DNA from: Hygrocybe punicea
Lineage: Eukaryota; Basidiomycota; Agaricomycetes; Agaricales; Hygrophoraceae
Reading direction: 5' to 3'
NCBI GenBank assembly: GCA_963556145.1
Contig: OY744466.1
Location: 5,627,820-5,691,819 of the forward strand
Length of the DNA stretch: 64,000 bases
Positions 1 through 64,000 of the stretch are shown here, one piece after another. The translations under genes and the position numbers were made by a program. Every line of letters starts with the position of its first letter. The stretch's first letter is position 1. The notes beneath the pieces were generated by a model that did not search any database, was not told where the DNA came from, and saw nothing but the letters and a program-made list of their open reading frames with translations.

Positions 1-540
1 TGATGGGCAGCGGGGTGGGGCCATAGAGCATCGAACCAAGGCGTTGGGGGGTGGTCTTGGGCGTGAAAACGATGAATAACGGGGGGTCGAAAAAAGTTGA
101 CGTGGCCTGTCGCTTGGGTGCTGAGAAGGGTCGCGGGCGTGTTTTTGGATCAACGCGGGGCAACGCGGGGCCCTATTGGGTTGGACATGTGCACCGGGGT
201 AACTGGGTGTTGTACGGCCGTGAATGAAGAGAAGATGCGTGGCTGCGCGGCAGTGGGTGGTGAGGCCGTAAAGAATCGTCTCGCGAGAAAATCCAGCAAA
301 GAAAGGCAAAAGAGGAGAAAATCCCAAAAAAGAAAGGCATCAGTGAGTCGAAGACACTCTCATCACCACGATGGAGAGGTACCGAGGTACCTCTCCGGGG
401 GCTCACGCAGGACTCGAGGTGGAAGTCGACTGGATAGGATAGGAATGGGTCTGTCTACTACATCCGGAAGGCTACTAACTAGGTCAACCATGGGAACCCA
501 GTCACGTGACTGCCAGGTCCCACTACTCCACCGTAAAGAG
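1..540. other. GC-rich 5' edge, no gene supported
   Basis: This stretch has many GGGG runs and a perfect local inverted repeat around a KpnI-like GGTACC pair near 376-394 (GAGAGGTACC / GGTACCTCTC). Reading frames run through it, but none shows a recognisable domain. It may hold the promoter or 5' exons of the small gene that follows. Confidence 0.4.
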
Positions 541-1185
541 ATGGGGGAATTTATGAACACCCAGAGTGGCAAAATTAGCGAGAGTGTCACCCGGGCCATT
601 CGCGACTATCAACATTTCCTTCCCGAATCTGCTACCACACACCGTCGCCTCGCACTCCACTGCTTAACCACCAATCGCGGTAACGTCATCTGCATTTACC
701 ACCACATGACGAAGTCAGGAAAAATTTACGACGGCTCAAAGGACTCTAAATTCAAGGTCACCGGCATTTCCTTCCCTCGCAATCTCAAAGCAAAAGCGAA
801 GAGAGGTGCAGATCGCCGATCTGGATATCTCAGCTGTGGATGTCCTGAAGACGTTGCATTGCTCGATTTTTACTTCTGGAAAACGTGGACGGCCAGGAAT
901 GAGCAAGGGGATGTGGAAGGTCTTGGGGGTCAATGCATTGATCCATGCCTTCGTCTTTTTTTCAGCCAGTGCTTCACTACAAACACAATGCTCAAGATTG
1001 ACGATCTGTACACGAAAGGCAAGACCCCTGCTGAAGCAGAGCAGAAGAAGATCGAGACTCAGATAATGAGGTTGGCTAGCAGGCTCAAAGATTTGACGGG
1101 TACGTGATATTATTTACTTGATTGCCAGAGCTGATTCCATACATTAGGTACTGAGGATGAAGCCAGTGATGAAGATGTGTTGTAA
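541..1185 (+). CDS. Hypothetical two-exon protein with acidic tail
   Basis: I do not recognise the family. The frame is open from 97 and I take the ATG at 541 (MGEFMNTQSG...) because upstream residues look like translated GC-rich non-coding DNA; the start is uncertain. Exon 1 ends at 1099. An intron with donor GTACGT at 1100 and acceptor ATTAG at 1147 (48 nt) joins in frame to a short exon encoding an acidic tail (TEDEASDEDVL), with TAA at 1183-1185. The middle of the protein is basic (KAKAKRGADRR) and is followed by a C/W/F-rich stretch (SCGCPEDVALLDFYFWKTW). No signal peptide or membrane segment is visible. The clean in-frame intron is the main support that this is a real gene. Confidence 0.4.
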
Positions 1186-1275
1186 GGGTTTTTCGGGTTG
1201 TTATACTGTGATTTGAGTATGTATGTATGTATGAATAGTGGAGATATACCATTGCCCGAGTATGCTTGCCAAGTA

Positions 1276-2040
1276 TGGTTTAAAAATACCATCTCTAGCA
1301 AGTATGGTATTCTGGTACCATATTGGAAGGTCCTCATATGGTTTAAGAATACCATCTCTAGTAGGTATGGTTTTCTGATACCATATTGCAAGGTCCTGAT
1401 ATGGTTTCAGAATACCATCTCTAGTAGGTACGGTATTCTGGTACCATACTGCAAGGTCCTGATATGGTTTCAGAATACCATCTCTAGTAGGTATGGTATT
1501 CTGGTACCATACTGCAAGGTCCTGATATGGTTTCAGAATACCATCTCTAGTAGGTACGGTATTCTGATACCATATTGCAAGGTGCTCATATGGTTTAAAA
1601 ATACCATCTCTAGTAGGTATGGTATTCTGGTACCATATTGCAAGGTGCTCATATGGTTTAAAAATACCATCTCTAGTAGGTATGGTTTTCTGATACCATA
1701 TTGCAAGGTCCTGATATGGTTTCAGAATACCATCTCTAGTAGGTACGGTATTCTGGTACCATACTGCAAGGTCCTGATATGGTTTCAGAATACCATCTCT
1801 AGTAGGTACGGTATTCTGGTACCATACTGGAAGGTCCTGAGATGGTTTAAAAATACCATCTCTTGTAGGTATGGTATTCTGGTACCATATTGCAAGGTGC
1901 TCATATGGTTTAAAAATTCCATCTCTAGTAGGTATGGTATTCTGGTACCATATTGCAAGGTGCTCATATGGTTTAAAAATTCCATCTCTAGTAAGTATGG
2001 TATTCTGGAACCATATTAAAAGGTCCTGATATGGTTTGGA
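1276..2040. repeat. 63-bp minisatellite, about 12 units
   Basis: A tandem array of a 63-bp unit starts near 1276 and decays after about 2040, with a degenerate tail to about 2110. Each unit contains two quasi-palindromic blocks of the form ATGGT(n)ACCAT, for example ATGGTATTCTGGTACCAT. Because 63 is 21 codons, the array is open as 21-residue repeats on the plus strand (WFKNTISSRYGILVPYCKVLI-like periods, 1198-2019) and also open for long stretches on the minus strand. Units differ by a few substitutions (GTACGG/GTATGG, TTTCAG/TTTAAA). I regard it as non-coding satellite DNA, because the coding potential is symmetric and no flanking gene reads into it. Confidence 0.85.
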
Positions 2041-2128
2041 AATACCATCTCTAATGTATATGGTTTCACAGTACCATTCCTCATAGATATAGTATTTCTA
2101 AACCATAGTGCATTCTGAGCCTGACACT

Positions 2129-2763
2129 TATGACGCTCCACGTGCACTTTTATTATTTGCGCGATAGAGGCTGCGCGATCGCGCGAATTGGAACTGCGCG
2201 GTTTCACAAAGTACACGGACTTTGTTTTTTTGGCATTGCTGTGCGTCTGTGGGGCCATTTGGGGTGAATAGTACATTTAATTTATTTCTACCTGTATACT
2301 TAGAGTGTTTTAGTCAACTATTAGCTATATTTCAGCAAGCTTTGTGGGCACAAAGCAGCCTCGGTGAGCATGACCGCTAATTTTGGATTTCCTATTTTGG
2401 GCAAGCTTCGTGATGTAGAGATTTGATTGCACGATCCGATCATTGGCCAGGCCATCACGATGACAACTCATATCAAATTTGATATCACATGATTGTTGCA
2501 ACCAAAACAGGCAGCTTGTTGATTTCTTGCTCGGAGTTAGAGTCTGCTTCGTATTGCACAAAGCTTGCTGGAATATAGCTAATAGTTGACTAAAACACTC
2601 TAAGAAATAAATTAAATGTACTATTCTCCCCAAATGGCCCCACAGACGCACAGCAATGCCAAAAAAACAAAGTCTGTGTACCTTGTGAAACCGCGCGGTT
2701 CCAATTCGCGCGATCGCGCAGCCTCTATCGCGCAAATAATAAAAGTGCACGTGGAACGTCATA
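2129..2763. mobile_element. Foldback element with about 210-bp inverted arms
   Basis: Left arm about 2129-2348 and right arm about 2555-2763 are near-perfect reverse complements over more than 200 bp; both carry the palindromic GCGCGATCGCGC core and the CCACGTGCAC outer block. The spacer of about 205 bp has no reading frame of note. The outer ends pair as TATGACGYTCCACGTGCAC. I could not fix a target duplication. Apparent ORFs in it (152 aa minus, 86 aa, 66 aa) are the same arm sequence read in different frames. This is a MITE or foldback transposon without coding capacity. Confidence 0.75.
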
Positions 2764-3232
2764 GACACTGTGGAATGTGGCATGTGACCTTAACTGAAAA
2801 CCGTATACAAGCTTAGGTGGCAAAACGTATATGATTTTCTTAGAAAACCTGTATGCGCTTGTTACAGCGGGGCATGTGAGCCTTGCCCCAAGGTCATTGA
2901 CACTTCGGCGATCACCGATCATGCTTACGAGAAAAATCGACGTCGCCTCTAGAACGTGCAACCCACCTAAGGTCGGCCAGCCAGACAACGCGACAGCAAT
3001 GACCAGCGAACTTGGCATGGCAATGGGATAATGAGATGGGTTTCACAGCCAGGGCCCGGAATACATCCCGTTACACCTGTCCTAACATTTGCTTGGACTG
3101 ATGATGCATGATGGTTGCTAAGAACACCCCAAGTCTAGGACTGACGTGCATTGATCCAAGTCCGAAAACACAGGAACACTTCACACATTTCCAGGTGCTT
3201 TGCTTTGCCAGGCGACCACAGAGCACCTTCGC
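2764..3232. other. Intergenic, upstream of the EF-Tu-repeat gene
   Basis: No gene or repeat is recognised here. The 3' part presumably contains the upstream regulatory region of the gene beginning at 3345. A pyrimidine-rich run (CCCCCCCCCATTTTTCACC) lies just downstream, at about 3279-3297, between the TATA box and the start codon. Confidence 0.4.
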
Positions 3233-3240
3233 ATATAAAA
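3233..3240 (+). promoter_or_regulatory. TATA box of the EF-Tu-repeat gene
   Basis: The sequence ATATAAAA lies 105 bp upstream of the proposed ATG at 3345. It is followed by a pyrimidine-rich stretch, a usual fungal core-promoter arrangement that would place transcription start at roughly 3265-3275. Confidence 0.55.
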
Positions 3241-3344
3241 ATGATCACCACTACAGAGTTTCCCCAGCTGCGCTCACCCCCCCCCCATTTTTCACCAACC
3301 TTTCGAAGCTGGTTTTCTTCCATTGGTGGTTTCTGCTCCTCGAC

Positions 3345-4503
3345 ATGCTTCAAGTAGCCTGCACTATTCTTCTGACCCTCGCCACACTCTCCGCCGCTGC
3401 TCCAAGCGCCGTACGAGGATCGGCAACCAAGGCACGTTGGTCTGTTCTTTTCATTCGTCCATTGCCCTGTTAGCGTGGTTCATATGTTTTCTCACTTCTT
3501 CCCTCAGGGCGGACGCTCACAGTGGACAGCCCCGTCGTGACGTTATTCAATACGCTCGCAATCTCCCCAACCATTTTCGTGATAAGGCTTACGGCGACAT
3601 GGACAATGCCCCGGAAGAAAAGGAACGTGGTATAACAATTTCCCACCACAAGCACCGCCGCGATGAGGATGCGGGACATGGCCTCCAGAAGAGGACGAAG
3701 TTCGTCGGTGAGCTGTCTTCTCGTTCCCCCAGAGACACATGGCACTCATTATTGGCACCAGATCACGGAAAGACAATTCTGACGTCTCCAATAATCAAAG
3801 TCCCCTCCTCTCCCGGATCACTCACTTATTACGATCAAATCGACAATGCCCCGGAAGAAAAGGAACGTGGTATCACGATTTCCCACCACAAGCACCGCCG
3901 CAGTGAGGATGCGAGACAACGCCTCCACAGGAGGATGAAGTCCAAGTCCACTCCCAAACCTTCTGTAGGGACCACCGGTAAGTTGCCTCCCCGTTCCCCC
4001 AGAGATACTCACCATTGGCACCAGGCCACATAGATCACGGAAAGACGTCTCTCACGTCTTCGATAACCAAAGTCATCAATTCTCCCCGAAAACCCTCTTA
4101 TTACGATCAAATCGACAATGCCCCAGAAGAAAAGGAACGTGGTATCAAGATTTCCCACCACAAGCACCGCCGCAGTGAGGATGCGGGACCACGCCTCCAC
4201 AGGAGGACGGAGCCCAAGTCCACTCCCAAACCTTCTGTAAGAACTATAGGCACCATCGGTAAGCTGTCTTCTCGTTTTCCCAGAGACACATGGTACTCAC
4301 CATTGGTACCAGGCCACGTAGATCACGGAAAGACAACTCTGTCGTCTTCCATAACTAAAGTCTTATCCTTTAAATCCTTTAAATCACACATTACTCACGA
4401 TAAAATCGACAAAGCCCCAGAAGAAAAGAAACATGGTATAACGATAACGACTTCCCACCACGAGCACCCGCGCCGCCGCAGCGGACCCGACACCCTCCAT
4501 TGA
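3345..4503 (+). CDS. Signal-peptide protein built of repeated EF-Tu G1/G2 segments
   Basis: Proposed exons are 3345-3439, 3508-3707, 3762-3977, 4025-4258 and 4313-4503 (about 311 aa). The start was chosen because it opens a typical N-terminal hydrophobic leader ([19 protein letters not shown]). After splicing, each repeat rebuilds the start of a translation elongation factor Tu G domain: G1/P-loop [13 protein letters not shown] (best in unit 4), then SSITKVL, then the switch-I segment [17 protein letters not shown]. Repeats are joined by basic His/Arg linkers ([15 protein letters not shown]). No downstream EF-Tu parts (DCPGH, NKxD, domains 2 and 3) are present, so translation-factor activity is not expected. 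Removing the introns at 3708, 3978 and 4259 fixes all frame breaks and restores the EF-Tu motif, which strongly supports the model. The first exon junction (donor GTCTGT) is the weakest. Location is inferred as secretory; a mitochondrial leader is the alternative. Function unknown. Confidence 0.65.
3584..4503 (+). repeat. Tandem exon-intron repeat (EF-Tu G1/G2 unit), four copies
   Basis: Units run approximately 3584-3761 (G2 half only), 3762-4024, 4025-4312 and 4313-4503. Each full unit is about 265-290 bp and contains G1 exon sequence, the CCGGAAGAAAAGGAACG-type G2 block, a basic linker and then a 47-54 nt intron beginning GTRAGY and ending CACCAG or TACCAG. The three internal introns are near identical, so intron and exon were duplicated together. 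Confidence 0.75.
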
Positions 4504-4689
4504 GAAGCAGCATAAGAATATCTCAAAGCACTACGATCAGCCCCAATAGCGATTCAGGGTAATACTTGCGGTCGGGCATATTAGAGAGCGGACAAGTATG
4601 GCTCGTCTGTGCAGGACGTTGTAGATTAGATTGGAAAAAAACACACAGAGTTGCGATAATGCATGACCTTCAAGTTCGTCCTTGGCACA

Positions 4690-5880
4690 TTCCCCACTTG
4701 CTAGGTGAAAAAGTTCCTGAGCGTAAGTGCTGGAAGTCGGCTTTCCATTATGATCACCGACGTCAAGCAGGACGCCACCGAGATATGTCACGGTCGATCA
4801 CAACATCATCTTACCTAAAATCCCTCCACCTCGCGTTGACGGCATACCCCGAAGCACAGCAAAAAGCCCACAACGAAATTGACCGCGTTGTCGGCATTGA
4901 TAGGTTACCAAAGCTTGAGGATATCGACAAGCTCCCATATGTGCGAGCCATCATTAGAGAAGTGCGTGCAGAAAATCCTCTCTTCTTATCAATTGAAGTT
5001 GATCTGCCCTAAACGCAAGACTCAACGATGGAGACCTGCAGCTCCTCTCAGCCTTCCTCACGCCGCCACGGACGACGCTCATGTGAGTGTCGAAAGCCGG
5101 AAACACACTATTGGACTGTCTGACGGCAATGATGCAGTATCGTGGATATACGGTGCCTCGTGGCGCAACCATCTTGCTCAACGTCTGTATGTACCCATGA
5201 ATTTCTTGTTGGGCCACTCCCTTATGTTCGCTTCAAGGGGCAATTACTCACGACGAGACAATATACGAGCGACAATATACGAGCGACCCAACGAGTTCTG
5301 GCCAGATCGTTACATCCTCACCGAATTTGGAACTAGAGAAGATGTCGACACGAGCGACTTCAGACACACGTTGCCATATGGAAGCGGCAAGGTATGATCT
5401 ATCTCTCAGTATTTCCGGAATGCGATCTCATAATTATTATTCGCCAGCGGATCTGTCCCGGAATTCATCTCGCTGCAAATTCTGTGGTAGGCTAATATCG
5501 AATGCTGTGGAAGATCTCTTTTTGTACTGAACGCCAAATTTGTTCCTATAGGAATTTAACACGATGATGCTCATATGGGCTTTCGATTTCTTGAAAGCGA
5601 TTGACCCTACGACGAAACAAACGGATCGAAATAGATACGTCAAACTACACGGAGGTAAATTTATTTATCACAAATCGGTGGTAAATCGGCTCACCCCCAT
5701 CGCCAGGGTCTCTTCACCGCGCCGAACAAATTCCCTTGCGATATCAAGCCCCGAAGCAATCAGCACTCCTCGAGCACGCACTGCGGGACGCTGCGCCAAC
5801 ATATGAGCGGTTCGAAACAGAGCTTGAGTCGGATGATGCCAAATACGTGGCGTCTCTTGTTTGTGAGGTTTTAAGCATGG
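4690..5880 (+). pseudogene. Cytochrome P450, 5'-truncated (copy A)
   Basis: The C-terminal half of a fungal cytochrome P450 haem monooxygenase. Recognisable pieces in order: helix J/K region (YPEAQQKAHNEID, then LPKLEDIDKLPYVRAIIREV, about 4847-4967); the YRGYTVPRGATILLNV strand in another frame near 5135-5190; ERPNEFWPDRY with DTSDFRHTLPYGSGK (5278-5391); a 56-nt intron at 5392-5447; the haem-ligand motif RICPGIHLAANSV (5448-5486); an intron 5487-5551; NTMMLIWAFDF; and a last exon ending GLFTAPNKFPCDIKPRS and a stop near 5877. The haem Cys is intact. The I-helix oxygen-activation motif is not recognisable and the N-terminal half is absent, with frame breaks before 5270, so the gene is dead although its 3' exons look sound. 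Confidence 0.75.
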
Positions 5881-6554
5881 GATTAGCCCATCGCTGGCGC
5901 CGGCGAATGTATTCGGGATTTAGTTGGTATCTATAATAGATAGTTCCATCTGTCTTGATCCTGGATCATCATGTCGTGATGTTTTTCCGAACCCCGTAAT
6001 CGCTCAGAGTACAGATGGCAAATGAGCTCGGCTTTAGCCTTATAAGGAATAATAACACATGACTCGGAAATTTGCGAAGCTCGCAGTATAAATAGAAACT
6101 GACTTCCAGCTATGTTAAAAATGATTGACCAATTCCCACCCGACAATTTTAGTTGGCACAACCATATTTACTAGTACAGCAGTTCTCATTTGCGAGTTCA
6201 AGTTCATTGATTATTATGACACTGTGGAGCTCGTTCATGTATATATGAGTGAGGCAACTGGGTGGTTGCATTAGAACTAACACCCCCATTCCATGATGTA
6301 CAGTGAAGACAACTTTGGCAATCTTGCTCCCGCCAGGCCAGGTAGTATGGCAGCCTATCTCCTTGGTCTAGGCCCCATGCTGCCTGTCACAGTGAAAGTC
6401 ACTGAAAGACATCTGAATGATAAGATCCTTTTGCTCTTTGGGAATATGCCAGCGGTTGCCCATGGCATTATGGTTTTGGAGATTGCGCCAGAATCAGACA
6501 GTGTTGGGACACAAGAAATGTGGAGCCTTACATATTGGGACCTCATGTTTTTGG
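5254..6554. repeat. Segmental duplication, copy A
   Basis: This 1.3-kb block is repeated downstream at 7518-10678. It starts at the shared CGAGACAATATACGAGCG motif (which is itself doubled in both copies) and ends at CCTCATGTTTTTG. It spans the P450 3' exons, an intergenic part and the start of an unknown gene. It lacks the two insertions present in copy B, and so serves as the empty site for both. Confidence 0.85.
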
Positions 6555-6556
6555 GG
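6293..6556 (+). pseudogene. Unknown gene fragment (copy A)
   Basis: Encodes MMYSEDNFGNLAP... through GNMPAVAHGIMVLEI, homologous to the frame at 10430-10690. Relative to copy B it lacks one A in the GTTGGGACACAAGAAATG stretch, which shifts the frame (QEMWSLTYW instead of QENVEPYIL), and the duplication ends just after, so this copy is truncated. The family is not recognised. Confidence 0.5.
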
Positions 6557-6763
6557 AATGTGCTCTATTGTTTTTAAAATAGCTGTCATTATGTCTTCTG
6601 CCTCTCTTTCTTTAGGGGCAGTGGTGGGTCCTGACTATACCAGCATCCTTCTCTATTGCACTGTGTCTCCTTTGCTCCCTTGGCCCCAGTGCTGGGGTAC
6701 AGCACAGACTCTTTGATGGCCACACATGTGCAACAAGATGGGGTTGCAGCAATTTGTGCACCT

Positions 6764-6895
6764 AGTGAATGGCATGGGTATGGGTCAACCCATGGGTTAT
6801 GCCGCAGGTTTAGCCACAGGTTCGGGTCCGGGTCACACTTTTGTGACCTGCGGCTGTACCTGTACCCACGACAGGTTACCCATGACTTTTAAGTC
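6764..6895. repeat. Imperfect palindrome of CATGGGT/ACAGGT motifs
   Basis: Two arms rich in CCATGGGTT, GCCGCAGGT and CACAGGT motifs face each other around a perfect hairpin GGTCACACTTTTGTGACC (stem 7 bp). Total span is about 130 bp. It looks like a small foldback or MITE remnant; target duplication not determined. Confidence 0.45.
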
Positions 6896-6899
6896 ATGT

Positions 6900-7385
6900 G
6901 GTTGACACGAGCTTCAATGCGTCGCTCAACCATCACCAGCAGAGACCAGGCGATGCCTGGTCTCTGCCCCAGGTAAGTTTCTCATTCTTATTGAGTTTTT
7001 TATATTATTCTAATGAATCTTACACGTAAAATATAACTACGCGAATCAAAACAAGGACAAAAATGAGGACAAAAATGAGGATGGCAGCAGGTGAACAACA
7101 ATGGCAACAGCAACAACAACGGCGACAATGATAATGACCATTATATATGGTGTTTTGTAAAAGAGTTAGGCTAAGACTAGCGTTGGGCTTGTGAGAAATG
7201 GAAAATGTCACCCACTACGTGTACGTTTTTTGCCCTGTGAACGATGTGCTGAACACTGGTTGAAACATGTGCGCCGGTCAAGTAAGCTCGACTCACAGGG
7301 CATATATCATATGATCTGCAGTCATGTATACTTATAACATGATCCCAACATATATGATGAGTAACCGGTTGCTTAACCTAAAGCA
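6900..7385. other. Intergenic with small inverted repeats
   Basis: No gene seen. It contains CAA/ACAATG low-complexity sequence at 7090-7135 and a perfect 10-bp inverted repeat TGCCCTGTGA (7231-7240) / TCACAGGGCA (7293-7302), possibly the ends of a tiny foldback. Confidence 0.4.
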
Positions 7386-7499
7386 CAAGTCCGTGGGTCG
7401 AGCATGCTCGACCCGCGGCACATGTAGATGTATGTTCATCGACGGGTACCATCTCACGTACATGTGCCGCGGGTCGAGCATGCTCGACCCGCGGACTTG
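7386..7499. mobile_element. 114-bp foldback with duplicated 20-bp palindrome
   Basis: Outer ends CAAGTCCG / CGGACTTG face each other. Each arm contains the perfect 20-bp palindrome GGGTCGAGCATGCTCGACCC (7395-7414 and 7471-7490) followed by CGCGGCACATGT / ACATGTGCCGCG. The whole is an inverted repeat whose arms are themselves palindromes. It ends 18 bp before the start of duplication copy B, so it may be linked to the breakpoint. Confidence 0.6.
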
Positions 7500-7517
7500 C
7501 AGCCTTACGAGAGTATT

Positions 7518-9800
7518 CGAGACAATATACGAGCGACAATATACGAGCGACCCAACGAGTTCTGGCCAGATCGTTACATCCTCACCGAATTTGGAACTAG
7601 AGAAGGTGTCGACACGAGCGACTTCAGACACACGTTGCCATATGGCAGCGGCAAGGTATGATCTAACTCCCAGTATTCCCGGAATGCGATCTCATAATTA
7701 TTATTCGCCAGCGGATCTGTCCCGGAATGCATCTCGCTGCAAATTCTGTGGTAGGCTCATATCGAATGCTGTGGAAGATCTGTCTTTTTTTTACTGAACG
7801 CCAAATTTGCTCTGATAGGAATTTAACACGATGATGCTCATCTGGGCTTTCGATTTCTTTGAAAGCGATTGACCCTACGACGAAACAAACGGATCGAAAT
7901 AGATACGTCAAACTACACGGATGTTACGGATCGCTTCTGCAGCGGGCTCCGGCAACAATCAACTTAACTAAGAGGGGGGTTTCCAGGGGAGAAGACAGCA
8001 GTTTTCATTGTTGCTTATAGCTAAGACAACACTGCTAACAGGGGGGGTCAAGGTCTAGTGTCATTGCGAGCCGTGGGGGTTACTCAAAACAAGATGAGTC
8101 TGCCCCAAGAACCAGACTAAACGTAAAGAAAGGAAAAGAAGAAAAAGTCCGAACCAACAACAAGAACAGTATATATAGTGACTGGTCTTGAGGGGAGGTA
8201 AATAGAAATACAACCATGAAGCCATAATATGTCCAACTCTACCATGTATTCACCATGAGGCGTACATGAGGCGTCCTCATGTCGATGTTCTCGCGATCCA
8301 ACTGGAGGCCCGGGTGTCGTTGAGGATAGAAGAGGTCCGGATGACTCGGATGATTTGTCATCGGATCATGTGACATGCAGAATTGCCAATTTGGGGTCTA
8401 CACTTGCTGTAACGGGCAAGTGTGCAGTTTGGCAAGTGCATTGCACGGTCGGGTCGAAGATGGGTATCGTCCAGTGTGGGGTTGGTGATGAGAGTGTCTT
8501 GAGGTAGCGTGGATATAGTGGCAAGGTTGGTATGAAAGAAAATGAAGGAATGTATAGAGGAAAAAACCAACTAGGACAATGGGCTAGTCGAGGTCAGACA
8601 TGTGAACAGCATAAGCTGTACCGGATGATGATGTCTGTGTCAATGACGTATCGAGGGGCGGTGTCTTGTCCTGTGTGTGGAACAATGTGGTCCACCTGAT
8701 GTCGGTATTTGTCCAAGAAAGGGTATCATTGTAAACGAGTGTGGGAGGTATCAAGATTATGGATGGAAAAGGATAAATGAACGTGGGTCCAGGTTTCGAG
8801 TCATGGCATGAGTGACAAGCTGTGGGAACAAGTCGTCGGGTACTGCATTGAAGCGGTGTCGTGCGAACAATATACGATAGGGGTTGGTTCACTGTTTGGG
8901 AAGTCGTATGGTCTATGGTCGAAGTCCAAAAGAGTATGCTCCGGCGATGGTCGGATTAGAGAGAACAGTGAAATGTCTCGTGATTGGGGATTGTTCAGAG
9001 TTCGCATGCAGGTGAGGAATGTTGTCGGATCGTCAGGGAGGATAATGGTGGGCACAGGGTACGAATATGGCAACCAAATATCCGGGAATGGCAATTGTCA
9101 ATTACGTGTCGATATATTGTCGAGGTGGAAGTCAGAAGTATCAATGGTGGAAGGGTTTCGGTGCCGATGCCAAAGATAGATCATAACAAGGTAGAAACTG
9201 ATCAGGAAGGTGATGGCAATGCTGCCAATAACAATTACGGTAATGAGCTGTGTCGGGAGTACAGCCATTGTGAATCGGTTTGTCGTGGGATGAAGTCAAC
9301 AATATGTCAGGGCGAGGGAAAAGACAATAGCGATGATGTCCGTCGGCAAGGAGACTATTCGGGTACAGCAAGGTAACGTGGGGATGTGTCCATGGTCGGT
9401 CTGGATTGTTCTAGAAGAAGAAAGGATGAAAAGAGAACAAGAACAAGAATAAACAATGATGTCCAAAAGAAGACAAAAGGTAAAGGGGAACGAAAAAGGA
9501 AGGTATGGTAAAGTGGAATCGTCATCGTGGGTAGCAGAGTCGGAATCGGAGTTGCGGAGTTGAAAAATGTAACAACGGAGGTAAATTAATTTATCACAAA
9601 TCGGTGGTAAATCGGCTCCGATCGCCAGGGTCTCTTCACCGCGCCGAACAAATTCCCTTGCGATATCAAGCCCCGAAGCAATCAGCACTCCTCGAGCACG
9701 CACTGCGGGACGCTGCGCCAACATATGAGCGGTTCGAAACAGAGCTTGAGTCGGATGATGCCAAATACGTGGCGTCTCTTGTTTGAGACGTTTTAAGCAT
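7518..9800 (+). pseudogene. Cytochrome P450 3' exons (copy B), split by a solo LTR
   Basis: Same exons as copy A: ERPNEFWPDRY, DTSDFRHTLPYGSGK, intron, RICPGMHLAANSV, intron, NTMMLIWAFDF. An extra T in the TTTGATTTCTTTGAAAG stretch near 7855 shifts the frame (FFESD-stop instead of FLKAID). The gene is then interrupted at 7922-9574 by an LTR element and resumes at 9580 with the last intron and the CDIKPRS exon. Clearly non-functional. Confidence 0.75.
7922..9574. mobile_element. Solo LTR (1,653 bp), TSD ACGGA
   Basis: Begins TGTTAC and ends GTAACA (perfect 6-bp inverted ends, TG...CA), flanked by the 5-bp direct repeat ACGGA at 7917-7921 and 9575-9579. Copy A of the duplication (5640-5660) has a single ACGGA and no insertion, so the boundaries are exact. 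No internal terminal repeats or retroviral domains are visible; ORFs inside (102 aa minus, 142 aa minus, 130 aa plus) show no domain. A TATA-like TATATATA lies near 8170. Long for a fungal LTR; a non-autonomous TG...CA element is the alternative. Confidence 0.8.
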
Positions 9801-10170
9801 GGGATTAGCCCATCGCTGGCGCCGGCGAATGTATTCGGGATTTAGTTGGTATCTATAATAGACAGTTCCATCTGTCTTGATCCTGGATCATCATGTCGTC
9901 ATGTTTTTCCGAGCCCCGTAGTACAGATGACAGATGGCAAATGTAAGGAATAATAACACATGACTCGGAAATTTGCGAAGCTCGCAGTATAAATAGAAAC
10001 TGACTTCCAGCTATGTTAAAAATGATAGACCAATTCCCACCCGACAATTTTAGTCGGCACAACCATATTTACTAGTACGGCAGTTCTCATTTGCAAGTTC
10101 AAGTTCATTGATTATTATGACACTGTGGAGCTCGTTCATGTATATATGAGTGAAGCAACTGGTTGCATTA

Positions 10171-10406
10171 CATCAGCAAAACAGCCTTTTTGCTGTAGAA
10201 TGTATAGATAAATGGCAAGTGAACATAGAGGCTATAGACACTCATAGACACTCATAGACACATGGCTTAGATTGTCAAGTGCTACATAGAGCTACATAGA
10301 GCCGTACAGCTCTGGATAGTATAAGAAGTAGTCTATGAGTCTATGCTCTATGGACATCTGCACAGGTCTGCTATGTACTGTATCGCTGATGGCTGTTTTG
10401 CTGATG
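10171..10406. mobile_element. 236-bp MITE, TA target duplication (Tc1/mariner type)
   Basis: Perfect 16-bp terminal inverted repeats CATCAGCAAAACAGCC / GGCTGTTTTGCTGATG flanked by TA on both sides. Copy A at about 6268-6275 reads GCATTAGAAC with no insert, which proves insertion at a TA. The interior has short direct repeats (ACTCATAGAC three times, CTACATAGAG twice) and no coding capacity. Confidence 0.85.
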
Positions 10407-10429
10407 TAGAACTAACACCCCTATTCCAT

Positions 10430-11080
10430 GATGTACAGTGAAGACAACTTTGGCAATCTCGCTCCCACCAGGCCAGGTAGCACGGCAGCCTATCTCCTTG
10501 GTCTAGGCCCCATGCTGCCTGTCACAGTGAAAGACATCTGAATGATAAGATCCTTTTGCTCTTTGGGAATATGCCAGCAGTTGCCCATGGCATTATGGTT
10601 TTGGAGATTGTGCCAGAATCAGACAGTGTTGGGGCACAAGAAAATGTGGAGCCTTACATATTGGGACCTCATGTTTTTGCAGCCTGGCCACAAGGCTTCC
10701 CTTTGTCCCACAACTTCCATTCATCCCGACCTCCTTCACCACCAATCCAGCATGAACTGACCAAATTTCGTGGGATGTGCGCCGCCACGAGAGTCATGGA
10801 GGATAAGCTAATCAAACAAAAACTCGTCCTACTTCGAATGGAGTATGAAATCCTCAAAATGTCACTGGAGACCTCCCAAGATGACATCGGCGAGCCGGTT
10901 ACTCACACAAATAACTTTTCTTCATTCCACAAATCCCCTTCATCCCATGAGACATCTTCATCTTACAGATCCTCTCCATCCCAACCTTCGTTGCCAGTCA
11001 GTTCCAAACCTAAATCCCCCTCACCCTTCCACAGTGGCCTTCCCGGGTATCAGATTGGGGAGCAGGTTGAAGTTTTATGA
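10430..11080 (+). pseudogene. Unknown coiled-coil protein gene (copy B), probably broken
   Basis: The gene starts at the same MMYSEDNFGNLAP sequence as copy A. A 10-bp deletion relative to copy A near 10530 shifts the frame and creates an early stop (VTVKDI). After it the frame 10556-11080 is open for 174 aa: a predicted helical, Leu/Lys-rich stretch (KLIKQKLVLLRMEYEILKMS), then a Ser/Pro-rich tail ending at TGA 11078-11080. The family is not recognised. Use of the internal ATG at 10556 cannot be excluded. Confidence 0.45.
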
Positions 11081-11406
11081 AGTTGTGTTATTCGTATATT
11101 CTTACCGTCTACTGTAACTGTATGGCTATGCATTTTGATTCATTGATGATCCAAGCCTGCGAATGAATAGCGATTGACATAGATCGTGTGCAACCTTGGG
11201 GTTGAGCATGACCTTCCTCCTGGAACCAGTGGCTTCAGAAGCCACTGGCATGCGGACAGCGAATGTATGTGAAATAAGCTGTAATAACAACTACAGATTT
11301 CTGTAAAGCGACTCGCTGAAACCACCATAAATTATAAATTATAAACCTGCTGAGGGAAATATGAAAAGTGTGAAACATATGTAAATTAGAATGTGTTTAA
11401 GTGAAG
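11081..11406. other. Intergenic with one strong hairpin
   Basis: No gene seen. At 11226-11248 the sequence CCAGTGGCTT...AAGCCACTGG forms a 10-bp perfect stem with a 3-nt loop; its role is unknown. Confidence 0.4.
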
Positions 11407-11560
11407 GGCTAGATTAATTTTAACTTATTTTTTGGTACTGTATTCAAGGAGGAGATAGATTTTTGGCGACCAAAACATGACTTTTGGGCTGAAACTGGCA
11501 CCAAAAATCCATTTTCTCCTTGAATACAGCACCAAAAAATAATTTAAATTTATGTAGCCT
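11407..11560. mobile_element. 154-bp MITE with about 60-bp arms
   Basis: Left arm (about 11407-11470) and right arm (about 11500-11560) are reverse complements at roughly 85-90 percent, sharing TGTATTCAAGGAG and TTATTTTTTGG blocks. Outer ends pair as GGCTA...TAGCC. No coding capacity. Confidence 0.65.
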
Positions 11561-11817
11561 ATTCCAATTTTCGTAGATTTCACATTTCTCATATTTCCCA
11601 CCAAATTTATAATCCAAGAAAAACAGATTGTTGTGCAGGCCGACTCCTGAAACTGCCGGCATTCTATAGATATCTTGTCAGATCTCTGGGGGACATTTGT
11701 TCAAGACTTTCAGTTCTAATCTTTAGGGAAGATTGGAACAGGCTTTGAATTCCAATTGCTGATGCCAACAAATACAGAGACAACGCCTCATCAAATATCA
11801 TAGCAACATGTACTATC

Positions 11818-12440
11818 TAGTCAAAGAACCAAGTTGCTTCTACAGTCGCCGGAACTGGGACATTCCGCACCCGAGTCTCTAAGACATTATACATGGGTTC
11901 TAGTGAACCCTGTGAAAAGCTAAACTCCACAGAAGCTGCATATTCCCTGTCCATCACCTTTTGAGTAGCAAGAAGAAGATAATAAACCTGCAGGATAGTT
12001 AGCAGAGTAGTAGACATATGGATGGTGAGAGTACTTGCACAAAGAGAGGAAAGTTGCAGTACATTGGGATGAAGCCTATTGCCGTAGAGGTACAAATGAA
12101 CAGAAAAACTACTTTCCTTCCTGGTGAATAGTCGGACTACAGCAGCCAACAATGGACTTCCCCATGGCATAACTTTCACTGGCAAAATGTTCTTGTTGAC
12201 AAAGTCGAGGAAGTGGCCAGTCATAAGTTGAACCCACAGCTCGGAGCAATTGCCAAACTCTCCCACTTGTATTCGGGTTATGAATTTCCTTTCCAGTTGT
12301 GTCCTCAAGGTGTTTTGTGCCTTTTGAAGTGTTGCCTTGGTATGCATGACGAACTGGTCCAGGATGGCATTGGGTAGTTTGGAGGCATCTCCAAGCACAT
12401 ACTCTTTCCCTCCAGGTGTAATATATTCTTGTCACATGGA
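11818..12440 (-). CDS. Hypothetical protein fragment
   Basis: An open frame on the minus strand of about 205 residues ending at 11817-11819. It begins in phase with ITPGGKEYVLGDASKLPNA; the first ATG is at 12398, but the frame continues upstream, so the start is unknown. Leu-rich, with one hydrophobic stretch (TLLTILQVYYLLLAT). No domain recognised and no homologous copy in the window. It could be a 3' exon of a larger gene whose upstream exons lie in 12440-12600. Confidence 0.3.
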
Positions 12441-13001
12441 AATGAAGGCATTAGATCACATACACTGCATGGAGTGCCACTCACTATCAGGAATCCAAGC
12501 ACGGTCCTGTTTCTCAGTCCTCAGTAATGCGAGAGTGTCCAGAACATCCCTCTTTATGGCAAACTTTAGTTTGTCGTCTGATGGCTAGATTATACAAAGT
12601 GGACATCTCTCGCCAATGATTTCAGACACTTTATACTGTAGCAAATCCCACCCATCCGGTAAAGATTTGGTAAATTGATGTCGAGTTTTGCGGACTTTGC
12701 TGGGCCCTATATTGAAATAAATTTGGTCAATTATTAATTATGGAAAGCTGTCGTACCAGCAGATGACATTGATAGCTGGGGTGGATATGAAATTTCCGAG
12801 GATCCCAATGAGCTGGGAACAGAAGCTGAATCAGACACTGAATTGGCAGTCAAATCATCGTTAATTCAAGTACATACTGGAAGGCCCATCATCAACAAAT
12901 CGCTGTGGTTGCATTGCTTGCAGCCAGAATCGCCCCATGGGCAAAGAGGAGCTTGTGGTGGATAGGCCCATGACTTCAGGTTGATATGGAGCAATTGAGG
13001 A
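12441..13001. other. Unassigned stretch
   Basis: Short broken frames only. No domain, repeat or element end was recognised. Confidence 0.35.
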
Positions 13002-13831
13002 TCAAATCTGGCTGGCATCTAGCTGGTTGTGTGTTCTGGATTGGGTGGAGAACAGCAAAGCTACATTGGTGGTCAGATCATGATTAGCAAGATAAGTAGG
13101 GTAGATACCATTGGGCGATGTAAACAATGGGGTGCGATGGGTCATAGCGATCTCCGGATAACTTTCTGTGGATTCAGTTGGCAAACCTGAGTTGTCCAGA
13201 GTTCGTGGTTGGATCTGGCCTGAGAATGCCCTGGAGCCCATATCATTGTGATGGTTTGTCCTGGATTGTGTAGAGAGTACCGACACTGCACTGTTGGTCA
13301 GATCATTTCAGGGAATGCCAGTAGGTTTCGTACCCACAAGCGGCATGAATGTTGATGCCGTATAATCCATATTTGGAGTCTCTATTGAAGCCTTGACACC
13401 AGTAGACAACTGAAATGTTGTGTCATAGGCTATTGGGGTTTGGGACTGGTTCAGGATTGTTTGCGCTGAGAATGTGGGGTTGGTATTGATGATGTCTGTT
13501 AAGTCTGATTGTTGATTGAGAAAATCCGTGACTTCGGACATGTCGGTGAATGCTGGCCATTGTAGTATCAACTTATAGGCATGGGATGGGAATTCTGAAT
13601 CACATACCACTGAAGTCAAAGTCATCGACCCCAGGCATAAAACTTGTGTCAAAGTTGGAGTTTGGAAACATGACCTGCACTAGCCTTGCCATTCGTGTAA
13701 TTAAATACCAAATTTCCCCTCAAATTTCTTGTGGGAAAACAAGGGCCATTGCAACTCAACATAATCATAGTCATGCAGAACCTGAAAAATTCAATCACCA
13801 AAGTAGGCACGTCTAACAGTACAAAGAACAT
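13002..13831 (-). pseudogene. Unknown Ser/Thr/Gln-rich protein, broken frames
   Basis: Two adjoining minus-strand frames (13652-13308 and 13286-13002) have the same composition (Thr, Ser, Asn, Gln; STQSRT repeated) and are separated by a frame change near 13300, so they are probably one degraded gene. An upstream frame 13831-13649 starts with a hydrophobic leader-like stretch. No family recognised. Confidence 0.3.
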
Positions 13832-13851
13832 ACTGTAATAATAAAGTTTCT

Positions 13852-13907
13852 ATTTGTAGTGAATTGAATTCATTCACCGAATTCCCACACATTGATTCAC
13901 TACAAAT
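13852..13907. repeat. Small hairpin, 13-bp perfect arms
   Basis: ATTTGTAGTGAAT at 13852-13864 is exactly inverted as ATTCACTACAAAT at 13895-13907, with a 30-nt loop. Possibly a very small MITE. Confidence 0.5.
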
Positions 13908-15062
13908 GGTTTAGTAGGGCGTTGTCTCCGAATGCTTTCTGTTAGCGTTGTCCCGCCGGGATGGTCTAGTAATTTAGCCAGTGAGGCCAGACTCTGAAAA
14001 AATTATGACTTTTAATTACGGGCCTGAGTAACCCTGTTATTTATTCCACGGTAGAAATAATGATGTGATCGATGACGTGATAGATGACAGTGCTAGTAGA
14101 GTCAGTGCATAGTGAAGACTCGGAAATACCCATTCGTCAATCAAAATTCTCCTGTCTAGTCGCAAGGAGGCTCCTTCTGGATATGCCATTGATCCTTCCA
14201 CCAGTCCTGTGCTTCGCTTCCAAGCCTCTACCCGCCTCCCCATCCCTTCACTCTCTTCCACCGCAAAATACCTGAAGTCCATACATCCTCTCATTCTCTT
14301 CCAGGAAGACCACCATCACTGCATTCCTATGCTCATCTTTAGCCACTGAGTTCAAGTTCCAAACTCACGCAGACCAGCCAGAGGTCAAAAACTGGCTTGC
14401 CCCTTGGTAAAGCGAGGCTGCTTATAAAATTAACTGCTTGTGGATGGACTTGTACACCTGCCTGAATCACATCAACCGTTAGGGTATGGTTTATGCCACT
14501 TCCAACTGGTTGGATGTACATAGCATCTTTTCAAGTGCATTCAAGTTTGAGGATGATCTCGCTTCACTGATGTTTTGGTCCTTGTCACATACTTTGTCCT
14601 GCATTGTCCACCTTGTTATCTGGTGAATTGTCGGTGGTAGGTTCCAGAGTTCACACAAGCAGACTCACCCACTACCATCCTGCGGTTCTGATTGTTGATC
14701 AGTGGAGTGTAGATAGTTGTAAATTTTATCGCTTTAAGAGAGCTTACTCTTGAGTAAGACAATCTATTGGCAAATCTCCCTAACTACCTACTGAAATGGT
14801 ATAAGAACTCAGATTGGTAAGAAACAGCTAATTTTTGTTACAGGAAGCAGGCTTGGTGAACAGGATGGGCAACTGAGCAGAGAGCAACAACTTGAATGTG
14901 AAAGCGAAAAGTCTCACGCAGCCCATCGCATTTATAATGAACAGACTTGAATGGAGTTTCAATAATTGGCGGAGCCTAAAGATATGTCCAAAAACAGCAC
15001 ATTCCCTGTATAAGTGCTGTTATTGACCACCTTTGTAGACAGATCCCCCTACAGTTTTCAGC
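13908..15062. other. Unassigned stretch upstream of the TET/JBP-like pseudogene
   Basis: Several short frames on both strands (for example 14037-14294 minus) without a recognisable domain. The 3' end may contain 5' exons of the oxygenase-like gene, since ALLKDISLDEDIHCHVLDHSDTF-like coding sequence starts near 15063 and ends at a GTAAAT donor. Confidence 0.35.
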
Positions 15063-15457
15063 AATGTTCTTCAAGGCTCTTCTGAAGGACATCAGTTTGG
15101 ATGAAGACATACACTGCCATGTCCTTGACCACTCTGACACATTCTTTGACAATATAAAAACAAAGTAAATCCCCCTTTCCCTGTTTGAATAACTGCTAAG
15201 ACTATCTTTAGTACCTTCATGTCTCTATCAAGGAATCGTCGTCTTTGGGCTCAATGCCTTGTACCCTTTGCACCTCCAGACCCAACACCCATTTATAACA
15301 TGAACAGGAACATTCTTACCTCATATATGTCAACAGATAGACCTGCATCCCCTTTTTCTGACTCTGATATAGACATGGAGGTTGACTGTGCAACATTTCA
15401 GTCAGGCCAACTTGACAAGGACATGCGTTTTCACATTCCCACAACTGAAGGAATCCT

Positions 15458-18420
15458 TAGTGTTGCCGCGACTCGACTAGTCAATAGTCGACTAGGAAAG
15501 TCGCGACTTCAACTAGACTATTCATTACAATTTCATATAGTTGTAGTCGGTAGTCACGACTACCGACTACAGTCAACTTCAGTCGCGGCTCAGTCGGGGT
15601 TCTCACTACAAAAATGCTAACGATCTATATATCCCCGTCATCTCCCTCACCCATGGCTGCAATCAGCACATCAAATGCTTGGTCCTTGTCCCCCTCAAAC
15701 AATGCACCCAACAAATCCACCTCCTCCTCCTCTACATCCATCATGCTGGCCTCATTGACTGCCCACCCAGTCATGAAGTCAAGTCGAGATTTCTTGAGGC
15801 CGAATTTGAGCATTTGAAGGGCCTCCATGAGGAGGGGATGGATGCGGTTGCGTTTGTGTGTGTCAGTCTCGGCACTGGATGAGAAAACACGCTCACTCGG
15901 GACAGATGACGCTTGAATAGGTAGATAGTCCATTGCAATAGAATAAATTGTCGGCAAGGTTGAATCGGACATGGACCAGAATTGAAGAAGGTTCGTCCCT
16001 GGCTTCGAGAGTGGGCCTTTGACATAGGACTCGTATTCTTCGTTGACCGTTGCCAACTCTCCTGATTCTTCGGCTGTTTCGAACATGTCGTCGAGGCCAT
16101 ATTGCGAGTCAAGTGTTTGCCATGCCTCAACGGAAGCGACGGCCGGCCTAGTGGGTAAGACTTCATCGGGGGCTACAGGTTTGGATTTGTCTCGGTACTG
16201 CTGCATGAGGTCAAGGAAGGTGGTTTCGGCTTTCTCGAACCAGTCTGCGGCCCAGTGTTTCTTGATCCAAGATGTGCGGACTGCCGGGTTGATGATCATT
16301 GCGACGATGTAGGCATCTGTTCGGTCCATCCGCTCATAGTATTTGAGCGCCCATTTCAGGCCTTCGTCGATGAATGGTTTGAGGCGGGGAATCTTCTCGG
16401 CGAGCTGCTCCCAAGACGACATGAACATTTCAAAGGCTGGGATGGAGCCAGACAGAATCGGTGTGGTTTCCTTCGACATTGTTTGTTGGGCTGCATGGGG
16501 CACAGCTAGGATTGCCTCGATGTCCTGAAGGGTATTCCACTCAACGTCTGTGAGACGGAGCGTTTGAAGATCCTTGTTGACAGGGCTTGCGAGGAAGGAA
16601 TCGATGGCAGGCCGCAAAATGCGAAGACGATTGATCATGTAGTAGATTGAATCCCACCTCGTCTTGACATCGCGAAGTAGTTGTAGGAGAGGGACCGTTA
16701 TCGCACGGCCATCCGGAAGTGTGAAGTGGGCCCTGCTGTTGCCCTCAATGATGATGGATTTGAAGTGCTCACGGCGTTGACCAGAAGATCGAACTTTGCG
16801 AACTACTACACGACCGAGTGCAATTGGGTCACGCTTGATGGCCTCCTCAAATGTTTGAGCACCAGGCTCATGCGGACGGTCCGCAGCAACGAAGGTCTCC
16901 ACGGGATCAACGAGTGCGGTGTTGGTGAAGCCTTCAACGAGGTGCTGGCAACATATGTTGATGATGTGCGCGAAGCACATGATCCGATTCTCAACGGCAC
17001 AGAAATCGATGTCGCGGGCCTTGAGGAGGCCTTCCAGCGCTACAACGAAGGTGTCATTGTTGCTCGCGTTGTCGAGGGTAAACCAACCAATGAGGGTTGT
17101 GATACCGGCACGGTCAAGCAGTTGCAGGATGATGGCGGCGAGGTTGGCGCCATCATGTTTGCCAGTGACGTTGTGAAACGCGATCAGTGCGGTCTTGAGT
17201 TCCAGCTGATTGCTGCGCTTGTTGCAGGCAATCCAATGGGCGGTAATGCAGAGGTATGAGCGAAGATTCTTGTCAGACCAGAGGTCCGCGGTAAAGCTAA
17301 CCTTCCCTACAGCGTCGGCGAGTTCGAGCCGCAGGGCCTTGAAGTGGGACTCCCAGGCTGCAATGATTGCCTCACGCAACTTGGTGCGGTGGGGGATGTC
17401 TTTGTCTTGAAGGTCGGAACGAAGGAGGAGGAGGAGATCTCGAAACTCCCGACACTCAATGACATTGATTGATTGATCATCCGCAACGACGAAGTTGATC
17501 AAAGCGTGAAGGAGGGCGGCACGAGTGAAGGTGGGACGGCCGGATGATGATATGTCTTGAAGGTTAGAGTCGAGGGTAGATTGTCTGAGGCTAGCAGTTT
17601 CCTCACGGATCTTCCGCTTCGGCAACTGCATCAACCAGCCATTCTCCTTGCAGGCTTTGACGTACTCGTCCTCATGGTACTTCTCGAGGTGGACACGGAG
17701 ATTGGGGTTAGCTGTGGCAGGGGCAAAGGTATAGTTGATGTTGAGGGCGAGGAACTTCGGATCGGCGGATCGGCGTGCCCTGTAGGTAGATAATTAGTGT
17801 ACAGAAATCAATAGAAAGGGGGAAGACACTCACTGACAGGCCTTACATATCGTTCGGATCTTCTCCTTGATACTCCCCTTCGTGAAGAAGTGCCAGATAT
17901 CGTGTGCAGCCGTTTTGAATCGGACCGAGCCTACGAGGTCGTTGACGGACGCGGGCTGACTGGGCCCAGTAGCGGCAGTAGCAGATGGGGCTGCTGACTC
18001 TGACGGGGCTGCTGACTCTGACAGGGCTGCTGACTGCGTAGGAGCGGGAGATGGTTGACGTTTCTTGGCCTTCTTCTTGGCACGCTCGGCCTTCTTCATC
18101 GCGGCTTGCTTTTTGGCACGCGTAAGGGCAGGGAGTTCAGATGATGAGGTAGCCAGAGATGAGGCATTTCCCGAGGACTTGGAGGACCCATCGTCGCTGT
18201 CCTTGCGACGACTTCGTTTGGTCATGTCACGAACGAGATTGTTGAAGAAAGAAAAAAAAAACGTGGTCCGGACTTAGCCGCCAGCTATCGACTTGACCGA
18301 ATCGGGTAGTCGTAGTCATAGTCGGTGTCATAGTCATAGTCGAGTCGGTTATCAACTCAGCTATGACCGACTACAACTATGACTACTAGTCGACTACTAG
18401 TCATAGTTGCGGTAACACTA
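15458..18420 (-). mobile_element. hAT transposon copy 1 (2,963 bp), intact
   Basis: Ends TAGTGTTGCCGC and GCGGTAACACTA (12-bp TIR, one mismatch). It is the reverse complement of the copy at 30439-33401 and appears identical wherever compared, including the whole coding region. Both subterminal regions (about 130 bp each) are packed with TAGTCG/CGACTA hexamers. The flanks do not show a clean 8-bp duplication: GGAATCCT on the left, TGAAGGAT on the right. A degenerate TGAAGGAA/TGAAGGAT pair exists if four extra bases on the left are allowed. Confidence 0.9.
15625..18225 (-). CDS. hAT family transposase (848 aa), copy 1
   Basis: Exons 18225-17834 and 17779-15625 are separated by a 54-nt GTGAGT...CTACAG intron. 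The N-terminus is basic, Ser/Lys-rich (MTKRSRRKDS...), a likely nuclear signal. It is followed by a BED-type zinc finger that spans the intron (CKAC ... HLEKYH). The catalytic hAT core shows the first Asp in SFTADLWSD (about residue 290), LDNASNNDTF, and CFAHIINICCQHL. The C-terminal hAT dimerisation region has PIQASSVPSERVFSSSAET. Length is normal for an autonomous hAT transposase and no stop or frameshift is present. It cuts and pastes the element by binding its subterminal repeats. Protein identical to the one encoded at 30634-33234. Confidence 0.92.
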
Positions 18421-19691
18421 TGAAGGATTTCTGTACCCCAATCCTGCATCACCAGACTACATAGTGCTGCGTACAAACTTCAATATCAACTCAGTCAGGA
18501 ACAAAAAGATACCTTACCCAAGTGAAATAGAACAGAAGAAGGTTTGGACTGATGCTGAATGTGTACACGCCGGTCATGCACAGGTTCCACAGGGCTTGGA
18601 TGATTTTGTGCAGTTGGTGGGTAACATCTGAGTACTGCAAGGGAATGGGACTGATACTTGTCTACTCAGATGTCAGGGTTGTGTGATGCTGATGGAGTCA
18701 AAAAACCAGGGAGTTATGTTGTACTGGATGAGTCCATTTTTGACAGGTACATTGCTTGTTTTTTCCAATCCAATATCAACTCTTCTGATACCCCAAGCAG
18801 AAAGGAGGTTCAGCTCAACTGTTTGGATGGTTCCTGATGTGCCTCCATCTGGGGTGATATGCCTGATGAACTACGTACATCCATGGAACATAACCTTCAC
18901 AGTGCATTTCGTGTTGAGGGTGGGCCATCACTTACAGAGACTGACAGCTCCACAACATCAGGTGGCCATAAGTTTCCTGCCATCCATTTTGCATACTATG
19001 CACAACATGGTACAAGAGTAGGTGGGATCTTGCAATCCCCATGTTGATTTAAGTAACAGCTTATCATAGGGAGAGGATGCACCACCAGATGTTCATCCCA
19101 AGTTCCTCTGACGTCAATGTGTGGCCAGACCAACTCAGTTCCAGCATCAGCTGGTGCCACGTGTTTCCAGGGAAGTTGTGGAGAACCAAAGAGAATATAA
19201 AAATCTCTGCAATTCATTCTCAGAGTTCTTCAATTGGGTTGAAGACAAGGTATTTTTTTCATTCTTCATGTTTAGGCAACATAATAATGAGATTTCTGTA
19301 GCTACAGGATCACCATCCCAACATCTATAATGAGTTGTCCATCTTCACAGATGTTCTTCCTGGAAAAGCTGCCTCACCTGTTCACCCCTTCAGCGGCTTC
19401 ATCATCAACCTCAACGTCATCACACGTTGTCACCAGGATGTGAATGACCAGAGTGTGTGTCTCATAGTCATTATTGGAAGCCACACAGGGGGGGAACTCT
19501 GTCTGCTTGAACCAGGGCTGGTGTTGTGCCTCCGCAATGGTGATGTTGTGATTTTTCCATCTGGACATATCACTCATTTTAATCTACACTATCGAGGTAT
19601 CAGGGCCTCCATTGTTTTACATTCTGATAGGGCCAGGAAGATTTGGGCCAATGACAGGGCTGGTTGGATTGGTCATGAATTCATGTCATAG

Positions 19692-20830
19692 ACTTAATGT
19701 AAACAAGTTTCGTTGATATTATGGAAAACTCCCTGAGCCTGTGACGACAAAAGAGTAATTGTCTACTAAGATGGCAGCTACACGCTGTCCAAATGCCCTC
19801 ATATTACTTTTGACCCACACTCATCCACTCAATATACTTTGCAGGGACAGCCAAAAACAAAAACATCATCTCAGATGGGTCAACTACGCATGGTTGGGTA
19901 AGTTCCTGTTGTTATTACCACCTCTCCCTATCTCCCTCAAGGACTGATCCTGATGACATGCCTAGCACTCAAATGTCCAATGGACTCGAGCATTTTCAAA
20001 TCAACGGTTACAGGAAGATGACTCTAGTAGAGTTGAGGTCAGGTTCAAACTCCTGGTCAAACCAGCTGTTATCTGTTGGAACGTTGTATCAGCAAAGGGA
20101 TGTTGATGGTGGATCATGGTCAGCCAACCCATACAATGTGGGTGGTGAAGCCTAACGCAGCTGCTCAATAGGAATATGATTCACCTTCCTCCCCCCATAT
20201 AACTGGTGAGATGGATGAAGACATCTTGTATTCAGCTGATATCCATGGTGAGTAATCAAAACCTGGGCTGGTATAGGACATGGTGGCTAGTGGGATGGGC
20301 TCATCGGCAGGATTGGTGACAATGGTCAACGGCTCGTTCTGTTATCAAATTCCAAAATTGTTTTCCAGCCTCGACCACATGGCTGAGACTAAGCACTTGA
20401 ACTTACCATTTTCGTCCATGCCAATCAGGATGTTTTCCCCAATGAGTTGAACTCTCTGAACAAGAGATTTGCAAACTTTGGGTTGAGCTGTAAGTTGTGT
20501 GATGGTCCTACCGATATGTCAGTGAACAGAGCAATGATATCGTAGAGAGCGGTTATGATAGGGTCAGTGGAGTCATCAACGAGGGGGTGAGAAGACCAAC
20601 GGTTGGCAGCTGAAGTAGGGAGAAAGTGCTTGGAGAAACTAGTGTGGGTAGTGGCGTTAGCAGTGATCATCAAAAATTTGTGGAAAGAAAAGTTGGTGTG
20701 CTGCCATACCGCGACAATGTTTGTTATTCAGTTTATTCTACACATGATGGGTGTTGTTGCCATCCTCTGTTGCCGTCGTCGAACACTAGATTTTGCAGGG
20801 ATGGGTTTGGATGCAGCCGCATTATTGTTG
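19692..20830. other. Unassigned stretch
   Basis: Only short frames (for example 19958-20155 plus and 20425-20673 minus) without recognised domains. It may include 3' sequences of the oxygenase-like gene; nothing else is supported. Confidence 0.35.
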
Positions 20831-20942
20831 TGCTGGGCAACAAAACTGGTTCAATGTTTGCAACTTTTGGATTGTTGAGCTTATAACCCAGAATATAAAT
20901 TTCCAATAATTATGGAAAAATATGCATCAGAAAGCTCCTTTT

Positions 20943-21271
20943 TGTAAGGGCGACTGCGGGCTCACATGGGCGTCACTCGCTGCAGGATTCTAAAGATTGA
21001 TTAATTACTATTTATTATACATTTGTAACTAAAGAAGGGGGAAGCTGCACTGACCTGCAGGATTCCAAAGTGAAAAGACTAAAGGAAACCTGTGGTCGTG
21101 GGAATTATGTATATAAGCATGCCACTTCGGGAAATGCCAGCACGCATGTGACTAGTCCTACTGACTACATTGCAGTGTTCATATTCTAAAGAAATAAGCA
21201 TGGACTAGATAGTTAATATATAGCATTGGTGAAATAGTAGGTAGAAACTAAAATAAGAGTGTCCCCTGACA
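20943..21271 (-). repeat. 3' LTR of the Gypsy element (329 bp)
   Basis: On the element strand it begins TGTCAGGGGACACTC and ends CCCTTACA. Nearly identical to 29071-29399; visible differences are a handful of substitutions (for example GCATGCC versus GCGCACC). Confidence 0.9.
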
Positions 21272-21290
21272 TTTACCCCCCCTTCAAGGG
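21272..21290 (-). other. Polypurine tract of the Gypsy element
   Basis: On the minus strand CCCTTGAAGGGGGGGTAAA lies immediately upstream of the 3' LTR, the expected plus-strand priming site. Confidence 0.75.
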
Positions 21291-22329
21291 TCATGGCGAC
21301 TCGACGTGAGTGGGCGCCAGGTGGTTGCACAGTCCGCTTTAGAGAATGGCATGGATGCGAATACAGCCCAGTTTATCTGGTGGGGTGCACCTGGGTGGTT
21401 CTTGTAAAACTCTGCAATGGCAAGGGGGGCATGGATGTCACGATCTGCTGTCCATGTATTCTGTCCTGTGTCGTAACCTTTCCATTTTATAAGGTACTCA
21501 AGTCGTCGATATCGGAAACGGCTGTCAAGGATTTTCTCCACCTCAAACTCCTCTTGACCATCGATGAGAATCGGCGGAGGGGGTGCTACTGCGCGACGAC
21601 CTGGTATGGGGTCCTTTTCAGCAAGTGTCAGCTTGACAATTGGGAACACTGGGTGAAGACGACGTAGGGAAGGTGGCAAAGTGAGGCGATATGCTTCGTA
21701 TCCGACCCGTGCTTTCACTGGGAAAGGTCCTAGACACCGGTGGGCCAACTTGGCTGACAGTCGAGTGGTTTTGATGTCACTGCTGTCAAGCCAAACCTTA
21801 TCACCAGGTTTGAGTTCTGGGGCTGGCGTCCTGTGACGATTGTAGTATTGAGCATACTCTTCTTTTGCCTTGCCAAGTGCAGCCTTTGCCTCCTCTAAAC
21901 CTTGCGCCATTCTATCCATGAATTTGTTTACTGATTCCAGGGATGAGGGCATCTGTCGCGGTTCAAAGCCCATACGTGGGTTCCTGCCAGTGTCTACCAT
22001 GAACGGGGTTTGTTGTGTCGAGGAGTGGACGTGGTTATTGTAGGCAAACTCTCCCAGGGGGAGGAGCTCGTCCCAGTCGTCCTGTCGTTCATTTACAAAC
22101 AGGCGTAGGAATTGCTCCATCTCTTGGTTGACTCGTTCCATCTGGCCATCTGTCTGTGGGTGGTATGCTGTAGAGGGAGCGAGCTTAATGCCCAAGAGTC
22201 TGTACAGTTCCCGGGTGAAGTCCACAACAAACTGAGGGCCACGATCTGAAAGGACGCATCGGGGGAGACTGTGGTGTTTCCAGACCTCTCAGAGGTAGAT
22301 TCGTGCTGTGCCTTCCGCAGTGACAGTGG
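21284..22329 (-). pseudogene. Gypsy integrase C-terminal part with chromodomain
   Basis: Reading on the minus strand from the insertion point: ARIYL-stop-EVWKHHSLPRC, then VLSDRGPQF with the second catalytic Asp, STAYHPQTDGQMERVNQ with the catalytic Glu, the GPF/Y module (GPFPVKARVGYEAYRL) and a chromodomain (YLIKWKGYDTGQNTW) that would target integration to marked chromatin. One in-frame TGA at 22289-22291 replaces an expected Arg (YLREVWKHH). The N-terminal integrase part continues beyond the inserted element at 23881. C-terminal stop is at 21284-21286. Confidence 0.88.
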
Positions 22330-23872
22330 TAGTGCTACCGAAGTTCAGTTCAGTCCAGTTCAGACCCATTTTGGCTGAACCCTGAACTGAACCCGGAGTT
22401 CAGTTCAGGATTTCACGTGAACTGAACCTGAACCGCCCTGAACCGTTCGGATTTTTTTTTCAGGGCCTGAACCGGGTTCATGAACGGTTCGGACACTCAA
22501 TTTTAGTCTTATCACGCATTTTATTTAAAAAAATTACAATATATTATTGTAGCTATTCATCTATCTAGGGAACTCATTATCATCTGGTAAATATTTAAAT
22601 TTGTGTGTATCCGTGGGTATCGCCTTGTGTTGGTGAGGCACACACCCCCCTTTAACCTCGCAAACATAGCCCCAACGTCAATTGACACTGGGCTGCATGG
22701 TTGCGAGGTGTTCACTGGGGTGGGGACCTGGTCCCTGCTGCTGCTGGTGACCCCATGGCTCCCGCTGCTCCCCTCGCCTCCGTTTGAGCCGTCGTTGCTG
22801 TTGCTGTGGACAACGGCATGCGTGTTCGCATAGTTGGGGCATCAGCATTTGTGTGGGCGTGCCTGTGCCACCCCCGGTGGTGTTGATGCTGCTGCTGCTG
22901 CTGCTGCTGGTGTTGTCGCTGGGCTGGTGTTGTTGGCTGGTGCCGGCCCTGGTGCCATTGCCACTGCTGTTGACGCTGCTGTTGCTGGTGTTGTGCTGGT
23001 GCCGCCAGTGCTGCTGCTGGTGCTGGTGATGTGCTGGTGCTGGCCATGCTTCGTGAAGTAGTTAGTAACATAGAAATAAAAAAGAACACTTACGTGTGTG
23101 TTGGTGTTAGTGTTGGTGCTGGTGCGTCGCTGGTGCTGGTGTTGGCGCTGGTGATGGTGATGGTGCTGGTGCTGCCATGGGCATGGGCGAGGGCAAGGGT
23201 GTGGGCGTGGGCGTGGGCATTGTTGGGCTGGTGTGTAAAGTACTATTAGCTGACTTCGTTATTAATAAATACACTTACGATTGGCAGCGGGGTTGGGTGC
23301 ACCAACCCTGCTGCTCTCTTTCTCTCATTTGGGGGTGGTTCGTTGATGGCGACGCGCCGATATGGTGGTGGTGGTGGTGTTGGTGGTGGTGCCGCCGCTG
23401 CTGTCACCTCCAATGTTGCTGGTGCTTGCATTACACGTTGTCGTCGTCATCGTCATTGTGGTAGCTGCTGACTTGGCGGTGGCTGGTAGAAGTACCTACA
23501 AATAGATTAGTGACTCGAAAAGAAATGATTATAAAAGTACAAACTTACCTATTTGCCTCGAACGGTTGCGTTCGAGGCTTTTCATGGTGGGTGTCGGTGG
23601 CTGAGAATAAAGTTCAGTGCCTAAAACGGAAATTTACCGAATTGGCATGTGAGCACAACTTTCGTTTGGAGGGAAAAACACATACCTGCGGACATCGGTT
23701 CAGCGGTTCTGAACTGCTTGTGAACCGTTTAGACAACCCGGGGGTTGCCTGAACCCCGAACCGGACCCGGGGTTCAGTTCAGCCCAAGGTGCTGGACTGA
23801 ACCAAACTTCCGGTTCGGTTCGGAGTTCGAACCGGGTTCAGATCGGTTCTGAACTGAACTTTGGCAGCACTA
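22330..23872. mobile_element. hAT-type non-autonomous element (1,543 bp), TSD GACAGTGG
   Basis: Ends TAGTGCTACCGAAGTTCAGT and ACTGAACTTTGGCAGCACTA, flanked by the 8-bp duplication GACAGTGG (22322-22329 and 23873-23880). Subterminal regions are dense in GGTTCAG/CTGAACC motifs. The interior is low complexity (CTG/GGTGCTG runs) and on the minus strand has several GTAAGT donors, giving the look of short Gln/His/Ala/Pro-rich exons (QHQQQQRQQQWQWHQ). No transposase. It may carry a captured low-complexity host gene fragment. Confidence 0.88.
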
Positions 23873-23880
23873 GACAGTGG

Positions 23881-24398
23881 TGTGCGTGGGCATGGAATGT
23901 GCCTGCTTGGTGACTGAGTCTACTACATTCATGATGGCGTCATATCCATGTCCATCTGGGAGTTCCACCACAAAGTCAACACTGATTCTGTCCCATCGGT
24001 CTTCTGGGGTGTCTGGGGGGTGAAGCTCCCCATGTGGGACTCGAGGTTGCAGTTTGGTGCGCATGCATAAGTCGCATGATTTGATGTACGTCCCGATGTA
24101 TCTGGACATCTGTGGCCACCAGTAGTTACGGGAGACAAGCTCGAGGGTCTTCCACCTGCCTGGGTGACCGGCAAGCTTCGAGTCGTGGTGTTGGGCAACT
24201 ATCCGTCTACGTAGGTCTCGGTCAAGTGGAACGTAGATCTTACCCTGGAACATGAGGAGGCCCTCCACTTCAGACCATTCCGCGCTATGCACTGTACCTC
24301 GGGTTGGGTCTTTGCGAAGTTCTCGTGCGGCCGTTGCTACTGGATCTTCCAAGTTGCCATCCTTTAGACTATGCCTGACATCACGGAGGATGTTACGT
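23881..24398 (-). pseudogene. Gypsy integrase N-terminal part (HHCC finger and first Asp)
   Basis: Encodes DRDLRRRIVAQHHDSKLAGHPG (His pair), then SCDLCMRTK (Cys pair) of the integrase zinc finger and RWDRISVDFVVELP with the first catalytic Asp. Continues into the fragment at 22329 across the hAT-type insertion, and from the RNase H part across the LTR at 24399-25292. Confidence 0.85.
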
Positions 24399-25292
24399 TG
24401 TAGATGCGGGTTCTGTGTGGCTTCTGTGTGGCTTCGGAACTATATAAAGAAATAAGATCCTAACCAGAGGGTGTCAGCGTAGAAGTGACTGGATAAGTCA
24501 GTGTCGGGAGTAGTAGTAAAAATAGAAATGGAAGTAAAGATGTAAGCCGCCGTGTAAAACTAAACAAATAATGATGAATCCGGTGATGAACGGAGTAAAA
24601 ACGGACAAATAATAAAGAACCCGATGATGCCGACGATGTCAGGGACGGCGGGTCGGGTCGGAAACAATGAACGAATATACGGAAACAATGATAAAGACGA
24701 CGAAGTGGACTATAAAAAGCTAAGGGTCTACGTGGACGAGCATTTGAAGGGATTAAAAGGCGATTCTGACTATGAGGGAAACGGGGACTAAGGGTATCTT
24801 ATTTTGTACGGTCGTCGGGGACCATTTTTATAGTACAGGAAACAGTAATCTACTTTCGGACATGTCTACTTCGGCCGATGGTAAGCTACAAAGAAAGGTT
24901 GGAATGGGGATGTGGAAAGGGGGGTTGCAAAGCAACGAAGACAGGAAATGGAGGGGAAAACGAATATGCAAGGAAAAGATCTAGAAAGTCCTACATATCT
25001 CCGAAAGGATGAGGGGATGCATAAATAAAGTAAATCCGAAGTCGGGGATTGAGTCCGAAGAGATCCATCTCCTGGAATTGGAACTCCGAGGCGTTTGAGG
25101 CTGCTGGATTTAGCCCAAAAGCGGCCGTCACAAAGCGGCATGTGTCGGGTTACGTCGGTCACGTCGGGTTACGTCACATCACGTCACGTCGGGTTATGTC
25201 GGGTTCAAATGCAAGTCGAATAGCGGCATCGGGTTGGTCCGGATTCGTGATATATCGATGATACGGACTCGGAGGGACGTTGACCCTCTACA
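24399..25292. mobile_element. 894-bp solo LTR-like element inside the Gypsy pol
   Basis: Begins TGTAGATGCGGG and ends GACCCTCTACA (TGTAGA/TCTACA ends). Same length and about 95 percent identity by eye with 54059-54952. Flanks are ACGT and ATGT, an imperfect 4-bp duplication. No coding capacity. TGACGTCACGT-like direct repeats lie near 25150-25200. Confidence 0.8.
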
Positions 25293-27130
25293 ATGTTCTT
25301 CCCCAACAATGTCGACAGCAGACAGGGCATGTATGTGAAAGAGGTCGGGGGCCAGCATGGTCATGTCCTTATTGTCCTCATCTCCTGTCCCATGGTCGAC
25401 GCGGCGAGAGAGGGCATCAGGCTTTCCCATCGAGCGTCCTGGTTTGTGGTGGAGGGAGAAGTCGAATCGTGAAAGGTAGAGCAACCATCGTGCCTGTCGT
25501 TGATTGAGCTTCTGGGCCTTTGTGAAGTATTCGAGGTTTTTATGGTTGGTCCAAATCTCGACGGGGTGAATTGTCCCTTCTAGATAGTGCTGCCATTCTT
25601 CCAGTGCCCAGATTATCACAAGCATCTCTACATCGTGTATTTCATAGTTGCGTTCCGTGGGGCTTAAAGACTTCGACAGGAAAGCAACCGGGTGCCACTT
25701 GCCATCCTCCTTTAGCAGCTGTGACAGGACTGCCCCGGTAGTGATGCCAGAGGCATCAGCCTCGACTTGATAGGGCTGATCGTGGGAGGGTATGGTCAGG
25801 ACTGGAGCCGTTGTGACAAGCTCCTTCAGCTTGGTGAACGATTCTTCTTCCTTGGGGCCCCATAGGAACTTCACATCCTTTTTGGTGAGGTCGAACAGCA
25901 CACGAGCGTGGTGTGAGAAATCAGTGATGAATCGGCGGTAGAAATTGACGAAGCCCAGAAAGGATTGGGTTTCCTTCTTGGAAGTGGGGGTGGGCCAGTC
26001 CGTCACTCCTGCAACCTTAACCGGGTCCATTTCTACTCGATTGTGGGAAATGATCACTCCTAAGTACTCGATGCGTTCTTTCTCGAATTCGCATTTGTCG
26101 TGTCGCAGGTAGAGTTTGTTTTCTCGAAGGCGTTCCAAGACTAGGCGGGTGATTCGGCGATGTTCCTCAAGAGAGCTTGTGTATATGAGGATGTCGTCCA
26201 TGTATACACACACTACCCCTTGCATGATGAGATCGTGGAAGAGCTTATTCATCATGGTCTGGAAGGTGGCTGGGCTATTTGTGAGTCCAAAATACATCAC
26301 AAGCAGCTCGAAGAGACCTCGGTTGGTGCGAAAGGCTGCCTTCCATTCATCTCCTTCCTTTATGTGTATATTATTGTATCCCCATCGAACGTCCAGTTTT
26401 GTGAAGTACCTTGCTCCCTTGAGACTGTGGATCAGGTCATCTATCAGAGGCAGGGGGTAGCAGTTCTTAACCATGATGGCATTGAATGCTCGGTAATCTT
26501 GGACAAAGCGAAGTCTGTCGTCCTTCTTTTTCACAAAGAAGACTGGGGCGCCGATAGGAGACTTAGAAGGACATATCCGTCCAGTGGCCAGGGCGTCTTC
26601 CAGGAAAGTGTCTAGTTCTGCTTGTTCATCTGGGGTCATCAGGTAGACTTTACGGAAACCTGGTTCTGGGTCTCTATCCAGTTCGATCGCGTGGTCCCAC
26701 TTTCGGCGTTCTGGGAGGGTGTCGAAAGACTCCTTGCTAAAGACGTCCTCAAAGTCGCGGAGATGGTTGGGGACTGAGTCGTGGAAGGAGGGAGTTGACG
26801 AGTTCTTGGAGTGGGCCTCAGCAAGTCGTTGAGAGACAGTGCTGGTGGCCAAGATGGAGTGCATGCCTTCGTCATAGATATTTGCCACGAAGATGCGGTC
26901 TCCCTCTTCAATCTCTTCATCATCGTCAGGTCCACACTCAGGCTCAGGATATACCTGTAGGTGGTCTTCCTCCTCGACATCTTCGACAGTTGTCTGTTGC
27001 CTGGGTTTGAGGTCGGGGTCAGATTCCTCATCCTTGGTAAAGGACGGGAAGCCTCCAGCACGACACGCACGAATCCGCGCTGCAGCAGCCTATTCTGCCT
27101 TCTTTTGTATCTTGATCTCTTGGCGGCATG
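25293..27130 (-). pseudogene. Gypsy reverse transcriptase and RNase H
   Basis: On the minus strand: linker (VANIYDEGMHSILATSTVSQRL), RT fingers and palm (RFVQDYRAFNAIMVKNCYPL, TKLDVRWGYNNI), the catalytic box CVYMDDILIYT, WPTPTSKKETQSFLGFVNFYRRF, then RNase H with VEADASGITTGAVLSQ and WTNHKNLEYF. The frame is open 26888-25293, where the LTR-like element interrupts it. Upstream, an in-frame TAG replaces an expected codon near 27090 (KKAE-stop-AAAARIRAC), so the polyprotein is not continuous. Confidence 0.9.
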
Positions 27131-27247
27131 TGTGACAACGGGGTGGGCATCTGGTCATACTAACTTCCTTTGACTGCCAATTGATCTCTGGGTTGTGCTC
27201 CTGGAGCCAGGTGTAACCAAGTATCACATCCTGTTTCCCGAGCTGTG

Positions 27248-27583
27248 TCACTGCAAATAGTGCACACTCTGAATGTCTTTGTACTGAAGGATGACATCGG
27301 CCACCTCGCGGATCAACCCCCTTTCGTTTGGGGTTCCATCTACATTGAACACCGGTATGGGTCGCTGTAGGGTCCGCATCGGGATGTTATTTTTCTGGAC
27401 GTAGTCGGCATCGGCAAAGAGTCCGGTTGCACCGCAGTCAATCAGTGCCTCAGTCTGATGCTTGATGCTGTTGTCAGTGGTTTCGATCTCTACTTGGACA
27501 TTCAGGGATCTGTCACTGGGTGTGGCGGCTAGGATGTACTTGTGAGGTAATTTCTTCTCCCAGCGACGGAGACGGACGCACAT
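27248..27583 (-). pseudogene. Gypsy aspartic protease region
   Basis: A retropepsin-like fragment with ALIDCGATGLFAD, in which the usual DSG catalytic triad reads DCG, followed by PIPVFNVDGTPN. Separated from gag and RT by frame changes. The Ser-to-Cys change next to the catalytic Asp may be a lesion or a family variant. Confidence 0.75.
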
Positions 27584-27607
27584 CTCCTTTGGTCGTGGGT
27601 CTAAATC

Positions 27608-28869
27608 TCATATGACTTCGACACAGTCGGGGTTCTGGGTGGTAATCTGTGACATTGATTCTACCTGAAGACAACTGTATCGATTGTTTTGGTGCAGCGG
27701 GGGCATACGATCCACCCGATGCACCGTTAAAAATCCTTTTTCTGTCCTTCCCGGGTCGTCCCATCTGATCCGCTTTCCTGCACTGTGTCCTTTGCCGCCA
27801 GGAGCCTTTCCAAGAGGTCCTCTCGTTCGTCGCTGGTCAAGGACCAGATGTCGAGCCTTTGCAGGCAATCCCTTTGCAGATGCCCGGCCTTTCCGCAGCA
27901 GTGACAGACGACGGGGGGTCGTTTGGAATGCTGGGCGTCGATATCCATGGGGATACCGGGGGGAAGGTGAGCATTGGGCCTTGCCGGAGCGGGAGGTGTG
28001 GGTTGGTCCGCTTGGGCCAGGGCCGGAATCCGGAAAGGCCGAGGGCGTAGAGACGAGGCGGCACATTTAGCCGCGGATGAGTTGAAGGCCTCATTTGCGA
28101 GACGATTTTGATCGAGGTGTCTTGCTGTGGAATACCATCCGGCCAGGTCGGCATCACTTGGTCAGCTTGCACCCGATTCTGCGATCTTATCTTGGATGGT
28201 CGGGTCGAGGCCTCGACGGAATTTGATTACGATGACGAGGTTATCTGTATACCTGGCTAGGTTGATAAGGTCTTCGAACTCGTTCGCATACACGTCGATG
28301 GTGTGTTTCCCTTGGAAGTACTTCTCACTCTCGAGCCGCATAAGGGCATCCATGGCCTCATTTTCAGGGCAGAAAGTTTTGATGAAGACTTCACGGAAAT
28401 CTTGGTAAGTGGCATAGCAGACCCGGCTGTAGCGGGTTTCATACCGAAGGTCACGGTTGGCGAAGGTCGCGGCCCTGTCCTCTTTCATGTAGAACAGGAC
28501 CCAATGGATCTTGGCCTGGTCGTCAACAAATTCGGTAGCACACAAGTGCATGTAGAGTTGGCAGGTGTTGAGGAAGGCGCGTCCCTTTTTCCCATCTCTG
28601 TCGAAGTCGCTCGGCATAGCGGGTTTTAACCGGGTATGAAAAGACGCGGATTCCGCGCGCTCAAGTGTGCTCGGGCGTTGGGATGGCCTGTCAGGCAATT
28701 CCGGTCGCGAGTGGGTGGGTGTTCTACTTCCATCAACTTGGATGGAGCCTAGACAGGCGAGGATCGAGTTAAGGGTTTCATGCAGGGCCCGGGTTTCTTC
28801 TTGGTGTTGGTACTGGGCCTCTTCTAGCGCTTGAAGCCTGGATTCCAGGTCCATGGATTCCGGGTTCAT
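27608..28869 (-). pseudogene. Gypsy Gag with zinc knuckle, frameshifted
   Basis: The capsid-like part is open 28869-28162 (coiled-coil MNPESMDLESRLQALEEAQ, then DRDGKKGRAFLNTCQLYMHL and VYANEFEDLINLARY). A frame change follows near 28160, and the CCHC zinc knuckle CHCCGKAGHLQRDC appears in another frame at about 27890. It would package element RNA, but is broken here. Confidence 0.82.
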
Positions 28870-29070
28870 GGTTTCGAGGCGCTGATGGTCCGGGATCGTG
28901 TAATAAAGTTGGGCGAGGGAGTATGTGCGGTCGTGTTATGGTTTGACACGTTCTGACGCGTACGGGCCGCGTCTCCTCAATGTCGGATGGGGCGCGTTGC
29001 ATTTGTTGATTTGTTTCAACCGTCACGTGACCGCCGAATACTCGGTCGTCGTGTGGGTAGTCTTTTCAAC

Positions 29071-29399
29071 TGTAAGGGTGACTGCGGGCTCGCACAGGCG
29101 TCACTCGCTGCAGGATTCCAAAGATTGATTAATTACTATTTATTATACATTTGTAACTAAAGAAGGGGGAAGCTGCACTGACCTGCAGGATTCCAAAGTG
29201 AAAAGACTAAAGGAAACCCGTGGTCGTGGGAATTATGTATATAAGCGCACCACTTCGGGAAATTCCGGTGCACATGTGACTAGTCCTACTGACTACATTG
29301 CAGTGTTCATATTCTAAAGAAATAAACATGGACTAGATAGTTAATATATAGCATTGGTGAAATAGTAGGTAGAAACTAAAATAAGAGTGTCCCCTGACA
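29071..29399 (-). repeat. 5' LTR of the Gypsy element (329 bp)
   Basis: Partner of 20943-21271. The sequence next to its inner edge (29050-29070) is where the minus-strand primer binding site should lie; I could not assign a tRNA. Confidence 0.9.
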
Positions 29400-30438
29400 C
29401 TTTTCTCAGCTTTCAGATGATATCCTGGTTTGTGAGAAAATATCCATTTTTGGTAAAGATATAGTCGAATTAATAGAGAGGTACCATTGAACCAGTTTTG
29501 TTGCTGATAATCAGAATATACAAAACCAAACTGTTTAGTACTTTGTATACCCTCCATTGGCCTTTACCATGGCTTCCACCCTCCTAGGCATACTTTCTAT
29601 CAAATTCTGACACATCTCTGGCCCAATCGTATTTCATTCTCCCTCTACTTCCTCCCGAAGTTCCATTATTCCTTTAGGTGGTTCCTGATACTCTGCTAGC
29701 CTCCTCTTCAGATGATGCCAAGGTGTTCAATGGGATTGACATCTGGAGACTGTGCTGGCCATGGTAGGACTTGATATTCATGGTCATCAAACCATGCTTT
29801 GGCCTTCTTGCTAGTATGCTTGGGGTCATTATCTTATTGAAAGATAATATCTTCTGCACTTTTGTCGTAATGTTCAAGGCTAGCATGAAGGTCCTCCTCC
29901 AGAATCTTGACATAGAGGTCTGCATCCATCCTTCCATCAATCTTGCATGCATACCCCACTCCATCCCACCTCATGCAGCCCCACATCATCAAAGATCCAC
30001 CTCCAAACTTCTTGGTTCCTTCAACCAACCTGTCACTGAGTCCCTCTCTAGCCTTTTTCCACACCCACTTCCTCTTATCTGACCCTAGGCGATTGATTTT
30101 AGTCTCATCTGACCAAATAACCTTCTTCCAGTCCTCCACTGTCCAGTCTTGGTGACTAATTGCAAAGTTTAATCGCTCTCTTCTATGACGTTTTGTGAGA
30201 AGTGGTCATTTCTTCTTTACCACAGCCTTCATTCCAGACTGTTTGAGGTAGCAACAAGTGGTTTGACCAGAGAGAGGTTGGTTAATGACATCTTGAAGAG
30301 CCTTGGTGACCTGAACAGCATTCTCAACCTTCCCAGTGCCAATAAGACATTAGGCATAGCGGATGTTAGAGGGAGAAAGCTTGGTAGGTCGGCCACCAGT
30401 GGACTTGGGAAGGTAGGGGAGGTGTTTAGAGCAAAGTC

Positions 30439-33401
30439 TAGTGTTACCGCAACTATGACTAGTAGTCGACTAGTAGTCATAGTTGTAGTCGGTCATAGCT
30501 GAGTTGATAACCGACTCGACTATGACTATGACACCGACTATGACTACGACTACCCGATTCGGTCAAGTCGATAGCTGGCGGCTAAGTCCGGACCACGTTT
30601 TTTTTTTCTTTCTTCAACAATCTCGTTCGTGACATGACCAAACGAAGTCGTCGCAAGGACAGCGACGATGGGTCCTCCAAGTCCTCGGGAAATGCCTCAT
30701 CTCTGGCTACCTCATCATCTGAACTCCCTGCCCTTACGCGTGCCAAAAAGCAAGCCGCGATGAAGAAGGCCGAGCGTGCCAAGAAGAAGGCCAAGAAACG
30801 TCAACCATCTCCCGCTCCTACGCAGTCAGCAGCCCTGTCAGAGTCAGCAGCCCCGTCAGAGTCAGCAGCCCCATCTGCTACTGCCGCTACTGGGCCCAGT
30901 CAGCCCGCGTCCGTCAACGACCTCGTAGGCTCGGTCCGATTCAAAACGGCTGCACACGATATCTGGCACTTCTTCACGAAGGGGAGTATCAAGGAGAAGA
31001 TCCGAACGATATGTAAGGCCTGTCAGTGAGTGTCTTCCCCCTTTCTATTGATTTCTGTACACTAATTATCTACCTACAGGGCACGCCGATCCGCCGATCC
31101 GAAGTTCCTCGCCCTCAACATCAACTATACCTTTGCCCCTGCCACAGCTAACCCCAATCTCCGTGTCCACCTCGAGAAGTACCATGAGGACGAGTACGTC
31201 AAAGCCTGCAAGGAGAATGGCTGGTTGATGCAGTTGCCGAAGCGGAAGATCCGTGAGGAAACTGCTAGCCTCAGACAATCTACCCTCGACTCTAACCTTC
31301 AAGACATATCATCATCCGGCCGTCCCACCTTCACTCGTGCCGCCCTCCTTCACGCTTTGATCAACTTCGTCGTTGCGGATGATCAATCAATCAATGTCAT
31401 TGAGTGTCGGGAGTTTCGAGATCTCCTCCTCCTCCTTCGTTCCGACCTTCAAGACAAAGACATCCCCCACCGCACCAAGTTGCGTGAGGCAATCATTGCA
31501 GCCTGGGAGTCCCACTTCAAGGCCCTGCGGCTCGAACTCGCCGACGCTGTAGGGAAGGTTAGCTTTACCGCGGACCTCTGGTCTGACAAGAATCTTCGCT
31601 CATACCTCTGCATTACCGCCCATTGGATTGCCTGCAACAAGCGCAGCAATCAGCTGGAACTCAAGACCGCACTGATCGCGTTTCACAACGTCACTGGCAA
31701 ACATGATGGCGCCAACCTCGCCGCCATCATCCTGCAACTGCTTGACCGTGCCGGTATCACAACCCTCATTGGTTGGTTTACCCTCGACAACGCGAGCAAC
31801 AATGACACCTTCGTTGTAGCGCTGGAAGGCCTCCTCAAGGCCCGCGACATCGATTTCTGTGCCGTTGAGAATCGGATCATGTGCTTCGCGCACATCATCA
31901 ACATATGTTGCCAGCACCTCGTTGAAGGCTTCACCAACACCGCACTCGTTGATCCCGTGGAGACCTTCGTTGCTGCGGACCGTCCGCATGAGCCTGGTGC
32001 TCAAACATTTGAGGAGGCCATCAAGCGTGACCCAATTGCACTCGGTCGTGTAGTAGTTCGCAAAGTTCGATCTTCTGGTCAACGCCGTGAGCACTTCAAA
32101 TCCATCATCATTGAGGGCAACAGCAGGGCCCACTTCACACTTCCGGATGGCCGTGCGATAACGGTCCCTCTCCTACAACTACTTCGCGATGTCAAGACGA
32201 GGTGGGATTCAATCTACTACATGATCAATCGTCTTCGCATTTTGCGGCCTGCCATCGATTCCTTCCTCGCAAGCCCTGTCAACAAGGATCTTCAAACGCT
32301 CCGTCTCACAGACGTTGAGTGGAATACCCTTCAGGACATCGAGGCAATCCTAGCTGTGCCCCATGCAGCCCAACAAACAATGTCGAAGGAAACCACACCG
32401 ATTCTGTCTGGCTCCATCCCAGCCTTTGAAATGTTCATGTCGTCTTGGGAGCAGCTCGCCGAGAAGATTCCCCGCCTCAAACCATTCATCGACGAAGGCC
32501 TGAAATGGGCGCTCAAATACTATGAGCGGATGGACCGAACAGATGCCTACATCGTCGCAATGATCATCAACCCGGCAGTCCGCACATCTTGGATCAAGAA
32601 ACACTGGGCCGCAGACTGGTTCGAGAAAGCCGAAACCACCTTCCTTGACCTCATGCAGCAGTACCGAGACAAATCCAAACCTGTAGCCCCCGATGAAGTC
32701 TTACCCACTAGGCCGGCCGTCGCTTCCGTTGAGGCATGGCAAACACTTGACTCGCAATATGGCCTCGACGACATGTTCGAAACAGCCGAAGAATCAGGAG
32801 AGTTGGCAACGGTCAACGAAGAATACGAGTCCTATGTCAAAGGCCCACTCTCGAAGCCAGGGACGAACCTTCTTCAATTCTGGTCCATGTCCGATTCAAC
32901 CTTGCCGACAATTTATTCTATTGCAATGGACTATCTACCTATTCAAGCGTCATCTGTCCCGAGTGAGCGTGTTTTCTCATCCAGTGCCGAGACTGACACA
33001 CACAAACGCAACCGCATCCATCCCCTCCTCATGGAGGCCCTTCAAATGCTCAAATTCGGCCTCAAGAAATCTCGACTTGACTTCATGACTGGGTGGGCAG
33101 TCAATGAGGCCAGCATGATGGATGTAGAGGAGGAGGAGGTGGATTTGTTGGGTGCATTGTTTGAGGGGGACAAGGACCAAGCATTTGATGTGCTGATTGC
33201 AGCCATGGGTGAGGGAGATGACGGGGATATATAGATCGTTAGCATTTTTGTAGTGAGAACCCCGACTGAGCCGCGACTGAAGTTGACTGTAGTCGGTAGT
33301 CGTGACTACCGACTACAACTATATGAAATTGTAATGAATAGTCTAGTTGAAGTCGCGACTTTCCTAGTCGACTATTGACTAGTCGAGTCGCGGCAACACT
33401 A
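30439..33401 (+). mobile_element. hAT transposon copy 2 (2,963 bp), TSD GCAAAGTC
   Basis: Ends TAGTGTTACCGC and GCGGCAACACTA, with perfect 8-bp duplications GCAAAGTC at 30431-30438 and 33402-33409. It sits inside the Tc1 transposase. It is identical as far as I can see to copy 1 at 15458-18420 in opposite orientation, including subterminal TAGTCG arrays. Clearly a very recent transposition. Confidence 0.95.
30634..33234 (+). CDS. hAT family transposase (848 aa), copy 2
   Basis: Exons 30634-31025 and 31080-33234 (54-nt intron, donor GTGAGT, acceptor CTACAG, joined at a Gln codon). Domain order: basic Ser/Lys-rich leader, BED zinc finger (CKAC...HLEKYH), catalytic core (SFTADLWSD, LDNASNNDTF, CFAHIINICCQHL), C-terminal dimerisation region (SSVPSERVFSS). 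The start codon follows the TIR and TAGTCG array by about 60 bp, so promoter and transposase-binding sites overlap. Intact, and identical in protein to copy 1, so the family is probably still mobile. Confidence 0.93.
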
Positions 33402-33875
33402 GCAAAGTCTGATAATAGTGCTATAGCTGACACCAGTAGAGGATGAGATGGCATGAGCAGAAAGACCTTCAACAAGTAGAGAAAGGATGTGAGAGCTCTG
33501 GCTGGGGGAGAGAGGTTGCATGTTGAATTCAAGAGTGTGTTGTGCCTTGTTTGTATTGCATTTCAACCATTAAACGAGGTCACATGACTACCTAATTAAA
33601 TTCAGCAACATGTAAGCAAATCTGCTTGTGAACAGCCTAGTTTTGTATATTCTGGTTATCAGCAACAAAACTGGTTCAATGGTACCCCTCTATTAATTCG
33701 ACTATATCTTTACCAAAAATGGGTATTTTCCCACAAACCAGGATATCATCTGAAAGCGGAGAAAAGGAGCTTTCTTATGCATATTTTTCCATAATTATTG
33801 AAAATTTATATCCGGGGTTATAAGCTCAACAATCCAAAAGTTGCAAACATTCAACCAGTTTTGTTGCCCACTGTA

Positions 33876-34673
33876 GATCTCCATTAGTAAATTGAAAGAA
33901 AGAGAGAAAAAAACTCACCAATGCAATGCGGTGCACCACCCCGTACAGGGCTGGCAGGCATCACTTGTCGTCGCTGCTGCCATTGCTGTCATTGTTGTTG
34001 TCATTTGTCATTGTCATTGTTGCTGCCGCTGTGAGCAGGATCATCTGTGCTGTATTCAGAAATTAGTAGTATATCAAAAGGAAGAATCAAACATACAAAG
34101 CAGCAGGAGTGGGTACCTCGCCTTTGGGGTGCTGTAGTCTTCATCTGGCATTGGGCGTGCTATAGGTATTATCCCAGTCACTGCCTTTGTCCCCATCCCT
34201 CGTCGCCCTTTGCTCCTCGCCTCTGCTGTTACCCATCTCCATTGCCCATTGTCTCTGTATTCGCTTGACTGGTGTGAAATTGGTAGGCTTGGAGTTACTG
34301 GTCAGCATCACCATGAAAGAGCATTACAAAAACTTACCAATGGGCGTGGGTGAAGTTACCCCTATTGAATCTGTGAGAGATCAACTGGGGATATTGGAGG
34401 TTGGACGAAGTTGGATGTGGAGATGGGCAATCAACATGGGTGAGTTAGCTGTTTCAAAGTCTGTGTCTCTCCCCCCATTGTGCCCCATCTGTTTCTCTGT
34501 TCGCTGCTTGCTGTCACTGAGGGTGGAATGCTGGTGCCACATTCAGTGGATGGTTGCATTTGCACCAGGTTGTGTGTGCAAGTATGTAATGTAAAATACT
34601 AGTATATTACGAGCTCTATCTTTTCAAAGATGGGAGACCCCTGACACCATGGCATTCAAAGACGTTCAGTCAC
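33876..34673. other. Low-complexity TTG/CTG-rich stretch, no gene supported
   Basis: Flanks the right Tc1 end. Contains TTGTTGTTGTC/CATTGTCATTG runs at 33965-34030 resembling low-complexity parts at 7090-7130 and inside the hAT-type element. A 135-aa frame at 34187-34594 has no recognisable domain. Confidence 0.35.
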
Positions 34674-35210
34674 ATGTCACAGGGTCACAGAAGGTTAACG
34701 TTTCGGGAGAAGCTACCAAAGATCTTGCAATCATTTTGCATCACACAAAATCAGTGTTTGGTGATTGTGACTTGGATGAAGGCAGATAATGTGACAACAC
34801 ACAAAAAGATATACTCGCCACTTCGGGACTTGCTGAGTCAACCGACAACACGTGACCCATACCGTTGGACCGGCCTCTTGATGTCCTCACCTGACACCGA
34901 ACCTGTCCCCGCGCAACTGACAACCGTCTACGCCATAGACGAGGGCCCAGCGCTCATTACAGCCACGAGCGTGAGAGAATACACTCTGGTTCATCCCCCC
35001 GTGACCTCGTCCGCCTCCTCGTTGCTGAGGAGTATGAATCGAAGCAGGCACGAAAACTCCTCGACACTGCTCTTTGTGACCATCTTTGACCCCTCACTTA
35101 CTCCGTCCCAACCAGGTCAGAACTCCCAATGTTGTCCAGCATTGCCAATCTGGCACTGTCCCATCATGGCCTCATCGATAACACGAGAATTTCCCGGCAG
35201 GTCAGAATGA
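34674..35210 (+). CDS. Hypothetical 178-aa frame
   Basis: A single open frame without recognised domain, signal peptide or membrane segment; Ser/Thr/Pro-rich in the second half. No flanking consensus introns were needed. It may be chance. Confidence 0.2.
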   Translation: MSQGHRRLTFREKLPKILQSFCITQNQCLVIVTWMKADNVTTHKKIYSPLRDLLSQPTTRDPYRWTGLLMSSPDTEPVPAQLTTVYAIDEGPALITATSVREYTLVHPPVTSSASSLLRSMNRSRHENSSTLLFVTIFDPSLTPSQPGQNSQCCPALPIWHCPIMASSITREFPGRSE

Positions 35211-35947
35211 AGATAAAGGAAGGCAACCATGCACTAGTTTCGCCATCCTAGCCTAATGGTTCTCGACACTGGAAGATATTATATCTAGAACTCTCGTATG
35301 CAGGTTGCAGCTTTCGTGCCAAAAAAGACGAGGTAGTTTATGGATTGAATACCATGCTCATAATTCAAGAGACTAGGATGAGAGGATTTTACACGTACGT
35401 ACTACAATTGGTAGCTTGCTCGTAAGAATATGGACTGATTTCGACATCCTCATTTGCAGGATTTATCCCACTGACTCGCAAGCCATCTGGGGCTTACCCG
35501 ACAATGAGCTCGGTACTCCTGTAGGATCGTTCGCGAATATACTTCGTTTCTGCCCAATGTTATCGAGGTTACTCTATCTACATTTCGGACCCGGACTGAC
35601 CCACGTAACCAATGTATGTTCATCAGAGCACCAGCAGACATGCCCCTGGGGCCAATAGGAAGAAGAGGAAGGATCTGTCCAGAAGCCCACGAAGAAGCCA
35701 CAGAAAAAGCAAGGCTCTTCTAGCGTGATTGTGTGATAAGTGGGGTTATGGAGTTGATATATGTCCTGTCATGCACTCGGTCTTATGAAGCCTACATATA
35801 CTAGCAAAATATCACAAAGCATAACGGCCGACCATGATCCAACCCGTAAATAGAAATGATTATGTAGTGGCTCTGGTACGTGGTGGAAGTTTGACAGAAT
35901 TGTTCCAGGGAAAGAGCCGATATTAGCTGACAAGATACGAGTATATA
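35211..35947. other. Unassigned stretch before the MULE-like element
   Basis: Short frames only (35416-35658 plus). No domain or repeat recognised. Confidence 0.35.
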
Positions 35948-38900
35948 CCAAAGTAGTAGAAGTGGAAGTCAGTGGAAGTGGAAGTCAGGACACGAAGTCG
36001 GAAGTCAGGACATGAAGTCAATCAAGTCACTGTATTGGGTAATTAGCCGATGCCACGTCTCTCCGAGTCCATTGTGCCATCGTTGACCTGTGGCCAATAT
36101 GGTGGCCTGGGGGCAGCGCAAAACCACGCACTCGTTTTCAATATGTCGGGTTCTAGTCATCATTCTCATTGCTATCATGCCACACATGCTGCCCACTGCA
36201 CCAAATGACGCCAAGTTTGCCATCGCGAGACGACTGATTGCAAAGATCGGCTGTGATGTACTCAACAAGTACATCGTCGAGGTACATATCTAACAAATTT
36301 TGAGGATATTAGCTGACGCGATGGCATATCCAGACCATCCCAGCATTCCTCCAGGAGCTCACGCTGCCCAATGCCAACAACCTCAAACTATGGATGGAAC
36401 CCGACCTGTTTTTTACTTGGACCGCCCAGTATTACCAACGACAATCCCTCAACATGCAGGTCACTTTATCAACGCCCATCTCGGCTCCCCTCTCCTCCAG
36501 TGGCCACGTATCTCCCACCCAGCAATCCCTCGATGCGCAGGTCGCATCAACGCCCATCTCGACATCCACCTCCACCTCCTCCGACCGCCGCGTATCTCCC
36601 GCCTTGCAATCTCTTGGCATGCCTCTCACTTCATCAACACCCATCTTGAAACCCATCGCCTCCAAACAGCATGTATCCCTCACCCTCGACAACTTATTTT
36701 CAAATGATGCAGTCAATATCTTAGTGGCACGTACACCCAAACGAAAGCACAGCGACTTCAGATTAGTCCCATCAGAGGTCATCATCATTGATGACTCTGA
36801 TAGTGACCTCGATCCTGACTCAAGCCCAACAAAGCACCTCACTGCAAAGCGCCTACGTATAAAGAAAGAACCCATGACTGCTGAAATACCAGCTAACCTG
36901 CTTCTGCAAGCCAACGTACCCCTGCAAATAACCCGGCAACTCACCCTGCGCCAAATCATCCGCCTCACGACAATCCCTTCGTGTTGGACAGTGCCACGAG
37001 AAGAACGGATCGGCTACCTCCTCGACCTCTCCAACGATGACCACCAGTGGAATGACAGTGAGGGCAAGCCATTGTCCATGGCCGCCATCATCAAGTCTCA
37101 GGTATGCCAGTACATTCATATTTTCTGATTTTGGACACTAAATAAACAGCTGTAGGATCAAGACTCGTGGGGTGGGGGGAGTGGCGGGTCACTCGACCGA
37201 GAAAAAACGCCTCGCATTGCTGCGCTTGGCAGCTTGCCGTGCCAAGTCTCAGAACATCGTTGCCAAGGAGTCTACCACTGCAATCAACTCGACATGGCCT
37301 TACTCGCGGACTGCCAACGTTATGAACCTGATGAGCATGGAAGAGAAACACTTTTCAAGGCAGAACTCGACGTCAATGAGCAACAGAGCTTGTCATCTGC
37401 GTTACGTGTGATTTCGTGAGTCAGGGTCAATTGTATTTCCCATTTATCACCCTGACGATTCTTTAGGTTTTATAACTCCTGCCTACAGAAGGTCTGCCCG
37501 CATGTTCAGCAAGATGGCAGCCAATGTCCTGGATCACCTGTGGTACGACGCCTCAAAGAGAAAAACTTCGATGGCAAGTCTCATTTCATCGGATGCGGAA
37601 ATTGGAAACCAGCCAATCCCCCATTCTCGCACCGCTTCCTGACAATTCCAGTTGGTATTCAAGAAAGCCATATCGTCGAACTGTTCCAGGAGGGTGGGGT
37701 TTTCAAGACGATACCGGAGAACTTGAAAGATGTCAACACCGGGAAATGTGCTCATGTGGTCACGCCTCGAAGTGGGGGCAAGGGTAGGAAACTCTGCCGT
37801 ATGTACCTGTGTCGAATCCATGGATCTTTGCTTAATCTCCCATAGCATATTCTCACATTGACGAAACCGGGAAAAAAGTTCAGGGCAACTTAGTGCGGCG
37901 CACATGTTTGGCTCACATCAAAGTCTACTCGCCAGTGGATCGTTCCATTCGCAAAGCCATTATTATACTTAGCAGTCCTCACAACCATCCAGCGCCGCCT
38001 TCCAAAAAAGTCTCACGCACCGGGAAGGATGTCTATAGGCAGGCGGTGGAAGCAATTGGCGTGACAGGAGCCACGGTGAAGAAGGTCGACCTGGGTACGA
38101 TTGAACTATATTAGATGTGTATTATGTGTCCTCAACATCATCTCAGCACAATCAACATTCCAAATCACTGGTAGCTTGCATGTCTCAGCATTAGATCCAG
38201 CACTCGCGAACGCACGAACAAAGCGGCAAATCATCCACCGACTCAAAACTGAAGCGGCACCCCATGGCAGCGGCCTTGAAGGGGTTCTCACCCGAATGAA
38301 ATTGGATTCAACGACACTTCCACCTGACAAACATTACATTCACAAAGTATCGTCTTGTGATAGTATTGACATCGTCATCACTATGTTACCCAATCTCGCC
38401 AAACTCATCCACAAAGCCAAGGCTTCACTTCACGACAACACCTACAAGCGAACACATGGAATCTGGAAGGAGTGGGAGGTCGTGATCTGGAATGATCGGA
38501 TCAACATGCGTGAGTACTTACATTCTTTATTTGAGCCATCGTTGATGACAACCCAGGTATCACCATTGCACGCATTTATTGTACGCACGAGACACGCCAG
38601 GCATTTCAGCGAATGTGGTCAGGGCTGTGGGACACAATAGGGCGTGTGACTGGTCAGCCAGTCAAATTCAAGTTTATCCATGGAACTGGACTTCAAGCAA
38701 TATTGGTTGATGGTTGCAAGCCTCAAGTCGATGCTTGCGGAGATGACCTCGTGAAGCGGAATCAGCAAGAGATTAGTGGGATCCATGTGACAGACCCACA
38801 GGTTATTGTCCAATACATCGTGCGGACATGTACAGTTCATCTTGATCGGTTCGTGACATCTTTGATTTCTTGCCTTGGTTGGACTCACGCTGGTCTAGTT

Positions 38901-40227
38901 TTGCTAATTCCCTCGCCGACCACTGTCCCCAAGATGTCGTAAATCGTTTTCGGCAGTTCCGGTTCTTGGAGACGACGGCGGAACTTGAAGTGTTTAAGAA
39001 TTTCTGCGAGGGTTCAGAGCACAAGAAACTGCGCGACTGGTATCACGACAAGAAATCCTGCCCCTGGTTTTTCCCATCATTAAACGAATTTCACTCCAAG
39101 ATTGATCGTGAAGATTGGTACCTTACGCCGGGTGACACAAATCTAAATGAGAGTTCACACCCGGCTGCCAATCAACATACTGGCATCAATTTGACCCTTC
39201 TGGAGTCAATAACTAAGTGTGTATCAGAGTCTTCTTGAAGTCTATCATTGTTTCTCATCGCTATCTTTATTACTAGAGCTTATGAATACGACCGACTTCA
39301 AGAGGACAAAATCCTCCAAACTGAACTAAGCTGCATCCTACCCAACAAACGGAACACAATAGCTCATCGTGATCACGCCAACCAGTTGCGCCGTGATGGC
39401 TGCATTCGCAAGGCACAAGAACACCAAACGAATCTCACCACTTTTGAGGAGATCGAGGACGAGCTGGCAGGTGAACTTGAAGCTCGGAAGGCGTCGCAAG
39501 CCTATACGAAGGAATTGCGCGAGAAGAAAAAACTGTTACAGACTAGCACCGGCATCAAAAAGCGGCGTAATCCAATGAAGGCTGCAAAGGGCAAGGGTGC
39601 GATGCCATTAGAGCCTGTGGAGACTGATCAGCCTGATCCGGAGGACGATGCCATGGAGATGGCAGGAGATGAGAGTGAAAATGTTGATGCAGGTCTCATG
39701 GGCGACAATCCCACCGATCTCCCAGTTGCAGATCTCAATACTAACGAGACTGAGGAGACTCTCACAGATGATCCTGTCAATCACCCGACTCTCACTGCCG
39801 CTAACCTTTCGATTGCCGACGCAACCATTTCCGACTCTCAAACACCCCCGACCCTTTCCGTGCAGGGACCCCTTGAAGGTGCAGTGTTGGGACGGTCACA
39901 GAGGATACGGACAGTGCCCAAGACGTTTGGTGAGGCTGCCACAATGGAGTTTAGTGACATTGACATGCCGAAACGGCCCAGAAAGAGGTGCCCACAGAAA
40001 CGACAAAAGAAACAGCACAAGAATCAATGAGCCACTTTGTCACACATCTTTTTTTAGACTCGTTTAGATAGAATGAATAGAACAATGTCGTGATGAACAA
40101 TAAAATATACGGACAATGATCAGTCGAACATTGGTGATGAGCACAATGGTTAACCTGACTTCTTCTAGTTTGACTTGAGTTCCACTACTTTGGTCACATC
40201 CACTGACTTCCACTTCCACTAGTTTGG
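35948..40227 (+). mobile_element. MULE-like transposon with intact transposase gene
   Basis: Inverted ends: left CCAAAGTAGTAGAAGTGGAA (35948 on) and, read from the right end at 40227 inwards, CCAAACTAGTGGAAGTGGAA. The match continues through GTCAGTGGA for about 35 bp with few mismatches. Between them lies the nine-exon transposase gene. No 8-10 bp target duplication could be seen (GAGTATATA left, TCAGGACTC right), so the exact ends are tentative. The right end abuts the C2-caspase stop codon. Confidence 0.65.
36090..40030 (+). CDS. MULE-like DDE transposase (about 1,175 aa, nine exons)
   Basis: Exons: 36090-36281, 36334-37101, 37156-37415, 37467-37798, 37846-38094, 38147-38509, 38557-38848, 38899-39216, 39277-40030; all introns are 47-60 nt GT-AG and the frame is kept throughout. 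The N-terminal third is Ser/Thr-rich with a SUMO-interaction-like motif (EVIIIDDSDSDLD). Next come Cys/His pairs and a GCM/WRKY-like finger (RRTCLAHIK ... SSPHNHP). The catalytic core resembles Mutator-like elements: first Asp in HDNTYKRTHG, second in ILVDGCKPQV with the C..H signature RTCTVHL, and Glu in DTNLNESSHP. The C-terminus is Lys/Arg-rich (PKRPRKRCPQKRQKK), a nuclear signal. Many relatives exist in Agaricomycetes as hypothetical proteins; the transposase assignment is my inference from motifs. Start codon uncertain. Confidence 0.75.
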
Positions 40228-43083
40228 TCAGGACTCCAAGATACCCGTTACGAGATCCGTCACAAGAAAATGGTGCTCAAAGTCTGGAATGGTGACTGCA
40301 GCGACCCACGAATGATACTTAATCTCGGGTGGCTTCTTGTTGGTGCCCCGTGACGAACAAGCCCAGGGCGACGGCTGAGCCATCCAGCTCATATCAATGA
40401 ACTGGTTGGACACAAATAACTTGATGAACCCTGTGTCAGATTGTTGGTTCTCCTTGAGTATAAATTGGATCGGGTCGCCGTCATCTACGCCAAGGGTGAG
40501 GGTGGATTGATCTCTCAGCAAGGGGGGGAGCACGTCATTGGAGGGAAGGTACCACGGCTGATGTCACTGTCAGTAACTCATGTTGCAACCAGCAGAGTAA
40601 TCAAGAACGTACCTCAATGCTGTAATCGGATGGGTCAAAGTAGAAGAGATAGGGGAAAATGTTATGGCCCGAACGATTGACTATGGCGACACCATACAGC
40701 CCATCGTCATTCGGGAGGGTTGTTTGATAGTTGGCCAGTAAGTTTCCGACATTTTCATCTCGCTCATAGGACAACGCTTTATCGACCAGTCGGTACAACT
40801 CCAAGGTCACTGTCTGCTCAAGTGGATCCACAATAGGGTACGGTCCAATACCGTGGTCGACTCCAAGGTAGAAATTGAAATGTGCAATCCCATCGAGCAA
40901 GCAGTCAAGCTTGTATGGCGCGTGGACCAATACTGTTTGGCTGGCGTGTTTGGGAATGAGGGGATCTAATCTTTCGATATGAAGTCGGCCATTGGAATCC
41001 TGCCGGAGCGCGACGCCAGCATCGGAGCGAGAATGGACTTGTATGAATTTTCGTCTGGCAAGTTGAGTCGCACCATCGGCGAGGGGTTTGGGATCGAGGG
41101 GATTCAAGACTTGAGGCGCGAAGTTCGAAGCGAGAAACACCTTTAATACGAGTTTCCAATCCGACACCAGTGCTTTTGCTCCCGGGGGTACTGTAAACAT
41201 TTTATCATCATGTCGCCGTGCTAGTACGGATGATAGGGCAGCGACTGTTTTGACAACCAAGATGCCAAGAGGACGGCCATTCTGATCTTGGACCACGAAT
41301 TTTGCACCCGTCTCAATTCCGTGAAGAGTCCTGCCATCCACCTCGAAAGTGCCATCTTTTCGTGGAGTCAACCCGAACGTCCCTGAATCGCTAGCGGCCG
41401 ATGTTATGCCAAACAAGAAACGGGTTTTGTGGGTGCCTTCACACTGAGGATGCTGATTACCAAGCTCTGGTAAGCCACTGATGAGATTGGAATAGGTGAC
41501 TCGCTCAAGGACAGCCTGATGAAGATGTTTAACTAGAATGTTTGTAAATGCACCACATGGCGCCTTGGCGGTCGTGGACTCGAAAGCAATCTCATCTGGC
41601 CTGCAGGCGGCCAGGAGGACATGTGAGGACAGATCCTTGTTCTGAAACCCAGCATGTGAGTTAACTGCGCTGGGAGCCGCCTTCCATATATCGCTGTCGA
41701 GATTTTTGGGGATAGGAAGAGGAGTGATGGAAGAGCGAGCCTTTCTGCGCTGCAGGTCCCAGGTCGCACCTCCAGAATGGCAGGAATTGATGATCACAGT
41801 CTGGCCAAGAAATCAGGGTGGGTAAATGGAAAGCCGCAGACAAACTGAGATACGGACAATATTGTTTCCTTTGGTACTTGCCAATTCATTAAGCATTGCA
41901 TTCATAGTGCGGTCGGGTATCCCATGGATCCAAGACCCCCGGGAATCCTTGGTACCCTGGTCGTGAGGGCAGAGAGACTCAACTTTACCGAGAGGCCATC
42001 CCTTCGGAGCGTCGAGACGACTGCCGTGGCCAGCGAAAAAAATAATGATGGCATCTTCCTTCTCAATCTTGCTGTTCTGAATTAAGTGAGAATGGAAGCT
42101 GGATATGATAGCGTCACGGGTTGCGGACTCATTGGTGAGGAAGACAATGTGAGAGGATGGTACGTGGAGTTGTTGAGTGAGGAAGGCTTGGATCGATTTC
42201 GCATCGTTCACGCTGCCATCCAAAGCGTCGAATGTGGAGCATTTATACTGTTCAACCATTGAATATCACACAACCCCCTGTGGTCTAAGATAAATACCTT
42301 ATTAATCCCAATTATAAGAGCAAAAATCCCACATCTAGAGTGGCTGCTACTTCAAAATCAACAAGACTGTTAGAGTCACCGAATGATTTTTTCAGTGATT
42401 AATACTCACGGGTGGTTAAACTTGACACGAAATGTAATTGTGACAGGACTTGTGGAATTCGTGGCTAAAAATGCTTTGGTCTGCTCTAGATATTATCGGA
42501 CATTTGAGAGTCTTGGGTCTTCCACAGTAAGACATCTTGGCTCATACCTTCCTCTGTTTCGAAGTTGAGTGAGCAGTCTTCGATTTGCCCAAGTAAGACA
42601 TGGCCTTTGATACGACTTAAGCGATAGAGCTTGATCGTGAGTTTTTCAGAACCTCTTCTCGTGCTTCCGAGGAGTGTCAAAGAAAAGGGTATTTCAGAAT
42701 GCGCTTTGAACTCACAATATGAAGACTTCATTCCAAACTGGCTGTAATTTTCGGCTGGAGACACTCGTTCTGAATTCTTGGTTCCCCATTGCTAGTGTGA
42801 CGTAGGAGTGGGGAGGCAAAATCGGTGCTCGTTTGAGTCCATTTACTCTTACAACTATCATGACTTGTAAGCTGTGCCTGTATGTTTCGCAAGAGATGGC
42901 CAGAGACGCACCAGTCACATCAATCGCGAGATCAGTATACCTGGAATGTTCAGTGAGTCCAAGTAACTGTATCGACGAGCTCACGACCGTTCGGTTTCCA
43001 TCGCAGGTGTGAGAAGGTCGTTGGTTCAATTCAAGCGACGGAGGATTAGGATAGTCTCGCAGGGGGCTTAAATGGTACCGCAC
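40228..43083 (-). CDS. C2 domain - caspase-like peptidase (C14) protein
   Basis: The first exon (43083 to about 42710) ends in a C2-type calcium/lipid-binding fold (LQVMIVVRVNGL, SYVTLAMGNQEFRTS, LQPVWNEVF). The next exon, from about 42650, continues it (EKLTIKLYRLSR). A short exon (KAFLATNSTSPVTITFRV) follows, then the caspase p20 region: IFALIIGINKY (intron 42248-42297), GSVNDAKS, IIIFFAGHGS with the catalytic His, intron 41801-41857, and VIINSCHSGG with the catalytic Cys. A long C-terminal region ends YLFYFDPSDYSIE, intron 40558-40612, then a last exon to TGA at 40228-40230. Both catalytic residues are present, so it may be an active cysteine peptidase of the metacaspase-like group. The junction between the C2 and caspase parts is partly guessed. 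The stop codon touches the MULE-like element, so the last residues may not be native. Confidence 0.75.
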
Positions 43084-44337
43084 AATTCGTCCAAGTGGTG
43101 AAATCCGATATCGACCGCCAGGCGTCTAGTTAATAAAACTGATCACCTACAGAACAAAGAAACCCTGGCGCTCCGATGGAAACACCAATTGGAGGACTCC
43201 TAAATATAAGATGAATACGTGTGAAATGGACCAGTTTGATGGACTTGACCAATCAGCCTTACGAGCCGCAAACGTCATGTAATGAACCCTGAGCAACTCT
43301 GCAACGTTGTAGCAATGAACACGTGTTAATATGATAGACGCTATGCCCGTGAGAATTGGCCAAGTGTGTGGTTTGTCTCCACCAAAGTTGGGCTGCTAAC
43401 ATGACCTCCGATAAGGAGTGTCAGTTCACACGGAGGGCGCCTATTACGAAACGCGCGCCTGACAACGGAACATGTAGCGCCGTGGAAAAGAAATTTGAAA
43501 GTCGAATGGCTGCATACTTTCAGAAAGCTGTCGCCTCCTTGTAGGAGATTAGTAAACGAAATAAAGCAGCGATTCTGTCGCATTGCTTACTGTTGAATGG
43601 TATCCTCGAACAATCAGAAACTTAGCGCCAACGTCAGGTAGGTAAATCGCTCGAGTCCATAACTCCACAGTCCTACCGTAGCGTGCCGTTCCTATGCCTG
43701 TCAGCTACACTGGCGTCAGTTCCCTCTGCTCGATGTTCAACAGGTGGAGCACAGCGGGGACCATGCCCGGCAGAAGCAGATAGTGAGCATGTTGAAGTCT
43801 TGAGACATAGTTTTGATCCTTGAGAAATTATGACCTCCTCAAGGAAGCAGGAGTAGTCGGCACAGGTGTAGTCCTGAAATTGCTCAAAGAACAGGCGAAG
43901 GGGTGTTTCGGTAGTGGTAAATAAGCGAAGCTAGAGCTGGCAGATCATGTTGACCATTCCATTCATATGATTCTATTTACCGTCACAACATGTACATTGC
44001 CTCGGTTGGAGGTTCAACTTGTTTATCAAAGGACTTGGTCGATGAAACTGGAAACAAAGTTCACACCACTTTATATCGGCACGCTCGGTATCCGATATAG
44101 CGCCAACTCTCCCCTTGCCCTAGGATTTAACTTGTGCTAGAGGGCCGTTGCTGTGCACGGCATATCCTCGTCCTCTCAAATCAAATGAACGGTATATTCA
44201 GGCAAAAATTGTTACTTTGGTTTACAGCCATTTTTAAAATAGCTGTAATCCATCTTGTAACCAGTAAATATAAATATATTTCTACATTCATGATGGTAAC
44301 ATTAATACAAGTTGCAATGAGAGTATTTAGAAAGCAC
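43084..44337. other. Intergenic between C2-caspase gene and Helitron
   Basis: No gene recognised. It contains the promoter of the minus-strand C2-caspase gene. Near 44139-44160 a short stem (GCCGT/ACGGC, with CTAG nearby on the minus strand) could be the Helitron 3' hairpin, but the base after CTAG is not T, so I do not call the end. Confidence 0.35.
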
Positions 44338-45321
44338 TTATATAGGAGTATATATCAAAATACAAGGTTTTTTTGATCTGCAAACAGTTAAAACAACATC
44401 TTCCAACATTCCTTCATATTCTGTAACTCTTCCAGTAATGATACCATCATGAAACCAAACTTGACCTGTCAAACTGATAATACGAGATGTAAAGTGATCA
44501 CTTCCATAATATATGACACCCCTAAGCTGATATGGTTTTGGTTCTGTATATCCTTCAACAGTGACTACCAAATTGTGATCTAAAGTAGTGGTGGAAGCAG
44601 ATGTAGCAAAGGCAAGTAACTGAGGGGCATTTATAAAAGTAAAATTTCGAAGTAGAAAGTCATTGCAGACTGTACACTTTGAAGCTAGAGAAATTACAAA
44701 CAGATCAAGTTCATTCTGAATAGAAACAAAGTCAATCCTACCAACATCTATATGGCAATTTTTTGCTGCTTCCCGCTGTCTGGACACAGGATGATGTTGA
44801 GGGCAAGAAATATGAGAGGAAAGAATGGGGATTTCAGTTTGTAACAATGTATCTAATAAGATATTAACACTTGCATTTACTCCCCATGCAAAGTTATGAT
44901 GTGAATGCTGATCTAGATAGTGTCTTATATGATCACGCACTTCTTCTAAAGAGCATTCACCTTCAGAATATCTTGAAAATCCATCCACCACCATGCCAAG
45001 AAATTGAGGGTTTAAATTTCTGAAAGAATTAGACCAAGTAATCTTATCATCCTGCCAAATGTTATATAATATAGTTATCACAGAGTCATATGCACAGCTG
45101 TTGTTACTCCAGAGTGTACCAATTGGAATGTTCAGAGAAGTCAATAGAGTATCATTAATATTATGATTTCTTTTCAACTTCTTTCTCAGAGGGGCAACAC
45201 AAGACCCACTTATTTTTCTCTTATTAGTAGAATTTTGATAAAACAATGCAGGTAAACTGCCTTGGGCAGGAACATAATTTGACTTCAAAGGAACCTTTTC
45301 TTTTTTGTCCAGAATTTCCAT
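44338..45321 (-). pseudogene. Helitron C-terminal peptidase-like domain
   Basis: A 327-aa minus-strand frame. Motifs resemble a papain-fold, ubiquitin-protease-like domain: LWSNNSCAYDSVITILYNIW would hold the Cys box, and RGVIYYGSDHFTSRII with QVWFHDG the His box. Similar tails are found after the helicase in Agaricomycete Helitrons. It overlaps the end of the helicase frame by 37 bp (45285-45321), in a different frame, at an A-rich run (GGACAAAAAAGAAAAGG), so it was probably one protein before a one-base slip. Catalytic function is inferred only. Confidence 0.6.
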
Positions 45322-47235
45322 GGAATTTTATCCTCTTCACCTGGAATATATGGATCAGACTTATTCCATGGAATTGCCTTGTGCACATTTTCTGGAACAT
45401 AATGCTTGCCTTTCCACAATCTATAGGTTTCAATCAGAGAATTTCTGCGATCACCAGTAACAGAACTTGAAAGCTTGCCTTTGTATCTCAATTTGACTAT
45501 TTCATTTAAAATTTCCAGCTCACGGAATTCTTGACGTAATGCCCCAGATGCACCACCTGTAATCTTTCTTGCATCAAATCCTTGTAAAATGACAGTACCA
45601 AGGGCGGATGCACTACGTGATAATGCAGTATAATATGATTGATGAGTTCGACTGTTATTTAGATCAACTGGATTATTAGGCCTTGTCTTTCCTTGTGAAG
45701 AATAATCAGTCATTGAAAAATTTGGAAGTACCTCTATCTGACTGCGTGATACTGTAATAGATGAGTCATCTGGTAGTGCACAGTCTACAGTAACACTTGT
45801 TCTTGTTAGTGGTACAACATTCTCAGGAAGTCCATTTAATTTCACAACTTGTGGAGGATTAAGTAGCATCACAAACAATGTGTCCAACACTCTCTGACCT
45901 TGCATACCTTTCGCTGATTGCCAGCCATGCACTATGCCTTCTTGGCCTCAGGTAATGCATAGCTCAGTTGCACTATTATTCCGGATCATGACAGGCATAC
46001 CAACACACAATGAAAGTTTTCCAGGAATACATTTTGAGTTGGAACTATGAGGTTGATTCCACAGAACTTCATGAACACTATCTGATAATGTGTGGCACTT
46101 GTGAGTTGTAGCTTGAGACTTTTTCTTTTTTCTATCTTTGGAAACTACTGAATCATCAGAATAAAAATCAACCAGAGGTTGACCAGTCTCTTTAGAAAAT
46201 CTCAACGACCCTAAGCGATTGATCTCATCTTTGTGAATATTTAAAGCAGTAATGATTGACACTTGTCTAAAGTTATCATGCTTCACTGATGTGCAACCAG
46301 GCAAATTACTTGATATTCGTGATCTCAAAAATACAATATCTTCAGCAGTACAAGCTTTATATCGCATATTTGTAAGAGCCTGTCTAAGTTGTGCATCTTC
46401 TGTTGTTTGAAGTCTTTGCCTCATGTTTTCCCGTAGTATTACTACAGTTGTAACCTGGTGCCACAATGACTTTCCAATAGCAGCTTCTTGATCTTGGTGG
46501 TTAGTTGAAGAACCTCCAACAGTTCTGCTGTAGAGAGAAGCATTTTCATGACCAATTGCAGGAGGCAACTGTGCAAAATCCCCTGCAAATATCATGTTTA
46601 ATCCACCCCAAGGCAACTCAGTTTCATTAAAAATCTTAGCCATCCTTGCACTAATCCTGTACATATCTCGACAAGACAACATTGAAACTTCATCAAAAAA
46701 TATATAATTAACACCCAAAAGTCGTGATCTTAATTGAGCAAGTTGTTTATTTGATATATGCTCATCAGTATTCTCATTTAAACCAAACATATAATGATAT
46801 GTAGATCCTGCCAGCAGAGCAGCAGCAGTTCCAGTAGGTGCCACAATAGCAAAACGATGAGCTTCATTTCTTGACTTGAAAAACTTTACTAATGCCTTCA
46901 AAACTTGAGTTTTACCAGTTCCACCCATACCACCAATATACATTTTCAATTGTTCAGAATTTGTATTGGATGCATGATGTGCAACTATGTAAAATGCCCT
47001 CTGTTGTTCTTCATTTAAACTAAAGTCTTTCACAATATTGTCTAGTGCTAACAAAGATTTTTTAGAATGTGAAATTTTTTCAAGATATGATTTATCAACA
47101 ACTTTAACTTGGTTATAGCTTGATGGTTGTGTTAGAGAATCACCATTAATATGACTTGGAAGATTTTCTGCACGATGTTCAAGTATATCTTGTCTACTCT
47201 TTTGTACAACAGCTTTCCATTGACTTCCAGATTGG
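45285..47235 (-). pseudogene. Helitron PIF1-like helicase part
   Basis: SF1 helicase motifs in order on the minus strand: SLNEEQQRAFYIV, Walker A MYIGGMGGTGKTQVLKAL, VAPTGTAAALLAG, Walker B YIFFDEVSMLS, IFAGDFAQLPP, LRENMRQ, and MTDYSSQGKTRPNNP with YYTALSRSASA (motifs V/VI). It unwinds DNA during rolling-circle transposition. A single in-frame TGA at 45948-45950 (ATELCIT-stop-GQEGIVHG) replaces an expected basic residue, consistent with CGA. The frame otherwise continues. Upstream it is cut by the DIRS element at 47236. Confidence 0.9.
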
Positions 47236-48113
47236 GCTTTGTAATTGCTCGTTACCATAGATGGGGGAGAATCCCGAGCGATGGCAAGTGTATTACGAGG
47301 ACAAATGTATTGAAAATCGAGCAGACGCTCGGGATCTCATTTTGTTATTTGGGAGAAGGAGATCGAAATGAAGGGGAGGTTCTATAGGTGAGAAACATAA
47401 ACGCAAGGAGGGTTCGGAATATGGAAGTGTTGAAGGGAAGAGAGAAAAGCGTTTTGTCGATCACATATAATGTATTTCGAGATCCTTGAGTGAGCAAATT
47501 GGAAGGACTTTGTCCGAAGAATCGAGGTTGAAGGGGACAAGCACCAAAAGCGTCACTAACACATGGATAGGATATGGGATGGTGGGTGGGTTGTAAAAAT
47601 GAATGAGACTGATACTGAGAAGGACAAGAGGAAAGAAGGGGAGAAAAGAGACGAAGAAGAATGAGAAAGGGAGAACGGGGGCTTCAGTATATAAGGTCGC
47701 TCGCATCAATCCTTCTCGCGAGCAATTAGTCTATTTGAATCCGCTTACAAAGCCCTAGCTCTACTTGCACTTGCAAGCTCGTGCGACGTCAAACCGCTAG
47801 CTTTGTAATTGCTCGTTACCATAGATGGGGGAGAATCCCGAGCGATGGCAAGTGTATTACGAGGACAAATGTATTGAAAATCGAGCAGACGCTCGGGATC
47901 TCATTTTGTTATTTGGGAGAAGGAGATCGAAATGAAGGGGAGGTTCTATAGGTGAGAAACATAAACGCAAGGAGGGTTCGGAATATGGAAGTGTTGAAGG
48001 GAAGAGAGAAAAGCGTTTTGTCGATCACATATAATGTATTTCGAGATCCTTGAGTGAGCAAATTGGAAGGACTTTGTCCGAAGAATCGAGGTTGAAGGGG
48101 ACAAGCACCAAAA
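47236..48113 (-). repeat. B1-A2-B2 terminal repeats of the DIRS element
   Basis: B2 47236-47549 and B1 47800-48113 are 314-bp direct repeats starting GCTTTGTAATTGCTCG and ending CACCAAAA. A2 (47590-47799) lies between them and matches A1 at the other end. The B1/A2 junction (CCGCTAGCTTTG) resembles a circle junction. Confidence 0.9.
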
Positions 48114-48205
48114 CGAGCGTAGCTCACAACTGTCGACTTCACCGAGACGACACCCAAACAAAGCGGAGCAAGAGAGAGAAGTGTGTTGTGGGGACAGGGG
48201 ACAAT

Positions 48206-49657
48206 TTATAGATGATATTTTTTACGGAAATGAGCCATGGAAGAAGTTAACAAAGCGAAACGTGAAGCGAAAAAGGATTGGGAGATGAAGGTCGGAAGAA
48301 TAGCGTCTATCTTACGCCAATAGTCCAAGAAAGCACGAGATTTCCATCTGCCCTGAGTGGCCACCACATCGGGGGGAGTGCCCCTCAATAGTAGTTCAGT
48401 AGCGCCGCCTATCCGGAAACCGTGCCCAAACACGTCCAGCAAACCTTCCTTTTTCCAAATCCCATTGACCCGGTCAAGGAACCAGTCACGAGTAAGCGGG
48501 GCCCAGCCACCATCGGCAGTTTCAAATGCGAAGAGGGGGGCGTCTGGCGGAACAGTCGAGTTGGCGCTGAGATGATGACGAAGGGCAGCAAGGGGGTTGG
48601 AGGGTTCTGATATTGAAGTGACTGAAATGTCTGCACCGAGCTCCTTCGTGGTCTTAGTCCAGGGTATGTGGAAGGTAGCGTGTTCGGGGCCAGCTCTGAC
48701 ACGGTCAAAGCGAATAGAAGTGCCTCGGGAGACGTGTTTGGTGGGGTTAAAGGTGCCAGGACTAGGTATCACCAGCTCGCCCAGTCTGCAGCAACACCAG
48801 AAGGCAATACAGGCACAAGCCCAAACCGCCGCGTCGAAGGCATTGGTCAAATCAAGGGATTTGTACAACGCGTGCATGTGTTCGACGGTGACGGGAGCAC
48901 GTTTGGGACGAACGGAGGAGGTCGGAACGAGCTTGGAAACACCTACCCGGACCTTCGCGAGCAGCTCGGATTCAGTGCCGTGCCATGGTGCACCATTGAA
49001 AAGATGCCAAAAGTGGAGGCCGGCGAGCCAGGAGTCGACACATGAACGCGAGACTTTGGAAGCACCCGTGGCTGCAAAGGCTGCAAGCAAAACTTCCGAG
49101 GCAGGCATGCGCTTAGCTTCAGGGACTCTCATATCATCGCAAAATTGTGTAAAACGAAGGAGGCCTGCGCCATAAACAGAACGTGTATTTTCATCTAATG
49201 AAAGAAGTAAAACTTGGAAGAGACGCGAAATGGCATGAGGGGGGAGCTCAGAACATAAAGAATCATGATAAGAGGAGGTAAAGGGCGTATGCCATGCGAG
49301 AAGACGATTGCTAGCAGTAACAAAAGGACGAAACGAGGAGGGGGCATACTGACAGCCTTTCTTGGGTTTTCTTGGTTTTTTATCGATTCGACCGCCTGAA
49401 GCCTGCGACACGCCCAGTCGAACACTCCGGACCAGCTGAGTCTGAAAGGGCGATGACAACGGGGTCACGTCGGCACAGGCCAACGCGTATGTAGAGATTG
49501 TGCTAAGCATGGAGGAAGTAATTGGAAATTTCGCATGGGAGCGATATGACAGTCGGGGACCGGAGAGACTTGGGGCCCAAAACGCCGCGTGAGATGGGGT
49601 CCGCCAGGTTCTCCTCAGATTGGACATAATAGAGGGAAAGTGTGAGATTGTTGTCAA
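48206..49657 (-). CDS. DIRS tyrosine recombinase
   Basis: Up to 483 aa; the true start may be an internal Met, since the first 52 residues overlap the RNase H frame. Catalytic residues of the lambda-integrase family: Arg in CCCRLGELV, the H-x-x-R box GHGFRIGGAT, GRWKSRAFLDYW with the nucleophilic Tyr. The N-terminal SAM-like DNA-binding region (SCVDSWLAGLHFWHLF, RAPVTVEHMHALY) is present. It inserts the circular cDNA into the genome. No breaks seen. Confidence 0.9.
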   Translation of the reverse strand: MTTISHFPSIMSNLRRTWRTPSHAAFWAPSLSGPRLSYRSHAKFPITSSMLSTISTYALACADVTPLSSPFQTQLVRSVRLGVSQASGGRIDKKPRKPKKGCQYAPSSFRPFVTASNRLLAWHTPFTSSYHDSLCSELPPHAISRLFQVLLLSLDENTRSVYGAGLLRFTQFCDDMRVPEAKRMPASEVLLAAFAATGASKVSRSCVDSWLAGLHFWHLFNGAPWHGTESELLAKVRVGVSKLVPTSSVRPKRAPVTVEHMHALYKSLDLTNAFDAAVWACACIAFWCCCRLGELVIPSPGTFNPTKHVSRGTSIRFDRVRAGPEHATFHIPWTKTTKELGADISVTSISEPSNPLAALRHHLSANSTVPPDAPLFAFETADGGWAPLTRDWFLDRVNGIWKKEGLLDVFGHGFRIGGATELLLRGTPPDVVATQGRWKSRAFLDYWRKIDAILPTFISQSFFASRFALLTSSMAHFRKKYHL

Positions 49658-51747
49658 CCAACAGGAGGTCCGTCCGGCGGACTGAGAGGTTTACCATGAA
49701 GTTTCGGCCACGGCCTTTGGTGAAGGCACCTATAACGCCCATGTTATCGCTGCGGATCAACACATCTGTGTTGCGGAAACCCCTCGCCTCAATAATGAGG
49801 CATACGAATTCGACTGCAGTGGCCTCGAGCCAACCGATGTCACGGCCGGGACCTTTCCAGTTGCCCTTCAGCTTCCAGGCATCCCATTCACCTTGTATGA
49901 GAACGCCAACCCCCCAACTGGAGGAAGCGTCTACCCAAATGTCGAGGTCAATCAGGGGGGCCTTGGGGGCCAGTGAGCGGGAGACGGAGGAGTCGAGAAG
50001 GAGGCTCCAATGCCGGAGATCGGAGATGACCGAAGCGGGGACCCAGCGGGGGGAGAACTTGTTGGTGAAGGTGGAGGAGAATGTGTAGAGGGAGGAAAGG
50101 TAGGAGCGGCCAGACGTATAAACAAAGGCTATGTGCGAGAGAGAGCCGCTGATGCTGAGAACTTCCTTCTCGGGCACGCGCTGGTTCGTGAAGAGATCGA
50201 GGAAGAGGTCGACTTTCTTCTTGAATTTTAAACGTTTAACGTCAGTCAGGGAAACAGATCGCCCGGGAATATCCCAAAGGAAGCCGACGTAGGAAACAGA
50301 AAAAGAAAAATCCTGGCCCTTAGTGGGGTGCCACGGGACACCGAGATCCTCAATACGGCCTTTCATGGAAGAAAGGTCGTAAGAGTAAATGTAGGGGGAT
50401 GAAACACCGTCACCACCAACGGGGAAACGAAAAGGGACGATGTCGTCGACCCATTTAATCATTGGGCCGATGCCCCGATGCACGCAGACGTCAAGGGTGG
50501 CATCGGCGACCTCACCTTGGAGGCCGCCAGCCGTGCATAATCCGAATATGATATTGTGGTCGATGTAAAAGGAGTCGGAGAGACTCACGACTAAAAAGGC
50601 TTTGTGAGGGGGCCAAACTGGAATGGTGCGGTATGCGGCGGAGATGTCCAGCGCCGCAGCTTGAGCCCCAGCGGGCGCACTGGCAATCTGACAGGGAGAT
50701 GCGTAAGGACAGAGTTCGTGGCTCAAGGGGGAGTTGGAACAGTAAAGGGGGGAACGAGCCGGCGCTCGAACGTAACCAAGCCAGCGCTTGATGTGAAGCA
50801 CAGAATGTGACGGAGAGGTTTGAAAAGAAAAGGAAGTCTGCCGCAAGCGCGACAGAGTAGAGAAAGTGGGGTGGAGGGGAAAAAGGGAGGGGGCGACTCA
50901 CTATATCCGCCATGACCTGGGCGGTGCCCCATCGCGTGGGGAAATCGTCGGAGTCAAGCTGGTCGTTGACGGAGGTGCGTGGAGAACCCTTGAAGGACAG
51001 GTTCCGACATATCCGTTTCTTGCCGGGCTTGTCTCCCTCTGCAGGAACAACATGCACCTGAATAGGGGAGGAGCGGAAGGGGCCGCCGAGGATGTTCTCG
51101 ACTTCCTCCCGCGTGTAGGGACCGGACATTCGACCCAAGGAGATTTCATCATTGAAGTAAGAAAGAATATCGTTCTGATGCTCGTATGCTGAGGCGTGAT
51201 TGGGAGGTGTATAAGTACAAGTTAATGGTTCGAGATCGCCAAGAGGGAAACCGTATCTGAGTTTATGCACGAGGTCCGGGTACTGATGAGAGAGATTAGC
51301 CTCGCGTAAGGAGGATTCAAAGGCTGCGTAAGAATAAGGCGTAACTATGCGATCTTTGATGAGATCAAGTGCAGGAACGGGAACTGGCGTGATGGTCGGT
51401 AAGGCCGCAAATGGAACAAGCATGATGGGAGGGATGGGGTTTGGAACATTTGCCGAAGATATTCCAGTTGATGCAGAGGAGCGAGCCGGAGAGACGAGCG
51501 GTAAAGGTCTTGTTGAACCATTTGGCCCAGACCTGCGAGCCCTTCTCTGTCGAGGTGTAAGTGCAAGTAGTGAATCGGTGACCGGGCCGTCCGCAAATGA
51601 GGCAAGTGACAGTGACGGTGGGACTGGCCTTGCCGGATGAAAAGGGCTTCGGATCCACTGAAACACCAGGGGAGGGGTATGGATGGGGACGGTCCCGAAG
51701 CTTGTCAGTACGTTCAGGGCCAGTAAGGCCTCGCCGTAAGCGATCAA
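49503..51747 (-). CDS. DIRS reverse transcriptase - RNase H
   Basis: Exons 51747-50902 and 50687-49503, joined by a 214-nt intron with donor GTGAGT and acceptor CTGTCAG (phase 0), giving up to 676 aa. The true start may be internal, because the 5' part overlaps gag in another frame. RT: KKRICRNLSFKGSPRTSVND, FPTRWGTAQVMADI joined to AGAQAAALDISAAYRTIPV, and the catalytic box IKWVDDIV. RNase H: DIWVDASSSWGVGV, WLEATAVEF, IRSDNMGVIGAF. Without the intron the RT core is broken, so splicing is required, unusual for an RNA-templated element. Confidence 0.85.
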
Positions 51748-52654
51748 TCTCCTCGCGCTGCTCTTCGCGGAAGACCTCAGCCTTGGTAACTTCGAATTTC
51801 ATCAGATAAAGCTCTTCGCTGAACTCCTTCGGATCGTAGGCGGCCTCTTGGCGCACGTCCTTGTCGAATTTTCTGATAGCTCGAAAATTCTGTGAAAAAT
51901 GGGCGGTGGAACAGAGGAAATGATAATGATTGTAGGAGCGTTGGTAAAATTTTTCGTCACCATATTGCCTCTGAAATTCCAGCAGGTTTTGATAAGCTTC
52001 ATGGAATTCGGGAATGAGTATCTCGTCTTCATTGGGAAATTGTGCAGGATCGACAATGGTGTATTTGACACCGGAGGGCAGCATGATCTTCTTCGTGGAA
52101 AGGGTAGCGGAATTTTTCCACAACAAATCTGTGGATGCAGAAGTGAACATCGAGAGGGGGATATGGAAACTAGTTTCAGCAAGTTTGACTATGAGGGGGT
52201 GAACTACAAAGGAGACAGAAGTGCGAGAAGGGTTCGGGCGTTCTTTGTCGGATGAGAAGATGATCTTCGGAGGGGATTGCTTCCCAGGGTCAGGACCGGT
52301 TTTGTCGGAGGTGTCGTCGCAGAGCAAGGCAAGTGCCTGACGAGAACGCGGAGTCATAGACATGATTGCTGCGAGAATAGAGTTCATGTCGGGAGTGCGA
52401 AGAGGGGTGGAAGGTCGGGAGGGAGGTGTCGTGTCGTCTCCGATATCCGCGCCAGCGACATCTAATAAGGGTTCGTCATCGTCAATAACGAGAAGGAAAT
52501 CGGGATCATCGCGCTGAGTCTGGCGTAAGGCGTTGCGAGACTTCCTAGCCTCATTCTCCCTGATGGTAGATTCGGCCGTATTTGACAAATCGGCGTTGAG
52601 GGAGGAGATATCCTTATCAGTAGCGGGGGGAGGAGGGCCATAAGTCATGGTCAT
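51365..52654 (-). CDS. DIRS Gag with two zinc knuckles
   Basis: Start taken at the ATG at 52654 (MTMTYGPPPPATDKD) because the sequence upstream to 52813 belongs to the A1 repeat and reads as a spurious hydrophobic leader. Middle region Asp/Glu-rich (LVIDDDEPLLD) and helical. C-terminal zinc knuckles CLICGRPGHRFTTC and CSICGLTDHHASSRSC. About 430 aa. It overlaps the RT frame by about 380 bp. It would bind element RNA. Confidence 0.75.
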   Translation of the reverse strand: MTMTYGPPPPATDKDISSLNADLSNTAESTIRENEARKSRNALRQTQRDDPDFLLVIDDDEPLLDVAGADIGDDTTPPSRPSTPLRTPDMNSILAAIMSMTPRSRQALALLCDDTSDKTGPDPGKQSPPKIIFSSDKERPNPSRTSVSFVVHPLIVKLAETSFHIPLSMFTSASTDLLWKNSATLSTKKIMLPSGVKYTIVDPAQFPNEDEILIPEFHEAYQNLLEFQRQYGDEKFYQRSYNHYHFLCSTAHFSQNFRAIRKFDKDVRQEAAYDPKEFSEELYLMKFEVTKAEVFREEQREEIDRLRRGLTGPERTDKLRDRPHPYPSPGVSVDPKPFSSGKASPTVTVTCLICGRPGHRFTTCTYTSTEKGSQVWAKWFNKTFTARLSGSLLCINWNIFGKCSKPHPSHHACSICGLTDHHASSRSCT

Positions 52655-52694
52655 GAGGAAGGTGGAAAACGAAAGACAAGTGGTGAACAGGAAA

Positions 52695-52903
52695 TTGTAA
52701 AAATGAATGAGACTGATACTGAGAAGGACAAGAGGAAAGAAGGGGAGAAAAGAGACGAAGAAGAATGAGAAAGGGAGAACGGGGGCTTCAGTATATAAGG
52801 TCGCTCGCATCAATCCTTCTCGCGAGCAATTAGTCTATTTGAATCCGCTTACAAAGCCCTAGCTCTACTTGCACTTGCAAGCTCGTGCGACGTCAAACCG
52901 CTA
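52695..52903 (-). repeat. A1 terminal repeat of the DIRS element
   Basis: Matches A2 (47590-47799) except for one G fewer in a G run near 52745. Adjoins Helitron sequence at 52904. Confidence 0.9.
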
Positions 52904-54058
52904 ATAATCTCTGGTGGTGGTGGCTGAGCAACTAGTGTCTCTATGGATAAAGGCTCTGCCCAACCTGTTTGATTCATTATTGATCGCATTGTTGCCATAT
53001 CAAGTTGACGTTTCTTCTCCCGCTTGCCAATACTCTTGAATTCATTGTCAAACTCTTCACTTAACTTTGCAGAGGCATCTTCATATGTGTGGTCACCATC
53101 CACTTGCTCCAAATCATCACCATGATCCAAAGTATGGTCAGAACCATCCATCCAACTAGGCAAGACAACAGAACCTTTACGAAGCTGAGCATGAAAGTCA
53201 TCACGAGCATCAAGACATTCATACTTTATATTAAAGTTGTTCATAAGTTCTCTTTGCCTCAAAGTAAAGTCATGAGATAAAAAGGACTCATCCCAAGATT
53301 GATCTTTTGTTTTCAAGTCATGTCCAGAGTGCCAAGGTCTAAACAATGCAAGCATGGTTGAGCAATAATATTCCCGATCACCTTGATCACATCGTGGTAA
53401 TGTTGCTCCTACAAAATTGGGAACTTTTATAAAGTTTTCATTTACACAGCATGTACCATGTGACTCATAGAGAGGATGACTGTCAAGAAATGTAAATAAC
53501 CCAACAGGTGAGGATTTATTTGTCATATTTGAAGATAGAATTTGTGTTGCATCATTACTACCTGGTTCCTCAATTTTCAAGTTATCTGTGGACACAGAAA
53601 TGTCATTGCAGTGATTGTCTATATCAGATAGAAATGTTTCATCTTCATGTGTAAAAGATGTATCATAAGTTTCACTCACATCCTTGACACTAGCAAGTTC
53701 TTCACTACAATTTTTATTCATTTTGGGTTTAGGAAGCTTCTCTCGAGAACATTGACTTATCCAATCATACAAGCACATATGCTCCAGTTCACAGGGGCGA
53801 TAGATATAATCATAAACAGGGGATAATCCAATAATACAACCTCTGCGTTTGATCAAGGCTACCTTTTCAACATCCTCTTTAGTTTCATCAGTTTCCCAGA
53901 TTTGTCTTGCCTTGTTGATGTAGCTTTGCCAATAGAAGGTAGAAAAATGATGATTTGTATAATGGTCAGGATTTCGCAAAAGGTACATACAGGCCATTGG
54001 TGCACCAATTTCCATCTTAGCACTGAGATTATTCACAATCTTGGTCATGAGTTTTCGT
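52904..54058 (-). pseudogene. Helitron central part (between Rep and helicase)
   Basis: Encodes the region after the Rep tyrosines: MTKIVNNLSAKMEIGAPMAC, YLLRNPDHYTNHHFSTFYW, and FVGATLPRCDQGDREYYC with MLALFRPWHSGHDLK, as in fungal Helitron helicases. Bounded by the LTR-like element at 54059 and the DIRS element at 52903. Frame open throughout. Confidence 0.85.
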
Positions 54059-54952
54059 TGTAGATGCGGGTTCTTGGTGGCTTCGGAACTATAATGATAA
54101 ATAAAATAATGATCCTAACCTGTGGGTGTCAGCGTAGAAGTGACTGGATAAGTCAGTGTCGGGAATAGTAGTAAAAGGAAGGGAATGTTAGTAAAAGTAA
54201 AGCCGCCGCGTAAAACTGGACTAATAACGACGAATCCAGTGATGAACAGTGTGAAAACGGACAAATAATAAAGAACCCGACGATGCCGACGATGTCGGGT
54301 ACGGCGGGTCGGGTCGGGTTGGGTCGGAAACAATGAACGAATATACGGAAACAACAATAAAGACGACGAAGTGGACTATAAAAAGCTAAGGGTCTACATG
54401 GACGAGCATTTGAAGGGATTAAAAGGCGATTCTGACTAAAGGGAAACGGGGACTAAGGGTATCTTATTTTGTACGGTCGTCGGGGACCGTTTTTATAGTA
54501 CAGGAAATAGTAATCTACTTTTGGACATGTCTACTTCGGCCGATGGTAAGCTACAAAGAAAGGTTGGAATGGGGATGTGGAAAGGGGGGTTGCAAAGCAA
54601 CGAAGACAGGAAATGGAGGGGAAAACGAATATGCAAGGAAAAGATCTAGAAAGTCCTACATATCTCCGAAAGGACGAGGGGATGCATAAATAAAGTAAAT
54701 CCGAAGTCGGGGATTGAGTCCGAAGAGATCCATCTCCTGGAATTGGAACTCCGAGGTGTTTGAGGCTGCTGGATTTAGCCCAAAAGCGGCCGTCACAAAG
54801 CGGCATGTGTCGGGTTACGTCGGTCACGTCACGTCACGTCACGTCACGTCGGGTTACGTCGGGTTCGAATGCAAGTCGAATGGCGGCATCGGGTTGGTCC
54901 GGATTCGTGATATATCGATGATATGGACTCAGAGGGACGTCGACCCTCTACA
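54059..54952. mobile_element. 894-bp solo LTR-like element, 4-bp TSD
   Basis: TGTAGATGCGGG...GACCCTCTACA, same length as 24399-25292. The flanking TCGT (54055-54058) and TCGT (54953-54956) form a 4-bp duplication; with one copy removed, the Helitron frame reads across cleanly (ETQKEKSR-KLMTKIV), which fixes the duplication at four bases rather than five. Confidence 0.88.
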
Positions 54953-57900
54953 TCGTGATTTCTCCTTTTGAGTTTCACTACCACCAATCATCTCACTATT
55001 TTTTTGAAACATGGCACGAATAGTGTCAAAAATAACATGTGTTTTCAATAAAACTTTGGTAATGTAGTCAGATACATAAAGTATGACCCCTTTGATTGCA
55101 GTACCTGATTTTAGAGATGTTACATCTGTGTTAGAACGAATTAAGTAAGTGAGAAGAGGGGTAACTGTGTTGATCATTGGCTCAGCCTTTTTCATATTGA
55201 GGGCACCAGTTTCAGGGTCTACTTCAGTCTGCATAAATACAGGGCGAGGAAACCTTGCTTTGCATTTCCCCCACTGGTTATCCAAACAACCAACATACTG
55301 ACGTGTTTTATTTTTAGAACCATCTTTATTTATATTGCTAGTACAGCGATGTATGTTGGATTTTGCCAAAATATCATCCACCACTATCTCATACTTGACC
55401 TGCCATAGGTTCCAATCATGACATAGCTGACAATTCCCACACATTTTAGAACAAAACTTAGGGGGTGCTTTAGGCAAAGCTTGTGTTGGATCTATATAAT
55501 TTGGAGACTTAGAGGCTTCATCAATATTTTTGAGTACTTGATCCATTGTTCCAGTGAGAAATTCACCAACATGTGTACTTTCTAGATACATGACCATATT
55601 TTTTTGGAAATCTGAGGATGGATCCAATATTCGCTTGCGAATCTCTTGTGGTGTAAGACATCCACGAATCCAAAGTAATATGTGAAGATGCAAAGTGAGA
55701 CGACCTTGCTGCTCAACAGTGCCATAATAAGCAGATGTATCTCCATATATTCCTGGATGATCTGTATTTACACCCAAAACATGCTTAATAAACAGACTAA
55801 CCATGAAATGGAAGAAACGTGCACCAGCAACTGGATTCCTGGCAATAAGACGTATTCTCTCATCACTTGATCTAATTTTAAGATCAAACTTCTCTTTTGT
55901 GTCAGCAAAGTACAAACAAATTGGGTGCTTGTTATCAGCTGGAGATAAAGTGATATACCGAGAAGGAGCACCACAGTATGAAATCAAAGACCAAATTTCA
56001 TTTCTCATATACTTCTTGCTTGTAATAGATCCACTTACTTTAGCTCCCACATGATCAAGGTCACGAACCACTTGGTAACAATCTTTCTCTTCTTGGCTAA
56101 CAGGTTTAACAACTTCACCTTCTGAGAGCCTTTTAGCCAATGAAGACAACACATTTTGGTCAACACTTAAAAGCCGATTGGTTATATCATTGAATTTAGC
56201 CTTGTCTGCGAGAAGAAAGCCACCAGTTGTGCTTGCTTTCACTTGGGCATGGCTGAAAGCAACAAATGGAAAGTATATATCTGTTTGAAAACGTTTATCA
56301 TGATACATCAGGAGATGTCTCTTATGTTCAGCATCTGACAATGATGTGGAACCAATACCACCCATACCATATGGAAACAACCAAGGGAATATTTGTGGAT
56401 AAAGCTCAGGGTTCTTGTAAATAGACTCAAGTTGGGAAGATTGACCAATGGCTAACATCTTGCCTCCACTGTTGAGATGTCTAAGTGCAATTCCCTTTAG
56501 TGAATTGATTGTTTTTGTATCCAAATCCTCACCAGCTAACCCATGAACAACAAAGGGACAATCCCCATTTTCAGTACCATCTTCAACTTCAGTGTCAAAT
56601 ACACTAGTACCCTCTGGTACTTTGTTTGTTTCATGCTGACGATATTCCACAGAGACAGGTGGGCCATCCTCAGGATATCTAGCAAGATTGTCATAAGATA
56701 TATCCAGATCATGGTAGTCATTGTGGTTGAGCTTTAGCCACTCAAGTGCCCTTGCAACATGGTTCCTCCGCACCAGCAAAGGTGTTCGTTCAAAATCCTT
56801 TTCTGTTGGCTTGCAGGGCCCAGTAAATAAAATGGCTAACACATCATCAAGATCATCAACTGGGGGTGGTAAAGCCTGATACACCTTTGGAATGGGTGAC
56901 TGGAATGCAACAACATGTGATGTCATTTTCCTCATACCTGAAGCCACTCGCACAAAGCAACAGTTGTGGCGTATGCGAGCTACAAGCAGTTTTTCAACAA
57001 ACCGAAGCTCTAAAAGTTCCTTGGGAACATGGCCAAGCCAAAGACCTCTTGCTAAAGCAAGTTCAGGAACTTTTCCTTTCCTAATATCACATCGACAAGT
57101 GCCACACACTTTATCACATTGGTAATCTAGCACAGGACCTTTGAATTCATGGATTTTTTCTGTAGCTTTCTTTCGTTCAATTCTTGTTACACCTGGAGCT
57201 TCCAGGATCCTGAGCAAGCCCTTGATATTTTTTAAGCAGCTTAAATTACTCAAGGGTACAAGTTCACCACATACAGCACATCCTGACTCCTCAATTTTGT
57301 TGGGCATAGAGTCATTGCAGAAATCTGATGAAACTGTATGTAACAGTTGTGATGACAGAGAAGGGGGTGGGAATGAGGTTCCATCTGTGTGATTAGGAAC
57401 CTGCTCTTCAGGAAAAATAACAGGCTTGAGCTTTCGCTGGCGATCTCTCTTTTTGCGACTCATGGTAATAGAGAATACACTAACAGATGAACTGCAATTG
57501 ATACAGTCATGGTTTTCAAAATAAGAGGCCAAAAGACTCTTGTGTACATGAGATCCAATGGAAATCTGATGAGTATGGGCAATTTTTTGTACTGTCTTGA
57601 CTGGAAGATGTGGAATGATGTTAAGTAAAGGAATTTTGGTATGTACAAAATTTTGTTCAACAGGATAAGATGCTAGATCTGAATCATGAACATGATCAAC
57701 AAACACAAAAACAGAGTCAGAATCAAGATTTTTATCAATATGTTGTAGAAAAGGCAGTATTCCATCCAAGGGAAATAAATAAGATCTGCCTCCTCCAACA
57801 GGACTGAAGGCTATAGGTTCCTGCTCCACTTCTGTATTCTGCATGTTAATTGGAATTGAATGGTGATAACCAACATGAGAGAGCCTGAAAAGGGGCTGGG

Positions 57901-58642
57901 ACAAATTAAAACCTTGTTTAGGGGCCAGCTGACCACAAAAAGAGTGTAGATCATGTACAAGAAATAACCAGCCTAAACTTAGGCCTACAGGAAGTTGATA
58001 GCCAGCTATATGGTAGCCAATCAGGGTTGAGGGATGAAGTGCATGTTTGCGTGCATATTTACATAGCACTGATATTCTAAGAGGCAAATGAGAAAGTGCA
58101 AGCAATGAACAAAAGTCATGTCGGGTCATTAGATTTCTCTGCAAAATAAGAGATAGTATGCGACATATGGCAGCCACATCTTGCTTTGGAATTACATAAC
58201 AAATAATCAACCAGTTATAAACTGACACAAAGATGCAATAGCCATCTATAGTCCATAACGGTTCCCTTTGACAAGAGGGTTTGTAAAATAATGACAAAGG
58301 ATTCAAGAATGGTTGTGTCTGTGTATTGACAGCAGAATTCAGTTGACACCCAAGAATGGGAACGTTACATGACAGTGACATAGATTGTGTACCTATGCTA
58401 GCAGAAGACATGTATAAAGACCCAATTTGGGTAGACGACAAGCACCCAATTCGGGCAGAGGACAGACACCCAATTCGGGCAGAGGACAGACACCCAATTC
58501 GGGTAAAGGACAAGCACCCAATTTGGGCAAAGGACATGTGCAGTGCACGAAAAGACATCTGCTGCCAGCAGAAAGGAGACATACAACATCCTGAGGAGGA
58601 AGTTGCCAAAGGAAACACCTTTAGAATGAATGAGAATGACAA
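54953..58642 (-). pseudogene. Helitron Rep N-terminal part
   Basis: A continuous minus-strand frame of more than 1,200 aa. N-terminal part contains a short 8-residue repeat (RIGCLSSA) and a Cys/His segment (FENHDCINC). Then MSRKKRDRQRK, a Cys-rich domain (GCAVCGELVPL, KVCGTCRCD), the Helitron N-terminal domain (YRQHETNKVP, HLLMYHDKRFQTDIYFPF) and the HUH nuclease motif LTLHLHILLW at about residue 980. The paired catalytic tyrosines lie in YVSDYITK at about residue 1190. It nicks and joins single strands in rolling-circle transposition. It runs into the LTR-like element at 54952. Confidence 0.9.
58420..58535. repeat. 24-bp tandem repeat, about five units
   Basis: Units of the form CCCAATTCGGGCAGAGGACA plus four bases are repeated about five times inside the 5' end of the Helitron frame (minus strand RIGCLSSA repeats). 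The first and last units are diverged. Confidence 0.75.
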
Positions 58643-58646
58643 ATAG

Positions 58647-59330
58647 TGATTAGTTCCAACTGATCACTCACAGGATGTGATGACGCCACAGGCCAAAATG
58701 TTTTTTTGCCGAAATGTTCATCCTGATGTATGAAGATGATTGGTATTGGTTATGTGAGAAATTTTGGGAACTCACGACATAACCAGACAAAATCGGCTTG
58801 CCCACTGGCTCGTTGCAAGGGTTCTCAGAGCATGTGTGTGGCGGTTGGTGAAACCCTGTTTGTAGCAGCAAAGGTTCCTCACTATAACAAGATAAATATC
58901 AGCTGTATTGATTGGGACAGAGAAAGAAGGGAGAACAAACGAGTTGGGGCAGCAATTCTGAGTCTCGGATGAATATTTCTCCGATGAGAAAACACTCACG
59001 AAGGCCTGTAAAACACCTGAGATAGAAACCAACATGTGTTAAAGGTGTAACTACTCACCAACCGAGCAACCGCTGGGATGAGGTCCACCGGGCAAGATAC
59101 ATTTTGTCTGAAAAAATTGAAATGCATACGTCTCGGAACATAGTTTAAAACTTACATGGAAGAGCTCTCTATTTGACAGAGAGGCAGATACACATTGCAA
59201 AGCACAAACGGCAGCAGCATTTGTGATATAATGAAGAACATGGGGAGTAGGACAGATTGTTGCATTCACATTGTTATCTTCCCCTGACACCCTCCTGATG
59301 CGAACTTGGATAGCTGCGCAGTCCTGGATC
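58647..59330. other. Unassigned stretch between Helitron and PBP-like gene
   Basis: Short frames with intron-like sites (for example the minus frame 59290-59051), but no domain recognised. It may hold displaced 3' exons of the neighbouring gene; I could not match them. Confidence 0.35.
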
Positions 59331-59540
59331 TATGTTGTGGTCATGCTACTGAGTCGGTCTGTAGTAAAAATGAATAAAAAAAATACCATAAAGCAGTGGC
59401 CTGCTGTGCATTCCACCTTCTCGACCCCCGCTGCGATCCCCATAGCGTTGCTGGTGCCGCTGGCCCCATTGGCGTCGGCGCTGCCGTGCTAGCACTGGGG
59501 CTGGTCTTGGTGCTGGCATCGTTGCTATGTGATACTGCTG
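59331..59540. other. Low-complexity GCTGGTG-rich insert truncating the PBP-like gene
   Basis: From about 59540 downwards the PBP-like reading frame is replaced by GCC/GGTGCTG-rich sequence, similar in type to the interior of the hAT-type element at 22330-23872. No clear ends or duplication were found. Confidence 0.4.
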
Positions 59541-60365
59541 GAGATTCCTTGATATTTGTGGCGGATTTATCGAATCGAGATGAAAATAGAACGGGCGGTG
59601 TCTAGTTGAAAATTTCATAGGCTGAATTTTGTCGAGGAAGTAATGAAACCTACGCTATTCCCAATGTTCCCGACCGAAACAATCTTGTTAAACATGTCGA
59701 AAACCGTGTCAGTAGCATTATTGAGTTGTGCTGGATTGGAACTAATCGCATACGAAATGTTTTTCAGAAAAGAGAACAAAGAGACTGACAAAGGGAAACT
59801 CACTTCGGTCCAGCCAAGTAAAAGTGGTCCCTGAACCCGTAAACGCGTTTTGTGGCTGTCGAAAGGTTCAATGCTCTATATTCTGCCGCGGCGTTGTATG
59901 TGATGGCGATGTCAGCATCACCCGTTGAGAGGTATTTAATGCTTTGTGTAGTATCGCCGAGAACCCAATCAATCTGGAACGGGGAGAAAGAAGCGAGTTG
60001 TCAAAGGAATGATATCAATAAATAAAAGTGTTCAACGAAGAAGGGGAAAGACTCTCGCTTACCGCATAATCCTCTTGCGCCGTTCCGTTCTGTCGGGAAA
60101 AATCAATATATGCGCGTGCCAAGGCACCCACAAGGCCAGACTGTCCAGCCCCTCCATTGCTGATTCTGGGCCGGACTTCTGTACCCGCGTTGTATTGATT
60201 TCCAGTGTAACGGGCAGCAGCAGGAACGGAAGATGAATTGCTGCTGCTAGCGTTGAGACAGCGAACGAAGACAGGAAGAGTATCACGGAAGAAGAGTCGG
60301 GGTAGCAGAGCGAATGATGCGGGGAACAAACTGACAAGGACAGGGAAGATGAGCCAGGCTTTCAT
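59541..60365 (-). pseudogene. Secreted PBP-like (tungstate-type) binding protein, 3'-truncated
   Basis: Exons 60365-60063, 59973-59804, 59741-59654 and 59601 to about 59541, with introns of 89, 62 and 52 nt, all in frame. Signal peptide MKAWLIFPVLVSLFPASFA. Then RISNGGAGQSGLVGALA (anion-binding loop region), DTTQSIKYLSTGDADIAITYN, VYGFRDHFYLAGP, SNPAQLNNA, and FSSRFDKSATNIKES, the order found in fungal type-2 periplasmic-binding-protein-like proteins. After KES the family sequence stops and low-complexity DNA follows, so the second lobe is missing. Possible extracellular oxyanion binding; role in fungi unknown. Confidence 0.7.
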
Positions 60366-60880
60366 TTTTCTCTTATAAAATATGCGAGCTATGTACGAGT
60401 TGGGGGGTTGATTCCAAGCCACTTGTGTGGGCACGTTTGATGCGCAGTGGGTGGACATTTGGGGTTGCTGTGTCACGCGTCGGCCATGGTGTTGATGTTG
60501 TTGATGTTGTGGATGCAGTTGGGATCAGGGTATTTGCAGCGTTGGTGGTCGTTTACCTGCGTTGGTCTACCAGTTAAATTGAAACAAAAAAGAACACTTA
60601 CCAGAGGGCTGGGAGTGCCCAGCCACCAATTTTCGGGCATGCTCGTCTCCAAACGGCTTGGATATTCACCTGGGCTATCCAGAGATAAGGGGAGGGACGA
60701 GAAATCGTTGATCCGTCAACATCGAAGCCATACTGGTAAGTCTGAAAGTCGTTGCGCTTGAAGGAGCAAACAGAGCCAAATTCGGCATTTGCCGCGACGA
60801 TAGAGTGGAATTTTGATTTTGGTGGCTCAGGTCGTATAAGACCGAGCCTAAATAAATTTAGGACTCGGAACACTGCAATT
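60366..60880. other. Low-complexity stretch and unknown minus-strand exon
   Basis: GTTGTTGATGTTG repeats at 60485-60515 are followed by AAAAAGAACACTTAC at about 60588-60602, the same string as at 23080-23094 inside the hAT-type element. On the minus strand an exon-like frame (60873-60598) ends at a GTAAGTG donor; no domain recognised. Confidence 0.4.
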
Positions 60881-61714
60881 GGTGTCTATCTTGTCTAGAA
60901 CTGGCCACGAGTCCTGCATTCCTACGTTTCAAAGACAGGCTGTCACGAATTACTGGAAATTCTTCATTTCCATCTACACCGTCGTGACTTCACCAACATA
61001 TACTGAGCTTGCCAACTATATGCACATAGACTCTCCTTTCTTGTCTCTGCCCTTCAATTAAAATGCATCCGGCCCCAAATTCAGGGGACTCAACATCAAA
61101 GCTCACAGTGATTCTGACCAACGTATCTTTATCTAATGCTCCGGGCCTTCGAGTATCAGGAAGCCTGGGTTAGAATTGAATGGTAAGGCTTCTGGAGCTT
61201 GGGTGAGACACTGTATGAATCCTTGGTTGAACTTGTTTCGAAGCCACGAGAGTTTTGCGTGTATCCCAACCAGCCTCCACGAAGTCCCTTTCATTACGGC
61301 CTCTTGCCTCGAAGTTCAAAATTTATAACATATGTACGTTTATTTCCTTCAAGCTAATTGTGACTCGGACTTGTTCAACATGAAAACCGCCCGTCGAGCA
61401 GGCAGGACTCATTTAGGAAAGTGTTCAGAGGAATTCTGAAACTTCCGAAAAACTCACCTTCGTCACGCTGTTGTCGCATTCTCGTTGGACAAGGCTGTAT
61501 AAAGCGCATTGGACTCAGATTGTTCTCCGCACATACAGGCGAAACCTACCATGCTCGACGAGAGTAGTCCACCAAAGTGAGGCATCTCTCTCACTACTAC
61601 TGGGTAAGATGAACTGAGAGCAATGCTTCAGGAAAACTGACGGCACATTTGACCTCACCAGTATGTTTGTGACCAATATAGACAAAAAGATACAGTCTTC
61701 ATGATGTTTTCCAG
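60881..61714. other. Upstream region of the second C2-caspase gene
   Basis: No domain recognised. By analogy with the minus-strand paralogue it should contain the first exon(s), but I could not match them. Confidence 0.35.
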
Positions 61715-64000
61715 TCATTCAAGCAAATAGTCTTAATCGCAAGGGCTGTCTCCTTCCGAGATCCTTTGTTGTCGTAGTTGGCGACCAAATATACAAGACC
61801 AAAGTCTCTGCCAGAAGAAGACGACCCGTGTGGAACGAGAGCTTCACCTTGTGAGTCTCTCTTGCGTTGGAAAACCTTTCTGTCCCACTCTATGCGGAAG
61901 TACAGCCAAAGGTTTCCAGGACATCACAATCAGCCTCTATCAGGCAAGGCTTTTCCGCAAGGAGATTCTGATCGGAAAAATCACGGAACGCCTTCGGGAT
62001 CTGGAACCAAGGAATAAAGGCATCGTCGAGCCTTTTGCTTGACGGGCATCAACCACTAACCAATCGATCCACAATTAGACTTTACGAAGGTTTTTTCCAA
62101 AGGACGTTCAACCAGTATCACCTTCCACGTTGGAGAAACCGTCTTGAAGTTAATCTCATCGGTTATTTATCAATTAGCGATGCTGATACCAGTGATACTG
62201 CAGCCGCGCCGAAAACAGGATGTTTGCCCTGGTAATCGGCATTGACGAGGTATGTCAAGAGTGAAAGTATGCATCATGATGCTCTAACCGTTTGATAGTA
62301 TATGTGCCCTACAATCAATAACTTAGATGGCTGCGTGAACGATGCCAAGTCTGTCAAAACCTTCCTTACCGACAGGCTTCACGTACCAGATTCTCAGATA
62401 GTTTTCCTTGTCAACGAGTCTGCAACCCGCGACGCGATAATTTCCGGCTTTCAAGCACACCTCCTTCAGAACAGCAAAATTGAAAATGGTGACTCTATCA
62501 CCATTTTCTATGCCGGCCATGGAAGCTATGTGGAAGCTCCTCAGGGTTGGAATCCCACAGACAGTAAAATCAAAACCATCTGTCCCCATGACGAGAGGAC
62601 CAAAGACCCTCAAGGGCGATTGATCCATGGAATACCGGACCGTACTATCAGTGGTTTACTTCACGAGTTGGCTTGGGCCAAGGGGAATAACATTGTTGGT
62701 GGCTCAATTTATCTGTTGTTTAATCTGAGCCTGATCGCGGTCATCTTTCGATAAGACTGTTATCTTCGATTGCTGTCATTCGGATAATATTGCGCGCAAC
62801 TCTCCGTGCCGTGTCCGAACCAAGGCTCGTATCGTGGCCACTTCTAATCCAATCCCAGAAGATCTCGACAGCGCAGTAGCGATGCGGGCTTGTGACACAC
62901 AATCTATACCTGTTGGGTTTCAAGACCAAGTGATATCTTCACATATGTTCCTCGCAGCCTCCCGACACGATGAGGTTGCATACGAATCTATTTCCGCAGA
63001 AGGACTGCGTTGTGGTGCCTTTACAAACAGTCTAGTGAAACAACTTCATCGACTTCCCATGGACCGAGTCACATATTCTGACCTTATGGATCTCTTGCCG
63101 GATTTGATCAACCAGCATCCTCGGTGTGAAGGCGTGAACAAGAACCGGCTCCTTTTCAATGGAAAATCAATCGGGGGCGACTTGGAGGCTTTTAAGTTGG
63201 CTGAGTGGAAGGAAGGGAGGGTCAGAGTTGATGCTGGAAGCATTCATGGGGTTGTGGTGGGTTCAGAATTTGCTATCAAATCCCAGGAAGCGCAATCATC
63301 CACTCATGAACACCTCGGCATCTTGGTCGCGGTCTCGGTCTCGGTCGACTCGTCCCTGCTAGCGCGGCGGGTTGGGGACGACGAGGAGTTTACCATACCC
63401 GATGGCGCGAGAGCACTGATGTTGGACCGGAATAATGATGCACTCACATTAAAGGTGTTCGTTGATGCGCAAACTTCAGCCGTCCTCAGCCGCGAGGTTC
63501 CCCCCCAGTTCACCGGAACAAATTCGATTATTAAACGGAAATTCGTACAAGTCAAATTTCGTGCCGAGGCTGACGTTGCGATTTGGCAGGATGCCGAGGG
63601 CGCTTTTCACGTCGAGCGGTTGGATGCCCTTATCCCAAACTATGCAAGCCGTATTGTTACGTTGGAAACCAATGTCCATAATCTGCCGCTCACTCTTGAG
63701 ACAGTCGCTCACTTCAATTATCACCTGGAACGACATCATGGAAGCGATCCTCTTGAGCAGAAGGTCACAATGGAGTTATACCGTTTGACCCGAACAATGG
63801 GAGGCTGGTTCAGGCTTCCGGACGAGAAACTCGGAAACCTTTTCTTTGACAATGAAGCGAATATCGTGTTTGATGAAAATGCCGAGTATGGCATCGCACT
63901 AGTCAATTACTCGGAGTACGACTTATTCCCCTACATCTTCTACTTCGATCCATCCGACTACAGCATACAGGTACGTAGTTCGAAGTTCCTTTACCTTTAC
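61715..64000 (+). CDS. C2 domain - caspase-like protein, 3' end beyond window
   Basis: A paralogue of 40228-43083 with the same exon pattern. C2 part: VIQANSLNRKG, VVVVGDQIYKTKVS, RRPVWNESF (exon 61715-61850), then GFQDITISLYQARLFRKE from 61901 (both paralogues use a GAAG acceptor here). Short exon KVFSKGRSTSITFHVGE. Caspase part: MFALVIGIDE (62221-62250), intron, GCVNDAKS, ITIFYAGHGS with His (about 62517), intron from 62696 to 62756, VIFDCCHSDN with Cys (about 62775), then a long C-terminal region ending YIFYFDPSDYSIQ before a GTACGT donor at 63970. The gene continues outside the window. The first exon is not found and the C2-caspase linker junctions are partly inferred. Confidence 0.72.

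Follow-up and report, generated by a model that had tools for sequence, protein, structure and literature searches.

A gene that strings together copies of a short segment of the elongation factor EF-Tu lies in the 64-kb window, the whole stretch of DNA analysed here (contig C8, 5627820-5691819), and is probably a lineage-specific chimera whose function is uncertain. The structure of this EF-Tu-repeat gene is real and odd, and its anatomy is clear. The best reading of the locus, to which we give close to an even chance from its sequence features, is that of a lineage-specific chimeric gene that would encode a secretory precursor resembling the KEX2-processed repeat proteins (KEPs), and a neutral relic is its close rival. 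The locus is a compact case of new-gene making, in which a phase-1 intron of a translation-factor gene would have been duplicated together with its flanks to give symmetric exons that can multiply in frame, and in which a leader exon would redirect the product. If the gene is expressed, a housekeeping exon is becoming a secreted repeat precursor; if it is not, the locus is a good example of a neutral relic that resembles a designed gene.

Gene model and protein anatomy

Translation of the spliced exons gives a single open frame with a predicted product of 311 aa and a predicted pI of 10.1. The features of the gene and of its immediate neighbour are the following:

3233..3239, plus strand: TATA-like box ATATAAA, read in the sequence and identical in the inverted copy (paralogue alignment)
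3345..3439, plus strand: exon 1, hydrophobic leader, a predicted signal peptide (translation and hydropathy)
3440..3507, plus strand: intron 1, phase 2, 68 nt, not a multiple of three, with an internal stop if retained
3508..3707, plus strand: exon 2, linker followed by unit 1, which lacks the P-loop and has just the switch-I part
3708..3761, plus strand: intron 2, phase 1, 54 nt, stop-free if retained
3762..3977, plus strand: exon 3, unit 2 and linker, a symmetric 1-1 exon of 216 nt
3978..4024, plus strand: intron 3, phase 1, 47 nt, not a multiple of three
4025..4258, plus strand: exon 4, unit 3 and linker, a symmetric 1-1 exon of 234 nt
4259..4312, plus strand: intron 4, phase 1, 54 nt, with the 3′ end GGTACCAG as in intron 2 of TUF1, the mitochondrial EF-Tu gene
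4313..4503, plus strand: exon 5, unit 4 and the C-terminus, ending in the stop codon TGA (4503)
4721..5998, plus strand: cytochrome P450 remnant, 5′-truncated and frame-broken, also at a third locus; a neighbour outside the gene (Pfam p450)

All four introns run from GT to AG and end in CAG, and each carries a CTCAY motif 13 nt from its 3′ end. The donors follow GTRAGY in three introns, with a weaker GTCTGT in intron 1. Removal of introns 1 and 3 is obligatory for an open frame; introns 2 and 4 are in frame and contain no stops, so it is the splice signals and the comparison with TUF1, rather than the frame, that argue for their removal. The coordinates and the four-intron splice model of the original prediction hold, and the spliced translation bears out its statement that removing 4259-4312 restores the EF-Tu stretch exactly.

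The secretory-looking leader that had been proposed is supported by hydropathy, from which we predict a signal peptide. In 12-residue averages the hydropathy reaches 2.32 at residue 4, and residues 4-15 form the sole strongly hydrophobic stretch, followed by SAAAPSA. Beyond residue 25 the maximum is 0.95, and by this measure no transmembrane segment follows the leader, a point on which KEP candidates are also examined.

Four units behind the leader carry the switch-I segment of EF-Tu, three of them also include the P-loop side, and the full GHxDHGKT motif (the G1 P-loop) is intact in two of the four. Unit 1 consists of the switch-I part alone; unit 2 reads KFVDHGKT and has lost the first P-loop glycine; units 3 and 4 read GHIDHGKT and GHVDHGKT, and in unit 3 a lysine replaces the switch-I threonine (GIKI, for GITI in EF-Tu). 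The Pfam profile GTP_EFTU matches four stretches of the product with a total E-value of 1.3e-33, the best of them covering profile positions 3-63 of 188, and the NCBIfam EF-Tu model TIGR00485 reaches 166.9 bits against a cut-off of 522.4. The EF-Tu origin and the tandem repeats of the original prediction are supported, whereas its picture of P-loop and switch-I in every unit applies intact to two of the four. The claim that no other part of EF-Tu is present was slightly off, since the linker preceding units 3 and 4 resembles the EF-Tu N-terminus (KPHMNIGTIG in TUF1). The linkers are otherwise rich in His, Arg and Lys. At the DNA level the repeats fall into families of 113 nt (87% and 84% identity to the reference copy), 213 nt (88%) and 63 nt (71-90%), and the repeat starts are spaced by 240, 272 and 294 nt. 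Aligned on their translations, the units differ in net length between common motifs by whole codons, with unit introns of 54, 47 and 54 nt.

The spliced product lacks G3 (DxxG), G4 (NKxD) and G5, and no family corresponding to EF-Tu domains II and III appears among its domain matches. As judged from this predicted sequence, the product is not a GTPase, because G3-G5 and domains II-III are missing. A nucleotide-binding repeat protein, which the original prediction had thought conceivable, could appeal to the two units that keep GHxDHGKT; with no G3-G5, and with one unit that lacks the P-loop, one that has lost its first glycine and one that has lost the switch-I threonine, it is highly improbable, and we rejected it on these grounds.

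Relation to the mitochondrial EF-Tu gene

We searched the 92.2-Mb genome, in 42 contigs, with the gene as DNA and found at least four matches. One is the gene itself and another an inverted copy about 36 kb from it (C8:5594840-5595698); two more are short and fall within a single locus on contig C3. The inverted copy is open, encodes 236 aa and has three units. It lacks a block of 272 nt of DNA (75 codons) that amounts to one unit, so that the repeat number, whose variation the original prediction suggested looking for among orthologues, varies between these paralogues. When the last two units served as a protein query, 11 matches came up, eight of them in the two repeat genes and one at the C3 locus; the two remaining matches, elsewhere, were weaker (E 6.5e-4 and 0.81). 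Residues 1-63 as a query matched four places, all within the two repeat genes.

The C3 locus is TUF1, with 14 exons and one open frame in a hand-made model. Its intron 2 splits GTIG^HVDHGKT in phase 1, at the same codon and in the same phase as introns 2-4 of the repeat gene. Since the TUF1 intron shares codon and phase with three repeat introns, the unit is most simply read as TUF1 intron 2 with the adjoining end of exon 2 and beginning of exon 3, duplicated in tandem to give symmetric exons. Under this model TUF1 itself would be the source gene. The sequence shows, in tandem, a segment answering to the exon-2 tail (..KPHxNIGTIG), intron 2 and the exon-3 head, which reaches from the P-loop to a little beyond switch I. 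A phase-1 intron of its own stands before every one of the three P-loop units, so that splicing joins the units in frame. Because both ends of a unit abut the same intron, the unit exons have the same phase on either side (1-1), and gain or loss of a unit causes no frameshift; the inverted copy has one unit fewer.

The last eight bases, GGTACCAG, are common to intron 4 and TUF1 intron 2, and TUF1 intron 2 aligns with introns 2, 3 and 4 modestly better than shuffles do (P values of 0.013, 0.011 and 0.026); against intron 3, one other TUF1 intron scores 11.0 where TUF1 intron 2 scores 12.5. We set aside intron likeness by itself as a weak argument for the origin, which is carried by intron position and phase. 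The repeat gene shares with TUF1 the P-loop-to-switch-I segment, the intron position and phase, and the N-terminal KPxxxIGTIG-like stretch; it differs in lacking G3-G5, domains II and III and the presequence, and in having a secretion-type leader and repeats. The letters MLQ.A are common to the leader and the TUF1 N-terminus (MLQLATRR).

Among the 120 TUF1 protein matches listed, the best is from Leucogyrophana mollusca (89% identity), with Hygrophoropsis and Suillus also high; within the same 120, the match P0125 is 94% identical over 92%. Organism names accompany 97 of the 120, and we take these to be Agaricomycetes. The genome analysed is accordingly that of an Agaricomycete, with a probable position near Boletales. 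One match, P0130 (Athelia sp. TMB), is a 606-aa EF-Tu that also carries PF01597, presumably the glycine-cleavage H family, and is perhaps a fusion of gene models.

Between the repeat units and TUF1, dS is 1.1-1.8, near saturation over 31 selected codons, which places the split far back at synonymous sites. It is also conceivable that the source of the segment was not the genome's own TUF1 but a tuf gene of a bacterium or of a distant eukaryote, as the unit residues look closer to bacterial or ancestral-type EF-Tu than to Agaricomycete TUF1. In a comparison with 10 TUF1 segments (the own TUF1 and nine of the 120 listed matches), units 1-3 have KERGI where all 10 segments have KARGI, units 2-3 have YDQID, found in none of the 10, and units 3-4 have KPSV where the segments have KPHM (8/10) or KPHL (2/10). 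The spliced protein scores 72 bits with its best full-product match, 61 with the best match of the TUF1 search and 57 with the own TUF1, the full-product rows being the best of thousands and hence biased upwards. Among the six PDB entries that match unit 4 best (60.6-67.4 bits) are ones named Ancestral Elogation Factor N153 and Consensus Elongation Factor. The best tree places 31 TUF1 rows on one side (100/99) and the units with the bacterial rows on the other, where rows were taken as bacterial (full-product matches) or fungal (TUF1 matches), many of them without an organism name. This tree holds 69 rows and 74 columns, samples 35 of the 91 distinct full-product-match segments and 30 of the 112 distinct TUF1-match segments, and leaves out unit 1 and the units of the inverted copy; its branches are long, and trees grouping the units with the TUF1 rows (AU p 0.43) or with the own TUF1 (p 0.35) are not rejected over the 74 columns. 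Against a foreign source stand the intron codon and phase, which are those of TUF1, and the last eight intron bases, equal in one unit. We consider such an acquisition quite improbable.

Dibasic processing and protein relatives

The leader exon in front would direct the product into the secretory pathway, and the internal repeats are separated by dibasic sites. According to the parts of PMC6339444 consulted, the working criteria for KEPs include a signal peptide, similar repeat fragments and the repeat share of length. An in-silico digest at KR and RR yields pieces of 23, 41, 11, 51, 11, 64, 11, 73 and 7 aa, assuming that the leader is cut after residue 19 and with fragment similarity judged by eye. 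These comprise four long EF-Tu-type and three short SEDA/DEDA fragments, where the KEP criterion asks for a minimum of three that resemble one another and are bounded by KR/RR, and the long ones (41, 51, 64 and 73 of 311 aa) surpass the threshold of at least 15% of length for repeats. The inverted copy gives three long fragments, the first fused to a short one. Kex2 would cut at KHRR, HRR and QKR, freeing peptides of 41-73 aa that carry the EF-Tu segment and 11-aa peptides of the SEDA type, and the freed peptides might act on other organisms or in self-signalling, both being possible.

Dibasic clusters do not clearly exceed what composition alone would produce: the gene has 8 where 4.9 are expected (P 0.067), and the inverted copy 5 where 3.3 are expected (P 0.20). 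The homologous TUF1 segment contains no KR, RR or KK, so the sites are younger than the split, provided that TUF1 is the source. A Kex2-type host protease is indicated by its P domain: the proprotein-convertase profile PF01483 scores above its cut-off at two places on contig C2, covering profile positions 1-57 of 86 in each. The two matches lie about 7 kb apart within C2:6478715-6486062, perhaps as a tandem duplicate of the Kex2 gene, and in each a single in-frame TGA occurs, possibly because an intron is being read through.

With the KEPs, as described in the portions of PMC6339444 and PMC9769878 consulted, the predicted precursor shares a leader, internal repeats with KR/RR between them, three or more fragments that resemble one another, a repeat share well above 15% of length and a repeat number that varies between copies. 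It differs from them in that the long fragments (41-73 aa) are related to a housekeeping translation factor, in having introns between the units, and in that its processing is a prediction. The sections of PMC9769878 consulted report that KEP peptides are processed in Agaricomycetes and that knocking out kep genes in Coprinopsis cinerea gave no phenotype. The terms 'Elongation factor' and 'EF-Tu' are absent from the main text of PMC9769878, and 'elongation factor' from PMC6339444; among the papers listed by literature searches, titles and the beginnings of abstracts likewise showed no secreted EF-Tu-repeat protein. We regard as unlikely the further proposal, akin to the extracellular mimic that the original prediction had thought conceivable, that exported, processed copies of the EF-Tu N-terminal/P-loop/switch-I stretch stand in for EF-Tu at host receptors that recognise EF-Tu or on neighbouring bacteria. 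If it were true, an exon of a housekeeping translation factor would have become a peptide that is secreted in multiple copies.

The full-product protein search scored 7999 proteins, and all 120 listed carry GTP_EFTU. These best 120 of the 7999 are single-copy EF-Tus or pieces of them, and neither they nor the 120 listed TUF1 matches contain a second DHGK[TS] or APEE, in a screen that a repeat protein below the 120th rank or outside the 7999 would escape. With residues 1-63 as query the protein library yielded 21 candidates, none of which matched at E 10. The library is rich in Agaricomycete EF-Tus and so able to show fungal relatives. The original prediction had named a fragmentary nuclear copy of the mitochondrial tuf gene with no conserved relatives as the finding that would count against it. 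Half of this was found: the locus is tuf-derived and has no conserved relatives among the matches listed, but its frame is open in both copies.

Paralogue divergence and genomic surroundings

The absence of repeat relatives among the matches listed also favours the closest competitor of the precursor reading, a non-functional relic in which a tandemly duplicated TUF1-like fragment, lying beside a P450 pseudogene where the DNA is rearranged and rich in transposons, has stayed open by luck. Substitutions between the two copies point the same way. The 19 coding changes divide into 4.2 synonymous and 14.8 nonsynonymous (dS 0.026, dN 0.028), and an omega of 0.3 is rejected (P 0.008), one of 0.5 not (P 0.096). 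The dN/dS of about 1 gives no sign of residue-level purifying selection, as under no selection. Differences amount to 19/711 sites in coding sequence, 2/176 in introns, 10/520 in trimmed flanks and 14/737 in the P450 remnant; the rates of coding sequence, flanks and P450 remnant are alike, so the substitutions show no constraint. Full units compared in pairs give omega values of 0.57-1.27, near 1, with 0 of 15 pairs significant. A dN/dS of about 0.3 between units from 31 hand-picked conserved codons, taken as purifying selection on the P-loop and switch-I blocks, was not upheld by the full units.

An apparent slowing of the gene relative to its flanks (Fisher P 4e-5) was withdrawn, as the flank counts had included badly aligned ends. 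The segment common to the two copies has its left edge at about 3016, and trimming dropped window positions below 3060 and above 4740 (123 aligned sites, 33 differences), after which gene body and flanks do not differ in substitution rate (P 0.71). With this, the idea of gene conversion built on a slower gene body was dropped, and our assessment moved slightly away from the precursor, from an even chance to just under it, and as slightly toward the relic, which was and is the less probable of the two.

The reading frame behaves otherwise, and looks to have been kept between the copies. Both have the frame, the leader exon and the splice sites together with their branch motifs, which speaks against a relic. 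Of 11 short indels between the copies, five lie in the flanks, one in intron 1 and five in the P450 remnant, where some break the frame; the 711 aligned coding sites contain none (P 0.012, from their proportion of all sites), and the sole coding gap is one whole unit. Neutral simulation at 2.7% divergence left the frame stop-free in 53% of draws, so that it says little in itself that both copies have stayed open after they were duplicated. An open frame over the longer time in which the units diverged from one another is more informative: dS among the units of the window gene is 0.14-0.35, a range in which a stop-free neutral frame is uncommon, with 311 codons remaining stop-free in 9.5%, 3.6% and 1.8% of draws at divergences of 0.10, 0.15 and 0.20, figures that are optimistic, as those for frame are, because the gene was chosen for being open. 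Selection, if any, would act on the reading frame and splice sites and not on residues. Weighing both sides, we hold a relic to be quite possible, if somewhat doubtful.

The neighbourhood suits a relic as well. A truncated P450 and a repeat with at least 25 further occurrences adjoin the gene, and further along the window come hAT, Gypsy-like and Helitron-like frames (Pfam scans of 20 of the 40 listed frames). The P450 remnant stands 3′ of the EF-Tu-repeat gene in both copies, and its Pfam p450 match, on the frame 4563-5009, covers profile positions 277-331. A third P450 copy (C8:5614256-5615553) has an extra upstream p450 piece at 18.7 bits, below the 22.8 cut-off, and a shared piece at 60.8; genome DNA search and alignment found no EF-Tu units there. 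Upstream of the gene, the repeat at 2129-2764, of about 635 nt, occurs at full length at no fewer than 25 other genome places with 97-98% identity (40 of 105 candidates scored). Its inverted arms (2129-2346 and 2557-2763) match at 92%, and it is probably a recently active non-autonomous DNA transposon.

A chimera made by a transposon, in which a Helitron or similar element captured TUF1 exons that became fused to a leader exon, expressed or not, could draw on the Helitron-like and PIF1-like helicase frames in the same 64-kb window. The Helitron-like frame is however about 50 kb from the gene, and only two copies of the gene were found, both inside larger duplicated blocks that include the P450 remnant, which makes this origin improbable. 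Captured or duplicated gene fragments, such as Helitron captures and exon-shuffling chimeras, resemble our locus in that a gene piece with its intron stands in a new, transposon-rich context. They differ in that tandem amplification with the frame kept is seen here.

Several further features of the window were noted. The PIF1-like helicase and Helitron_like_N frames at 45951-58663 on the minus strand form a Helitron-type element. Two open frames of 722 codons, equal in length and opposite in orientation, lie at 15628-17793 (minus) and 31066-33231 (plus); the first matches hAT dimerisation, and beside both are 18-nt tandem repeats that appear to be reverse-complementary. At 1274-2053 a 63-nt tandem repeat of 12.4 copies (92% matches) lies within a 298-aa open frame on the minus strand. 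The P450 remnant contains a 14-nt direct duplication, at two places in the window (5257-5284 and 7521-7551), which is single in two other aligned copies. Beside the P450 junction, at least 24 nt (window 4763-4786) are identical but inverted between the two copies.
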